A DNA stretch of 47,406 nucleotides, from IMG/VR virus record IMGVR_UViG_3300043465_000691, positions 1-47,406 of that record; one strand, 5' to 3'. Shown here one piece after another: positions 1-47,406 of the stretch. This DNA comes from a virus. The notes below the pieces were generated by a model. That model searched no databases. It saw only the letters and a program-made list of their open reading frames with translations, and was not told the DNA's origin. The position numbers and the translations under genes were made by a program. Every line of letters starts with the position of its first letter. Positions within the stretch are counted from its first letter, which is position 1.

Positions 1-2508
1 ACGAATACTTTGGTTAGTGTCAATTAGGGCTTTTAATGCTTCTACAACAAAACCTCGTTGAGCCCAACGACCAAAGCTGCCCTGGCCGGTTGGTTGGTTA
101 GGACTTACTGTGATCCAACGGTTAGCAACATAAGGAGTAGAGCTGTTAGATCCGTCCATTTGCTCGTCGTTGTAACGTGGGTTCTTACCGTCGTTTGCAT
201 CAATGTTGATGTGTGTTGTAACATACTTCTTAACGTTGAATCCTGAACGGCGTAGGTTCCACAAATGCATACCACGTGGGTATAATGCTGGATCTGGTGC
301 GTCTGGGTCTAAGTAGTCACTGGCTAGTAGATCAACAATGTCTGCCATCTCTTCGCTTGTTCCTGCTGTGCTCCAACGTGCATCTGCAAACAACCATCCG
401 TCTGGAGTTGTTTGATCTGTAGTGTCTTGTAAAATCCATTTTCCGCCTGTACGGATATAAACTACTCTGCCATAGTTACTGACGTCAGCTGTGCTGATCC
501 AAATGTCGTTATCAACTAATGGATCACCGTTGCTCTGTGTAGTAGGTGCTACACTGGCAACAATTGGACCTGCAGGATCAGTTAAAGGATATACATTCTT
601 ATAACCTTTCCATGTTGTTCCGTTGTGAACCATAATATCTACTTCGTCAACAACACTGCTATACCATAATTGACCATCAATTGGGTCTGTAAATGGTGTT
701 TGTGCTGCTGCTTCGTATACTAAAGGCTTCCAGTTACTTGCATAGAACGTGATGTCTCTGCTGTCGTATGTAGCTTTTGCGTATAAATTCTTTGTTCCAG
801 TTTCAATACCGGTAGTGCTGTTTCTGCTCCAACCGGAGAATCCTAACACACTAGTCAATGGTGAACCTGTACCATTCTTAAGATTGATCTGGCCGCCTAT
901 TGCGTGTTGAATTGTTAAACTTGTAGCTGCTCCGCTAGCGTTTGAACTAGCAACACTAGCAGTTACATGCGTCATATTCAGTGCGTTAATCTTGCTGATA
1001 ATATCATCAACATCGTCGCCTGCTACTAAGTTAACAGTGTATGCAGTGCTATAATTAGCAACGCCAGCAGTGGATGTGTCTAAACCTTCGTAAATTACAA
1101 AGTTAGATGTTGTAGAAACTGTTCCAGTTGTAGCAACGCTGGTAATCTTTGTTGCACCGCTGGCGTTTCTTCTGTAGGCTTTGAATGCAGCAACCTGCGG
1201 ACTAGATGTAGAAGTTGTTGCACTTCCTGCACCCATTGTAAAGTTCTGCTGAATATAGACTCTGCCAACTGGAATATCACCAGTAGCATCGATAGTATTA
1301 ATAGCTGTTTGATGCTCATCAAAAATACTAGCAGATTGCAAGCTAAATGCACCTTGTGCTTCGCTGTACAACTTAACATACCAATCTGCACCGCTGTTAG
1401 GCACAGTTGTTTTAACATATACAGAACCTGTTGGCTTATCGCCAAAATCTGGATACTTAGTGTGAGGTGCTTGATATAGAGTTACTGCATCATAAGTAGC
1501 TGCTGGTAAACCAATAGCAGTTAACATTAATGCTAATCCAGTACCTTCTACAATTCTAATCTTTCCGTCAGATACAGAACCGTCACTCTTTGCACGAGCA
1601 TCTGCATATAGCTCTAAGAACCCGCCGGCATTTACTCTAGAACCAACTCCATGCACTCTCATAGCAGTGTTAATGCTAGTTGCTAGTGCAGTTAGTGTAG
1701 TTCCGCTTAGGGTAACAGTTTGACCGTTGATGATCAATGTGTTGCCATTATAAGCAGTTAATGCAGGGTTAGATGCAGTAGATACCACAACAGGGTGGCT
1801 TGTCTGCCAGCATGTGCTAGAGAATGTTGCAGCAGAAGCAAAACCTGCTTCAAAGTTTGTACCGACTACTACCCAATTTCCGCTGCTGTTTTTGTACCAT
1901 ACAGTGTTGGCATTATCGCTAGTTACTACTATTGCATACTGACCGTTAGAGCCAAAACTTGCTTTTGGAGTAACGCCAGTACCGCCATCAGTTACTGTGG
2001 CATAGTTATCGTTATCAATTACTAGAGGAACTTTGTTAGTAAAGCTGTCTGTAGAAGTGTTCCACTCAAAAATACCCCAACGTGTGTTAGATGTATCAAG
2101 CCAGTATGTTCCGTCTACTGGTTCGCCCACTGGCATAGAACTTGCTGCACTAATTTGACTTAGATCTAAATCTGCACGAACAACATATGCACGTGAACTT
2201 ACACCTAATACAGAATATGCTGCTTGTAAGCCGTATTCGTTTTGTTCACCACCGTGTACTGGATTTCCGCTTGCATCTTGATAGAATTGCGGAGTTCCGA
2301 ATGTATCAGTTAGATCACGTTGGCTAGTAATTAAATAAACTCGACCAGCATTTGCTGATAGTGTTCCGGGTGCCGTACCTGTACCGCTAGCATTCTGCTT
2401 GTTGGATGCGGTTGCCACAAAAATCAAAGGTACAGTCGACGGTGCTGCCGGTAAGTAAAAACTCTCGTCAATTACGCTAACTTGTACGCCTGGTGAATTT
2501 AAAGCCAT
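1..2508 (-). CDS. 18: Tail sheath protein, gp18-like (C-terminus outside window)
   Basis: Contractile tail sheath subunit of T4-like phages, which polymerises around the tail tube and contracts at infection. The frame is open for 836 codons from ATG 2508 to the window edge, so the stop lies to the left. The start is supported by a GGGAGA ribosome site 7 bases upstream. The N-terminus MALNSPGVQVSVIDESFY is the typical sheath opening. The last visible residues, GFVVEALKALIDTNQSIR, match the conserved C-terminal sheath domain. It is already longer than T4 gp18 (659 residues). The middle part, rich in Gly, Ser, Thr and Trp, probably holds insertion domains exposed on the outside of the sheath. 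A late-promoter-like CTAAATAT lies 32 bases upstream. It diverges from the HNH-like gene. Confidence 0.93.
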   Translation of the reverse strand, partial: MALNSPGVQVSVIDESFYLPAAPSTVPLIFVATASNKQNASGTGTAPGTLSANAGRVYLITSQRDLTDTFGTPQFYQDASGNPVHGGEQNEYGLQAAYSVLGVSSRAYVVRADLDLSQISAASSMPVGEPVDGTYWLDTSNTRWGIFEWNTSTDSFTNKVPLVIDNDNYATVTDGGTGVTPKASFGSNGQYAIVVTSDNANTVWYKNSSGNWVVVGTNFEAGFASAATFSSTCWQTSHPVVVSTASNPALTAYNGNTLIINGQTVTLSGTTLTALATSINTAMRVHGVGSRVNAGGFLELYADARAKSDGSVSDGKIRIVEGTGLALMLTAIGLPAATYDAVTLYQAPHTKYPDFGDKPTGSVYVKTTVPNSGADWYVKLYSEAQGAFSLQSASIFDEHQTAINTIDATGDIPVGRVYIQQNFTMGAGSATTSTSSPQVAAFKAYRRNASGATKITSVATTGTVSTTSNFVIYEGLDTSTAGVANYSTAYTVNLVAGDDVDDIISKINALNMTHVTASVASSNASGAATSLTIQHAIGGQINLKNGTGSPLTSVLGFSGWSRNSTTGIETGTKNLYAKATYDSRDITFYASNWKPLVYEAAAQTPFTDPIDGQLWYSSVVDEVDIMVHNGTTWKGYKNVYPLTDPAGPIVASVAPTTQSNGDPLVDNDIWISTADVSNYGRVVYIRTGGKWILQDTTDQTTPDGWLFADARWSTAGTSEEMADIVDLLASDYLDPDAPDPALYPRGMHLWNLRRSGFNVKKYVTTHINIDANDGKNPRYNDEQMDGSNSSTPYVANRWITVSPNQPTGQGSFGRWAQRGFVVEALKALIDTNQSIR

Positions 2509-2540
2509 TTGTTATCTCCCATATAATGGTTTTCTTTTGT

Positions 2541-2548
2541 ATATTTAG
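2541..2548 (-). promoter_or_regulatory. Late-promoter-like element of the tail sheath gene
   Basis: Minus-strand CTAAATAT, 32 bases before the sheath ATG. It matches the TAAATA core of T4 late promoters but not the preceding TA, so it is a relaxed match. The position in the divergent gap favours it. Confidence 0.4.
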
Positions 2549-2572
2549 TACCAATGGCTAAAAACTACCGGG

Positions 2573-2580
2573 TTAAATAC
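2573..2580 (+). promoter_or_regulatory. Late-promoter-like element of the HNH-like gene
   Basis: Plus-strand TTAAATAC, 30 bases before ATG 2611 and directed away from the sheath gene element. Only the TAAATA core is conserved, so this is a relaxed match. Confidence 0.35.
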
Positions 2581-2610
2581 TGAACAAAAGGGAACTAAAA
2601 GGGCGGTCGT

Positions 2611-2946
2611 ATGCGTGATCTATGTAAAAAATGTCAAAGAAGGCCTGTTGCTATCAATTATCTTAAAGAAGGCAGGATATACTATAGGTCAATGTGCGAT
2701 CATTGTTCTAAGAGTTACAAGACAGCTCGCCCTACCTGGTCAAGTAGTGGGTACAAAAAGAAAGCCGCATGTGATAGATGCGGCTTTAAAGGTGAAGACT
2801 CGGAGCAGTTCGATGTGTATCACATAGACGGTGACATCAGTAATTGCAAGTATTCAAATTTAAAAACAGTCTGTGCTAACTGTCAACGAATATTACACAA
2901 GCTCAAACAACCTTGGAGGCGTGGGGATCTAACACCAGATTTTTAA
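2611..2946 (+). CDS. HNH-like zinc-finger protein
   Basis: Small protein of 111 residues with two zinc-binding parts. The first is C5-x2-C8 with C29-x2-C32. The second is C54-x2-C57 with C88-x2-C91, wrapped around YHIDGD (70-75), N78 and NLKTVCANC (83-91). The second part has the layout of an HNH endonuclease finger, with H71/D73 and N83 as candidate active-site residues. The usual His directly after the last Cys pair is Gln92 here, so cleavage activity is uncertain and it may only bind DNA. The start has AAAGGG 7 bases upstream. It lies on the opposite strand to its neighbours, and its last 44 bases overlap the end of the convergent dNMP kinase gene. Related small proteins occur in T4-like marine phages. 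Confidence 0.7.
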   Translation: MRDLCKKCQRRPVAINYLKEGRIYYRSMCDHCSKSYKTARPTWSSSGYKKKAACDRCGFKGEDSEQFDVYHIDGDISNCKYSNLKTVCANCQRILHKLKQPWRRGDLTPDF

Positions 2947-3559
2947 TCTGTTCGAATAGTGCATCGATGGTAGTATCATTGTAGACTGTGTGGTCAATAT
3001 CTCTACCAACCCAAGCAGTTTCACTAGCGTGTATCTTAAGTTTGTCTAAATGACTCTTGCTTAGACTCCAAGTAGAGTTACCATCGGGGCCTCTATTGTA
3101 GCTAACTGCGGCGTCATACCATTCAGGATCATCTCCCCGCTTAATACGAACCACAATACCTCCAGCATTGTGAATAGCTTTAATTTCGTTAGGAAAACGT
3201 ACATCTGAGATAACAATATTATCACCAGTTTTTCGCATTTTATTTTCTAATGAAGCAATCCAGATATCGTCGTGGAAGCCAGTGCGGCAAACTTCTGTAC
3301 CCCATAACTGTAGCATAAGTCTAGGAGTAAGATTAGGCATTTTTAAGCGTTCTGCCCACCAAGTATCTACTTGTTCACGCCATTCGCGGGCTTCTTTTGT
3401 GCGGCCTTCTAACAGAGTGCGATCCCATCCAAATACGCAGGCCACTGCATCTTTAAGAGTATTTGCAAATGAGTCTCGTCGATAACCGTGAAAATTTACC
3501 AAATAATCTGCGGCAGTGTCTTTGCCTGAGCCAATAAAACCAACGAAACCTACTATCAT
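2903..3559 (-). CDS. 1: Deoxynucleoside monophosphate kinase (T4 gp1-like)
   Basis: Phosphorylates dNMPs to dNDPs with ATP, feeding phage DNA synthesis. The 218-residue protein opens with MIVGFVGFIGSGKDTAADYL, a P-loop (GxxGxGKD, residues 7-14) at the place seen in T4 gene 1 kinases. The conserved RLMLQLWGTEVCR and VISDVRFPNE segments follow, the latter a typical substrate/Mg region of this family. The size is close to T4 gp1 (241). ATG 3559 is preceded by GGAGA. That ribosome site lies in the loop of an 8-bp hairpin whose stem includes the A of the start codon. It sits 28 bases after gp13, probably in the same transcript. Its 3' end overlaps the plus-strand HNH-like gene by 44 bases. Confidence 0.9.
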   Translation of the reverse strand: MIVGFVGFIGSGKDTAADYLVNFHGYRRDSFANTLKDAVACVFGWDRTLLEGRTKEAREWREQVDTWWAERLKMPNLTPRLMLQLWGTEVCRTGFHDDIWIASLENKMRKTGDNIVISDVRFPNEIKAIHNAGGIVVRIKRGDDPEWYDAAVSYNRGPDGNSTWSLSKSHLDKLKIHASETAWVGRDIDHTVYNDTTIDALFEQIKNLVLDPHASKVV

Positions 3560-3579
3560 AGTATCTCCTGCGATACTAT
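3558..3579 (-). promoter_or_regulatory. Hairpin over the dNMP kinase ribosome binding site
   Basis: On the minus strand, ATAGTATC pairs perfectly with GATACTAT (8 bp) around the loop GCAGGA. The purine-rich ribosome site starts in the loop and runs into the stem, and the first base of the start codon is paired. T4 is known to control some late genes, such as e, by ribosome-site hairpins in longer transcripts. A similar control here is inference. Confidence 0.5.
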
Positions 3580-3587
3580 AATTTACA

Positions 3588-4346
3588 TTATCCTATGACA
3601 AATGTCAACGGTGTTTGGTTATCTTTGTAGTTGATTAGATCCATTTCTAAGGCTTCCATTTCGGCTTTGCCTTCTGATTTTAATGCAGTACCGTTTAGGT
3701 TGGTGCCGCCTTGCGGACTTGCAATAGTTGCAAACTTTTCACGTGCTTCACCTAGCATGACTTTACAGTTTGCCAGTGCATAGTCCTTGATCCATATGCC
3801 AGAGTAAGGGTCTTGAATGATGGTAAAATCAGGCTTCTGATTATACATCCACAATAGAACGTTTTCTTCTCCGCGAGGGCGTTGAGTAATTCTCAAACGC
3901 TTTGCAGTAGGATTCCAATCAAAGTTAATGTAGCTACCAAACATTTTACCAACTTCTTTCTGGTAGCTAGCAAACATATAATAGGTAGCAATCCCACCCA
4001 TCTGTGTGCTGGCCATTAGATAAGTGTTAGTATAGGCCAAGTTAAACGGTTCAAATAGCGTACCGCCATCGCCACCGCCTGTTCTACTGCCTACGCTTCT
4101 ACGAAATACTTGACGAACTTGCATAACTTCTGGTGCAAGTATGTAATCATTAACATCTGTTTGCAAGGTTAAGAAGCCAAAACTTTCTTCAACAGCATTG
4201 CTGCTACGTTGACGATATTTTGCTAGGGCACGATCAATAGCAGTATTGTAGTGTTTAGGGTCTAATTCAACATCGACCATCCCGTCACCTAGCATGGTAC
4301 GGATATATTCAACTACGTTTTGTCTTTGGGTGTCAAGTTCGTTCAT
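3588..4346 (-). CDS. 13: Neck protein, gp13-like
   Basis: Head-completion/neck protein that joins the filled head to the tail together with gp14. The 252-residue form, starting at ATG 4346 (MNELDTQRQN), has the cyanophage-type gp13 signature: an acidic helix then AIDRALAKYRQRSSNAVEES, VRQVFRRSVGSRTGGGDGG, EPFNLAYTNTYL, and near the C-terminus MLGEAREKFATIASPQGGT and LINYKDNQTPLTFVIG. A TTG codon at 4361 would add five residues but has no ribosome site and is less likely. No clear ribosome site precedes ATG 4346 either: the 22-bp gap to the divergent gp14 is almost filled by an AT-rich inverted repeat. T4 gp13 is 309 residues. Confidence 0.88.
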   Translation of the reverse strand: MNELDTQRQNVVEYIRTMLGDGMVDVELDPKHYNTAIDRALAKYRQRSSNAVEESFGFLTLQTDVNDYILAPEVMQVRQVFRRSVGSRTGGGDGGTLFEPFNLAYTNTYLMASTQMGGIATYYMFASYQKEVGKMFGSYINFDWNPTAKRLRITQRPRGEENVLLWMYNQKPDFTIIQDPYSGIWIKDYALANCKVMLGEAREKFATIASPQGGTNLNGTALKSEGKAEMEALEMDLINYKDNQTPLTFVIG

Positions 4347-4350
4347 ACCA

Positions 4351-4368
4351 ATATTTAGCAATAAATAT
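4351..4368. promoter_or_regulatory. Divergent, palindromic late-promoter-like pair between gp13 and gp14
   Basis: ATATTTA-GCAA-TAAATAT is a perfect 7-bp inverted repeat with a 4-base centre. Read outward, each arm is a TAAATAT late-promoter core, the right one as AATAAATA at 4360-4367. Only 4 bases separate the left arm from ATG 4346, and 0 or 6 bases separate the right arm from ATG 4369 or 4375. If both arms are -10 elements the transcripts would be nearly leaderless. The sequence pattern is seen directly; the function is inferred. Confidence 0.45.
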
Positions 4369-4374
4369 ATGACT

Positions 4375-5580
4375 ATGCCAAGACTATCACTTTACCGCCC
4401 TGAAAAAGGCAATGATTTCCGTATGATTGACCGTGTCATTTATGAACAGTTTCAAGTCGGCGGTACTGATATCATTATTCACAAATACCTAGGTCCTGCT
4501 GACCCTTTAGAGGGCGAGGCAACTCCTACCACTCCTGTAAACACTAACCCTATTCCTGAACTAGGAATACAAGATGTGTTGTTTATGGAAAATAGAGACA
4601 GAAAATATGAACCCGATGTGTATGTTTCTCGAGGAATCTACACAATGCAGGATATTGATTTTAATCTTCAGCAGTTTGGTTTCTTCTTATCTAACGATAA
4701 CATTATGATTACTTTCCACCTACGTGGTATTGTAGAACTGTTAGGTAGAAAATTAATGGCAGGAGATGTGTTAGAACTGCCGCACTTAAAAGACGAATAT
4801 GCACTAGGCGACGATATGGTTGCACTAAAACGATTTTATGTAGTGTCGGATGTTGCTCGTCCTGCATCAGGTTATAGCCAAACATGGTATCCACATTTGC
4901 TCCGTGCAAAATGTGAGCCACTAGTTGACAGTCAAGAATACAAACAGATATTGGATCAAGACAGCGGTGATGGACAGAACAGCCTTCGAGACATCCTTTC
5001 AACATACAATCAAAACATTGCCATTAACAATCAAATTATTGCACAGGCAGAATCAGATGCTGGGTTAAGTGGATACGACACTGATCAATATTATATTTTG
5101 CCTTTACAAGAAGATGGCAAATTAGATATTCGAGACACTACTGATACAGATGTTGATGCTAGCTATGACGGTAATGCAGCAGATGCAAGTTCTGTATTTG
5201 TAACTCCTGAAAAAGACGTTTACATTAGCTATCTTCAAGGAGACGGCAAACCACCAAATGGAGCACCTTACAGTTTCGGCATTGAATACCCAGCTAACCC
5301 CGGTATAGGTGCATATCATTTACGCACAGATTACATGCCAAATAGATTGTTTAGATTTAGCGGCAACGGTTGGGTTTATGTAGAAAGCAATGTTAGAATG
5401 ACTATGACTAACAAGCCAGTTGACGGAATTCCTGCACCAGATGCATTAACTAGACATACTCAACTTGGCAGTTTTATTAACAATAACAACACTGCAACTA
5501 TTGCAGGCCGAGTTATTGAAGAGAGACAGAGTCTAAGTAAGGCTTTAAAGAAACGACAGGGGCCTGAAGCAGATTTATGA
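4375..5580 (+). CDS. 14: Neck protein, gp14-like
   Basis: Second neck protein of T4-like phages. From ATG 4375 the protein is 401 residues and opens MPRLSLYRPEKG, the usual start in cyanophage relatives; ATG 4369 would add two residues. Hallmarks are EQFQVGGTDIIIHKYLGP, ELGIQDVLFMENRDRKYEPD, QQFGFFLSNDNIMITFHL and GDVLELPHLKDEY followed by LKRFYVVSD. The last three line up in order with T4 gp14 segments (FGMIVNDEVNISI, GDLIYFPMDN, LFEITWV). It is longer than T4 gp14 (256), with an added central and C-terminal part that contains an FRFSGNGWVYV segment like those in gp15 here. There is no clear ribosome site. It heads a plus-strand block with the Cys-rich gene, gp15 and the Nudix gene. Confidence 0.85.
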   Translation: MPRLSLYRPEKGNDFRMIDRVIYEQFQVGGTDIIIHKYLGPADPLEGEATPTTPVNTNPIPELGIQDVLFMENRDRKYEPDVYVSRGIYTMQDIDFNLQQFGFFLSNDNIMITFHLRGIVELLGRKLMAGDVLELPHLKDEYALGDDMVALKRFYVVSDVARPASGYSQTWYPHLLRAKCEPLVDSQEYKQILDQDSGDGQNSLRDILSTYNQNIAINNQIIAQAESDAGLSGYDTDQYYILPLQEDGKLDIRDTTDTDVDASYDGNAADASSVFVTPEKDVYISYLQGDGKPPNGAPYSFGIEYPANPGIGAYHLRTDYMPNRLFRFSGNGWVYVESNVRMTMTNKPVDGIPAPDALTRHTQLGSFINNNNTATIAGRVIEERQSLSKALKKRQGPEADL

Positions 5581-5591
5581 TAGAGGTATAT

Positions 5592-5738
5592 ATGGACGAT
5601 TATCAAAATTACAAAAGATTTACATCTAAATGCAAATGCGGATGTCCTGCACACTGTGATCATAGTTGTACTGAGTGCGAATACTGTCCGGACTGCGAAT
5701 GCCCTGAATGCAAAGAGCTTGACAAATCTAGAGGATAA
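5592..5738 (+). CDS. Small cysteine-rich protein, probably metal binding
   Basis: A 48-residue protein, MDDYQNYKRFTSKC..., with ten cysteines in its last 35 residues. They are arranged C-x-C-x2-C-x3-C-x3-C-x2-C-x2-C-x2-C-x-C-x2-C, with His before two of them (AHCDHSC). Spacing like this suggests zinc or iron-sulfur binding; the cytosol is reducing, so disulfides are unlikely. ATG 5592 has GAGGT five bases upstream. An in-frame ATG at 5577, overlapping the gp14 stop, lacks a ribosome site but would allow coupling and add five residues. The gene lies between gp14 and gp15, 5 bases before gp15, so it is probably made with the neck proteins. I do not recognise a named family. Confidence 0.75.
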   Translation: MDDYQNYKRFTSKCKCGCPAHCDHSCTECEYCPDCECPECKELDKSRG

Positions 5739-5743
5739 AATTA

Positions 5744-7174
5744 ATGGAACATTTTTACGACGGCCAAATACGCCGTTACTTGACACAATTTATGCGACTA
5801 ATGAGTAATTTTACTTACAAAGATGGTCGTGGAAATGTGATTCAAATACCAGTTAGATATGGAGATATGTCTAGGCAAGTAGCCAGCACATTGAAAAAGA
5901 ACAGTGAGAACGTGCTTAACTCTGCACCTTTCATTGCCTGCTATATTAAAAGTCTAGACATAGCCCGCGATAGGTTACAAGATCCTAGCTTTGTGGGCAA
6001 AATGCACATTAGAGAAAGGCAGTTTGGTTACGTTGATGAAAACCCAGATAGCCCTACATTTGGACAAACTATTCAAGACTACGCAAATGTGCAAGGTGAA
6101 AATTATACAGTTGAACGATTAATGCCAACACCGTTTAATTTACAATTTGTTGCAGACGTGTGGAGTACCAACACTGAACAGAAACTACAAATTCTAGAAC
6201 AAATTTTAGTATTGTTTCGTCCTGCAATGGAAATACAGACTACTAGTAACTATATTGATTGGACCAGTCTCAGCTATGTAGAGCTTACCGGAATGAATTG
6301 GTCTAGCAGAACTATTCCGCAAGGTACTGAAAACGACATTGACATTGCCACCATGAATTTCTTAACTCCTATATGGTTAAGTCCTCCTGCTAAAGTTAAA
6401 AAGTTAGGTATCATTACTAAAATTATTGCTAACATTTTTGCAGAGGAACAAGGTACAAGTGCAATGGGTCCTGAATTTAGTTTCTCTAATCCAGTATCTA
6501 GAGTCACGGTAACTCCGGGCAACTTTTCGATCTTGTTAACAAATAACACAGCTAAACTAATGGCAGCATCTGAAAACTTGTTAGTAAATGACTTAGAACA
6601 GATTCCAATTAAAGCTGGCACTAAAATTAACTGGAAGGCATTATTAGATCTATATCCTGGCAAGTTTAGAACAGGACTGAGCCACATCGAACTTACAAAA
6701 CTTGATGGTGGGAAAATTGTAGGCTACCTAAGTATTAATCCATTTGACGAAGCAGACATGGATGTTTTAAACATTCAGTTTGACGGAGAAACTTTGCTGA
6801 ACACTGCAATTTCTGATCTTACAAATACTGTAAGTAGGGGCACAGTCAATGCTATTGTAAATCCAAAAACATTTAATCCAGGTACACCTAGTGTTGATGC
6901 ACGTTATTTGATACTAGAAGATATTGTTACAACAGAAGAGGATGGACCTAATGCATGGGCCAACAGTAATAGCACCAACTTTACTGCATCTGCAAATGAT
7001 ATTATTCAATGGGACGGAGTGCAGTGGAATATAATTCTCAGTTCTGCAGATACAACTGAAACAACATATATAACTAATTCATATACAGGAATACAATACA
7101 AGTGGGATGGCACCCAGTGGTCTAAGAGTGTAGACGGTATGTATTATCCTAGTGAATGGCGTTTAGTTTTATGA
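5744..7174 (+). CDS. 15: Tail completion / proximal sheath stabiliser, gp15-like
   Basis: Protein that terminates the tail at its head-proximal end and docks it to the neck. The 476-residue protein starts MEHFYDGQIRRYLTQFMRLM and continues VIQIPVRYGDMSRQ, both matching the T4 gp15 N-terminus (FYNSSFRRY..., RVPITYAS). It later has PTPFNLQFVADVWSTNTEQK and LQILEQILVLFRPAMEI, matching the T4 gp15 core (IFTRYEDDMFQIVEQILPYF). It is much longer than T4 gp15 (272). The C-terminal third contains two short Trp repeats, IIQWDGVQWNI and YKWDGTQWSKS. ATG 5744 has GAGGA at good spacing. The last bases overlap the Nudix start as ATGA, so the two are translationally coupled. Confidence 0.87.
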   Translation: MEHFYDGQIRRYLTQFMRLMSNFTYKDGRGNVIQIPVRYGDMSRQVASTLKKNSENVLNSAPFIACYIKSLDIARDRLQDPSFVGKMHIRERQFGYVDENPDSPTFGQTIQDYANVQGENYTVERLMPTPFNLQFVADVWSTNTEQKLQILEQILVLFRPAMEIQTTSNYIDWTSLSYVELTGMNWSSRTIPQGTENDIDIATMNFLTPIWLSPPAKVKKLGIITKIIANIFAEEQGTSAMGPEFSFSNPVSRVTVTPGNFSILLTNNTAKLMAASENLLVNDLEQIPIKAGTKINWKALLDLYPGKFRTGLSHIELTKLDGGKIVGYLSINPFDEADMDVLNIQFDGETLLNTAISDLTNTVSRGTVNAIVNPKTFNPGTPSVDARYLILEDIVTTEEDGPNAWANSNSTNFTASANDIIQWDGVQWNIILSSADTTETTYITNSYTGIQYKWDGTQWSKSVDGMYYPSEWRLVL

Positions 7175-7605
7175 TACGTGAAGACATTGTATGCAGTGGA
7201 GGTTTATTCTTTGCTAAAGATACAAAAAGATTTTTATTTTTGTTAAGAAATCAAGGCAAAACTGCGGGCACATGGGGCATTGTTGGCGGCAAGAAAGAGC
7301 CTGCTGATGCTACTCCGTATGCCGCATTAGAAAGAGAAATCACAGAAGAAGTTGGATCTCTGCCTAAAATAAAGAAAGTAATTCCGCTAGAGCTGTTTAC
7401 TAGTGAAGATCAACGATTTTATTTTAACACATACATGTTAATTGTTGACAAAGAGTTTATTCCTGTGCTTAATGACGAACACGTGGGATACGCATGGTGC
7501 AGTTTAAATCAGTGGCCAAAGCCTCTGCATCAAGGTGTTAAGAGAAGCCTATCTAATCGAACTAACAAAACTAAAATAGAATTGCTAATTGAAATAGTCA
7601 GCTGA
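7171..7605 (+). CDS. Nudix hydrolase
   Basis: Hydrolyses nucleoside diphosphates linked to another group; the real substrate is unknown. The start MIREDIVCSGGLFFAKDTKR at ATG 7171 overlaps the gp15 stop (ATGA). Upstream in-frame codons would lie inside gp15, so I chose this start, giving 144 residues. The Nudix box covers residues 39-62: GGKKEPADATPYAALEREITEEVG. The catalytic REITEEVG is intact, but the stretch between the GG and the RE is one residue longer than the usual GX5EX7REUXEEXGU. Later LNDEHVGYAWCSLNQWPKPL and HQGVK are typical of the form found in marine T4-like phages. It ends exactly where the convergent minus-strand gene ends, with no gap. Confidence 0.88.
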   Translation: MIREDIVCSGGLFFAKDTKRFLFLLRNQGKTAGTWGIVGGKKEPADATPYAALEREITEEVGSLPKIKKVIPLELFTSEDQRFYFNTYMLIVDKEFIPVLNDEHVGYAWCSLNQWPKPLHQGVKRSLSNRTNKTKIELLIEIVS

Positions 7606-7929
7606 TTACCAAGGCTTGTTTAGAGTAACAACAGCAGGTGCCTTTTGTTGCTCAATTTGATTTTCTAAATTTAGTTTATAATCTGCAAGGACTTCTTCAC
7701 CCATTGCAGTTTCAACCCAGGCCTGCACAGCATCTTGAGTCAATAGATTAAATGGCTTATATGTTTCTGGATCAGGTTCCGAAAGGCCAACTGAACCAAA
7801 AATTTGAGATCCGTGCCCTTCACCGTCTGTTGCAGATAAGATAAACTCTACATTATACACGACATTTGTCAAGCCGTTTAATGTAGGGTGTGCAGCAAAT
7901 CTAGGAAATTCCCAAGTATATGTAATCAT
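7606..7929 (-). CDS. TYTW-family small virion-associated protein (copy 3)
   Basis: A 107-residue protein starting MITYTWEFPRFAAHPTLNGL, preceded by GGAG 12 bases upstream; longer in-frame starts lie inside the oxygenase gene. It shares its plan with the genes ending at 8498 and 9153: a TYTW start, a beta segment with NVVYNVEFILSATDGEGHG, a middle F/L-LTQDAVQAWV helix and a C-terminal helix. Members of this family sit beside tail-fibre genes in T4-like cyanophages; their role is unknown. It is the last gene of the large minus-strand series and abuts the Nudix gene tail to tail. A GATAAATA at 7935-7942 overlaps the oxygenase stop but is too close to the start to call a promoter. Confidence 0.7.
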   Translation of the reverse strand: MITYTWEFPRFAAHPTLNGLTNVVYNVEFILSATDGEGHGSQIFGSVGLSEPDPETYKPFNLLTQDAVQAWVETAMGEEVLADYKLNLENQIEQQKAPAVVTLNKPW

Positions 7930-7937
7930 AATAATAT

Positions 7938-8501
7938 TTATCTCCAATGCGGTCCTTCGTACCATCCTGCTAAACTATGTCGTACACCGCTAATTAACGG
8001 TGTAACTTCATGAAAAATGATACTAGGAAATACACAAACTGTTCCTCTAGCACGAAGATTTTCCGAGTTAGGATAATGCCCAACATCTAAAAACTTTAAA
8101 TCACCGCCTTCGTATGCGTCAGGATCACTAAGTTGTACAGTTACACTCAGCTTTCTTTGCGTAGGTAACGGTGCTAAAAATACATCCTGATGCCGTTTGT
8201 AAAAACTCTGTTCTTCACCAGTGTAGGTAGCAAACTGTATTGCAGGTAAAAATTTATAATCTACCTGAAACCATTCTTTATTAATTTGATCAACTACCTT
8301 GTCTAATTCATTAAACAAGTATGACCATGTGGAGTTTCTTACTATACCGCGAATTGAGCTTCTACGCCATTCGTTGTTAACCCTATCACTAGAAGGCCCT
8401 AATTTTGCTTCTTGTTCTGGCAAAATTAGGGCCTCTTGAATTATTCTATCACATTGTTCGGGCGTAAAATAACTTTTAATATAAGCCCACTCACCTATCA
8501 T
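7938..8501 (-). CDS. 2-oxoglutarate/Fe(II)-dependent oxygenase (prolyl/lysyl-hydroxylase-like)
   Basis: A 187-residue single-domain dioxygenase of the double-stranded beta-helix type. Iron ligands are H104-x-D106 (YKRHQDVF) and H164 (IFHEVTPLISGVRHSLAGW), with R174 as the 2-oxoglutarate-binding arginine. LSVTVQLSDPDAYEGGDL is the usual core strand pair of the PKHD-type hydroxylase group. All catalytic residues are present. ATG 8501 overlaps the stop of the upstream TYTW gene as ATGA, so the two are coupled. T4-like cyanophages carry many such enzymes. The substrate is unknown: it could be a protein, for example the collagen-like fibre encoded in the same gene series, or a nucleobase. Lengths and motifs leave little doubt about the family. 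Confidence 0.9.
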   Translation of the reverse strand: MIGEWAYIKSYFTPEQCDRIIQEALILPEQEAKLGPSSDRVNNEWRRSSIRGIVRNSTWSYLFNELDKVVDQINKEWFQVDYKFLPAIQFATYTGEEQSFYKRHQDVFLAPLPTQRKLSVTVQLSDPDAYEGGDLKFLDVGHYPNSENLRARGTVCVFPSIIFHEVTPLISGVRHSLAGWYEGPHWR

Positions 8502-8881
8502 GTATTATTTGGGTCAGGAGTTGCTGTTCGTTTTGCAATAGTGCTAGCCATTGCTTCGGCTACTGTAGTGGCTGTTGTGGTATCTGTTCCTGAAAAAGTA
8601 ATAGTAGTAACATTAGGCAGTAAGTCTCTTTCAATTACAGAAACTGCTACAGTATTTTTAACCCAGCCAATAATATCTTGTTTAGTTACGTTGTCAATTG
8701 ACACAAATACTTCAGAATTCACATTAGGGTTAAGTTCTACAATTCCTACCTGATACTTAGAATTTCCTTCACCGTCGTCTGCTGTGCATTTCCATGTGAC
8801 ACGAAATACTACGTTTTCATTTCCGTTGTGAGAACTTATTAAATCTACGTTCTCAATATCCCAGGTATAAGTTGTTGCCAT
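8498..8881 (-). CDS. TYTW-family small virion-associated protein (copy 2)
   Basis: A 127-residue protein, MATTYTWDIENVDLISSHNG, with NVVFRVTWKCTADDGEGNSK, a VFVSIDNVTKQDIIGWV segment and a Thr/Ala-rich tail ending PDPNNT. The order of segments is the same as in the proteins at 9153-9545 and 7606-7929. ATG 8881 has a strong GGAG ribosome site, and an AATAAATA late-promoter-like element lies 25 bases upstream. Its stop overlaps the oxygenase start (ATGA). The function is unknown; it is probably a tail-fibre-associated or baseplate accessory protein, judged only by neighbours. Confidence 0.72.
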   Translation of the reverse strand: MATTYTWDIENVDLISSHNGNENVVFRVTWKCTADDGEGNSKYQVGIVELNPNVNSEVFVSIDNVTKQDIIGWVKNTVAVSVIERDLLPNVTTITFSGTDTTTATTVAEAMASTIAKRTATPDPNNT

Positions 8882-8906
8882 TGTTTTCTCCGCTGTACTA
8901 AACTAG

Positions 8907-8914
8907 TATTTATT
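8907..8914 (-). promoter_or_regulatory. Late promoter-like AATAAATA
   Basis: Minus-strand AATAAATACTAG overlaps the stop codon of the 60-residue gene and ends 25 bases before ATG 8881. It matches seven of eight bases of the T4 late consensus TATAAATA. Confidence 0.55.
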
Positions 8915-9092
8915 CTTTACCAGGTCCCATTGCACCTTGGCCGCCTGCGGCCTGTTGTTCTTGAAGTTGCGGTGCGACTTGCTGACGGATTGAGTCAACA
9001 ACAGCAAAGCATTGTTCGTAAGGTAGTTTGCCTAAACCCGCCATGATGGTGTTTAGTTCGTTCATATCTAAAGTTAAATTAATCTTGTTCAT
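8910..9092 (-). CDS. Small conserved phage protein, 60 residues
   Basis: MNKINLTLDMNELNTIMAGLGKLPYEQC opens with a short beta strand followed by a helix. A VVDSIRQQVAPQLQEQQ helix then gives way to a Gly/Ala tail. Proteins of this plan (beta strand, LxALGxxPY, helix) are frequent in T4-like cyanophages, without a known role. ATG 9092 has GGAG 5 bases upstream and a perfect TATAAATA late promoter 21 bases upstream. It is the first gene of a unit with the TYTW protein and the oxygenase. Confidence 0.7.
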   Translation of the reverse strand: MNKINLTLDMNELNTIMAGLGKLPYEQCFAVVDSIRQQVAPQLQEQQAAGGQGAMGPGKE

Positions 9093-9113
9093 AAAAGCTC
9101 CGTTAAGGTATAT

Positions 9114-9121
9114 TATTTATA
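9114..9121 (-). promoter_or_regulatory. Late promoter, exact TATAAATA
   Basis: Exact T4 late-promoter octamer on the minus strand, 21 bases before ATG 9092. This is the best match in the window. It lies inside the inverted repeat GGTATA/TATACC (9107-9125). Confidence 0.7.
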
Positions 9122-9143
9122 TACCAATATAATCTATTGGTAT
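9121..9143 (-). terminator. AT-rich hairpin after the first TYTW gene
   Basis: ATACCAATA pairs perfectly with TATTGGTAT (9 bp) around a 5-base loop. It starts 9 bases after the stop at 9153 and ends in the late promoter. There is no T run after it on the minus strand, so it may be a 3'-end stabiliser or weak terminator rather than a full terminator. Confidence 0.4.
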
Positions 9144-9152
9144 TTTCTGAGT

Positions 9153-9545
9153 TTAAGGTTGTAAAGACGGGTCGGCAACAGATGCTGCTCCCGGTTCAGC
9201 AATAGACGCTGTTCCTTTACCTGGTGCCCACGGCAATTCTGGTTGAGAAATTGCGGCACTGTTTATTTTATCTTGTATTCTTGCATTAACATGCTGTTCG
9301 TAATCGCCCACTACTACTGCTTTAATCCAATTTAACACAGTTTCTTCAGTCAGTTGTTCAAAAGCAATAAACTCTCCTGCTGGCACACTGGCTGCAGAAA
9401 AAGGTGTTGCACCTTCAAACGTTCCAGAATTACCGTTCTCGTCAGTGCCGGTCTTTTTCCAATAAGTTTGCACTACTGCATTAAGATTTTCGCCTTCAGT
9501 TCTAGTTCTAAGAGAAGTAATTTGCCATGTGTAAGTAACTGCCAT
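9153..9545 (-). CDS. TYTW-family small virion-associated protein (copy 1)
   Basis: A 130-residue protein, MAVTYTWQITSLRTRTEGEN, with LNAVVQTYWKKTGTDENGNSG, then FIAFEQLTEETVLNWIKAVV and the helix YEQHVNARIQDKI, and an Ala/Pro-rich end with LPWAPGKG. This is the form closest to the family as I know it from cyanophages. ATG 9545 is chosen over a TTG at 9551. It starts 2 bases after the stop of the upstream gene, with GAGG within that gene's end, so it is probably coupled to it. The function is unknown. Two diverged relatives follow downstream. Confidence 0.75.
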   Translation of the reverse strand: MAVTYTWQITSLRTRTEGENLNAVVQTYWKKTGTDENGNSGTFEGATPFSAASVPAGEFIAFEQLTEETVLNWIKAVVVGDYEQHVNARIQDKINSAAISQPELPWAPGKGTASIAEPGAASVADPSLQP

Positions 9546-9547
9546 AA

Positions 9548-9946
9548 TCAATCCTCTACTGCATCGCTATAGTAATTTAGAGTTTTTAAGAAATCATATG
9601 CTTGTTCTACCACTGTTTTTGTAGATGCCATGTCAATAGACATCCAGAAATTAGTTTCTGATTTGGTTTCAACTCGCATGTCTGCAGGTACATCTGTAGG
9701 ATAAACTCCAATATGTGCAATTGGTAATTTGCCTGCATCTCTTGCAGCTTTATTATAAAATACCTGTACGCATACTCTACCGTAGTATCCTTTTTTCCAC
9801 TGCCAATCAGGACAGTTAGCCGGTCTAACACCTCCCGGATCCGGAATATCTGTTGGAATCTTATGTGTTATAACTTGACTTATTACATGGTACGCAGAGT
9901 CGGCGTCAATACCATTAGCAAGTTCATACCTTTTAATTAGTGCCAT
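9548..9946 (-). CDS. Conserved phage protein downstream of tail fibre
   Basis: A 132-residue protein, [20 protein letters not shown]..., with a [20 protein letters not shown] beta-hairpin-like middle and a final helix [13 protein letters not shown]. It resembles small proteins often found just after tail-fibre genes in myoviruses (a YH start, a beta sheet, a closing AYxxLK helix), but I cannot name a family. Its ATG lies inside the last codons of the giant tail-fibre gene (14-base overlap), so its translation is probably coupled to the fibre. That position suggests a role in fibre assembly or as part of the fibre. Confidence 0.65.
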
Positions 9947-12900
9947 TTTTTATTATTTCCTTGAGTTCATCAATTTCAGCTTTTAGATCTTTAATCGCCT
10001 GGATTAAGAACGGCGTAATCTTGTCGTATTTAACAGTTAGGTAACTCTCGATGTTAGAATCTTTGCCAGCACATCTACCTGCTTTGTTTTCAGCTACGGC
10101 AATTGGTAAAATTTCTTGTACTTCTTGTGCAATCAGTGCAGTTTCGACCTGCCCTTCGTAGAAACCGTCATTGACTTTGGTTGCTAATTCGTTCCATTCG
10201 AAGCTAGACGGTACTAGACGATCAACTAATGCTAAACCGGATCCTTTTTCTAGAGGTTTGATGTTCTGCTTTAATCTACGATCGGACCAGTAGGCGGTAA
10301 CTTCACCACGTGCGTACAGGTTATTTCCGCTGTGATAAATTCTCCAACCGTTGCCCGAACGATGAATACCTCCGTCACCGTCGTTCATCATCAGTGTAGA
10401 ACCAGATGCAAAATAGATACCATACCAGCCGTTACGAGTTCCGTCCATACGCCAAGAACCGTAGTCACCGTTGTTTGGATATATGTGAGCACCGTTTGTA
10501 TCGGAATAAATTCCTTGATGTCCGGAAACGTTTATCCAGCGATCTATAAAGATGTAATTGCTGCTACCGTTGACCTGCATAACACGACCACTCATATCGT
10601 AGTCTGTGTAGAAACGCATACCTTCGTAGCTAAGGTTTGCACCAAACTTTAGACCAGTATGGAATGCAATTCTTAAGTCAGGGTATGGGAATCCCCAGCC
10701 GCCGCCTTCTTGGAATATCGAGTAAGCACGAGTTCCGTTACCGCTATCCCCGCCTTCGCCTTTAAAGCTCAACCAACGAACTGTGGTACCTTCTGTGTTA
10801 AGTACGTTTACGTTACTGGTACTTGCAGGGTCAGTATAGTAACCAGTATTGTTTCTATCATAATAGATATAGGCTCTTGCATCGTCTAAGTATGTAATAC
10901 GATACAGTTCCATGTTGGCATTGCCAGCTTCCATACGCAACTGCCAGTTACCTGAACTGTTTAATAAACCAAATTCATTACCAGTAGTACCATATAGGTA
11001 ACCCATAACGGTGCCTTGATAACCGTTACGTAATCTAATACCACCAGTGCCTTGCTGGCCTGCATCCCAATAGTTTCCGTTGATACTGTACCAATGGTTA
11101 GCCGTTGCTTGATTATATAGACCCTGGCCGGCATTATTATTACGGAACCAGCCGTTGTTATAGATATCACTAAATGTAACACTGCCTTGGCCGTTGACCA
11201 CATAACCAGGTCCGTTACTCAACTGACTTAGGTTGGATAAGTTTCCTGCATGCCATACTAAATGTTGGCTGTCAGTTGCATAGAAATTACCATCTGCATA
11301 TACGTTAACTTGGCCGCCAGTTGATGAGAATCCCCAATTAACTGTACCACCACTGTATTGATAACCAAATGCCGCACTTGGCCATACACTAGGTCCTATA
11401 AAGTTAGCACCGTTTTGTATGCTGCTTACTGCACCGCCTGAGGTAATAAATCCAGGTCCGTTGGTTAACTGACTTAGGTTAGTTAAATTACCACTATCCC
11501 ATACAGTATATTGTGTACCAGCACCGTAAGTTGAACGGTTAACGTAAATTGTTCCCTGATCCCATCTCCACTGCCATCCGTAACTGTTGTTATGGAATCC
11601 AGTAGTATTTGAGTTTATCATTAACGATACGTTACCGCTAATATATCCTGTAAATTCAATACCACCCCAACCGTTTTTACGTCCTTCAGAATACCATGAA
11701 CCGTAGCTGTTAGGGTTTGGATAAAAATGTGGTGCATTATTAAAGCCGCCAATTGGTGCGTACAGACCATGATTGCCTGTTAACTGCAACCAAGTGTCTA
11801 CTTGATAATATGCATTACCAAACTTGCCTAAGAATCCAGGTCCGTTAGTCAACTGACTCAGATTTGTTAAGTTGAAGTTGTTCCAAATTCTACGCCATGT
11901 ACCGTAACTGCCGTTTTCAATACGTCTGTTGTAAATTTCACCGTCGTCATAGAAACTAGCAGCCCACTGATTACCAAAGTTATTACCGGTGTTGGTATGA
12001 CGAGTATGTAATGCGGTATACCAAGTACCGGTCGGTGTGCCGTTGTTATAGGCGTTATAGAATCCGGATGGTAACGCTGCTGTTAATCCTGTTTCTCTAG
12101 TCTTAGTTGAGTTATCACCGTAGACAAACCTGTCGTAATAAATTCCACCTAGGTTATCAACACTACCGCTGCTGGTAATAAATCCGGGTCCGTTAGTTAA
12201 CTGACTTAGGTTAGTTAAGTTGCCGCTATCCCAGTTGGTAAATGCACTACCTCTAGTATAGATAGGTCGACCACTGTAATAGTTTAAGTATAGATCGTAA
12301 CCGTTGGCTGCATCAATGTGCAGGTTGCCGTTAGTTGCTGCCACAGTAGCACGAGTCGCATCAGTGCGGCCGTTACCGCCAATAATTAAATCGGCACCCC
12401 AGGAACTGTTTGGTCCAAAATATGATCTACTATCGCCTTGGTGTCTAGTATCTCCGTTAATATGTAATCTTGTTGTAGGATCAGTAACGTTAATACCCAC
12501 AAATCCATCAACTGGATCGATGGTCATGCGTTCGATAGGAAGATCAGTTCCGCCACCAGTTGTACCTGTACCTGGCTTAGTTGCAAATACCAAGAAGCTA
12601 CGCTCGCTACCCGGAGTATCGTGCAGTCTTAAACCTACCCAGGCATGTGGTGAAATATTATAGCTGGTATTGTCTGCATTCAGTGTTCCGCCTGAGTAGT
12701 TTAGCAAGTGGTTAAATGCAATGCCGCCGTAGTAACTGTTTGCAGTTGTTACACGACTAGTTGCAGGGCCAACTTGCAGTGCATAAGAATCACTGTTAAT
12801 AGTGCTTGCCCCAGTTCCGCTTGAATGGAACATGTGCTTACCGCCGCGGAAATCTAGCGGGCTAGTGTAGTACGCAGTAATGTATCCCGGACCGTTGCTT

Positions 12901-15900
12901 AACTGACTTAGGTTAGTTAAACTGTAATTAGTGTGTGCTCGTGCCGCAGTAACTGGGCCGGTTTCCACAGTGTCAAATGCTGTTGGGAAAGTAATTGCCC
13001 AATCATCATTCCAGTCTGTATTACCGTAGGCATTATATCCAGCTTGGAATTCAGTAATGAATACCTGAGGATACGTCCATGCTGTGCTAGTTTCACCAAT
13101 CCAAATTGCATTTCTTGTGCCGTCGTGGCCCCAACGGACATTTAAGTCTCCGCCGCCATGTGTGATCTGATGTGCAAAAACGTTGTACCAACCACCTGGT
13201 CCGTAGTTGTAACCACCTAGTTCAATTGTTCTACTTGTGCCTGCATTGCCGCCTGCGTATTCGTAGATCTTGACAGTCATTCGCATCATTGTAGATGATC
13301 TAAACTGCGGTAATCTAATCTTAATTGCACCTGTTACTGTGCTTGTGCCAGTAACATATGATCCACCACCCGGTGCGTAAACTTTTAAACCATTATTATT
13401 GTCAGTTAAACCACCGTTGGTAGTTAACACATATTGGAATGTGGCTGCACCGCCACCTGTGACAAATCCCGGGCCGTTGCTTAACTGGTTAACGTTGGTC
13501 AGGTTACCGGCATGCCAGATAACGTTAGTACCCACATACGGATTATAACCAAATGTTGTTCTACCAGTGGACGCACTTATATCAAACGCTGCATCGGCCC
13601 TTGCTGCAATACCTCCAGTAAATCCGTTCTTCATAATGACAAAGCCATCATTATAAACAGAAGTCGCCATCTTACCAACAAACCATGCAGTTGTACTACC
13701 TGCAACTAGTGGGAATAAAATAGCTGAGTATGTATTTGCATTAGGATTAACTCTAATACCTTCTGACCAGTTTCCGGCACCTGTTGTATTAATTGTTAGG
13801 GCAGGGACTCCAACTCCGCTGCCGTTTAATGTACTACCTGTAGGAGCCCATGTAGCAAAATCAGTAATAGTGCCGCCAGTAGTTGTCCAACTGTTTCCGT
13901 TACCAAAAGTTAAAGTACCGTTGGCTGCACGGATCACGCTAGGGTTGTTAGCACCCGAGCTGTCCTGATTACCCATCAACAGACTTTGTACTCCTGATGT
14001 TGCAGTAATTCTTACATATCCCTGGAATGCTGCTTCACCAGCAACATCTAATTCAAAAACAGGTGCCGCAGTACTACCAATTCGCATCTTGCCGCCACCA
14101 CCGGCAGCATAGACATCAGCATTTACATAGTGATTTAAATATACGCCTTTGCCCGTAGTAGAGCCGTCAATAATAACTTGACCTTCTCCGTAACCTTTGA
14201 TGTTAGCTGCACCGGATGCACGATCTAAGTAAAGAATGTCAGTTCGTTGATCAGTTGCATCATATATTGCTGCGGAGCAGATGTACCATGTTAAAGGAGC
14301 ACCTGCTGTAGGTGTTGGACTACCAGTAACGTAGAAGAAGTGCGTTGAACTGAATGTTCCTGAATCACCGCAGATTACTACATATGCGTATTCTTCCCAC
14401 TTGCCTGTGCCTACATTGTTTGTTGCCCAATAGCTTTGGCCGTTTGTTCCGATAGAATTACTTGCCCAGGTTAACGTGTAGCCAGCCGGCAGTCTAGCTT
14501 TAAATCTTGCTACTAAAATTGCATTGGCTCTAGTGCCTACAGCAAAGTAGAATCCGCCGAATCCGGGACTTTGACTGCTGCCTGTATGCTGTACCTGCAA
14601 CACAAATCCAGAAGTAGTAGGAGTACCCGACGGTGCTGCAATTCGAGTGATAGCAGTTTGTCCAGAACTTGCGTTATCGTAAACTGCAATACTGTTAGTT
14701 CCGTTAAAGAAATTCTCATCAAGATAGTTTGCGTGTTTCTTTCCCGGTGCACCTAGTGCATTAAATGATAAAGTTGGGCCGCCACTCAGTGTTGTTTCAA
14801 CATGATCCCACGATGTCTTACCGTCAAATCTTAGGCCACCACCAATGTTTAAATTAGTACCGTCAAACGTTAAGTTTGCACTGCCTGCAAATAAGTTACC
14901 ACTGTCTTTATAAACAACCTGATTAGCACTGCCTGCACCAATACCTGCACCTGCTTGACCTGTTGCACCAATTTCTCCCATTGCACCAAATGCCACATTA
15001 GTAATTGCCACCGCAGTAGTTTGTAAACTAGAGTCAAAATGTAGCGGAGAACTAGAAACAGCTCTTGCTGTTGTTTTTAACAGTGTTGCATTTTGCCAGT
15101 ATCTAACATTGCCACCGTCGTATGTGATTGTAAATTTGTCAGCAGTAGTATATGCACCACCAGTTAATACTGATGCACCTGCTTCATAAATTGCCACGGT
15201 GCCGGCATTAAAATAGATTGCATAATCAAGTGTGTCAAAGCTGGCGTTGTTTGCTGGGTCAGAGTTAAGACCAAACATTGCACGACCAGTGGTGTTGTTA
15301 ACACTGGCACTTGCATATGCACCGCGGACGAATCCTTCCGCTGAATAAACTTGTACATCCCAGTTTCCGTTAGTTCCACCAGTTTTAGTGAATAGAGAAT
15401 AGTTAGTAGATGTAATGCCTGCACTGATAATTGGAGTCCAATATCCTGCACCAGTAATACCTGTTGATCCTGTTAGGCCGGTAGCACCTGTTGCACCTGT
15501 ACTGCCTCCAGTACCTGTTGGGCCAGTAGCACCTGTTGAACCTGTTAGGCCAGTTGCACCTGTGGCACCGGTTGCACCTGTAAATCCAGTAGCACCTGTT
15601 GATCCTATTGCACCTGTTCCACCGTTTGCACCAGCACCGCCTGTAGGTCCTGTGGCACCAGTTGTACCTTGATTTCCTTGTATACCAGTTGCACCTGTAG
15701 CACCTGTACCGCCTCCGGTACCTTGTGCTCCGGTAGTTCCTGTTAAACCAGTAGAACCTACCGGTCCTGTTGCACCGGTTGAACCAAACATACCAGTAAC
15801 ATCGATAGTCCAGTTTGCATATGGTCCAGCACCGTTAGTCCCACCAACATAGTCTACGTTCACAGTGATTGCTAAACCTACAATGCCTGTAATAGTACCT

Positions 15901-16943
15901 TCCATGTAGTTAACTGGAATAGCTGGATACACAATGCGAACACGCATACCCACACTGAACGCACTGGCTTTGTTTACTGTCCAAGTCTTGCTGCCGGTTG
16001 CATTAGTGTTTGATGTTGAACTGGTAATATCATATCCTAGTCCAGTAGCACCTGTTCCACCTATACTACCATTAGAGCCAGCTGCACCAGTTGCACCTTG
16101 CAAACCAGTGGCACCAGTTGCACCTTGCAAACCAGTGGCACCAGTTGCACCTGTAAAGCCAGTAGCACCTGTAGCACCTGTAGAGCCTGCATTACCAACG
16201 TTACCCGCAGCACCTGTTGCACCCTGGACACCCGTTGATCCACGCTGTCCTGTTGCACCTGTTGCACCAATACCACCTGTAGCACCAGCTTGACCAGTTG
16301 CACCTGTAGCACCAAGTTGTCCTGTTGCACCCGTAGCACCTGCATTACCAACACCGCCCGCACCACCTGTGGCACCAATTGGGCCAGTGGCACCTGTTGC
16401 ACCCGGATAACCAGTTGCACCCTGAGGACCTGTTGATCCTGTGCTGCCTCGTAGACCAGTAGCACCTGTACTTCCCGGCAATCCAGTAGCACCTGTTGCA
16501 CCAGTAGCACCTGTTGGACCAGTAGCACCTGTGCCGCCGCCTACACCTGCTCCACCTGCAGTACCTGTGGCACCTTGTGGACCTGTGGCACCAGTTGTAC
16601 CTTGTGGGCCTGTGGCACCAGTTGTACCTCGTAGACCTGTTGCACCGGTTGAACCAGTAGCACCTGTTGGGCCAGTAGCACCTGTTGCTCCCTGCAGACC
16701 AGTAGCACCTGTTGCACCAGTTGCACCTGTAGAACCAACTGGTCCTGTAGCACCTGTGGCTCCAGAAACGCCGCTTGCACCGGTTCCTGGGGCAATAAAT
16801 GCCAAAGTTCCCTGTGTATCGACAAGACCAATAAGCCAACCGCTGGTGTTAGCACTCTGTGGTAAGGTTAAGGTCACTGTACCTGTAGTCGGAGACTTCA
16901 GTGTTACATTACCTTGTGGACTGGTATCAAAATTAATTGCCAT
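9933..16943 (-). CDS. Giant tail fibre: collagen-like tracts, NGPGF repeats, S74 chaperone
   Basis: A 2336-residue fibre protein. Residues 1-52 form a short beta N-terminus, probably the attachment part. Residues about 55-303 are Gly-X-Y collagen-like (mostly GAT, GPT, GPQ, GLQ). Residues 304-386 form a small beta domain ([12 protein letters not shown]...). Residues 387-500 are again Gly-X-Y. A long beta-rich shaft and head follow, with six NLSQL(T/S)NGPGF/Y repeats between HAGN/WDSGN motifs and a [13 protein letters not shown] motif. The last 116 residues begin [17 protein letters not shown], an S74 intramolecular chaperone with Ser2220 and Lys2225 as the likely cleavage pair and a final coiled helix ([15 protein letters not shown]). 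These chaperones trimerise the fibre and then cut themselves off. An AATAAATA element lies 21 bases before ATG 16943. This is very probably the host-recognition fibre. Confidence 0.9.
9936..10283 (-). other. S74 intramolecular chaperone domain
   Basis: C-terminal 116 residues of the tail fibre. [24 protein letters not shown] and [19 protein letters not shown] are the family signatures. The Ser and Lys five residues apart fit the known self-cleavage dyad. The predicted product is a mature fibre lacking this end. Confidence 0.88.
11205..13520 (-). repeat. Six NLSQL-NGPGF repeats in the tail fibre
   Basis: Six copies near 11205-11254, 11452-11501, 11840-11878, 12184-12234, 12886-12924 and 13471-13520. 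Each encodes (H/W)[17 protein letters not shown] or a close form. They are also similar at DNA level (ccaggtccgttggttaactg and variants), so they are candidate sites of homologous exchange within the fibre gene. Confidence 0.8.
15444..15785 (-). repeat. Collagen-like Gly-X-Y tract 2
   Basis: Fibre residues about 387-500 have Gly at nearly every third position with GAT, GST and GPT triplets. They follow a short non-collagen domain. The tract probably forms a trimeric triple helix that lengthens the fibre shaft. Confidence 0.85.
16035..16787 (-). repeat. Collagen-like Gly-X-Y tract 1
   Basis: Fibre residues about 55-303, roughly 80 Gly-X-Y triplets. Thr dominates the Y position, and Pro is mostly in X (GPT, GPQ, GPV), with only GLP and GYP in Y. 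Phage collagen tracts are known to form triple helices. The opposite strand shows a false Pro/Ala/Val-rich reading frame. Confidence 0.88.
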
Positions 16944-16964
16944 AGTTACTCAATTGTTATTCAG

Positions 16965-16972
16965 TATTTATT
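16965..16972 (-). promoter_or_regulatory. Late promoter-like AATAAATA of the giant tail fibre
   Basis: Minus-strand AATAAATACTGA, 21 bases before ATG 16943 and 12 bases after the upstream stop. It has the same spacing as the exact TATAAATA at 9114-9121. Confidence 0.55.
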
Positions 16973-16984
16973 AGTTCAAAACTA

Positions 16985-19900
16985 TCAGGTCGTAACCTCA
17001 ACAGTTTCCACTTTTGCCACAAATCGTACACTGCCGCTTGCGACGCCTATTGCTTGAACACTTAAACCTCCGTTTACTGCATCAGCTACAACATTCACAT
17101 CGTATGCCTGACTTGCCCAAATTTTTGTTTTGTTAACTGTGCGTACCACAGTTGTGTTTGCACCTGCATATCTAGAAATAGATCCGCTAAACTCCCATGC
17201 ACCTTCATCGTTACTGGTAGTAGACTTTGCAGTGGCAAATACTTTAAACATATAACTAGAATTATCAGGAAGAATAACTTGATTGTTTGTAGTTGCAGTA
17301 GTGTTATTCACAGTCAAAGTAAATGTAGAAGTTGAAGTTGCTAATCCTCGTAAAATGTATGACCCGGATTGTGCATCTCCTGCTGCTGCAAATGTTCCAT
17401 TTGAAACTATATTTGCATCTAAAATTCCTCGAGTAGTTGCACCGTCGCCGAGAACAATGTTATCGCCAACTGCTAGGCCGCCTGTAATAACTACCGCAGC
17501 ACTTTGAGTATTAATTGCAGTTTGTGTACTTCTAAAATTAGTCAGTGTACTGCCAACAGTTAATACACCCAACGCACCTGTTATGGTAGAACCAATATTA
17601 ATGTTGGCAATAGATGTAGCAACACCAGCAGTACCAATGTTAACTGTTTTTAGTGTTGCAGCTAAAGTTGCTGCTGATGCAATGTTTGCAGTCAGTGCCG
17701 CAGTATTGTTAGAAATATTAGCAGTTGTACCGCTGTGTGTTAACGTTCCAGCTACTGTTAAATCTTCAAAAGAGGTAACATCAGGATCGTCAATTGTTGC
17801 TGTAGCACCTAAACTTGTAACGCTTGCTGCCCAAGAGCTGTTTACAATCATAGCAGGTGTAACTGTTTGATATGCTGTGTTTGCTGGAATTTCTTCAGTA
17901 ATCAGTGTCCAAATACGGCCACCAGCAACAGTTGAACGTCTCCAGTATTCAAAATCACCAGATATAGGATCGTATGTTACTGTATGGTTAGTAGTGCCGA
18001 CACTCAGTGCAGCCTCTCCGCTTTCTGATATCCAATATACTGTACCCAACACAGTTGATACTGCATCTTTTACATAGCTAACCCATAGAACATCGTTGTC
18101 CATGTTATCACTATAAACTACACTAGCAGTGGCTTTAACTGCACTCTTTATTTTAAAGGTAGTGCTGTCGCCTACATTAGGCAGTGACCATGTCAAGCAT
18201 TTAATCCACTGGTTTGTTCCCGGACTTGCACCAGCATATTCGCTGTGTTCAATGTAGCCAGGTGCACCAAATATGCTGCCTTCGACGTATAAATTCTTTT
18301 TAATACTTACACCGCCAGCAACTTGTACTGAGCCAGTTGCAGTGTTTGTGGCCTGAGATGTATTATTAAAATATATAATTTGATTAGTTGACGAAGTTCT
18401 GCTGGTAATAGAATCTAATGTAGCAGTGCTCCAGATTGTGATTGCACCAAAGTTAGACGATACTGCGGTGTCAGTTCCTGCAAAGATTTGACTTACACCA
18501 ATACCGCCAGAACCTAAACTAGAAGTGGTTAATACTTCTAACCCTGCTGCATAAATTCTGTTGCCAACATATAAGTCACCGCCAATACCAGCACCGCCGG
18601 CAACAGTCAACGCACCAGATACTGTATTAGTTGCACTGGTAGTATTAACTAAATTCAAGCTGCCAAACTGTGCAGCACCCCAAGTTCCTGTATTAGAAAA
18701 TAGTGCTGGAAATTCTTGGAAGCCGCCTGGCCAAATATCTGTCTTATAAACCAGCTTCTTGCTGGCATTGTCCATGCCAAGGAAAGAATGGTTATCGTAT
18801 GTAGATGAAGATGAAGCCGTCGTACTGTAATGCAATAGTACGCCTCGATCAAAACCGTCATTGACATTTAAGTTAGTATTGTCAATGCCTGCACCAAGAC
18901 TCAGAACCGGGTCAATTACGACTGTTTGAGTTGAATTTACATAGGTTTGTGTGCCAAAAACTTGTAAATTACCGTAAATTGCAGCGTTTCCGCCTACAAT
19001 TAAATTACGGCCTATACCAACACCACCGGCAACAGTTAATGCACCTGCTGTAGAAGTATTTGAATCTGTATTATTACTAATACTGATAGCATTGGTAGTA
19101 GTTGCACCTCTATTTGTAACAGATTGCAGGGTGGAAGTATTCCAAACAACTACCGTTCCAGTAGTTCTACTCACGCTAGTGTCTGTTCCTGCTGTTAGAG
19201 TCTGAACACCTAAATTAGTGAACGTCACAATACCAGTGGCCGAACTGACTCCAATGTAAGTTGATCCGACTGCGGCAATAACACCAGTGTTATTGATAGT
19301 AAAGCTGGTTGCGGTTCCGACGCTGATTTCATCAGTTATAGTAATACCAGAACCGGCAGTTGGATTTACATTGGTAACAACACGATTTCCGCTATCATAT
19401 AACTCGGCTGCACGTACCTGTTTACCGACTCCCAACCCTCCGTAGATAACCACAGCACCATCAGTAGTGGTTGTACTTGCAGTTGTATTTTCAAAGACCG
19501 CAGTAGCAGCAGGAGTTCCTTTTAAAGATACTGTAATTAATGCAGTTTCAATTGTTGCTTGTCCGCCAATACCAACACCACCAGAAACAACCAGTGCACC
19601 TGTTGATGTGCTGTTTGATACAGTATTATTGTTAATAATAATTGCGTTAGTTGTAGAATTTCCTCTTTCGGTGACTAACTGTAATGTGTCAATAGACTCA
19701 ATAATCACAGCACCGGTGCTGGTATTAACTGCAATACCAGAACCAGTAGTTAAACTGGTCACGCCATATGTGCCCAACGAAGCATTGGTGATTACTAAGC
19801 TGCCATTTGAATAAATGTTTGCAGCTTTGATATCCCCGCCTACTTCTAGTTGAGCAGTAGCAGTGGCAGTATTAATTCCAACAAAATTAGAACCTGATGA

Positions 19901-22900
19901 GCCGCCAGCAATTTTTACAACATCGTTTGCACCCAATGCCAGCGTTTGACTTCCTGCAGGTAATAGTTGGAAGTATCCTGTAAGGCCTGTACCAGTCCAT
20001 AGTAAATCTACAATCCCGCCGACTGGGTCGTACCATGATTGTAGCTGATTTGTTCCGTTTACAGTTAACGCACTTCTGCTGTCAATTGCTCCCACAATAG
20101 GGCTTGACATGAATGTGACAAATTCGTTAACGTAGAGTTTTTTGCCTACATATAAGCCACCACTAATACCTACTGCTTTAGTACTTCCAGAAATTGTTGC
20201 CTGCGAAGTATTTGAGAATGTAACAGCATAAGGAGTAATGGCTCCACGCATTGTTACACTTTCTAAAGTGTCTGTTTCAGTAGTTAATACTTGAATACCA
20301 TTTGAATAGATATTAGCAGCATATACATCGCCAGTAATACCTACTCCGCCGCGGACTGTTAACGCACCGCTGGTTGTGGAAGTACTAGATGCAGTGTTTA
20401 AAATAGTGATTGCCGCAGTGGTTGTTGATCCTCTGTTGGCAACAGTGTCTAGTGTAGATGTGTTCCAAACAACTATAACACCAGTAGAAGAAGAAACTGC
20501 TGTGTCAGTACCTGCTGTTAGTGCAGTTACACCCAAATCTCCAATACTTGATTCAGTTACAACTGGACTTCCATTGGAGTATAAGTTGCTAGCATATAAG
20601 TTTCCGCCAACTCCTACTCCGCCAGTTACTACTAATGCACCAGTTGTGGTACCGGTTGAGTTAGTTACATTGGCAAAAGTCAATGCAACAGTGGTTGTTG
20701 ATCCTCGTTGTGTAACAGTTTGAAGTGTAGATGTATTACTGATTGTAATAACGCCACGGCCTGGATATGTAATGCCACTTTCAATATTAATGTCAGCACC
20801 GGCCAATGCCTGTGTTACAACATATTGGCCGATTGTTGCAGTTGAAACAATTAATCCGGTTGAATCAAAATATCTATTAGCGTATAAATCTCCGGCAAAG
20901 CTGCCGCCGCCTGCTACTTTTAATGCACCGCTGTTTAGCAACCCGCCGGCGTCGGTCCTCATTAATTCTAATGTGCCGAACTTTGCTGCACCCCAAGTAC
21001 CAGAACTTGCAAAGCTAGGAGTATATGCTCCTGCAGGACCTGTTATAACTCCAGTTTTATAGATTAGAGTTTCACTATTATTATCCATACCCAAGAATGT
21101 TCTTGTGTATGTACTAGTTCCTGAGCCTGTGTTGTAATGTAATAATAAACCGCGATCAAAACCATCGTCAACTGTTAAATCTGTTCCGTCGGGGTTAATA
21201 CCTAAATCTAGTATAGGGTCAACAATGCTGGTCTGTGTACTGTTAACAATTGTAGTTGTTCCTCGAACAACTAGATCCCCGACTATAGTTGCCTTACCGC
21301 CAACCCATAGGTCTTTAGCAATGCCAACACCGCCCCTAACTACTAATGCACCGGTCGTTGTGGACACTGCATTTTCAACACTTGTGGCTAAAATTTGTCC
21401 AGTAAAGTTTAATGCACCGTTAACTTGCAAATCACTTTCAATTGTGGTTAAACTACCTGCAGGATTTAAAGTTAAGTTACCGCTAATTGTCTGTATTGTG
21501 CTTCCAGAAAGCAACAACTGCCCTACTTGAATACTTGTAGGTTGTAAAACTGATGTGTTAACACCGTCACTGATTGTTAAGCTAGACAACGGCCCTAATC
21601 TAAAGTTAGCTGTACCAAAGTCAACGTTACCTGTACGTTGATTAATACGGAATTCAGGACCTACTCTAAAGTCACCTAAGTGGTCAACTGTTTGGAAGTA
21701 TACTTTTGCACCATTTAATCTAACAATTTCATTTGCTTGAATTGCAAGGCTTGGGTCGTTGGTAAAGTCTTTTCCGCTACCAATGTGACTCATGTTAAAG
21801 GCAATTGCTTTAAAGTCAATACCTTCGCCATCTGCATATATACCGTAATTACCGTAGACTACAGCAGATCCAATACTACGCAACTCTCCGCCAAACTGTC
21901 TGTAATCTGCAAGACTGATTTGTTGAGCACTGGCTACTACTGCCGCAGTATAAGTTCCAGTAGTGGAGTAAACGTTTTGACTGCCTAATCCGTCATCTGT
22001 AAAACTTGTACTTAAATTTGCACCGTCGCAGTGTAATAATACAGTTGTGCTATTGTCACTTGCGTAAGCACTAGTTGGAGGTGTAAAAGATCCGGTGTAT
22101 CTAGGAGTAGTGCTTATTCTAAGTTCGTCTAGATAACCTCGTAAACTTAACGTTGGTACACCTGTATAGCCGCCAATTGTCAAACTATCTGCATTGGTTA
22201 TATTTGCAGACGAAGTAGTAGTTGCTTCAAGGTTACCATTGATAAACAATCTATTAGTATTGCTTAAATCACGGCTCATCATTACATGATACCATATGCC
22301 AGTGCTAAAGGTATTTGTAGAAGTAAATGCAATAGCACCGTGTTGTCCTGCAAGTTTGTTGTCTGCACCTACCCAAAGACCAAATGTTGTTGAAGGAGTA
22401 AGTCCTTTATTGACAACGTATTGCTTTCTGTTATTCTGTGTTAGGTGAATCCAAGCTTCAACGGTATAAGAACTAAACCCGTACTGTAAATCAGCATCGC
22501 TTACAATGTCTAATAAGTCGCCGTCGGTGGTAAAGTATGCTGCACCTGTTCCGAACTTGCGTTCAAAACTGCTGATTACTGTGGCATTGTAAACGTTAAT
22601 TGTTTTACCAGTTCTGTCTGCTGCTTCAACAAACCCAGATGCCTTGCCGTCTAGGTAAACGTATTCGCTAGTGACTTCGTCAATTAATCCCGAAGCTAAT
22701 AATGTACCAGTTGAACCAACATAATGTAGATTATGACCAACAGTGAATGTTCCTGTACTGTTTGCTAGACGTAGTCTTGTACGGCCTTGACCACCCCAAC
22801 CAACAGATCCGCTGGTACCAACAATACCCTTATCTGCAAAATAACTAAAACCGTTTAATAATTCAACTCTTGTTCCGTTAGTAATATGTACCGCTTCACT

Positions 22901-23698
22901 GCTAGGAACAATAAAAGTTGCTTCGTTGAATAAAAAGGCTGCTTCGAGACTGGTAGGGTCAACATTTGCACCATCTAAGTATGCACCGCCGCCTGCATCA
23001 TTGCTGTCAAAACCGTAAGGGTCACCTACCGTAGGGTTTGATCCTTTTGTCAGTACTGAAAATCGTTCTACATACGGGCTACGTGTTGTGATTTTTGCAC
23101 CCGGTGCAAACTTAAATGCATATCCCGGTTTGTAAAATCCGCCAACAGTAAAGTCGCTGATTGTGGTTTCACCGTTTAATAAAAATGCACTCTGTGTATT
23201 GGTTGCAGTAGTAGGAGAAACGTATACCTGTCTAAGTCCTGCACCTTTAACTGATACTCCAGCTGGTACAGTTAGCGGGAATTCTTCAACGTATGTTCCT
23301 GCTAAAATGTTAACCGCAGCATTTGCTCCAACGGCATCTGCAAGTTCTAAACCTCGCTTTACAGTTCTAACAGCAGATTGCGGCAATTTGCCGCTTGCAT
23401 TATTGTCACCGTCTTCAGAAACATAGAAATGATGATAATCACTTTTTAATAAATTAACACCCTGAACAATTAAATCACCTTGAATGCCCACTCCGCCTGC
23501 GACCACTAATGCACCTGTTAGTGAACTAGTAGATGTGGTGGTGTTTATTATGAATAGTGGACCGCCAAACGTGGATCGGCCCGATGTTGCGATGCCCCCG
23601 TGTACAACGAGTGCTCCTGTTGTGGTGCTGGTTGATGTGGCTGTTAAACCATTAAGAACTACAGCACCGTTTTTAACGATGAAATCAGCTTGTGCCAC
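16985..23698 (-). CDS. Giant virion appendage protein with TGALxVxGG repeats and LamG-like domain
   Basis: A 2237-residue structural protein starting at GTG 23698 (MAQADFIVKNGAVVLNG), with AAGGGAAA as ribosome site. About 14 copies of a short repeat of the type TGALVVxGGVGIGGNLYxxN occur along its length; these probably form stacked beta turns of a fibrous shaft. Residues about 90-300 look pectin-lyase-like (FYVSEDGDNNASGK, VNILAGTYVEEFPLTVPAGV). Residues about 375-561 are LamG-like. Two copies of a DRGxLLHY module follow. The C-terminus ends in a beta cap (GSVRFVAKVETVEVTT) that is common at tail-protein ends. An AATAAATA element lies 38 bases upstream. Its place in the particle is inferred: long side fibre or baseplate appendage. 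Confidence 0.8.
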   Translation of the reverse strand: MAQADFIVKNGAVVLNGLTATSTSTTTGALVVHGGIATSGRSTFGGPLFIINTTTSTSSLTGALVVAGGVGIQGDLIVQGVNLLKSDYHHFYVSEDGDNNASGKLPQSAVRTVKRGLELADAVGANAAVNILAGTYVEEFPLTVPAGVSVKGAGLRQVYVSPTTATNTQSAFLLNGETTISDFTVGGFYKPGYAFKFAPGAKITTRSPYVERFSVLTKGSNPTVGDPYGFDSNDAGGGAYLDGANVDPTSLEAAFLFNEATFIVPSSEAVHITNGTRVELLNGFSYFADKGIVGTSGSVGWGGQGRTRLRLANSTGTFTVGHNLHYVGSTGTLLASGLIDEVTSEYVYLDGKASGFVEAADRTGKTINVYNATVISSFERKFGTGAAYFTTDGDLLDIVSDADLQYGFSSYTVEAWIHLTQNNRKQYVVNKGLTPSTTFGLWVGADNKLAGQHGAIAFTSTNTFSTGIWYHVMMSRDLSNTNRLFINGNLEATTTSSANITNADSLTIGGYTGVPTLSLRGYLDELRISTTPRYTGSFTPPTSAYASDNSTTVLLHCDGANLSTSFTDDGLGSQNVYSTTGTYTAAVVASAQQISLADYRQFGGELRSIGSAVVYGNYGIYADGEGIDFKAIAFNMSHIGSGKDFTNDPSLAIQANEIVRLNGAKVYFQTVDHLGDFRVGPEFRINQRTGNVDFGTANFRLGPLSSLTISDGVNTSVLQPTSIQVGQLLLSGSTIQTISGNLTLNPAGSLTTIESDLQVNGALNFTGQILATSVENAVSTTTGALVVRGGVGIAKDLWVGGKATIVGDLVVRGTTTIVNSTQTSIVDPILDLGINPDGTDLTVDDGFDRGLLLHYNTGSGTSTYTRTFLGMDNNSETLIYKTGVITGPAGAYTPSFASSGTWGAAKFGTLELMRTDAGGLLNSGALKVAGGGSFAGDLYANRYFDSTGLIVSTATIGQYVVTQALAGADINIESGITYPGRGVITISNTSTLQTVTQRGSTTTVALTFANVTNSTGTTTGALVVTGGVGVGGNLYASNLYSNGSPVVTESSIGDLGVTALTAGTDTAVSSSTGVIVVWNTSTLDTVANRGSTTTAAITILNTASSTSTTSGALTVRGGVGITGDVYAANIYSNGIQVLTTETDTLESVTMRGAITPYAVTFSNTSQATISGSTKAVGISGGLYVGKKLYVNEFVTFMSSPIVGAIDSRSALTVNGTNQLQSWYDPVGGIVDLLWTGTGLTGYFQLLPAGSQTLALGANDVVKIAGGSSGSNFVGINTATATAQLEVGGDIKAANIYSNGSLVITNASLGTYGVTSLTTGSGIAVNTSTGAVIIESIDTLQLVTERGNSTTNAIIINNNTVSNSTSTGALVVSGGVGIGGQATIETALITVSLKGTPAATAVFENTTASTTTTDGAVVIYGGLGVGKQVRAAELYDSGNRVVTNVNPTAGSGITITDEISVGTATSFTINNTGVIAAVGSTYIGVSSATGIVTFTNLGVQTLTAGTDTSVSRTTGTVVVWNTSTLQSVTNRGATTTNAISISNNTDSNTSTAGALTVAGGVGIGRNLIVGGNAAIYGNLQVFGTQTYVNSTQTVVIDPVLSLGAGIDNTNLNVNDGFDRGVLLHYSTTASSSSTYDNHSFLGMDNASKKLVYKTDIWPGGFQEFPALFSNTGTWGAAQFGSLNLVNTTSATNTVSGALTVAGGAGIGGDLYVGNRIYAAGLEVLTTSSLGSGGIGVSQIFAGTDTAVSSNFGAITIWSTATLDSITSRTSSTNQIIYFNNTSQATNTATGSVQVAGGVSIKKNLYVEGSIFGAPGYIEHSEYAGASPGTNQWIKCLTWSLPNVGDSTTFKIKSAVKATASVVYSDNMDNDVLWVSYVKDAVSTVLGTVYWISESGEAALSVGTTNHTVTYDPISGDFEYWRRSTVAGGRIWTLITEEIPANTAYQTVTPAMIVNSSWAASVTSLGATATIDDPDVTSFEDLTVAGTLTHSGTTANISNNTAALTANIASAATLAATLKTVNIGTAGVATSIANINIGSTITGALGVLTVGSTLTNFRSTQTAINTQSAAVVITGGLAVGDNIVLGDGATTRGILDANIVSNGTFAAAGDAQSGSYILRGLATSTSTFTLTVNNTTATTNNQVILPDNSSYMFKVFATAKSTTSNDEGAWEFSGSISRYAGANTTVVRTVNKTKIWASQAYDVNVVADAVNGGLSVQAIGVASGSVRFVAKVETVEVTT
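18650..18955 (-). repeat. DRGxLLHY module, copy 2 of the 2237-residue protein
   Basis: Encodes VNSTQTVVIDPVLSLGAG, then DGFDRGVLLHY, HSFLGMDNASKKLVYKT and TGTWGAAQFGSLNL. It repeats the plan of 20940-21260 and 25440-25740, so it is a re-used unit of about 100 residues. Confidence 0.7.
20940..21260 (-). repeat. DRGxLLHY module, copy 1 of the 2237-residue protein
   Basis: Encodes VNSTQTSIVDPILDLGIN, DGFDRGLLLHY, RTFLGMDNNSETLIYKT and SGTWGAAKFGTLEL. It is closest to the copy at 18650-18955 and looks like an internal duplication. Confidence 0.7.
22015..22575 (-). other. LamG/concanavalin-like domain inside the 2237-residue protein
   Basis: Residues about 375-561: SSYTVEAWIHLT, FGLWVGADNKL, GIWYHVMMSRDLSNTNRLFI, LTIGGY, GYLDELRIS and RYTGSFTPP. 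This order (EAWI, W-H--, L-ING, GYLDELRIS) is the classic LamG-like jelly roll, which often binds sugars or matrix proteins, so it is a candidate receptor-binding part. Confidence 0.82.
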
Positions 23699-23736
23699 TC
23701 AGTTTCCCTTTCCACTTGACGGCTTTAAATTTTTAG

Positions 23737-23744
23737 TATTTATT
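23737..23744 (-). promoter_or_regulatory. Late promoter-like AATAAATA of the 2237-residue gene
   Basis: Minus-strand AATAAATACTAA overlaps the stop of the upstream gene and ends 38 bases before GTG 23698. Confidence 0.5.
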
Positions 23745-26700
23745 AAGTCACTATTGCCATACGCAAAGCTCTAAGATTCATACTTACCGGAGTATAGTTT
23801 GGTGTAAAGATAACATTAATATTGCCTGTATTATAAGTAACATCAAAGGTACCTAATTCACCCGTGTTTGTAATAATACCATATTGACTGATGTAGACTC
23901 CGCTAGTGGCGTTGGACCCGTCGTATGTTACCATTAATTCAACCACATGGAATTTATTAGGAGTTCCCAAGTCAACTATCTGTACAAGATACTTAGCTGT
24001 AGTAAATTCATTACCTACATATGTGTCAATTGTCACAGCAGAATCATTGCTCTTACCAATAACGGTTGCAGAACTAATCTGGTTATCAACAACTTTAAAA
24101 GTCTGTGCTCTAACTTCGCCGCCTGAAGTAATATTTCCGCCAACTCCAACTCCACCAACTACCTGCAATGCCCCTGAAGTAGTTGTGCCTACGTTAGAGT
24201 TTGTACCGCCTAGCTTAACTTTGCCGTTGTTAACCTGCAATGCCCACTTGTTAGTAGCATCAGAACCACCTGTAAATAGTGGTTCGTTATCAATGAATAC
24301 TGTAGCAGCATTAGTCCATACTGGATTCAATACACCTTGAATAGTTGGACGACCAATACTGTGAATAGCTAACGAATTAGGAGTACCAGATGTTAAAGAA
24401 TCAACGTAGGTTGATGAACTTAGTATTAAGCCTGCACCTAATGCATTGATTACATCTTGTGTTACCTGTCCAGATCGAATTAGCTTTCCGCCGATGAATA
24501 CATCTTTAGCAACGCCAACTCCGCCCTTGACTACTATTGCCCCTGTTGAAGTGTTAATTGCAGTGTCAGTGCTTAATACCTGTAGTTCTTTACCTACAAA
24601 TACTGCACCACCAATGCCAACTCCGCCAACAACTGTTAAGTCACCTGTAGTAGTTGATGTAGAACTTGTTCCGCTATTAATACTTGCAGTTTGAATATTA
24701 ATTCTATTTGCATTAATAGTTTTGCCAACACCTAAGCCACCTGCAATTACCACAGCACCGTTATTTGTTGCAGTGCTGTCTATTTCACTAGTAACAACTA
24801 GAGTTTCAACAGTTAATGTGTTTACAACAGTTACAAGACCACCAACAGTTAAGTCACCTGCAATACCTGCACCGCCACCTACCACTAATGCACCGGTGTC
24901 AGTACTGGTACTCTGTGTAGTGTCATATATTTTTGTTTGGCCGCCAATATTGACATTTTTGCCAATACCAACTCCACCAACAACAGTTAACGCACCCGTG
25001 TCAGTGCTGTCAGATTGGGTATCATTTAAGATTCGTAGCGTGCCGCCTAGTGTTTGATTGCCACCAACATTAAGATTGCCACCAATGCCCACACCGCCAG
25101 ATACTGTAACTGCACCAGTGTCAGTACCGTCCGATTGTGTTAAATTAATAAATGCAAAACTTAATGTAAAGATACCGCCAATATTGTCGTTAACTGTACC
25201 AGTTGTAAGGATTCTAGCATTACCAATATAGCCTTCTTCTTCAACATAAAGATATCTAGTTCCAAGTCCACCTGTAGGAATTTGAACTGCATTGTTAACA
25301 ATGTTAGTTAACGAGAATGCACCGCTGGTAAATGTTACTGTTGAGCTGGCAAAAGTACTGTTACCACTAACAGCAATACCACCTTCAACAATCAATGCAC
25401 CAGTATCTGCATCAACAGATTCAGTAGCATCGCGTAAAATTAAGCTACCAGCTTCTAATGTGCTCCATGTTCCACTATTGTAATAGTTGCCAAATGGGTC
25501 GCTACCGGAAACACCAGGAAGAATTTCTTGTTTAAAGATGAATCTTTCTGTGGTATTTTCTAAGCCAATAAATGCACGATAATCAGTAGCTGTGCTTACA
25601 GAATTTTGATAGTGAATCAATAATCCCTTGTCATACACATCTGGAATTGTCAGCATTGAGCCGTCAATTCCGCCACCAATTTCAATAACAGGATCAACAA
25701 TATATGTGTTTGTTGAATTAATAGTTACCTGAGTACCTGTGCCCAATAAGAACAAGTCTCCTTTGATCACAGTTGATCCGTCAACTGTTAATGATCCGCC
25801 AAAATATCCGCCGCCCCCAACTATTAATGCATTAGTTGCAGTTGTTCCTGTAGAACTTCCAACAGCACCAATAATTAAATTCTTTCCAATGCCAACACCG
25901 CCGACTACAGTAAATGCCGCAGTGTCAGTGGAGCTTGCTGCTGTGTTATCTAATATTTCGGCAGTGTTTGCAGACAAGTTACGTTCAACTGTTGCACCGC
26001 CTTGAACAATCAATGCACCTGTTCCAAAACCTGTGCTGTCAGTTAAACTAGCTAGCCATACTTGATTGTCAAATCTTGCAACACCGGTTACGCCTAATCC
26101 GCCGCCGTTTGTTACTTGTAAACTGTTGCCGCCAACTGTGGCAGTGTTAGAGTTGCCGCTGACAAAGAAACCGTTTTGTGCATAAATGTCTTTGCCTACA
26201 CCTAAACCGCCCTTGACAGTCAATGCCCCCGTTGATGTAGATAATGAATTAATAGTACTTAGGAAAGTTCCTGTAGTTTCACCTACAAAATAACCACCTA
26301 AGTATAAGTTTCCGCCAATACCAGCACCGCCATTATTGTCAACTACTAACGCACCCGTTACTGTGCTGTAGGACTGTGTAGAAGTAGTAATACGAATTCC
26401 GTCTGGGAATTCAACAAGTCCTACGTTTTGTGTTGCACGAGTTAAAATTTCGCTGCTATTTAATGCCCACGGTCCAAATAAACTACCGCCGCCATAACCG
26501 ACCATACCGTTATTAAAGCTAATTCCGCCAGCAACCTGCAGGGCTTGACTAGAAGTAGTTGAAGTATTGCCGCTTGTTTCTCCCAAGAACATTGTTCCAG
26601 AAGTAATATACAATGACCATGCTTTTTCAATTGTTAAATTAGTACCAGCTGCTGGTGCACCTTTAACGTATATACTGGCAGCATTTGTATATGTTGCATT

Positions 26701-26997
26701 TTCACTGATTGTATCAAGTACTGAACTACCAAAATAGTTTACAATACCCCAAGTAGTTCTACCGGTGATTAATTCATCGGTGAATGTAGCATCTCTTAAA
26801 GAAAGTTGAGCACCTATACTGTGTTCACGCCCTTGTGCGACATTGCCGTGTCGTTTAATAGATCCGCCGACGTTGATGTTTCCGCCTACGCCCGCACCGC
26901 CGGCGACAATTAAAGCACCGGAAGAAGTTGCTAGTGACTGTGCAATTCCTTCTGCTACTATGCCTTGCTTGACGACGAAATCTTTTATTTGTGCCAT
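23743..26997 (-). CDS. Virion appendage protein with TGALxVxGG repeats, 1084 residues
   Basis: The protein starts MAQIKDFVVKQGIVAEG, similar to the 2237-residue protein (MAQADFIVKNGAVVLNG). It then has about a dozen or more TGALxVxGGVGIGxNLxxGG repeats, many in the form STDTGALTVVGGVGIGKN. One DRGxLLHY-type module lies in the middle. The C-terminal cap has AKYLVQIVDLGTPNKFHVVE, YGIITNTGELGTFDVTYNTG and FTPNY, and is shared with the next gene upstream (27012-28757). ATG 26997 has AAAGGAAC upstream, and the gap to the upstream gene is 14 bases, so it is co-transcribed. It is probably a fibre or baseplate-attached appendage. The repeats are fibrous; no enzymatic motif is seen. Confidence 0.78.
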   Translation of the reverse strand: MAQIKDFVVKQGIVAEGIAQSLATSSGALIVAGGAGVGGNINVGGSIKRHGNVAQGREHSIGAQLSLRDATFTDELITGRTTWGIVNYFGSSVLDTISENATYTNAASIYVKGAPAAGTNLTIEKAWSLYITSGTMFLGETSGNTSTTSSQALQVAGGISFNNGMVGYGGGSLFGPWALNSSEILTRATQNVGLVEFPDGIRITTSTQSYSTVTGALVVDNNGGAGIGGNLYLGGYFVGETTGTFLSTINSLSTSTGALTVKGGLGVGKDIYAQNGFFVSGNSNTATVGGNSLQVTNGGGLGVTGVARFDNQVWLASLTDSTGFGTGALIVQGGATVERNLSANTAEILDNTAASSTDTAAFTVVGGVGIGKNLIIGAVGSSTGTTATNALIVGGGGYFGGSLTVDGSTVIKGDLFLLGTGTQVTINSTNTYIVDPVIEIGGGIDGSMLTIPDVYDKGLLIHYQNSVSTATDYRAFIGLENTTERFIFKQEILPGVSGSDPFGNYYNSGTWSTLEAGSLILRDATESVDADTGALIVEGGIAVSGNSTFASSTVTFTSGAFSLTNIVNNAVQIPTGGLGTRYLYVEEEGYIGNARILTTGTVNDNIGGIFTLSFAFINLTQSDGTDTGAVTVSGGVGIGGNLNVGGNQTLGGTLRILNDTQSDSTDTGALTVVGGVGIGKNVNIGGQTKIYDTTQSTSTDTGALVVGGGAGIAGDLTVGGLVTVVNTLTVETLVVTSEIDSTATNNGAVVIAGGLGVGKTINANRINIQTASINSGTSSTSTTTGDLTVVGGVGIGGAVFVGKELQVLSTDTAINTSTGAIVVKGGVGVAKDVFIGGKLIRSGQVTQDVINALGAGLILSSSTYVDSLTSGTPNSLAIHSIGRPTIQGVLNPVWTNAATVFIDNEPLFTGGSDATNKWALQVNNGKVKLGGTNSNVGTTTSGALQVVGGVGVGGNITSGGEVRAQTFKVVDNQISSATVIGKSNDSAVTIDTYVGNEFTTAKYLVQIVDLGTPNKFHVVELMVTYDGSNATSGVYISQYGIITNTGELGTFDVTYNTGNINVIFTPNYTPVSMNLRALRMAIVT
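25440..25740 (-). repeat. DRGxLLHY module in the 1084-residue protein
   Basis: Encodes INSTNTYIVDPVIEIGGG, DVYDKGLLIHY, RAFIGLENTTERFIFKQ and SGTWSTLEAGSLIL. It has the same order as the two modules in the next gene but is more diverged, with Lys replacing Arg in DRG. Confidence 0.68.
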
Positions 26998-27011
26998 CTG
27001 TTGTTCCTTTG

Positions 27012-28757
27012 TTACCTACTGATGCTAGTTCTTACTGTTTTAACTTGCTTAGCCGATGTAGCGTCTGCTGTGAATAACAATCGTACTAGACCATTGCCTC
27101 CTATATTATAATCCACATCAAACTCTCCCACTGTGCCTCCTGTAGTAATAATACCGTATTCTGATTTGTAAACGTTTCCATTATTATCCACTAATACAAC
27201 TATTTCTACCACATGAAACTTTGCACTTGTTCCTACTCCGTCAGCTATCTGAATTAAAAGCTTCGCAGTCCTATAATTTGCAGCAGGAAAACTGTCTATT
27301 ACCGTAGTACTTGTGTTATTTATGCTGGTACTGCGTGTAAACAGTTGACCGTCTCCAAAACGGACACTTCCTGCTACTTGTAATTTGTCTACGCCGTTGT
27401 CGGTTTGGGCTCCTACAAGCAAATTTCCTGTGCTTTTTGTAATAGCCAATCGATAAACGTTTTGTGTGTCATTATATAAAGTTAGGCCACCTTCGTTTAA
27501 GTTAGCACCTGCCTGACCTTCAAAGTTATTTCCGCCTACTCTCCATGTGTAGCTCTGGCCGTTAGTGGCCGTGTTACGCATTCTAAAATAAACGCTATCC
27601 GTCTGTACTCGAGATTCTAAAGTAATGCTCTCGCCAACATATAAGTCGCCGCCAATACCTGCACCGCCCCACACTTGTAACGCACCGGAATAGGTGTTTG
27701 TGGCTTCTGCTGGATTTCTAATTCTCAACGGTGCTGATATTTCGCCGCCGTTCCAATACAGATTATCAAGCGGTTCGCCTTCGGCAAAGTATCTTTGTGC
27801 ATAGATATCACCATTAAATCCTGCACCGCCCTGAACAATCAATGCACCAGTGAACGTACTAGTTGCGGAAGTTAGATCGTATATTCTTACAGGGCCGCCA
27901 ATGTTCATATTGTCGCCAATACCAACACCGCCTGCAACTACAAGAGCACCGCTGTCTGTAGTTGTAGAAGTTTCTGTGCTAGTTAATCTTAATTTGTTTG
28001 CAACAAACGATCCAGTGCTTTCAATTTCTGTAAAAACGCCTTTACCCGGAATACGAGTACCAATATCAGTTGCATCAATTAACTTATTTGTGATATCTTG
28101 ATTTTTAGTATCAGCAATAATCTGATACCAATTTACCGGAGCAGTACCTAATGTACTAGTGGCTTTAAAATCGTTATAAAAATAACGACCAGATAACGTA
28201 TCACCGTTAATAACGCTAACGATGGCTGCTGCCATTTCTTCAGCAGTATTGGTATCTGCTGATCTTGCCCATGTGCCATTACTGCCTGATCCTAAGAAAC
28301 TGACCACATATATACCGTTAGTTGCAGTATTAGTCTGTGCTCTGACCAAAACACGATCATTTAATTCTAAAGCGTAGCCATCAGCCTCAATTGGTGCACC
28401 TCCAATTAAATCAATGTTAGCTGTAGTTGCTGCCTGCACTGGTCCTTTAAATGCAGTTTGTGCATCTAAGCTAGGAATAACCACTTCGCCGTATAGATAT
28501 AATGTGCCAGTTCCGTTGGGTCTGTAGATTACATCGCCATCGGGTATTGTACTTGAAATAAAGTTTGCTGTATTAGTAAATGTAAACTCAATTCGACCTA
28601 GACTAGAAGAATATGTTGTTTGACTGTTTGCAGTTATTAGCGTGTAACCAGTTGAAGTTGTAGGAGTATTACCCAACGCGGCCTGGGCTTGACCTAATGT
28701 GATATAGCCCGACGGGGAGGTCGGGTTTCTAACTGCTCCGCTTAATAATGATGCCAC
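27012..28757 (-). CDS. Virion appendage protein, 581 residues
   Basis: Starts at GTG 28757 (MASLLSGAVRNPTSPSGYIT), one base after the stop of the upstream giant gene, with AGGAGC as ribosome site. The N-terminal part ITLGQAQAALGNTPTTSTGY then LGRIEFTF resembles the N-terminus of the 2437-residue protein (LNLQQAQPALGLAPEANTGF, LGKLEFD), so the two probably dock in the same way. The middle has YALELNDRVLVRAQTNTATN (a typical phage fibre segment) and three TGALxVxGGxGxxGDLY repeats. The C-terminal cap has AKLLIQIADGVGTSAKFHVVE, YGIITTGGTVGEFDVDYN and LLFTAD, matching the next gene's cap. It is structural; the exact location is unknown. Confidence 0.77.
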   Translation of the reverse strand: MASLLSGAVRNPTSPSGYITLGQAQAALGNTPTTSTGYTLITANSQTTYSSSLGRIEFTFTNTANFISSTIPDGDVIYRPNGTGTLYLYGEVVIPSLDAQTAFKGPVQAATTANIDLIGGAPIEADGYALELNDRVLVRAQTNTATNGIYVVSFLGSGSNGTWARSADTNTAEEMAAAIVSVINGDTLSGRYFYNDFKATSTLGTAPVNWYQIIADTKNQDITNKLIDATDIGTRIPGKGVFTEIESTGSFVANKLRLTSTETSTTTDSGALVVAGGVGIGDNMNIGGPVRIYDLTSATSTFTGALIVQGGAGFNGDIYAQRYFAEGEPLDNLYWNGGEISAPLRIRNPAEATNTYSGALQVWGGAGIGGDLYVGESITLESRVQTDSVYFRMRNTATNGQSYTWRVGGNNFEGQAGANLNEGGLTLYNDTQNVYRLAITKSTGNLLVGAQTDNGVDKLQVAGSVRFGDGQLFTRSTSINNTSTTVIDSFPAANYRTAKLLIQIADGVGTSAKFHVVEIVVLVDNNGNVYKSEYGIITTGGTVGEFDVDYNIGGNGLVRLLFTADATSAKQVKTVRTSISR

Positions 28758-28758
28758 G

Positions 28759-31700
28759 TTATGCTCCTACAACCAAGATAAACGGTGTCATTTCAGCATA
28801 CAAACTCTTTTGGAAAGTTCGTCCGCTTAGAACGCCTGTACTCTGGCTAATAACCAGTGTAGGTCCGATTCGGAAGTCGCCATTTTGATCTGTTGAAGTA
28901 AAGAACACCTTACCATTATTTAACTGAACTACTTCTTTGCTCTGTTGAGGGTCAGCAGTACCAACTTGAGGCAATGCCCCGTACTGTGTACCTGCACCAA
29001 CATATTCAAACAAATAGCCAGAAGCAGAAATATAACTCTGTTGATAGAATCTAACACTTGCACCATCAATAAACAATGTTGGGTCAGTTACGTTCTGTTC
29101 TAGTCTCACTAAATGATACTGCCCTTTACGCAAGAAGTATCCATTACCAGTGTTTACAGAATTATAGTTTCCGCCATAGATTAGATCGTATCCCACTGCG
29201 TCTACAATTGCACCAGTGTCTCTAAAACATTTTGCTCTATCATAATTTGTTGCATCAGTAAACACTGCATCAATATATGCCACAACTTCTGCTTGAACAA
29301 AAGCTCTGTTTGCTAACAAGATACTAAACGAGTTTACAACCGCAGTGCTAGTGCTTGCTACTGCACTGATCGGCTCTTGTGTAGGTGCAACGCCTGGACC
29401 ATTTTCAATGATGTTTGTGATATTATCAATTTTTGCCTGCACTAAACTTACTTCAGCAGGAGTACCTACTGCTGAAGACAATACTTGTGGAACTTTCTTT
29501 TGATAAGTTACTGGAATTGCAGTACCTTGAATTATTTTATCAACCAGTTCTCTAATGTAATTGTATGCCGCAGTTGTCTGAGGAATCTGATCGTCAATAG
29601 CAGTGTCAGCTGCATTAAATCCGTAGTAGTAAACTCCGGAAGTAACACTTTGTCTGTTACCTCCGTGTTGTAAATCAAAACCAATGCTGTCAACAATATA
29701 GCCTATATCTCTTCTGCATTTTGTTCTGTCGTATTCAAATTCAGTATTGTCTAAATCAATTCTTGCAATAACTTCATCTTTAATAAAATTTGCATTTGCT
29801 TCTAATAAATCAATCGCTGTTACAATATCGGTACTAGTTTGAACCACACCGTTAGGCACAATTATGTCAGTTACTCCGCCTGTCCCATTTGATAAGATGT
29901 TGAGAATAACATCTACATTGCCAGTTAACACGCCCGCAATGCCTTCAGTGCTGGATGGAAGATTTGTTACTTGTACAGTATTATTTCCAGTAGTTGCAAC
30001 AACAGTGTTATTCAACACAATATCTCCAACTACTTGTTTTAGGTATCTAATAGCGTTAGTTGTAGTGGTAATTTCACCTCGAATGGTTCCTACGTATGTA
30101 TCTTGATTCCAATATTGCAGACCTGCAAATGTGCTTTCAGTAGTACCTTCATATAATAGGTCAAAAGCAATACTGTCAACAATCAATCCTGTGTCTCTTC
30201 GACACTTAGTTTTATCGTATAAGAATCCAGTGTTATATTCGTTGTTGATAAATGCGATTGTTTCTGCACGAATAAAATCTCTGTTAGCATTTAATAAATT
30301 TGCCGCATTAATTACAGAAGTGCTAGTGCTTCTTGTGAGTGCAATTGGTTCTTTTGCTAATACTTCGTCTGGACCGTATTCAATTATATTGTTAATTAAA
30401 TTAACATTACTCTTTATTAGGTCTGCTTCAACGGTAGTACCTGTTAGTGTTGATACTACCTGTACTACTGTACTTTGTTGGGGCTCAGCAATTAAGGTAC
30501 CTGTAACGATATCAGAGACAATTTGTTCAATAAAATTGTAAGCACTGGTTGTCTGAGGAATTTCATTTGGAATAGCTGTGCTATCTTCTAGGTAGCCGTA
30601 GTAATAAACTCCGCTTTGAACCGATTGTTTATTGCCGCCATATAGAACGTCAAAGCTGACGCTATCAATCATATAACCAACATCTCTAAAACACTTGTCT
30701 TTGTCGTATACGAACCCTGTGAATGTGCTATCAATATAAGCAATGATTTCGTCTTTGATAAATTCTCTGTTAGCTACTAACAAATCGTATGCACGATCTG
30801 CATTTGTATCAGTGCTTGGAGTTAGACTAATAGGAAATAGTTCGCTTGCTGCTGCTGGACCGTTGTTAATAATGTTTGTAATTTTATCAACTTTAGCTTG
30901 TGCCGCAGTAATCTGTGCAGTACTTGAAGGCAGCATATAGGTAACTTGGATAGTGCTGTTACCTAAACTTGGAGTAATAGTAACTCCAGTTAAAATACTT
31001 GGTAATATTTCTTTTATTCTATTATATGCTGCGGTAGTCTGCGGAATTTCATTTGGTACCGCAGTAGAGGTGCTATCATAACCGTAGTAAAGAACTCCGC
31101 TTTGAACAGCTTGTTTATTACCGCCGTGCAACAAGTCAAATGCAACACTGTCAACCATGTAGCCTACATCTCTTGCACACTTAGTTTGATCGTATTCAAA
31201 CTCAGCAGTTTTTGTATCTTCAACATATGCAATTGCTTCTGCTACTAGATACGGTTTATTTGCTATCAATAAATTATAAGCATTAACGGTAGCAGTAGTA
31301 ATGCTTCTTCTGCCATTAGGAACAATTATATCAGTAACGCCAGCAGTACCAGTTGAAAGGATATTTAAAATAACTCCAAAATCAGTGCCTACTGCTACTG
31401 CATCTAAAATTCCGCCCGATGCTGTAGAAGTAGTTTGTGTCACAGTGCTTTGATATCTAGTACCCGATAGGTCACCAACTACAACTTTTTGTGCTATTGA
31501 ACTGACATGTATAATTGCATTAGTGGTAGTGGTAATTTCTTCAGCAATTGACCCAACATAATTGCTTTGATTCCAATATTGCAGTCCAGCAAAATTGCTT
31601 TGGCTATCAGTGGCTGTTGGATATAATAAATCTAATGCAATACTGTCAACAATAAGACCTGTGTCTCTTGCACACTTAACAGAATCGTAAACAAAGTTTG

Positions 31701-34700
31701 CATTGGCTTCAACCCATGCTACCGTTTCGTGCTGTAGATAATTTCTATTTTGTTGCAATAAATTATATGCAGCTAATCTAGCAGATGCCGTTGATGCAGA
31801 TAATGCGTTAGGAACAATCTTATCAGTAATTCCATCTGTACCGTTATCTAAAATATCAACAATTACATTAAAGTTAGTTCCTACCACAGCAGAAATCAAA
31901 CTTGTAGAACTTGTAATAGTACTTACTACTTGAGTTACTGTGCTTTGATAGTTATATGTTGAAGTAGTATTTGTTACTACTTTCTGTGCAAGTGATTTTA
32001 AGTACTTAACTGCATTAGTAGTAGTTGTCTGCTCGCCCGGTATAACAGTTAGACCTTGATTCCAGTATTGAATTCCGGCAAAAGTACTTTGACTTGTTCC
32101 GTTGAATAATAAATCTTGTGCTAAACTGTCAACAATTAATCCAGTGTCTCTACTACACTTCACTGGGTCGTAACTAAATTTACTTGGCCAGATACTGTCC
32201 ACAAATGCCACTGTTTCGTTTTGAATAAACAGTCTATTCTTATCAAGTAACTTCTTAGCGTTTAAAATATTTTGATTTGTGTCAACATATTGTCTCGGAC
32301 GTTGGATAGCCGGACTAGAGTCAGCACCATTTATAATGATGTCAGCAATTATATCAAATTTTTCGCCTAGACTAGGCACAGCGTCGATGCCACCTGTTAA
32401 GGATGCGTCAAATATCTGTTGATATTCTGATTGGTATGTTCCAGAGTCGTAAGTTTCGTTAATGTATGCAATTACTTCTTCCTGAATAAATGCTCTATTA
32501 GCGTTTAGTAATCGATAAGCATTGTACACATTAGGATCGACTGACTCAGTTAAACTAATTGGAACTTTAATTTCGGCAACTGATGGTCCACTGTTGATAA
32601 TATTAGTAATATGGTCAATTAAAGTCTCAACCACAAGAACTTCGGTATCGGTAGCTGCATCTAAATTAGTAACTTGATCAAGGTACGTTTGGTATGTTGA
32701 AGTGGTAACACCTTTAAGAACAAACGGCATTAACTGCTTGATATAATTATAAGCCGCAGTAGTCTGAGGAATTTCTCCTTCAATGGCTGTGCTAGATGCA
32801 TTGTATCCGTAATAATAAACACCGCTTTGAATTGCCTGCCTATTGCTTGCCTGATTTCCATTAGGATGTATTAAATCAAATGCAACACTGTCAACCATAT
32901 AGCCAACATCTCTGTAGCATTTTACAGAATCATATGTAAATCCCGGAGCTTTTGTATATTCTACAAACGCAACTGCTTCTGTTTGAATATATGATCTGTT
33001 TGCAACTAACAGTGAGTACGCATTAACTATGTTTGTTGCAGTAGATTGATCTCCGTTTGGCACAATTCTATCACTTACTCCTGCAATTCCATCTATAATA
33101 ATATCAATAATAACTTCAAAATCGTCAGATACAATACCAGCTTCAACTGCGGTTGCAAAATCTCCTACAACATTTTGAGAAACAGTACTTTGGTATCTTG
33201 TTCCTGTTGTAATTCCTTGTACAATTTCTCGTGTAAGTTCCTGCACGTATCGAATTGCATTTGTGGTTGTGGTAATTTCGTCTGTAATTTCGTTAATGTA
33301 GTTTTCTTGATTCCAATATTGTAATCCTGCAAAATTACTTTGACTTAATTCAGGTGTTGGGTATAACAAGTCAAGTGCTAGTGCATCTACAATTAGTCCA
33401 GTATCTCGTTTACATTTGGCCTGATTATAAACTAGACCAGTAATTTCTTCGTTTTGTATTATTTTCAATGCTAGTTTTTTAGCATAGCTGATTGCTAAAC
33501 TAGTAGTAGTTTCTTGTCCAGGAACCAACGTCACTTCTGTAGTAACAGTTGACGACAGACTAGTATCAATAGAACTAGACAGTACTGTATAATAGGCATT
33601 GCCGCAGAAATACAAATTAAAATAGTTAGCATTAGCTAAGTCAGTATAACCTGTTAAGATAGGTGTGTCTAATGTTATAGAACGATAATTAACGTCAACT
33701 ACCTGTGTTCCGGTAGTAATGTACGGCTGTCCAGTAACTGGATGTGTTTCCATTCCTAGTACATCTCGAACATACAAAGTATGACCAACTGCAATACTAG
33801 TAACATCGATGTCGTTAATAGTATAACTACCAGTTGTGATAGTAGAGGTGTTGGAAGTAACCGCTAGATATCCCGGATATCCTGCTTCGTTAACATACGG
33901 AACACGATTACCTTCATAATTTATATATGTGTCAGGTGGAACAACTTCCATAACCTGACCAATGTGAGGACGATCGCGGTCATTAGGAATGAATACTTCC
34001 ATTATCTGTTTTTGAGGCCAGTAACCTAAAGGATAGTATTCACCGTTTGGTACGTTGGTAGGGTATGCAGGGTTTCTAATAAATCCCTGGAAGGCCAGTT
34101 TTCCTAATCCCTTTGCAGTTAAACAAGTGTCGCCGAAGTTGGCGTTAGAGTTAGTAATAGAAGCAATGCCTCCGTTCTCAACAATAACAGCCTGACTACA
34201 CATAATCGTAAACACAGATACAAGCTGTGCGTATCCGTTGTTAATAATATGAATGCCGATGCCGCCTTGATTCAACTGTGTAAACGCATCAAAAACAAAC
34301 GACTGAATAGGCGAACGTAAGCTAGGAGCATTACCGTCAACAAGGGCACCGCCTCCAGATCCTTCTGGGTTTAATCGACGGTCAACATATTTGTCGCCGT
34401 CGTCAGCGGTCCATATTGCAGGAATGTCTGCATCTAAGTAAGGATAGGTTGTGGTATATCCAAAATATACAGTTGCATTATCGCTTGGACTTACTGTAGA
34501 AGTACTAAGAGTGATAACATAGGTGTTGGTAGTCAACTGTGTTATTTCAGTAACAGTACTTGCAACGTTTACGTTATTTGGACTTAGCCCGGTTGGATAA
34601 ATCAATCCTAGTAAATCTGCTGTAGGTGTGTCTGGTGCTGCTGCTTCTCCATCTACAATAATATTTTTAATCAAATCATAACTTGATGCAGCTCTAGTAT

Positions 34701-36072
34701 AGACTACTTGTCCTTTATCAAGGTTTAAATTAATAACTTGATTTGATAATGTACTGTAAATATTTGTTACTGTGGTATTAGTAATAACTTCTAGAGAAAT
34801 TTCTTTCAAATAGTTAATTGCGTCAACTGTTTGAGTAACTTCGTTTGCTATTAACGAACTATTTCCACTCCAGTATGCAAGTCCGGCCTCAATACTACGT
34901 TTATTACCACCTAATCTTGCATCTCCTGCTACAGCATCAACAATGTAACCCACATCACGATAGCATTTTGCTTGGTCGTATACTAAGTCTGGAAAAGTAG
35001 CTTCTACATATGCAACAGTTTGACTTTGTAAGAAAGTTCTATTTTGTTTTAAAAGTACCTGTGCATTTCTATAACCTTCGTTTGCTGCATCATTTAATGC
35101 CATGCCTACAGCAATAGTTCCTGTATATAAAGTAACTGTAATTTGATTTTGATCAGCAATCCATGTACTAGTTCCTGCCGCTAATGGAATTTGAACTGTT
35201 TGGTTTGGCACCATCATTGTGCCATCTTTTAACCAAGGACCTGATTGATTAGTACAGTTCTGAATGTACGGAGAATAATAAATGTCAATCGGATTTTCTA
35301 AGTTAGGAGGAAATGCACAGCAATATGCACCAGTGGTATATGTGCCAGCACCGCCCGGTGCATATCTTTCGACTGCACCTCTACGTAGGTTACGCATCTG
35401 CATCTGTGCAATATAAACACCAGAGTTAACATGGAATAAGTCTAAGTCTTTGTTTAAAGGTTCAACGAATGTTGTACGTAAGTCGTTTCCAACCACGGAT
35501 GTATACGGCTTCAACGGAATAGGATTATCTTCAAAGTATGTACCTGCCATAACTTTAATAGCAGTACCCGATTGATAGAACGGGCTTCTTACAACTCCAC
35601 TAATAGTACGGCAAGCACGGGTTGAGTCCATTGATGTCCCGTCGTTTTCGTCGTTACCGTCAGGAGTTACATACAATGTATTACTGACCAGCGGTGCAGT
35701 TCCTTGAGGAATTCCTCTAACTGTAAAGTCACCATCTATAATTGCGTCTTGTTCAACACTAAAATTTCCGGCAACTCTAGCAGATTGATACGGAGTTAGA
35801 ACAATGTCGCCATTATTGACCGATCCGTTGATTTCGATGTCAACCCCTGCCTGTGTGCCGGATATTACTTGTTCATCAAATTCTAATTTGCCAAGTGTAT
35901 TGGTAAAAGTTACTCTGCCACTTTCATCTGTTTGTAAAGTAAAACCAGTATTTGCTTCAGGTGCGAGACCCAAAGCAGGTTGTGCTTGCTGAAGATTTAA
36001 ATATTCGAATCTATTTTCTTTTAAATCTTCCGGACGCGATACGGGTTTTCGATTACTTAATAAACGTGGCAT
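28759..36072 (-). CDS. Giant structural protein with ten KCxRD modules, 2437 residues
   Basis: Residues 1-125 carry a docking-like N-terminus (LNLQQAQPALGLAPE). Residues about 130-300 are a pectin-lyase-like start (LYVTPDGNDENDGTSMDSTR, KVMAGTYFEDNPIPLKPYTS, QNCTNQSGPWLKDGTMMVPN). One KCxRD module, a large beta domain (GSGGGALVDGNAPSLRSPIQ ... GIASITNSNANFGDTCL) and nine further KCxRD modules with one broken module follow. The end GTQYGALPQVG, VVQLNNGKVFFTSTDQNGDF, ...MTPFILVV is nearly identical to that of the 2187-residue protein. It is clearly a paralogue of that protein. Proteins of this type are virion proteins in cyanophages. ATG 36072 has AAAGAGAAA upstream. No catalytic site is evident. 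Confidence 0.8.
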   Translation of the reverse strand: MPRLLSNRKPVSRPEDLKENRFEYLNLQQAQPALGLAPEANTGFTLQTDESGRVTFTNTLGKLEFDEQVISGTQAGVDIEINGSVNNGDIVLTPYQSARVAGNFSVEQDAIIDGDFTVRGIPQGTAPLVSNTLYVTPDGNDENDGTSMDSTRACRTISGVVRSPFYQSGTAIKVMAGTYFEDNPIPLKPYTSVVGNDLRTTFVEPLNKDLDLFHVNSGVYIAQMQMRNLRRGAVERYAPGGAGTYTTGAYCCAFPPNLENPIDIYYSPYIQNCTNQSGPWLKDGTMMVPNQTVQIPLAAGTSTWIADQNQITVTLYTGTIAVGMALNDAANEGYRNAQVLLKQNRTFLQSQTVAYVEATFPDLVYDQAKCYRDVGYIVDAVAGDARLGGNKRSIEAGLAYWSGNSSLIANEVTQTVDAINYLKEISLEVITNTTVTNIYSTLSNQVINLNLDKGQVVYTRAASSYDLIKNIIVDGEAAAPDTPTADLLGLIYPTGLSPNNVNVASTVTEITQLTTNTYVITLSTSTVSPSDNATVYFGYTTTYPYLDADIPAIWTADDGDKYVDRRLNPEGSGGGALVDGNAPSLRSPIQSFVFDAFTQLNQGGIGIHIINNGYAQLVSVFTIMCSQAVIVENGGIASITNSNANFGDTCLTAKGLGKLAFQGFIRNPAYPTNVPNGEYYPLGYWPQKQIMEVFIPNDRDRPHIGQVMEVVPPDTYINYEGNRVPYVNEAGYPGYLAVTSNTSTITTGSYTINDIDVTSIAVGHTLYVRDVLGMETHPVTGQPYITTGTQVVDVNYRSITLDTPILTGYTDLANANYFNLYFCGNAYYTVLSSSIDTSLSSTVTTEVTLVPGQETTTSLAISYAKKLALKIIQNEEITGLVYNQAKCKRDTGLIVDALALDLLYPTPELSQSNFAGLQYWNQENYINEITDEITTTTNAIRYVQELTREIVQGITTGTRYQSTVSQNVVGDFATAVEAGIVSDDFEVIIDIIIDGIAGVSDRIVPNGDQSTATNIVNAYSLLVANRSYIQTEAVAFVEYTKAPGFTYDSVKCYRDVGYMVDSVAFDLIHPNGNQASNRQAIQSGVYYYGYNASSTAIEGEIPQTTAAYNYIKQLMPFVLKGVTTSTYQTYLDQVTNLDAATDTEVLVVETLIDHITNIINSGPSVAEIKVPISLTESVDPNVYNAYRLLNANRAFIQEEVIAYINETYDSGTYQSEYQQIFDASLTGGIDAVPSLGEKFDIIADIIINGADSSPAIQRPRQYVDTNQNILNAKKLLDKNRLFIQNETVAFVDSIWPSKFSYDPVKCSRDTGLIVDSLAQDLLFNGTSQSTFAGIQYWNQGLTVIPGEQTTTTNAVKYLKSLAQKVVTNTTSTYNYQSTVTQVVSTITSSTSLISAVVGTNFNVIVDILDNGTDGITDKIVPNALSASTASARLAAYNLLQQNRNYLQHETVAWVEANANFVYDSVKCARDTGLIVDSIALDLLYPTATDSQSNFAGLQYWNQSNYVGSIAEEITTTTNAIIHVSSIAQKVVVGDLSGTRYQSTVTQTTSTASGGILDAVAVGTDFGVILNILSTGTAGVTDIIVPNGRRSITTATVNAYNLLIANKPYLVAEAIAYVEDTKTAEFEYDQTKCARDVGYMVDSVAFDLLHGGNKQAVQSGVLYYGYDSTSTAVPNEIPQTTAAYNRIKEILPSILTGVTITPSLGNSTIQVTYMLPSSTAQITAAQAKVDKITNIINNGPAAASELFPISLTPSTDTNADRAYDLLVANREFIKDEIIAYIDSTFTGFVYDKDKCFRDVGYMIDSVSFDVLYGGNKQSVQSGVYYYGYLEDSTAIPNEIPQTTSAYNFIEQIVSDIVTGTLIAEPQQSTVVQVVSTLTGTTVEADLIKSNVNLINNIIEYGPDEVLAKEPIALTRSTSTSVINAANLLNANRDFIRAETIAFINNEYNTGFLYDKTKCRRDTGLIVDSIAFDLLYEGTTESTFAGLQYWNQDTYVGTIRGEITTTTNAIRYLKQVVGDIVLNNTVVATTGNNTVQVTNLPSSTEGIAGVLTGNVDVILNILSNGTGGVTDIIVPNGVVQTSTDIVTAIDLLEANANFIKDEVIARIDLDNTEFEYDRTKCRRDIGYIVDSIGFDLQHGGNRQSVTSGVYYYGFNAADTAIDDQIPQTTAAYNYIRELVDKIIQGTAIPVTYQKKVPQVLSSAVGTPAEVSLVQAKIDNITNIIENGPGVAPTQEPISAVASTSTAVVNSFSILLANRAFVQAEVVAYIDAVFTDATNYDRAKCFRDTGAIVDAVGYDLIYGGNYNSVNTGNGYFLRKGQYHLVRLEQNVTDPTLFIDGASVRFYQQSYISASGYLFEYVGAGTQYGALPQVGTADPQQSKEVVQLNNGKVFFTSTDQNGDFRIGPTLVISQSTGVLSGRTFQKSLYAEMTPFILVVGA
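29150..35040 (-). repeat. KCxRD module array (10 modules) in the 2437-residue protein
   Basis: KCxRDxGxxVDxxxxD motifs lie near 29221, 29705, 30190, 30681, 31170, 31661, 32143, 32909, 33399 and 34951. The step is 482-491 bases except for 766 (a broken module) and 1552 (the central beta domain). There are two main subtypes. Type A reads DTGLIVDSIAxDLLY, STFAGLQYWNQ, EITTTTNAI. Type B reads DVGYMVDSVAFDLLHGGNKQ, VYYYGY, EIPQTTAAYN. Confidence 0.82.
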
Positions 36073-36092
36073 TGCTTTCTCTTTAAAATATT

Positions 36093-36479
36093 TTAGTTGT
36101 TAGCTGTTTCGAGAATACTCAATACTAACTTCATAGTGCCGTTAGCATCTGTGAACGCTCGAATACTATCTTGTGCTTCTAAAATCATTTTACCAGTGAT
36201 CAAACTTGCTGAATCGTTTGGCGGTACTTCAAAGTTCTGAACTAGTTCTGTAGTAATGTTAGGTTCTTGTGAGTTGTTGCCCTGTGCATCTGGCAGCACT
36301 CTAAAACGTCTGTGATGACTGAATGTAATAGTGTGCGATGCAGTAGGGTCAACGTTTGCAACCTGAGCCATTAGTACAATTGAAGTAACACCAATAGGTG
36401 CAACATATACTGTCGCTGTTGAATTTGTATCTAATACTTTTGTTTTTGTTTTAAACGTGTTTAATGGAATTAATGCCAT
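36093..36479 (-). CDS. Small beta-type virion protein, 128 residues
   Basis: MALIPLNTFKTKTKVLDTNS is followed by beta strands: ATVYVAPIGVTSIVLMAQVA, NVDPTASHTITFSHH, FEVPPNDSASLITGKMILE, QDSIRAF, LKLVLSILE-type end. The order of strands (VYVAPxGxTSI, xxVPxxDSxSLxxGKxxLxxxDSIxA, LxLSILE) matches that of the 105-residue protein at 43922-44239, so the two are probably distant paralogues. ATG 36479 has AAGGAGAA upstream; the gene lies between the two paralogous giant genes and is co-transcribed with them. It probably caps or links the appendages. No family name is known to me. Confidence 0.72.
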   Translation of the reverse strand: MALIPLNTFKTKTKVLDTNSTATVYVAPIGVTSIVLMAQVANVDPTASHTITFSHHRRFRVLPDAQGNNSQEPNITTELVQNFEVPPNDSASLITGKMILEAQDSIRAFTDANGTMKLVLSILETANN

Positions 36480-36490
36480 ATATTTCTCCT

Positions 36491-39400
36491 TTATTCTCCG
36501 CCCGTCTCAACTGCTAAGATGAAGGGCGTCATCTGAGCGAATAAACTCTTTTCAAATGTTCTTCCTGATAATACACCAGTTGCCTGACTAATTACCAACG
36601 TTGGTCCAATTCGGAAATCTCCGTTCTGATCCGTTGAAGTAAAGAACACCTTACCATTATTTAACTGAACTACTTCTTTGCTCTGTACAGGATCAACACG
36701 ACCTACTTGAGGTAATGCACCGTACTGTGTGCCGGCACCGCAGTATTCAAACAAATAACCAGATGCACTTTGATAACTTCTTTGATAGAAATTAACAGTA
36801 CTACCGTCAATATATAACAACGGGTTCCTCACGTTGTCTTCAATTGTAACTATATGATAAGTTCCGTCTCTTGTGTAATATGTTTTAGCTGCTTCAACTG
36901 CACGGAAGTTTCCGCCAGTTGCTAAATCAGCAACTATTGCATCAATCATCAAACCAACGTCTCTTCGACATTTTTGTCTGTTGTATTCAAAGCCACCAAA
37001 CTCATTTGCAATGTATGCAATGACTTCTGCTTTGATAAAATCTTTGTTTGCATTTAATAATGCAAATGCTCGTGCTACCGCCTGACTAGTATCCATTACT
37101 AAACCAATTGCTTTTCTTTCTTCTGCAACAGACGGACCATTAGATAAAATATTAGTAATAACATCAATCTTAGATTGTAATGTAACGGCCTCTGCATCAG
37201 TTGCAGGCAATAGATTAGTAATCTGTGCTATTGCATTTTGATACTTAGGACTAATCGGAGTTCCGGTTATAATATCTCCTACTAGTCCTTTGATAAAGTT
37301 ATATGCCGCAGTAGTCTGAGGAATCTCTCCTACAATAGTAGAACTAGTTGCATCAAAGTTATAGTAATATACCCCAGCCATTATACTCTGTCTGTTACCA
37401 CCGTGTACTAGGTCAATAGAAACGCTGTCAATAATGTAGCCAACATCACGAGAGCATTTGGCTTGATCGTATGTAAATCCAGGATGGTTAGCAGTGATCC
37501 AACTAATTACCTGAGCCTGTATAGTTGACTTGCTAGCCTGTAGAGAATCAAATGATGCTAACGCACCGGCGTCTGTTGTTTTGTATCCGTTAGCTACAAT
37601 AATATCTGATACGCCAACTGTTCCATTCTCTAAAATTTCTAGTATTTCGTCAAATCGTTGTCCAACTACTACTCCACCACTACCTGCTGCCGACACTGCT
37701 AGACCTTTTGCATATTCAATCGCAGCAGTAGTTGTGGTAATTTGGCCGCCAATGCCGTCAACGTAATTAGTTTGACTCCAGTATTGTAAGCCTGCAAATG
37801 TACTCTGTGAAGTATCGTCATACAACATGTCCATAGCAATACTGTCAATAATTAATCCAGTATCTCTCCTACACTTATTCTCATCGTATGTGAATCCGCC
37901 AAATATATCATCAGTGTATCCAACTACTTCGTTCTGAATAAAAATTTTATTTAATTTTAGTAATTCAATTGCACTTTCATAATAATCTGCTCTAGTGCCA
38001 GTTGATTGTACAGCCGGTGCAACTTGTGGGCCAGATAAAATTACATTGGTGATAATATTAAGACGATCTCTAATGAAAGAAATAGTATTTTCACCACCTT
38101 GATAACTTGTATTAATATTTTGACTAACCGTAGTAGTATATGTTCCAGTGAATGCTACATTGGAAACTACTGCACTTGCTAATTTCTTTAAGTGATTAAT
38201 AGCATCAATAGTTTCTGTTTCTTGTCCAAGAATTTTACTTTGTCCTGTTGGGTACGGGCTTTCTGCTACTACACTGGTCAACACATTATAATATGCATTT
38301 CCACAGCAATAGATATTGAAGTAGAAACCGTTTCCGTATTCTCCGCCGCCCGTTTCAATGGGATTACTTAAAGTAATAGATTGATAGTTTACTTCTACAA
38401 TTGTTGTACCAGTAGAAAGATATCTAGTACCTTCTCCGTTGTCAGGTGCTTCGTAACCAAATTGATCTTTAATAAAAACTTCTTGCCCTACGCTTGCACC
38501 AGTGACGTCAATTCCAGAAATAGTGTAGCTGCCAGTTGTTATCGAGCTAGTGTTAATAATTGCTGTTAAGAATCCAGGATAGCCTTGTTCATTTCTGTAT
38601 GGCACTACCTCGCCGTCATAGTTTACATACTGATCCGGGGGCTCTACCTCCATTACTAAACTAATGTGTGGCCTGTTGAGTGGGTCTGGAACAAATACAC
38701 CAACTTGCTGTCGGTATGGGAAGAACCCCTGCGGATAATATTCGTTTGGTTCAAATTCGTTCGTCAGCTCATTGTAAGCAATGTTTGCTGGGTTATAGAT
38801 TGTACCGCCAAACTTTCTTTTGCCGTAACCTGTTGATAATAAACATAAATCGCCAAAGTTATTGTTAGAGTTAGTAATAGAAGCAATGCCTCCACTAGCA
38901 GTTTCGACAGCAACATTACAGAAAATTGTAAACACAGAAACTAACTGTGCATAACCTTCGTTAATAATGTGAATGCCGCGGCCGCCTTGTGTAATTTGCG
39001 TAAACGCATCAAACACAAACGACTGAATCGGACTTCTACGGCTTGGAGCATTTCCGTCAACTAGAGCTCCGCCACCCGAACCGTTTGGATCAATACGACG
39101 ATCTGCATAACCGTTTTCACTCCACTCGCCTGGCATATTTTTATCTTCAACTGGGTATACTGATGTATATCCAATATAGATAGTGTCGTTTACGGCTGCA
39201 CTAACTGTAGAAGTGCTTAGATTAATAATGAATTGTGTTAGGGTACTATTTGTACTAAACGGAGCATAAGCCGGGCCGTTGTTAATAATAGTAGTAATAG
39301 CATTAAAATTACTGTCAACTAGATCTCTTGCAACATCGCCGCTTGGTAACTGACTATTGATAATCTGAGAAACTACCGCTGTCATTGTGGTAGAACTTGT

Positions 39401-42400
39401 TCCAGGAATAATTGTTTCCATCGATTCTTGATAGAAAGATGTAACTGGATTGTTAGCAATAACGTCAAGTGCAATGCTCTTGATATATTGAATTGCACCG
39501 GCAGTTTCTTTTAATTGTCCTTCAATTACACTAACAGCACCGTCCCAATACGATAGTCCTGCTTCAAGAGAGTTCACATTTGACCTACGAATAATATCAT
39601 TTGCAATTGCATCAACAATTAATCCAACATCTCTAAAACATTTTTCTTCGTTGTAATTAAATTCGTAGGGTTGGATAAATGTCTTGTTTACAAACTCAAC
39701 AGTTTCAGCAACGATAAAAGCTCTGTTGTCTTTTAATATCTGGTATGCACGAGCAATATTAGTTGAAGTACTAGCTGCCAATGTGATAGGCACTTGGACC
39801 GGAGCTTCGCTTGGTCCTTTCTTAATTATTCTTTTAATTAAGTTTATATTTTCAGTAATTGCTTTGGCTTCATTAATACTTGCACCCAAGTAGTCAAAAT
39901 TTTGTTCAACTTCAGTTTGATAAACTTTTGTAGCTGGAATACGTTGAACTACCTTCTCAATCAATGTGCCCATAAATTTATATGCTGCCATTGTTTGTGG
40001 AACTTCGTTAACTAATACGGTACTAGTACTATTATATCCGTAGTAATATACACCAGCCTGAACGCTTTGTCTATTGCCACCACGTAACAAGTCCATAGCC
40101 ACACTGTCAATTACATAAGTAACATCTCTTCGACATTTTGTTTGATCGTATGTAAAACCTGGATTGTTTGTGTTTATCCATGCAATAACTTCGTCTGCAA
40201 TAAAATCTTTATTTCCTATTAAATTATTAATTGCATTAGTTATGGAAGTACCTGTGTTAATATCACCGTTAGGCACTATTATGTCAGTTACTCCAATAGT
40301 CCCGTCAGTGATAATATCAATTACCGTATCAAATTTTAACCCTAAAATATCTGCGGTGGTAATATCAGTTCCTGTACTAATATATTGTGTTAACGTGCCC
40401 TGCGGAGAAATTGCAATTCCTTGAACAATATCTTTAGAAATGTCTCTTGCAAAAGTGAAGGCGTTAGTTGTAGTAGTTTCTTCACCTGGAATAACTGTAT
40501 TAGTTTGATTCCAGTATTGTAGTCCTGCAAAAGTACTTTGACTAGATCCGCCATGTACTAAATCTAAGACCAAGCCGTCCAAAATTAGTCCAGTATCTCG
40601 TCCACACTTTTCTTCATTATATTCAAAATCTAAGTTAGTAAAGGTAACATCGATATAGTTAACTACTTCGTGCTGTAAAAATGCTTTGTTAGCAACTAAT
40701 AGATTGTAAGCAGCAACAATTCCAGGAATGGAACTGATACTTCCGTTGTTTACAATTGTTGGGACTAATAGTCCATCATTAATCAGTGCGTTAATTAACT
40801 CTATATTTCTAGTAGTAAGTTCTACAGCAGCGTTTGTACCTGTAACTAAGTTAGTCACTTGAGTTACCGTAGTTTGATAGCCGTCGTTTATCTCTTGTTG
40901 GAGAATAACATCTCTTACTATCATGCCTAAATAATTAAATGCTGCAATTGTTTCATCTACTTCGTCAGCTATAGCAATACCGCCAAGGTAAGCACTTCCG
41001 GCAGCAACTGATTGTTCATTGCCACCGTACAACAAATCTGTAGCAATGGCATCAATAATGTAGCCAGTATCTCTAAAACATTTTGCTCTGTCGTATTCAA
41101 AACTAGGAATTGGTTGTCCAACGTATGTGTTATTAACAAACGCTACTGTTTCAGCTTGTAAGAATCCTCTATTTGCATTTAACAATGCTGCGGCATTTTC
41201 ATAACCGGTATTGTTTCTTATAATGTCAATTAATAAATCCATCAACATGACAATATTGTCTTCGGCAATATCACCGTCAACTAATTCTATGTCTACTACT
41301 TGATTAGCAATATTTCCTGCACTCTGTATAGTTGACAGATCTGCATTATTAACAATCCCTACCGCAAATGTTTTAATTCTTTCAAATGCTGCAATAGTTG
41401 GAATTGTTTCTTCGCCGAGAATTTGTACATTGCCAAGATAGTAAGAACGACCCGTGTCAACAATTTTTTCATTACCGCCAAGTACTGCATCGTTTATCAA
41501 TGCATCTATAACATATCCTGCATCTCTTCGACATTTTGTTTGATCGTAAACCAGTTCTGGATAAGCAACATTAATATATGCAAGTACTTCTTCTTGCATA
41601 TAAGATTTATTCAAAGTCAATAATTGTTTTGCGTTCCTAAAGCCGGGATCTGGGTTTTCAACTGACTCAATCGTAGCAATCGGTGCATCGTCTTCAATTA
41701 GAATGCCTGAGCCGTTCACTGCCATACCAATCTTAGGCATCTGTGCAGTTACTTCAGGTTGAATATTAATTGTAATTGTAGTAGTACTGGACGCATAGGT
41801 TGCAGTTGCTACTACTAACGGAATTTGAACAATCTGATTTGGCACAAACATTGTGCCATCATATAGCCACGGACCTGACTGGTTAGTACAGTTTTGAATA
41901 TACGGACTATGGAATAGATCAATAGGATTATCTAGTCGAGGAGGAAATGCAACACAATATGCACCAGTGGTATATGTGCCAGCACCGCCTGGTTGATAGC
42001 GAGTAACTTCACCACGTCGCAGATTTAACATGGTCATACCTGTGATATAAACACCAGAGTTTACATGGAACAAGTCAACTGTTTTATTCAACGGCTCTAC
42101 AAACACACCTCGCAAGCTATCGCCGTATACTGACGTATACGGTAATAATGGAATAGGATTATCTTCTGCATAATAACCCGGTGCTATTTTAATAACTGTG
42201 CCTTGTTTAAAATAAGGACTGCGTGTAGCTCCAGTAATTGTGCGGCAAGCACGAGTTGCATCCATTGCACGGCCATCGTTGTCGTCGCTTCCGTTTTCGT
42301 TTACATACAAAATATTATTAACAACAGGTGCAGTACCCAAAGGACTGCCACCATACACACGGATGTCTCCGTTAATCTGTACGCTCTTGTTTAAAGTTCT

Positions 42401-43054
42401 TTCTAACAACGGAATATCAGGAAAGAACTGTATGCTAGTAGCAGTTCCAGCAGTGTCAATCTGTTTTGTGTAGATATTTTCTAAGTATGCACTTTGCCAA
42501 TAGCTAGCAGTGTTACCTAAACTGTATTCAGAAACAATTTCTGTACTGGTGTAAAAATCAGTTACTGTTAAGCCAGTAGTTGTACTGATGTATGTTGAGA
42601 AAGTTCCACTACTAATATAAGGAAGTATATCGCTTTCTACTTCACCAAACAATTGAATAGTGTCTGTAGATGTAGTATCACCTAATTTGATATTTCCTTG
42701 TGCAAAGAAATTACCTGTGGCAAAAACATCGCCGTCTACTCTTAGATCAGATTCAACAAATGTATCGTCGTCGCCGCCTGGAGCAATTGTGAACGGTCCA
42801 AAGATTGTGGAAAGTGTGCTACTTGAAGTAGAGCTTTCAATAGTAACTAGTCCGATAGTTGCAGTATCTGCTATCAGAACTTTTGTTGTGAGTGTGCCGT
42901 TTACTTCTAATTCAGTACGAGGAGCATCGGTTCGAATACCTATGCGGCCATTAACAACATCAATGTATAGCAGATCGGTTTCGACTGCAATGTTGACTCC
43001 ATCCCTAAGCAGATTTTGTGCTAAGAGTGGGCCCGTTATACGACCTACGGCCAT
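36491..43054 (-). CDS. Giant structural protein with eight KCxRD modules, 2187 residues
   Basis: The N-terminus MAVGRITGPLLAQNLLRDGV then LLYIDVVNGRIGIRTDAPRT is typical of T4-like cyanophage virion proteins. A pectin-lyase-like part follows (LYVNENGSDDNDG, TRACRTITG, QNCTNQSGPWLYDGTMFVPN). Then come five KCxRD modules, a central beta domain (GSGGGALVDGNAPSRRSPIQ, GIASITNSNNNFGDLCL, GTTIVEVNYQSITLSNPIET), three more modules and the shared end GALPQVGRVDPVQSKEVVQL...MTPFIL. It is a paralogue of the 2437-residue protein with a different number of modules on each side of the central domain. ATG 43054 has GGGAG upstream. A 90-base leader with hairpins separates it from a GATAAATA element. It is the first of the giant genes to be read. 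Confidence 0.8.
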   Translation of the reverse strand: MAVGRITGPLLAQNLLRDGVNIAVETDLLYIDVVNGRIGIRTDAPRTELEVNGTLTTKVLIADTATIGLVTIESSTSSSTLSTIFGPFTIAPGGDDDTFVESDLRVDGDVFATGNFFAQGNIKLGDTTSTDTIQLFGEVESDILPYISSGTFSTYISTTTGLTVTDFYTSTEIVSEYSLGNTASYWQSAYLENIYTKQIDTAGTATSIQFFPDIPLLERTLNKSVQINGDIRVYGGSPLGTAPVVNNILYVNENGSDDNDGRAMDATRACRTITGATRSPYFKQGTVIKIAPGYYAEDNPIPLLPYTSVYGDSLRGVFVEPLNKTVDLFHVNSGVYITGMTMLNLRRGEVTRYQPGGAGTYTTGAYCVAFPPRLDNPIDLFHSPYIQNCTNQSGPWLYDGTMFVPNQIVQIPLVVATATYASSTTTITINIQPEVTAQMPKIGMAVNGSGILIEDDAPIATIESVENPDPGFRNAKQLLTLNKSYMQEEVLAYINVAYPELVYDQTKCRRDAGYVIDALINDAVLGGNEKIVDTGRSYYLGNVQILGEETIPTIAAFERIKTFAVGIVNNADLSTIQSAGNIANQVVDIELVDGDIAEDNIVMLMDLLIDIIRNNTGYENAAALLNANRGFLQAETVAFVNNTYVGQPIPSFEYDRAKCFRDTGYIIDAIATDLLYGGNEQSVAAGSAYLGGIAIADEVDETIAAFNYLGMIVRDVILQQEINDGYQTTVTQVTNLVTGTNAAVELTTRNIELINALINDGLLVPTIVNNGSISSIPGIVAAYNLLVANKAFLQHEVVNYIDVTFTNLDFEYNEEKCGRDTGLILDGLVLDLVHGGSSQSTFAGLQYWNQTNTVIPGEETTTTNAFTFARDISKDIVQGIAISPQGTLTQYISTGTDITTADILGLKFDTVIDIITDGTIGVTDIIVPNGDINTGTSITNAINNLIGNKDFIADEVIAWINTNNPGFTYDQTKCRRDVTYVIDSVAMDLLRGGNRQSVQAGVYYYGYNSTSTVLVNEVPQTMAAYKFMGTLIEKVVQRIPATKVYQTEVEQNFDYLGASINEAKAITENINLIKRIIKKGPSEAPVQVPITLAASTSTNIARAYQILKDNRAFIVAETVEFVNKTFIQPYEFNYNEEKCFRDVGLIVDAIANDIIRRSNVNSLEAGLSYWDGAVSVIEGQLKETAGAIQYIKSIALDVIANNPVTSFYQESMETIIPGTSSTTMTAVVSQIINSQLPSGDVARDLVDSNFNAITTIINNGPAYAPFSTNSTLTQFIINLSTSTVSAAVNDTIYIGYTSVYPVEDKNMPGEWSENGYADRRIDPNGSGGGALVDGNAPSRRSPIQSFVFDAFTQITQGGRGIHIINEGYAQLVSVFTIFCNVAVETASGGIASITNSNNNFGDLCLLSTGYGKRKFGGTIYNPANIAYNELTNEFEPNEYYPQGFFPYRQQVGVFVPDPLNRPHISLVMEVEPPDQYVNYDGEVVPYRNEQGYPGFLTAIINTSSITTGSYTISGIDVTGASVGQEVFIKDQFGYEAPDNGEGTRYLSTGTTIVEVNYQSITLSNPIETGGGEYGNGFYFNIYCCGNAYYNVLTSVVAESPYPTGQSKILGQETETIDAINHLKKLASAVVSNVAFTGTYTTTVSQNINTSYQGGENTISFIRDRLNIITNVILSGPQVAPAVQSTGTRADYYESAIELLKLNKIFIQNEVVGYTDDIFGGFTYDENKCRRDTGLIIDSIAMDMLYDDTSQSTFAGLQYWSQTNYVDGIGGQITTTTAAIEYAKGLAVSAAGSGGVVVGQRFDEILEILENGTVGVSDIIVANGYKTTDAGALASFDSLQASKSTIQAQVISWITANHPGFTYDQAKCSRDVGYIIDSVSIDLVHGGNRQSIMAGVYYYNFDATSSTIVGEIPQTTAAYNFIKGLVGDIITGTPISPKYQNAIAQITNLLPATDAEAVTLQSKIDVITNILSNGPSVAEERKAIGLVMDTSQAVARAFALLNANKDFIKAEVIAYIANEFGGFEYNRQKCRRDVGLMIDAIVADLATGGNFRAVEAAKTYYTRDGTYHIVTIEDNVRNPLLYIDGSTVNFYQRSYQSASGYLFEYCGAGTQYGALPQVGRVDPVQSKEVVQLNNGKVFFTSTDQNGDFRIGPTLVISQATGVLSGRTFEKSLFAQMTPFILAVETGGE
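36900..41560 (-). repeat. KCxRD module array (8 modules) in the 2187-residue protein
   Basis: KCxRD motifs lie near 36957, 37441, 37857, 39626, 40120, 40587, 41067 and 41518. Steps are about 416-494 bases, apart from the 1769-base gap filled by the central beta domain. The same two subtypes occur as in the neighbouring paralogue (for example type A at 37857 and 40587, type B at 37441 and 40120). Confidence 0.82.
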
Positions 43055-43070
43055 GCTTGCTCCCTATACC

Positions 43071-43137
43071 CCGTGTTTCACGGTTAACCACCTTTCATTG
43101 CGGGTTTACCACAGTATAATCTGCCGAAACATCCGGC
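43071..43137 (-). other. Leader hairpins of the 2187-residue gene
   Basis: Between the GATAAATA element and ATG 43054 lie a 5-bp hairpin CCGTG-AAA-CACGG (43071-43083), the palindrome GGTTAACC (43082-43089) and a weaker GCCG/CGGC hairpin (43123-43137). No reading frame of note occurs in the gap. A role in transcript stability is possible but not shown. Confidence 0.35.
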
Positions 43138-43144
43138 ATCGTTA

Positions 43145-43152
43145 TATTTATC
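43145..43152 (-). promoter_or_regulatory. Late promoter-like GATAAATA of the giant-gene series
   Basis: Minus-strand GATAAATATAAC, 90 bases before ATG 43054 and 29 bases after the stop of the upstream gene. It matches seven of eight bases of the T4 late octamer and heads the giant appendage genes. Confidence 0.55.
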
Positions 43153-43181
43153 GGGAAAGAGATTTTTGGGTTACTTAGGTG

Positions 43182-43916
43182 TTAACCCGGAGGATAATAT
43201 CCGTCAACACCTAGCATTACCACAACAGGCTTAGCTGGTACTGCTCCTGTAAATTGTACATAGGTTCCAGTATTAAAATTAAAGGTAAGGAGTGTTCCTA
43301 TCGATACTGATGCAGTAACTGGTTCACTCAATTCAACATTTGTTGTACCAGTAATTGTGCCAATTACAGTTGTTGATGAGCTGATTCCAGCAGCACCAGT
43401 TACGGTCTGGCCAGGTTGTACATTTTGTACGGTATCAAGATATAGTACAAACGAAGATGCACTAGTAGTTGCTGTAGTAGTTGCTGTTACTGCACTAGGA
43501 TCAACTGTTAAATCATAGTTAGTAAACGGAATTTGAAAAACGTTATCAACATATACTTGAATATTAGCAGCACCACCTAAAGTAGCAGCAGAATAAGAAG
43601 GCGAGTAAGTTGCGTTTAACGGGCCAAATATATTACTATAATAGTTTCCGCTGCCTAAATTCTGAACTGTAATTCTTGCAGGGCGAACTGTTCTAATTCT
43701 TTCCCAACCAATTCTAACTCTAGTTTCTAAATCAAATAATTGAGTGTTATGTCGTATCTGACCGTTAGTAGTGTTTGTGGGACGTTGTAATACTGTACCG
43801 CCGGGAAGTTTAAAACTCTGTGTAGAATCTGAAATTAAACGACCATCTGCTTCAACAGCAAAATTATCATCTTGCGGATTATGAGAATCTATTGATTTTC
43901 TTTTGTAAAATTTCAT
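43182..43916 (-). CDS. Virion structural protein, 244 residues
   Basis: MKFYKRKSIDSHNPQDDNFA is followed by SFKLPGGTVLQRP and TNGQIRHNTQLFDLETRVR, a segment of the kind seen in phage fibre or baseplate proteins (NG-IRYN-T---E---). A Ser/Thr-rich beta region with TVQNVQPGQTVTG follows, and then the end YVQFTGAVPAKPVVVMLGVD. It lies 5 bases after the 105-residue gene, with no clear ribosome site, so its translation probably depends on the preceding gene. I know no named family. The context (between capsid and giant fibre genes, same strand) makes it a likely virion component. Confidence 0.68.
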   Translation of the reverse strand: MKFYKRKSIDSHNPQDDNFAVEADGRLISDSTQSFKLPGGTVLQRPTNTTNGQIRHNTQLFDLETRVRIGWERIRTVRPARITVQNLGSGNYYSNIFGPLNATYSPSYSAATLGGAANIQVYVDNVFQIPFTNYDLTVDPSAVTATTTATTSASSFVLYLDTVQNVQPGQTVTGAAGISSSTTVIGTITGTTNVELSEPVTASVSIGTLLTFNFNTGTYVQFTGAVPAKPVVVMLGVDGYYPPG

Positions 43917-43921
43917 AGTTA

Positions 43922-44239
43922 TTAGGCCGTTTGTACATAACTTACTGTAGCGGTGATAATTAAATTCTGACTAGCTTGTGCTTGAATACTGTCACCGTCA
44001 TTAAGAATAAATCTCTCCGTGTCCATACTGAATGTTTCTCCAGCAGGCAAAGATATTTCATTCATAATCATATTGGCATCACCTGCTGCGACTGCCGCCG
44101 GCACTGCCCAAACTGTTACTGTTGCATCAACAGATAAACTTGTATTACATAAGATAATACAAGTGATTGCGTTTTCGCCGGACCCAACAAATACTTCTGT
44201 TTTTGCAGTTGAGCTAAGTTGCGAATTTGTGATTGCCAT
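43922..44239 (-). CDS. Small beta-type virion protein, 105 residues
   Basis: MAITNSQLSSTAKTEVFVGS, then NAITCIILCNTSLSVDATVT, VWAVPA, ISLPAGETFSMDTERFILND, GDSIQA and ATVSYV. This all-beta plan (cNTs-s-D-TV-VW-VP, LPAGETFxxDTExxIL-DGDxI) is frequent in small virion proteins of T4-like cyanophages. It looks like a distant relative of the 128-residue protein at 36093-36479. ATG 44239 has AAGGAT upstream, overlapping the stop of the preceding gene, so the two are coupled. The exact role is unknown. Confidence 0.72.
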   Translation of the reverse strand: MAITNSQLSSTAKTEVFVGSGENAITCIILCNTSLSVDATVTVWAVPAAVAAGDANMIMNEISLPAGETFSMDTERFILNDGDSIQAQASQNLIITATVSYVQTA

Positions 44240-44248
44240 TTTTAATCC

Positions 44249-45283
44249 TTAGAATATAATTGATAGTACCAGAGCTTTTCTTGCAGAAATTAATTCGCCG
44301 CTAGTTGGAACTAATGTACTTGGGTTTTCAAAGCCAGAATATTTAATACCTGTACTACCAGCACCTACAGTTGACGTAGTGTAAATTTTTACAATACCTT
44401 GTGCAGGCTGAGGCGGAATAGATGAAACTCCTATACCAATACCATTATTTACAACTACTGTGCCGGTGCCCGATGTTTCTAAAACTAGATCTCTGTTTGC
44501 TGAAGCTGTTCTTAAAGTATTGCCTGCAACAATTAATGTGCCTAAAGTAATTACAGGAACACCTGCTAGTCGCTGAACTATCATTGTAGACACTCCGTCA
44601 ATAACAGTAGTAATATACCCCGGCTGGATATTATTATCAGTTATCGTAATTCTTGTGTCGTTTTGTCTTAATTCTAGTGCTGTTAACGCACTAGTAGCAG
44701 TACCTCTTAATGGAGTATTGTCAACGTAATATTTGTTTGGAATATCGTTGTCATCAGTTACTCTTAGATGATAGTTTTGTTGGCCGGCGACGCTGACAAC
44801 TCCGTTGATTCCGGCACCTAACAAGTTTAGTTTATTGTCGTTGTTTGGGCCGCCGCCTGCTAATCGAATAGAACTGACTTCAATTGCAGCACCTCTATTG
44901 GCAGTTTTAATTGCCCATATACCGGTGTACTGTGTTGCTGTTGTTGAAGTTGAGCTCCATGCACGTTCTTCAAAAAGAATAGATGCACGAGTTGCAGTAC
45001 TGGCATTGCTGCCTCGATCAATTACAAATCCTGATTGTCCGTAGAATGGAGTATTTGCTTCTCCGAAACTTACGCTAGTTCCGGATTCGCCCGAGTTCAA
45101 AGTAATAATGTTATCTTTAACTACGGTATTAGTTGTTGCAATATTAGTAGCAGTACCCAATACATTTAAATTGCCAGTAATAACCACTGTGCCAGAACTC
45201 ACACCCGTATCTAATGTAATGGTGCCGCCCGGGGCAGTTGCCAATTTTAAATCGCCAGAATATCTAATTACATCGACGGCCAT
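44249..45283 (-). CDS. Virion structural protein, 344 residues
   Basis: Starts at ATG 45283 (MAVDVIRYSGDLKLATAPGG) with AAAGGAAC upstream; a longer in-frame ATG at 45313 lies beyond the ribosome site and is less likely. The segment GTVVITGNLNVLGTATNIAT then TNTVVKDNIITLNSGE and SGFVIDRGSNASTATRASIL resembles a shortened form of the DRGxLLHY modules in the giant proteins. The end is VKIYTTSTVGAGSTGIKYS and ISARKALVLSIIF. Such proteins are usual in the appendage genes of T4-like cyanophages. A CTAAATAC element lies 16 bases upstream, just after the terminator of the preceding gene. Confidence 0.7.
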   Translation of the reverse strand: MAVDVIRYSGDLKLATAPGGTITLDTGVSSGTVVITGNLNVLGTATNIATTNTVVKDNIITLNSGESGTSVSFGEANTPFYGQSGFVIDRGSNASTATRASILFEERAWSSTSTTATQYTGIWAIKTANRGAAIEVSSIRLAGGGPNNDNKLNLLGAGINGVVSVAGQQNYHLRVTDDNDIPNKYYVDNTPLRGTATSALTALELRQNDTRITITDNNIQPGYITTVIDGVSTMIVQRLAGVPVITLGTLIVAGNTLRTASANRDLVLETSGTGTVVVNNGIGIGVSSIPPQPAQGIVKIYTTSTVGAGSTGIKYSGFENPSTLVPTSGELISARKALVLSIIF

Positions 45284-45299
45284 GAAAAGTTCCTTTATC

Positions 45300-45307
45300 G
45301 TATTTAG
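45300..45307 (-). promoter_or_regulatory. Late-promoter-like CTAAATAC
   Basis: Minus-strand CTAAATAC, 16 bases before ATG 45283 and 12 bases after the terminator at 45320-45337. Only the TAAATA core matches the T4 late promoter. Confidence 0.35.
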
Positions 45308-45319
45308 CCACAAATAAGA

Positions 45320-45337
45320 AAAGGGCCTAAGCCCTTT
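45320..45337 (-). terminator. Terminator after the 239-residue gene
   Basis: AAAGGGC-TTAG-GCCCTTT forms a 7-bp stem with a 4-base loop on the minus strand, followed by TCTTATTT. It starts 18 bases after the stop at 45356. Confidence 0.75.
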
Positions 45338-45355
45338 CCTATATGCTTACTTTAA

Positions 45356-46075
45356 TTAAGCGTTAGCTAATAGAACAGTTGTTCCAGTTGCTGCGGTAAT
45401 GGTCCACTGTGCCCATGCACCGTCTTCAATCAAGAATGCTGTGCTAGAAGTGACCTGCTTTAGTCTTGCTTTCTTAGCATGTAGTTTGATAACACGATAT
45501 GTACTGCCATTCCAATCAGTTGCTGTTAGGTCAGCTTCACCTGCTGCGTTAGCTGCACTACCGTCTGCTACTAAACGAACAACACCAACACCTTGTGAGT
45601 TTTGAACAACATACTTGTTATTGCCAGCTTGACGAATAACGTCAGACAATAAACGGCTGCTTCCACCTGCACCGCTTAGATAACCTGCTGCACCACTTGC
45701 TGGAAGATATGCGTACATTGCTAACCCGTTTTCACGAGCTGCTGCTGTTAATGCAACGTGATAAGTTGCAGTAGTTCCAGTTGTTGCTGGACTAACTGTA
45801 ACAGTAACACTAGAAGTAGAAGTATAACCGCTACCGCCATTGCTGACGTTAAATGCTGAAACTCTACGATCGGTACCGATACTTAAAGTACCGCTTGCGG
45901 CTTCTCCACCTGCAATTTGAGGTGTAGAGCCTGTCCATGTATAGTTTGTAGTTGTAGAATATAATGTACCAGTTGTTAAAACTGTAACTACATTAAAACT
46001 TTCACCGCCTACGCCTTCACCATCTAGTTGATAGTTTCTGTTTGCAAAATATTTTTTATGAATTGGACGTCCCAT
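45356..46075 (-). CDS. Virion protein downstream of the major capsid gene, 239 residues
   Basis: MGRPIHKKYFANRNYQLDGE is a known opening of virion proteins in T4-like marine phages. A repeat-like SNGGSGYTSTSSVTVTVSPA segment, typical of Ig-like or beta-turn units in virion proteins, follows. The C-terminal half ends in WNGSTYRVIKLHAKKARLKQ and DGAWAQWTITAA. ATG 46075 has AAAGGAAA upstream. The gene has its own promoter-like element (46145-46152) and terminator (45320-45337), so it may be a single-gene unit. A head-decoration role is possible from its place right after the capsid gene, but this is inference. Confidence 0.72.
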   Translation of the reverse strand: MGRPIHKKYFANRNYQLDGEGVGGESFNVVTVLTTGTLYSTTTNYTWTGSTPQIAGGEAASGTLSIGTDRRVSAFNVSNGGSGYTSTSSVTVTVSPATTGTTATYHVALTAAARENGLAMYAYLPASGAAGYLSGAGGSSRLLSDVIRQAGNNKYVVQNSQGVGVVRLVADGSAANAAGEADLTATDWNGSTYRVIKLHAKKARLKQVTSSTAFLIEDGAWAQWTITAATGTTVLLANA

Positions 46076-46144
46076 TTTGTTTTCCTTTATAAAATGACGT
46101 TCTAGGTCTACGCAGAGGGAACTGCATAAGTTTTTTCTAGTACT

Positions 46145-46152
46145 ATATTTAA
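46145..46152 (-). promoter_or_regulatory. Late-promoter-like TTAAATAT
   Basis: Minus-strand TTAAATATAG, 3 bases after the capsid-gene terminator and 69 bases before ATG 46075. Core match only. Confidence 0.35.
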
Positions 46153-46155
46153 CAG

Positions 46156-46177
46156 AAAACGCCCCGAAGGGCGTTTT
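46156..46177 (-). terminator. Strong terminator after the major capsid gene
   Basis: AAACGCCC-TTCG-GGGCGTTT gives an 8-bp stem capped by a UUCG tetraloop on the minus strand, followed by TCTGTT. Adding the flanking A-T pair makes 9 bp. It starts 27 bases after the gp23 stop. UUCG-capped terminators are usual in T4-like phages. A T run on the other strand would allow it to work in both directions. Confidence 0.85.
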
Positions 46178-46203
46178 TAATTTGCTTTTTACAGCAAGTT
46201 TGA

Positions 46204-47385
46204 TTAACGGAAGCTAACGTTAGCAGAAGTGATTGCCACTTTGCCTAGGTAGTCAGCAGCGTTACCCAAGCTAGAAGCTGTGTTTGTCAACTCGACGTAA
46301 CCGTAACGAGTTAAGAAACCAACGACTGGTTCGAATGTAGCTGGATCTAAAACAACTCCAGAGCTCATTAGAGGGATGTAAGGGCAATAGAATGCCGCTG
46401 CATCTGCTTCAGATGGGCCTTTGTAACCAATTAAACACTGGTTGTTGTCGTCTGTGTCGCTTAGGTAAGCGTCAACATAGATCTTCATGCTGTTATTCAA
46501 TGTACCAACAAACTTAGTGTTTGTAGGTGCTTCGAATGTGCCTTCTGTAGTACGAGCAAACGCACTAGTTGTAGCACTTTGTAGGATCGTTAGAGCCTGG
46601 TTGCTGATAACAGCCCAGTTTGCAGAACCACGACGTGTACGCTGAGCAATCAAGTTAGCAACACGGTTGATCTGAACAGCTAAAGCAGCGTGTTCGTCAC
46701 CAACGAATGTAGCAGTACCAGATACAGCAGCTTGGTCATAAGTCTGTTCAACTGAACCTAAAGCACGTAGACTAGCTAGAACTTCTTGGTCAATTTCAGC
46801 AGTAATTTCTTGTGCTAGAGCAGCCATGATTTCTGCTTCGATATCAATGCCGTGCATTGCTTGTGCATCTTGTGCAGCCTCGAATGTCCAACGAGCGGAT
46901 AGCTTACGGCTCTTCGCTTCAACTGGAGCTTTCAAGATCTGAATGCTCATACGCTTACCAACTTGGCCTTCTAGGACCGCAGTTGTTTGGGCTTTAGGTG
47001 TTGCGTTAACTCCGTTACCAGAGTAAGCAGCAGCTAACTTGAATGGGCTTAGTGCTTCATCACCAGCTACTACGCTGTCACCAGACGATGTGTCTGCATA
47101 ACGTACACGTAGAGTATGGATCTGTGCAACTGGGCCAGTCATAGGTTGAACACCAACGATTTCGTTAGCGATAACTGTCGGCATAACACGACGAATTACC
47201 GGTAGAATAACGCGGTTTAAAGTCGCGATATTACCAGTGCTTGTAGCTCCTGCTGTTGCAGATTCAGCCAAGTACTTACGAGTATTCTCTAAGCATACGC
47301 TCATAGAAGACTTGCGGTTACCTGATAGGCCTTCAAGCAGAGCTTCTTTGGTCTCTGACCATCTTTCATTTAATAATTGTGACAT
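46204..47385 (-). CDS. 23: Major capsid protein, gp23-like
   Basis: Builds the icosahedral head. The 393-residue protein opens MSQLLNERWSETKEALLEGL and has the cyanophage gp23 core NIATLNRVILPVIRRVMPTV, IANEIVGVQPMTGPVAQIHT and LRVRYA, with GDEALSPF shortly after. Later it has the conserved KMSIQILKAPVEAKSRKLSA-type segment, WTFEAAQDAQAMHGIDIEAE and YKGPSEADAAAFYCPYIPL. It is shorter than T4 gp23 (521), as is usual for this group. A candidate gp21-protease cut is after LAE (residues 39-41), before SATAGATSTGN. ATG 47385 has AAGGAGAC upstream; only 21 bases lie between it and the window edge. A strong terminator follows. Confidence 0.95.
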   Translation of the reverse strand: MSQLLNERWSETKEALLEGLSGNRKSSMSVCLENTRKYLAESATAGATSTGNIATLNRVILPVIRRVMPTVIANEIVGVQPMTGPVAQIHTLRVRYADTSSGDSVVAGDEALSPFKLAAAYSGNGVNATPKAQTTAVLEGQVGKRMSIQILKAPVEAKSRKLSARWTFEAAQDAQAMHGIDIEAEIMAALAQEITAEIDQEVLASLRALGSVEQTYDQAAVSGTATFVGDEHAALAVQINRVANLIAQRTRRGSANWAVISNQALTILQSATTSAFARTTEGTFEAPTNTKFVGTLNNSMKIYVDAYLSDTDDNNQCLIGYKGPSEADAAAFYCPYIPLMSSGVVLDPATFEPVVGFLTRYGYVELTNTASSLGNAADYLGKVAITSANVSFR

Positions 47386-47406
47386 TTATGTCTCCTTGAA
47401 TTTAAA

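Follow-up and report, generated by a model that had tools for sequence, protein, structure and literature searches.

The window, the stretch of 47,406 nucleotides analysed here (positions 1 to 47,406 of IMG/VR virus record IMGVR_UViG_3300043465_000691), encodes two giant proteins on the minus strand (Table 1), whose reading frames are open along their full length (2437 and 2187 aa). Both match profiles of T4-like giant fibre proteins and stand in a T4-like structural neighbourhood, as the window also matches Gp23 (E 2.8e-96) and contains matches to tail sheath, baseplate wedge and head-tail connector profiles. The two proteins share an N-terminal part (52% over residues 224–613, numbering of the 2187-aa protein), a hub stretch (51% over 1162–1637; hub starting at residue ~568 in the 2437-aa and ~1321 in the 2187-aa protein) and a C-terminus (58% over 1720–2182), the last of which is indeed common to both, but not nearly identical as had been claimed from the sequence. 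A Pfam scan gives no match at the N-terminal start, which may be pectin-lyase-like as had been proposed. The 128-aa phrog_1276 protein may, as a guess, act in attachment or as a chaperone, and the occurrence of two phrog_1276 genes, one upstream of each giant, suggests a duplicated cassette.

Table 1. Features of the two giant fibre genes and their surroundings, in window positions.
Feature	Position	Strand	Remarks
Giant tail-fibre protein 1	28759..36072	-	2437 aa; 1 module before / 9 after hub; phrog_4527, E 3.7e-93
C-terminal domain, protein 1	28771..29061	-	residues 2338-2434; phrog_17885
Terminal module p1_2281	29065..29364	-	limits approximate; short; runs into C-terminal domain
Module p1_2118	29365..29853	-	
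Module p1_1956	29851..30339	-	
Module p1_1793	30340..30828	-	structure predicted
Tandem pair p1_1631 + p1_1793	30349..31323	-	predicted together
Module p1_1631	30826..31314	-	
Module p1_1466	31321..31809	-	
Module p1_1305	31804..32292	-	
Partial module without KCxRD	32308..32565	-	limits approximate; residues ~1170-1255; motif spacing 254 (1051 to 1305), by eye
Module p1_1051	32566..33054	-	
Module p1_886	33061..33549	-	
Hub, protein 1	34087..34371	-	residues 568-662
Module p1_369	34612..35100	-	before hub; phycobiliprotein-like by prediction
Shared N-terminal domain, protein 1	35233..35736	-	residues 113-280
Small phrog_1276 protein	36093..36479	-	128 aa; immediately upstream of giant 1; E 1.8e-11
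Giant tail-fibre protein 2	36491..43054	-	2187 aa; 5 before / 3 after hub; phrog_5342, E 3.7e-102
C-terminal domain, protein 2	36506..36802	-	residues 2085-2183; phrog_17885
Terminal module p2_2028	36806..37105	-	limits approximate
Module p2_1866	37103..37591	-	
Module p2_1727	37520..38008	-	
Hub, protein 2	38810..39094	-	residues 1321-1415
Module p2_1138	39287..39775	-	within Pfam Phycobilisome match 1096-1202
Module p2_973	39782..40270	-	
Module p2_816	40253..40741	-	
Module p2_658	40727..41215	-	
Module p2_507	41180..41668	-	
Shared N-terminal domain, protein 2	41867..42373	-	residues 228-396
Second phrog_1276 protein	43922..44239	-	105 aa; one gene upstream of giant 2; E 9.4e-4

The motif KCxRD occurs ten times in the 2437-aa protein (residue 369 before the hub; 886, 1051, 1305, 1466, 1631, 1793, 1956, 2118 and 2281 after it) and eight times in the 2187-aa protein (507, 658, 816, 973 and 1138 before; 1727, 1866 and 2028 after), each within a module of about 160 residues, and the count bears out the sequence-only reading of 18 modules placed 1/9 and 5/3 around a shared hub. 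KCxRD, and with it the bilin-attachment motif CxRD, is present in 18/18 window modules, but the longer KCxRDxGxxVD core described as constant is looser, as module 973 lacks the G and the residue before D in 'VD' can be V, I or L. The two giants contain 17 and 16 cysteines, of which the motif accounts for 10 and 8, and each module keeps one cysteine, apparently unpaired. Among 712 distinct module cores (motif not demanded at extraction, but loci fetched with a KCxRD pattern), C is found in 700, R in 699 and D in 706, while K is found in only 454; Asp60 (712/712) and Tyr76 (710/712) equal CxRD in conservation. Identity as a heme globin is rejected, as no histidine is conserved among the module columns kept in more than 60%.

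Module p1_1793, modelled singly by AlphaFold2 from an alignment of 121 sequences that contained the KCxRD motif, is predicted with pLDDT 95.0 and pTM 0.89. In a Foldseek search against the PDB, phycobiliproteins and phycobilisomes fill the first 36 rows (probability 1.00; query TM 0.62–0.67; best E 2.1e-3), and the heme globin DosC follows below them in row 37 (TM 0.52). The best 50 VIA-align matches listed (Z 16.4–14.5) are all phycobiliproteins or phycobilisomes by title except 8u0f, which carries the title 'Bacterial fluorescent protein' only; they span 122–143 residues at 1.7–3.4 Å (7lj0_B, 1.8 Å over 129 residues), with just 7–16% identity in the structural alignment. The aligned part of the chain begins at residue 18–34 in 49/50 of these matches and at residue 2 in one, and the modelled module lacks the N-terminal X-Y helices, the alpha-beta pairing helices of phycobiliproteins. 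By prediction, then, the module, whose identity the sequence-only reading had left unrecognised, has a globin-like fold in its phycobiliprotein form. The tandem pair (pLDDT 86.1) gives the same families in all 50 VIA-align matches listed (Z up to 16.5), whereas its Foldseek E values are no better than 0.2 and unrelated proteins stand among the rows; for neither model does Foldseek E against the PDB fall as low as 1e-3. The tandem model suggests contacts or an exchange of parts between neighbouring modules; its aligned range runs from ~1–9 to 314–325, with strands at 80–87 and 242–249.

At the sequence level, phycocyanin accounts for 29/30 PDB matches of a 121-module profile (best E 2.7e-4) and for 5/7 matches of a profile of 16 window modules (best E 2.4e-3), whose alignments set KCxRDxGY of the module on KCxRDxGY of phycocyanin, in register with the bilin-binding CxRD. 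When ten columns of the motif are masked (alignment of 11 of the 16 window modules), phycocyanin is found in 0/4 matches; since the match is lost, similarity in sequence resides in the motif, and similarity in fold comes from the prediction. At E<=1, PF00502 is matched by 24/121 single modules and the runner-up family by 2/121. Two of seven whole proteins pass its cut-off, namely the 2187-aa protein (E 9.8e-6; 26.1 bits vs 22.2) and, independently, a protein of isolate DSL-LC03 (E 3.4e-6), while the 2437-aa protein, S-PM2 p088, L018, L024 and L040 remain below it, and a genome-level PF00502 search of the window gives no match.

The module family is present in 15/21 chosen cyanophage genomes, including the T4-like giant structural proteins of phrog_4527/phrog_5342 in S-PM2 (p088, GC830), S-SM1 (SSM1_102, T4-GC969) and S-ShM2 (S-ShM2_093, GC1121). 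These have fewer modules than the window proteins, with the Arg of CxRD often replaced, and bear no phycobiliprotein label in the annotations examined; baseplate genes lie near those of S-SM1 and S-ShM2. GC969 is among 41 proteins detected by proteomics in purified S-SM1 virions, according to a passage of PMC3037559, so that support for a module protein in the virion comes from a relative only. The long tail fibre gp85 of S-CREM2, also known from proteomics, was considered as a module protein and contains no module. The cellular relatives, six contigs among genome contigs and all from metagenome bins, are perhaps phage contigs. A cyanobacterial host for the lineage of the window was sought through psbA or Hli and gains no support (0/30 records, many of them fragments).

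It is rather probable that the modules have a phycobiliprotein-like fold, share descent with phycobiliproteins and serve as fibre beads. The two giants would then be fibre proteins of a T4-like virion, whose shafts may be strings of ~160-residue globin domains of the phycobiliprotein version without X-Y helices, with a fixed hub separating two such strings and constant N- and C-terminal domains at the ends. The most likely ancestor of the modules would be a bilin-binding globin of the clade uniting phycobiliproteins and the bilin biosynthesis-associated globins (BBAGs), incorporated into the fibre and multiplied. We infer the fibre role, common descent over convergence, and selection acting on length. 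The fibres of T4 are trimers rich in beta structure; the window giants may resemble T4 long tail fibres as long appendages, but their shafts are predicted to be helical globin-like beads. Unlike phycobiliproteins (phycocyanin, phycoerythrin), the modules stand in tandem in one chain of a phage fibre, and bilin on them is putative. BBAGs are bacterial relatives of phycobiliproteins outside light harvesting, encoded with heme oxygenase and bilin reductase genes and in some cases containing CxRD, as described in a section of PMC10151467; here the modules are in tandem, and bilin genes occur in some phages only and do not adjoin the fibre gene.

Whether such beads carry pigment divides two readings. 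There is an even chance that they are structural only, a relic of the phycobiliprotein fold used as a spacer, in which Cys46, Asp49, Asp60 and Tyr76 would be kept for packing within or between modules rather than for a ligand. Asp60 and Tyr76, as conserved as CxRD, are at positions that to our knowledge are not bilin ligands, Arg48 is dispensable in isolates (CxRD kept in only 26/54 module cores, Cys missing or gapped in 6/54), and the contacts suggested by the tandem model are consistent with packing. Bilin genes are also few on module-bearing contigs, which are fragments (reductase 3/30, CpeT 1/30, CpeS 0/30). Packing nevertheless leaves unexplained why ~98% of 712 modules have the exact C-x-R-D of bilin-binding globins, a motif other globins do without.

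It is possible, if rather unlikely, that each module instead holds a covalent bilin on its cysteine, making the virion a putative pigment array for stability, photoprotection or light-dependent adsorption, with pigment from a phycobilisome-containing host or from a heme oxygenase and bilin reductase that the phage encodes. CxRD is where phycobiliproteins attach bilin covalently and also occurs in BBAGs that bind bilin (PMC10151467), and the single kept cysteine would suit such a role. A bilin reductase is encoded by 6/6 module-bearing phages isolated on Prochlorococcus and by 0/9 isolated on Synechococcus, Prochlorococcus being without intact phycobilisomes and cpeT being given as present in 12/16 in parts of PMC3037559. 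One 83-kb contig (G051) unites modules, a bilin reductase adjoining a heme-oxygenase-like frame (by eye) and an AmoC/PmoC-family gene; in this record, as in G012, G020 and G025, the reductase does not adjoin the modules.

Against pigment, the 21 isolates show no overall association (module and reductase in 6, the module alone in 9, the reductase alone in 3, neither in 3; Fisher p=1.0), and the reductase is present with the module undetected in P-SSM2, P-SSM5 and S-SSM7. The probability of bilin binding is lowered further because three of the six reductase-bearing Prochlorococcus module phages show no CxRD module, the other three belonging to one genus: P-RSM4 and P-SSM7 have CxDD, CxTD or no Cys, and the P-SSM4 match is weak (E 2.3e-5) and not recovered in the isolate-core extraction. 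Enrichment of modules with reductase is rejected, as 8/11 reductase contigs of at least 80 kb have a module vs 6/7 capsid-matched controls. In G002, the nearest long relative (151 kb and perhaps incomplete), bilin reductase, CpeT, CpeS, psbA and Hli are all absent, PF05996 is absent from nearest relatives G001–G003, and no heme oxygenase or bilin reductase is found among the window proteins scanned, a set that covers some of the small ORFs. The loop preceding the motif helix is ~ten residues shorter in the module than in phycocyanin (profile alignment), and T-type lyases act on a different cysteine. Convergence, in which an unrelated helical fibre domain with a chance KCxRDxGY likeness drew AlphaFold2 to this fold, would accord with the masking result and the low structural identity, but is improbable, as the fold match extends far past the motif helix, heme globin ranks lower and the same family is reached from two different alignments.

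What bilin-synthesis genes do for phages is described as a mystery in a passage of PMC3037559 and 'still enigmatic' in one of PMC11480375, and a phage-encoded candidate apoprotein with a bilin-attachment motif makes their purpose testable. Bilin binding, if true, would explain these genes, which would serve virion assembly and not host metabolism. That many T4-like phage virions carry bilin on tandem fibre modules in this way, obtained from the host where it has phycobilisomes and phage-made where it has none, is unlikely. Even without bilin, the modules would show a light-harvesting fold turned to virus building material; a phage fibre with a phycobiliprotein-like shaft was not found among the matches listed by full-text searches of open-licence published literature.

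In the preferred reading of descent from a bilin-binding globin, how many beads stand on either side would determine how long the fibre is and where the hub lies. That this number varies, as had been proposed, is upheld: related contigs have 0–14 CxRD modules before the hub and 0–23 after it, and the 2437-aa gene, complete in L009 and L011 (1/9) and L013 (1/11), runs off the contig in L010 and L012. The 2187-aa gene keeps 5/3 in all five other contigs where it is complete (L009–L011 ~100%, thus near-identical to the window; L012 and L013 ~80%), and the two-giant arrangement is not chance, given the same genes in other contigs. One-to-one alignment between the giants, which would argue against copying, holds for the last three modules (2281/2028, 0.59; 1956/1727, 0.54; 2118/1866, 0.48), but constancy of number across relatives does not. 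Recent tandem duplication, expected to cluster neighbours, is not seen, since adjacent modules are no more alike (mean identity 0.368, n=16) than pairs standing further apart in one protein (0.369, n=57); across 55 non-redundant proteins, lag-1 identity (0.404) likewise shows no excess over lags 2–6 (0.399–0.417). The window identities that might make p1_369 a chimera, with p2_507 as its front and p2_1138 as its back, are noisy, and no such origin is claimed. A strict two-module repeat unit finds limited backing, with lag-2 identity above lags 1 and 3 in just 10/55 proteins; the lag-2 excess is strongest in L040. The module count before the hub is even in 25/30 proteins (selected by hand from 46 rows, after setting aside 13 with no module ahead of the hub, two that lack an N-terminal match and one truncated where its contig begins), and a two-module repeat unit is kept as a lead.

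The two giant proteins of the window, of 2437 and 2187 residues, are probably fibre proteins with a string of phycobiliprotein-fold beads, and the same 47,406 bases hold T4-like structural genes with profile matches to the Gp23 capsid, tail sheath, connector and baseplate wedge. KCxRD modules of about 160 residues number 10 in the 2437-residue protein (one before and nine after the shared hub) and 8 in the 2187-residue protein (five and three), so that motif positions and counts bear out the sequence-only reading; a partial module without the motif lies between residues 1051 and 1305 of the former. Each giant is accompanied by one phrog_1276 protein, as if a cassette of small protein and giant fibre had been duplicated. 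In S-CREM2, the long fibre gene is preceded by a small one whose annotation reads "tail fibre attachment".

Coordinates and profile evidence of features in the window and in related records
Record	Positions	Feature	Evidence or remark
Window	28759-36072 (-)	Giant protein, 2437 aa	
Window	36093-36479	phrog_1276 protein, 128 aa	Profile match
Window	36491-43054 (-)	Giant protein, 2187 aa	
Window	43922-44239	phrog_1276 protein, 105 aa	Profile match
Window	7606-8881	2OG-Fe(II) oxygenase between two phrog_7802 genes	
Window	9933-16943	Further giant gene, 2336-aa protein	Tail fibre and collagen-like profiles
Window	16985-23698	Further giant gene, 2237-aa baseplate wedge protein	Weakly matched by C-terminal domain (E 5.4e-8) and hub (E 1.3e-4) of the two giants
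L040	8675-16561	Protein whose modules clearly alternate with a period of two	Identity 0.43 at lag 2, 0.30 at lag 1; E1_FCCH Pfam match, E 1.5e-15
G051 (83 kb; L302, L303, L136, L259)		Module protein, 3837 aa	Six profile matches, 2 CxRD
G051		Bilin reductase with heme-oxygenase-like frame	Frame recognised by eye
G051		AmoC/PmoC-family gene	E 6.9e-113
L098	87-2058	Small heat-shock-like, ClpS-like, heme-oxygenase-like, then bilin reductase	First three frames recognised by eye
L136	169-2133	Same gene order as L098	First three frames recognised by eye

The Phycobilisome family PF00502 is matched above the Pfam cut-off by the 2187-residue protein, while the 2437-residue protein falls below it, and 24 of 121 diverse single modules match this family at E<=1 (next family, 2/121). 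In profile searches of the PDB, phycocyanin accounted for five of the seven sequences found at E<=10 with the 16 window modules (best E 2.4e-3) and for 29 of 30 matches with the 121 modules (best E 2.7e-4). The structure prediction proposed earlier, run with AlphaFold2 for the module at 30340-30828 on the 121-sequence alignment, gave a model of six helices (pLDDT 95, pTM 0.89). Entries for phycobiliproteins or phycobilisomes fill its first 36 rows in Foldseek against the PDB and all 50 listed rows in VIA, where one entry bears no title but "Bacterial fluorescent protein". A tandem two-module model (30349-31323, pLDDT 86) retrieved the same families in VIA, in alignments that begin at residue 1-9 and end at 314-325, a hint that neighbouring modules share or exchange parts, while Foldseek with this model gave no significant match, only mixed proteins. 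Against viral models, Foldseek gave 19 matches at E<=1e-3, including tail proteins of S-PM2, S-WAM2, S-CAM1, S-H9-1 and S-ShM2. When ten motif columns were masked (11 of 16 window modules), phycocyanin was no longer matched in the profile search; the sequence link between module and phycocyanin is the motif, and the fold link is the predicted structure. Predicted fold and CxRD are alike, but as the N-terminal alpha-beta pairing (X-Y) helices of phycobiliproteins are absent from the module, it is not filed among them, and the claim of membership covers its fold and motif alone. SSM1_102 of S-SM1, which belongs to T4-GC969, carries modules, and GC969 appears among 41 proteins detected in purified S-SM1 virions according to PMC3037559, while no module was found in another virion fibre, S-CREM2 gp85.

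Phycobiliproteins bind bilin at CxRD, a motif that also occurs in some bilin biosynthesis-associated globins (BBAGs), according to PMC10151467. As the modules of our alignments (A1-A3) had been picked by KCxRD, a second set was taken from all profile hits in the loci, motif not required. Of 1155 domains in these loci, themselves fetched via the KCxRD pattern, 902 were covering and yielded 712 distinct cores, which contain Cys in 700, Arg in 699, Asp in 706 and Lys in 454, with Asp60 in 712 and Tyr76 in 710. The 54 cores from cyanophage isolates retain Cys in 48, Asp49 in 53, Asp60 in 45 and Tyr76 in 54, but Arg in only 26; the pair kept more generally is Cys with Asp.

Searches of viral contigs gave near-identical and about 80% identical loci (L009-L014) and, when the module was the query, at least 74 loci (from the best 80 rows, a few of which are the same contigs). 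The N-terminus, hub and C-terminus are constant in these relatives, while module number varies on both sides of the hub: CxRD counts before/after it are 1/11 (L013), 4/11 (L019), 5/15 (L024), 14/7 (L025), 10/3 (L021) and 0/23 (L074), and in many relatives 4, 6 or 8 modules precede the hub and a single one follows it. Clustering of neighbours, the anticipated sign of recent tandem duplication, was not seen, adjacent modules being no more similar than others, and one-to-one correspondence, part of what was said to argue against copying, is found for the final three modules of both giants. Since counts vary but neighbours are no more alike and these three pair up, copying has taken place in evolution, yet is old or reshuffled. 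The pre-hub number is even in 25 of 30 non-redundant proteins (listed by hand, their kinship ignored), perhaps because neighbours pair up as a single structural unit.

Among 50,697 phage records, 333 match a four-module stretch at E<=1e-3; by name, 269 are Synechococcus, 55 cyanophage and 8 Prochlorococcus records, and one is a marine single-cell record. In 21 chosen cyanophage genomes (the 16 of Table 1 of PMC3037559, another three Prochlorococcus phages, S-CREM2 and DSL-LC03), the module was found at E<=1e-3 in 15, comprising 6/9 phages isolated on Prochlorococcus (P-SSM4 weakly, 2.3e-5) and 9/12 on Synechococcus, while bilin reductase (PF05996) occurs in 8/9 and 1/12 of these T4-like phages, respectively. 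That the fibre modules carry bilin is doubtful, with evidence both ways. All six module-bearing Prochlorococcus phages and none of the nine Synechococcus ones encode the reductase, which fits a pigment brought where the host lacks it; however, these six belong to four genera, with CxRD modules in only three, of one genus, module and reductase are unassociated over the 21 genomes (p=1.0), and P-SSM2, P-SSM5 and S-SSM7 have the reductase with no module detected.

Among 30 module-bearing records, taken from the retrieved contigs and in many cases fragmentary, bilin reductase occurs in three, each time adjoining a heme-oxygenase-like frame recognised by eye, and CpeT in one, while CpeS, psbA and Hli were found in none. 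Conversely, modules occur in 11 of 35 reductase-bearing records of at least 26 kb (from the best 80 of 302, two already known omitted), and in 16 of 26 control records of at least 25 kb retrieved with the window's capsid (from 80 matches listed, four already in the module set). As 8/11 reductase-bearing and 6/7 control records of at least 80 kb have modules, no module enrichment was seen within these best 80 of 302 and 80 listed matches. The AmoC/PmoC family was found in one (G051) of 34 records searched. Methanotroph hosts are not known to be phycobilisome organisms. Phages with pmoC are inferred to infect methanotrophs in PMC7674155, and hemO together with FDBR in such phages is called "still enigmatic" in PMC11480375, where BBAGs are named as one possible partner. 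Module-encoding contigs also occur in bacterial and archaeal metagenome bins (L090-L092 in Rhodobacteraceae Water_Bin34, and L093-L095), and are perhaps phage contigs.
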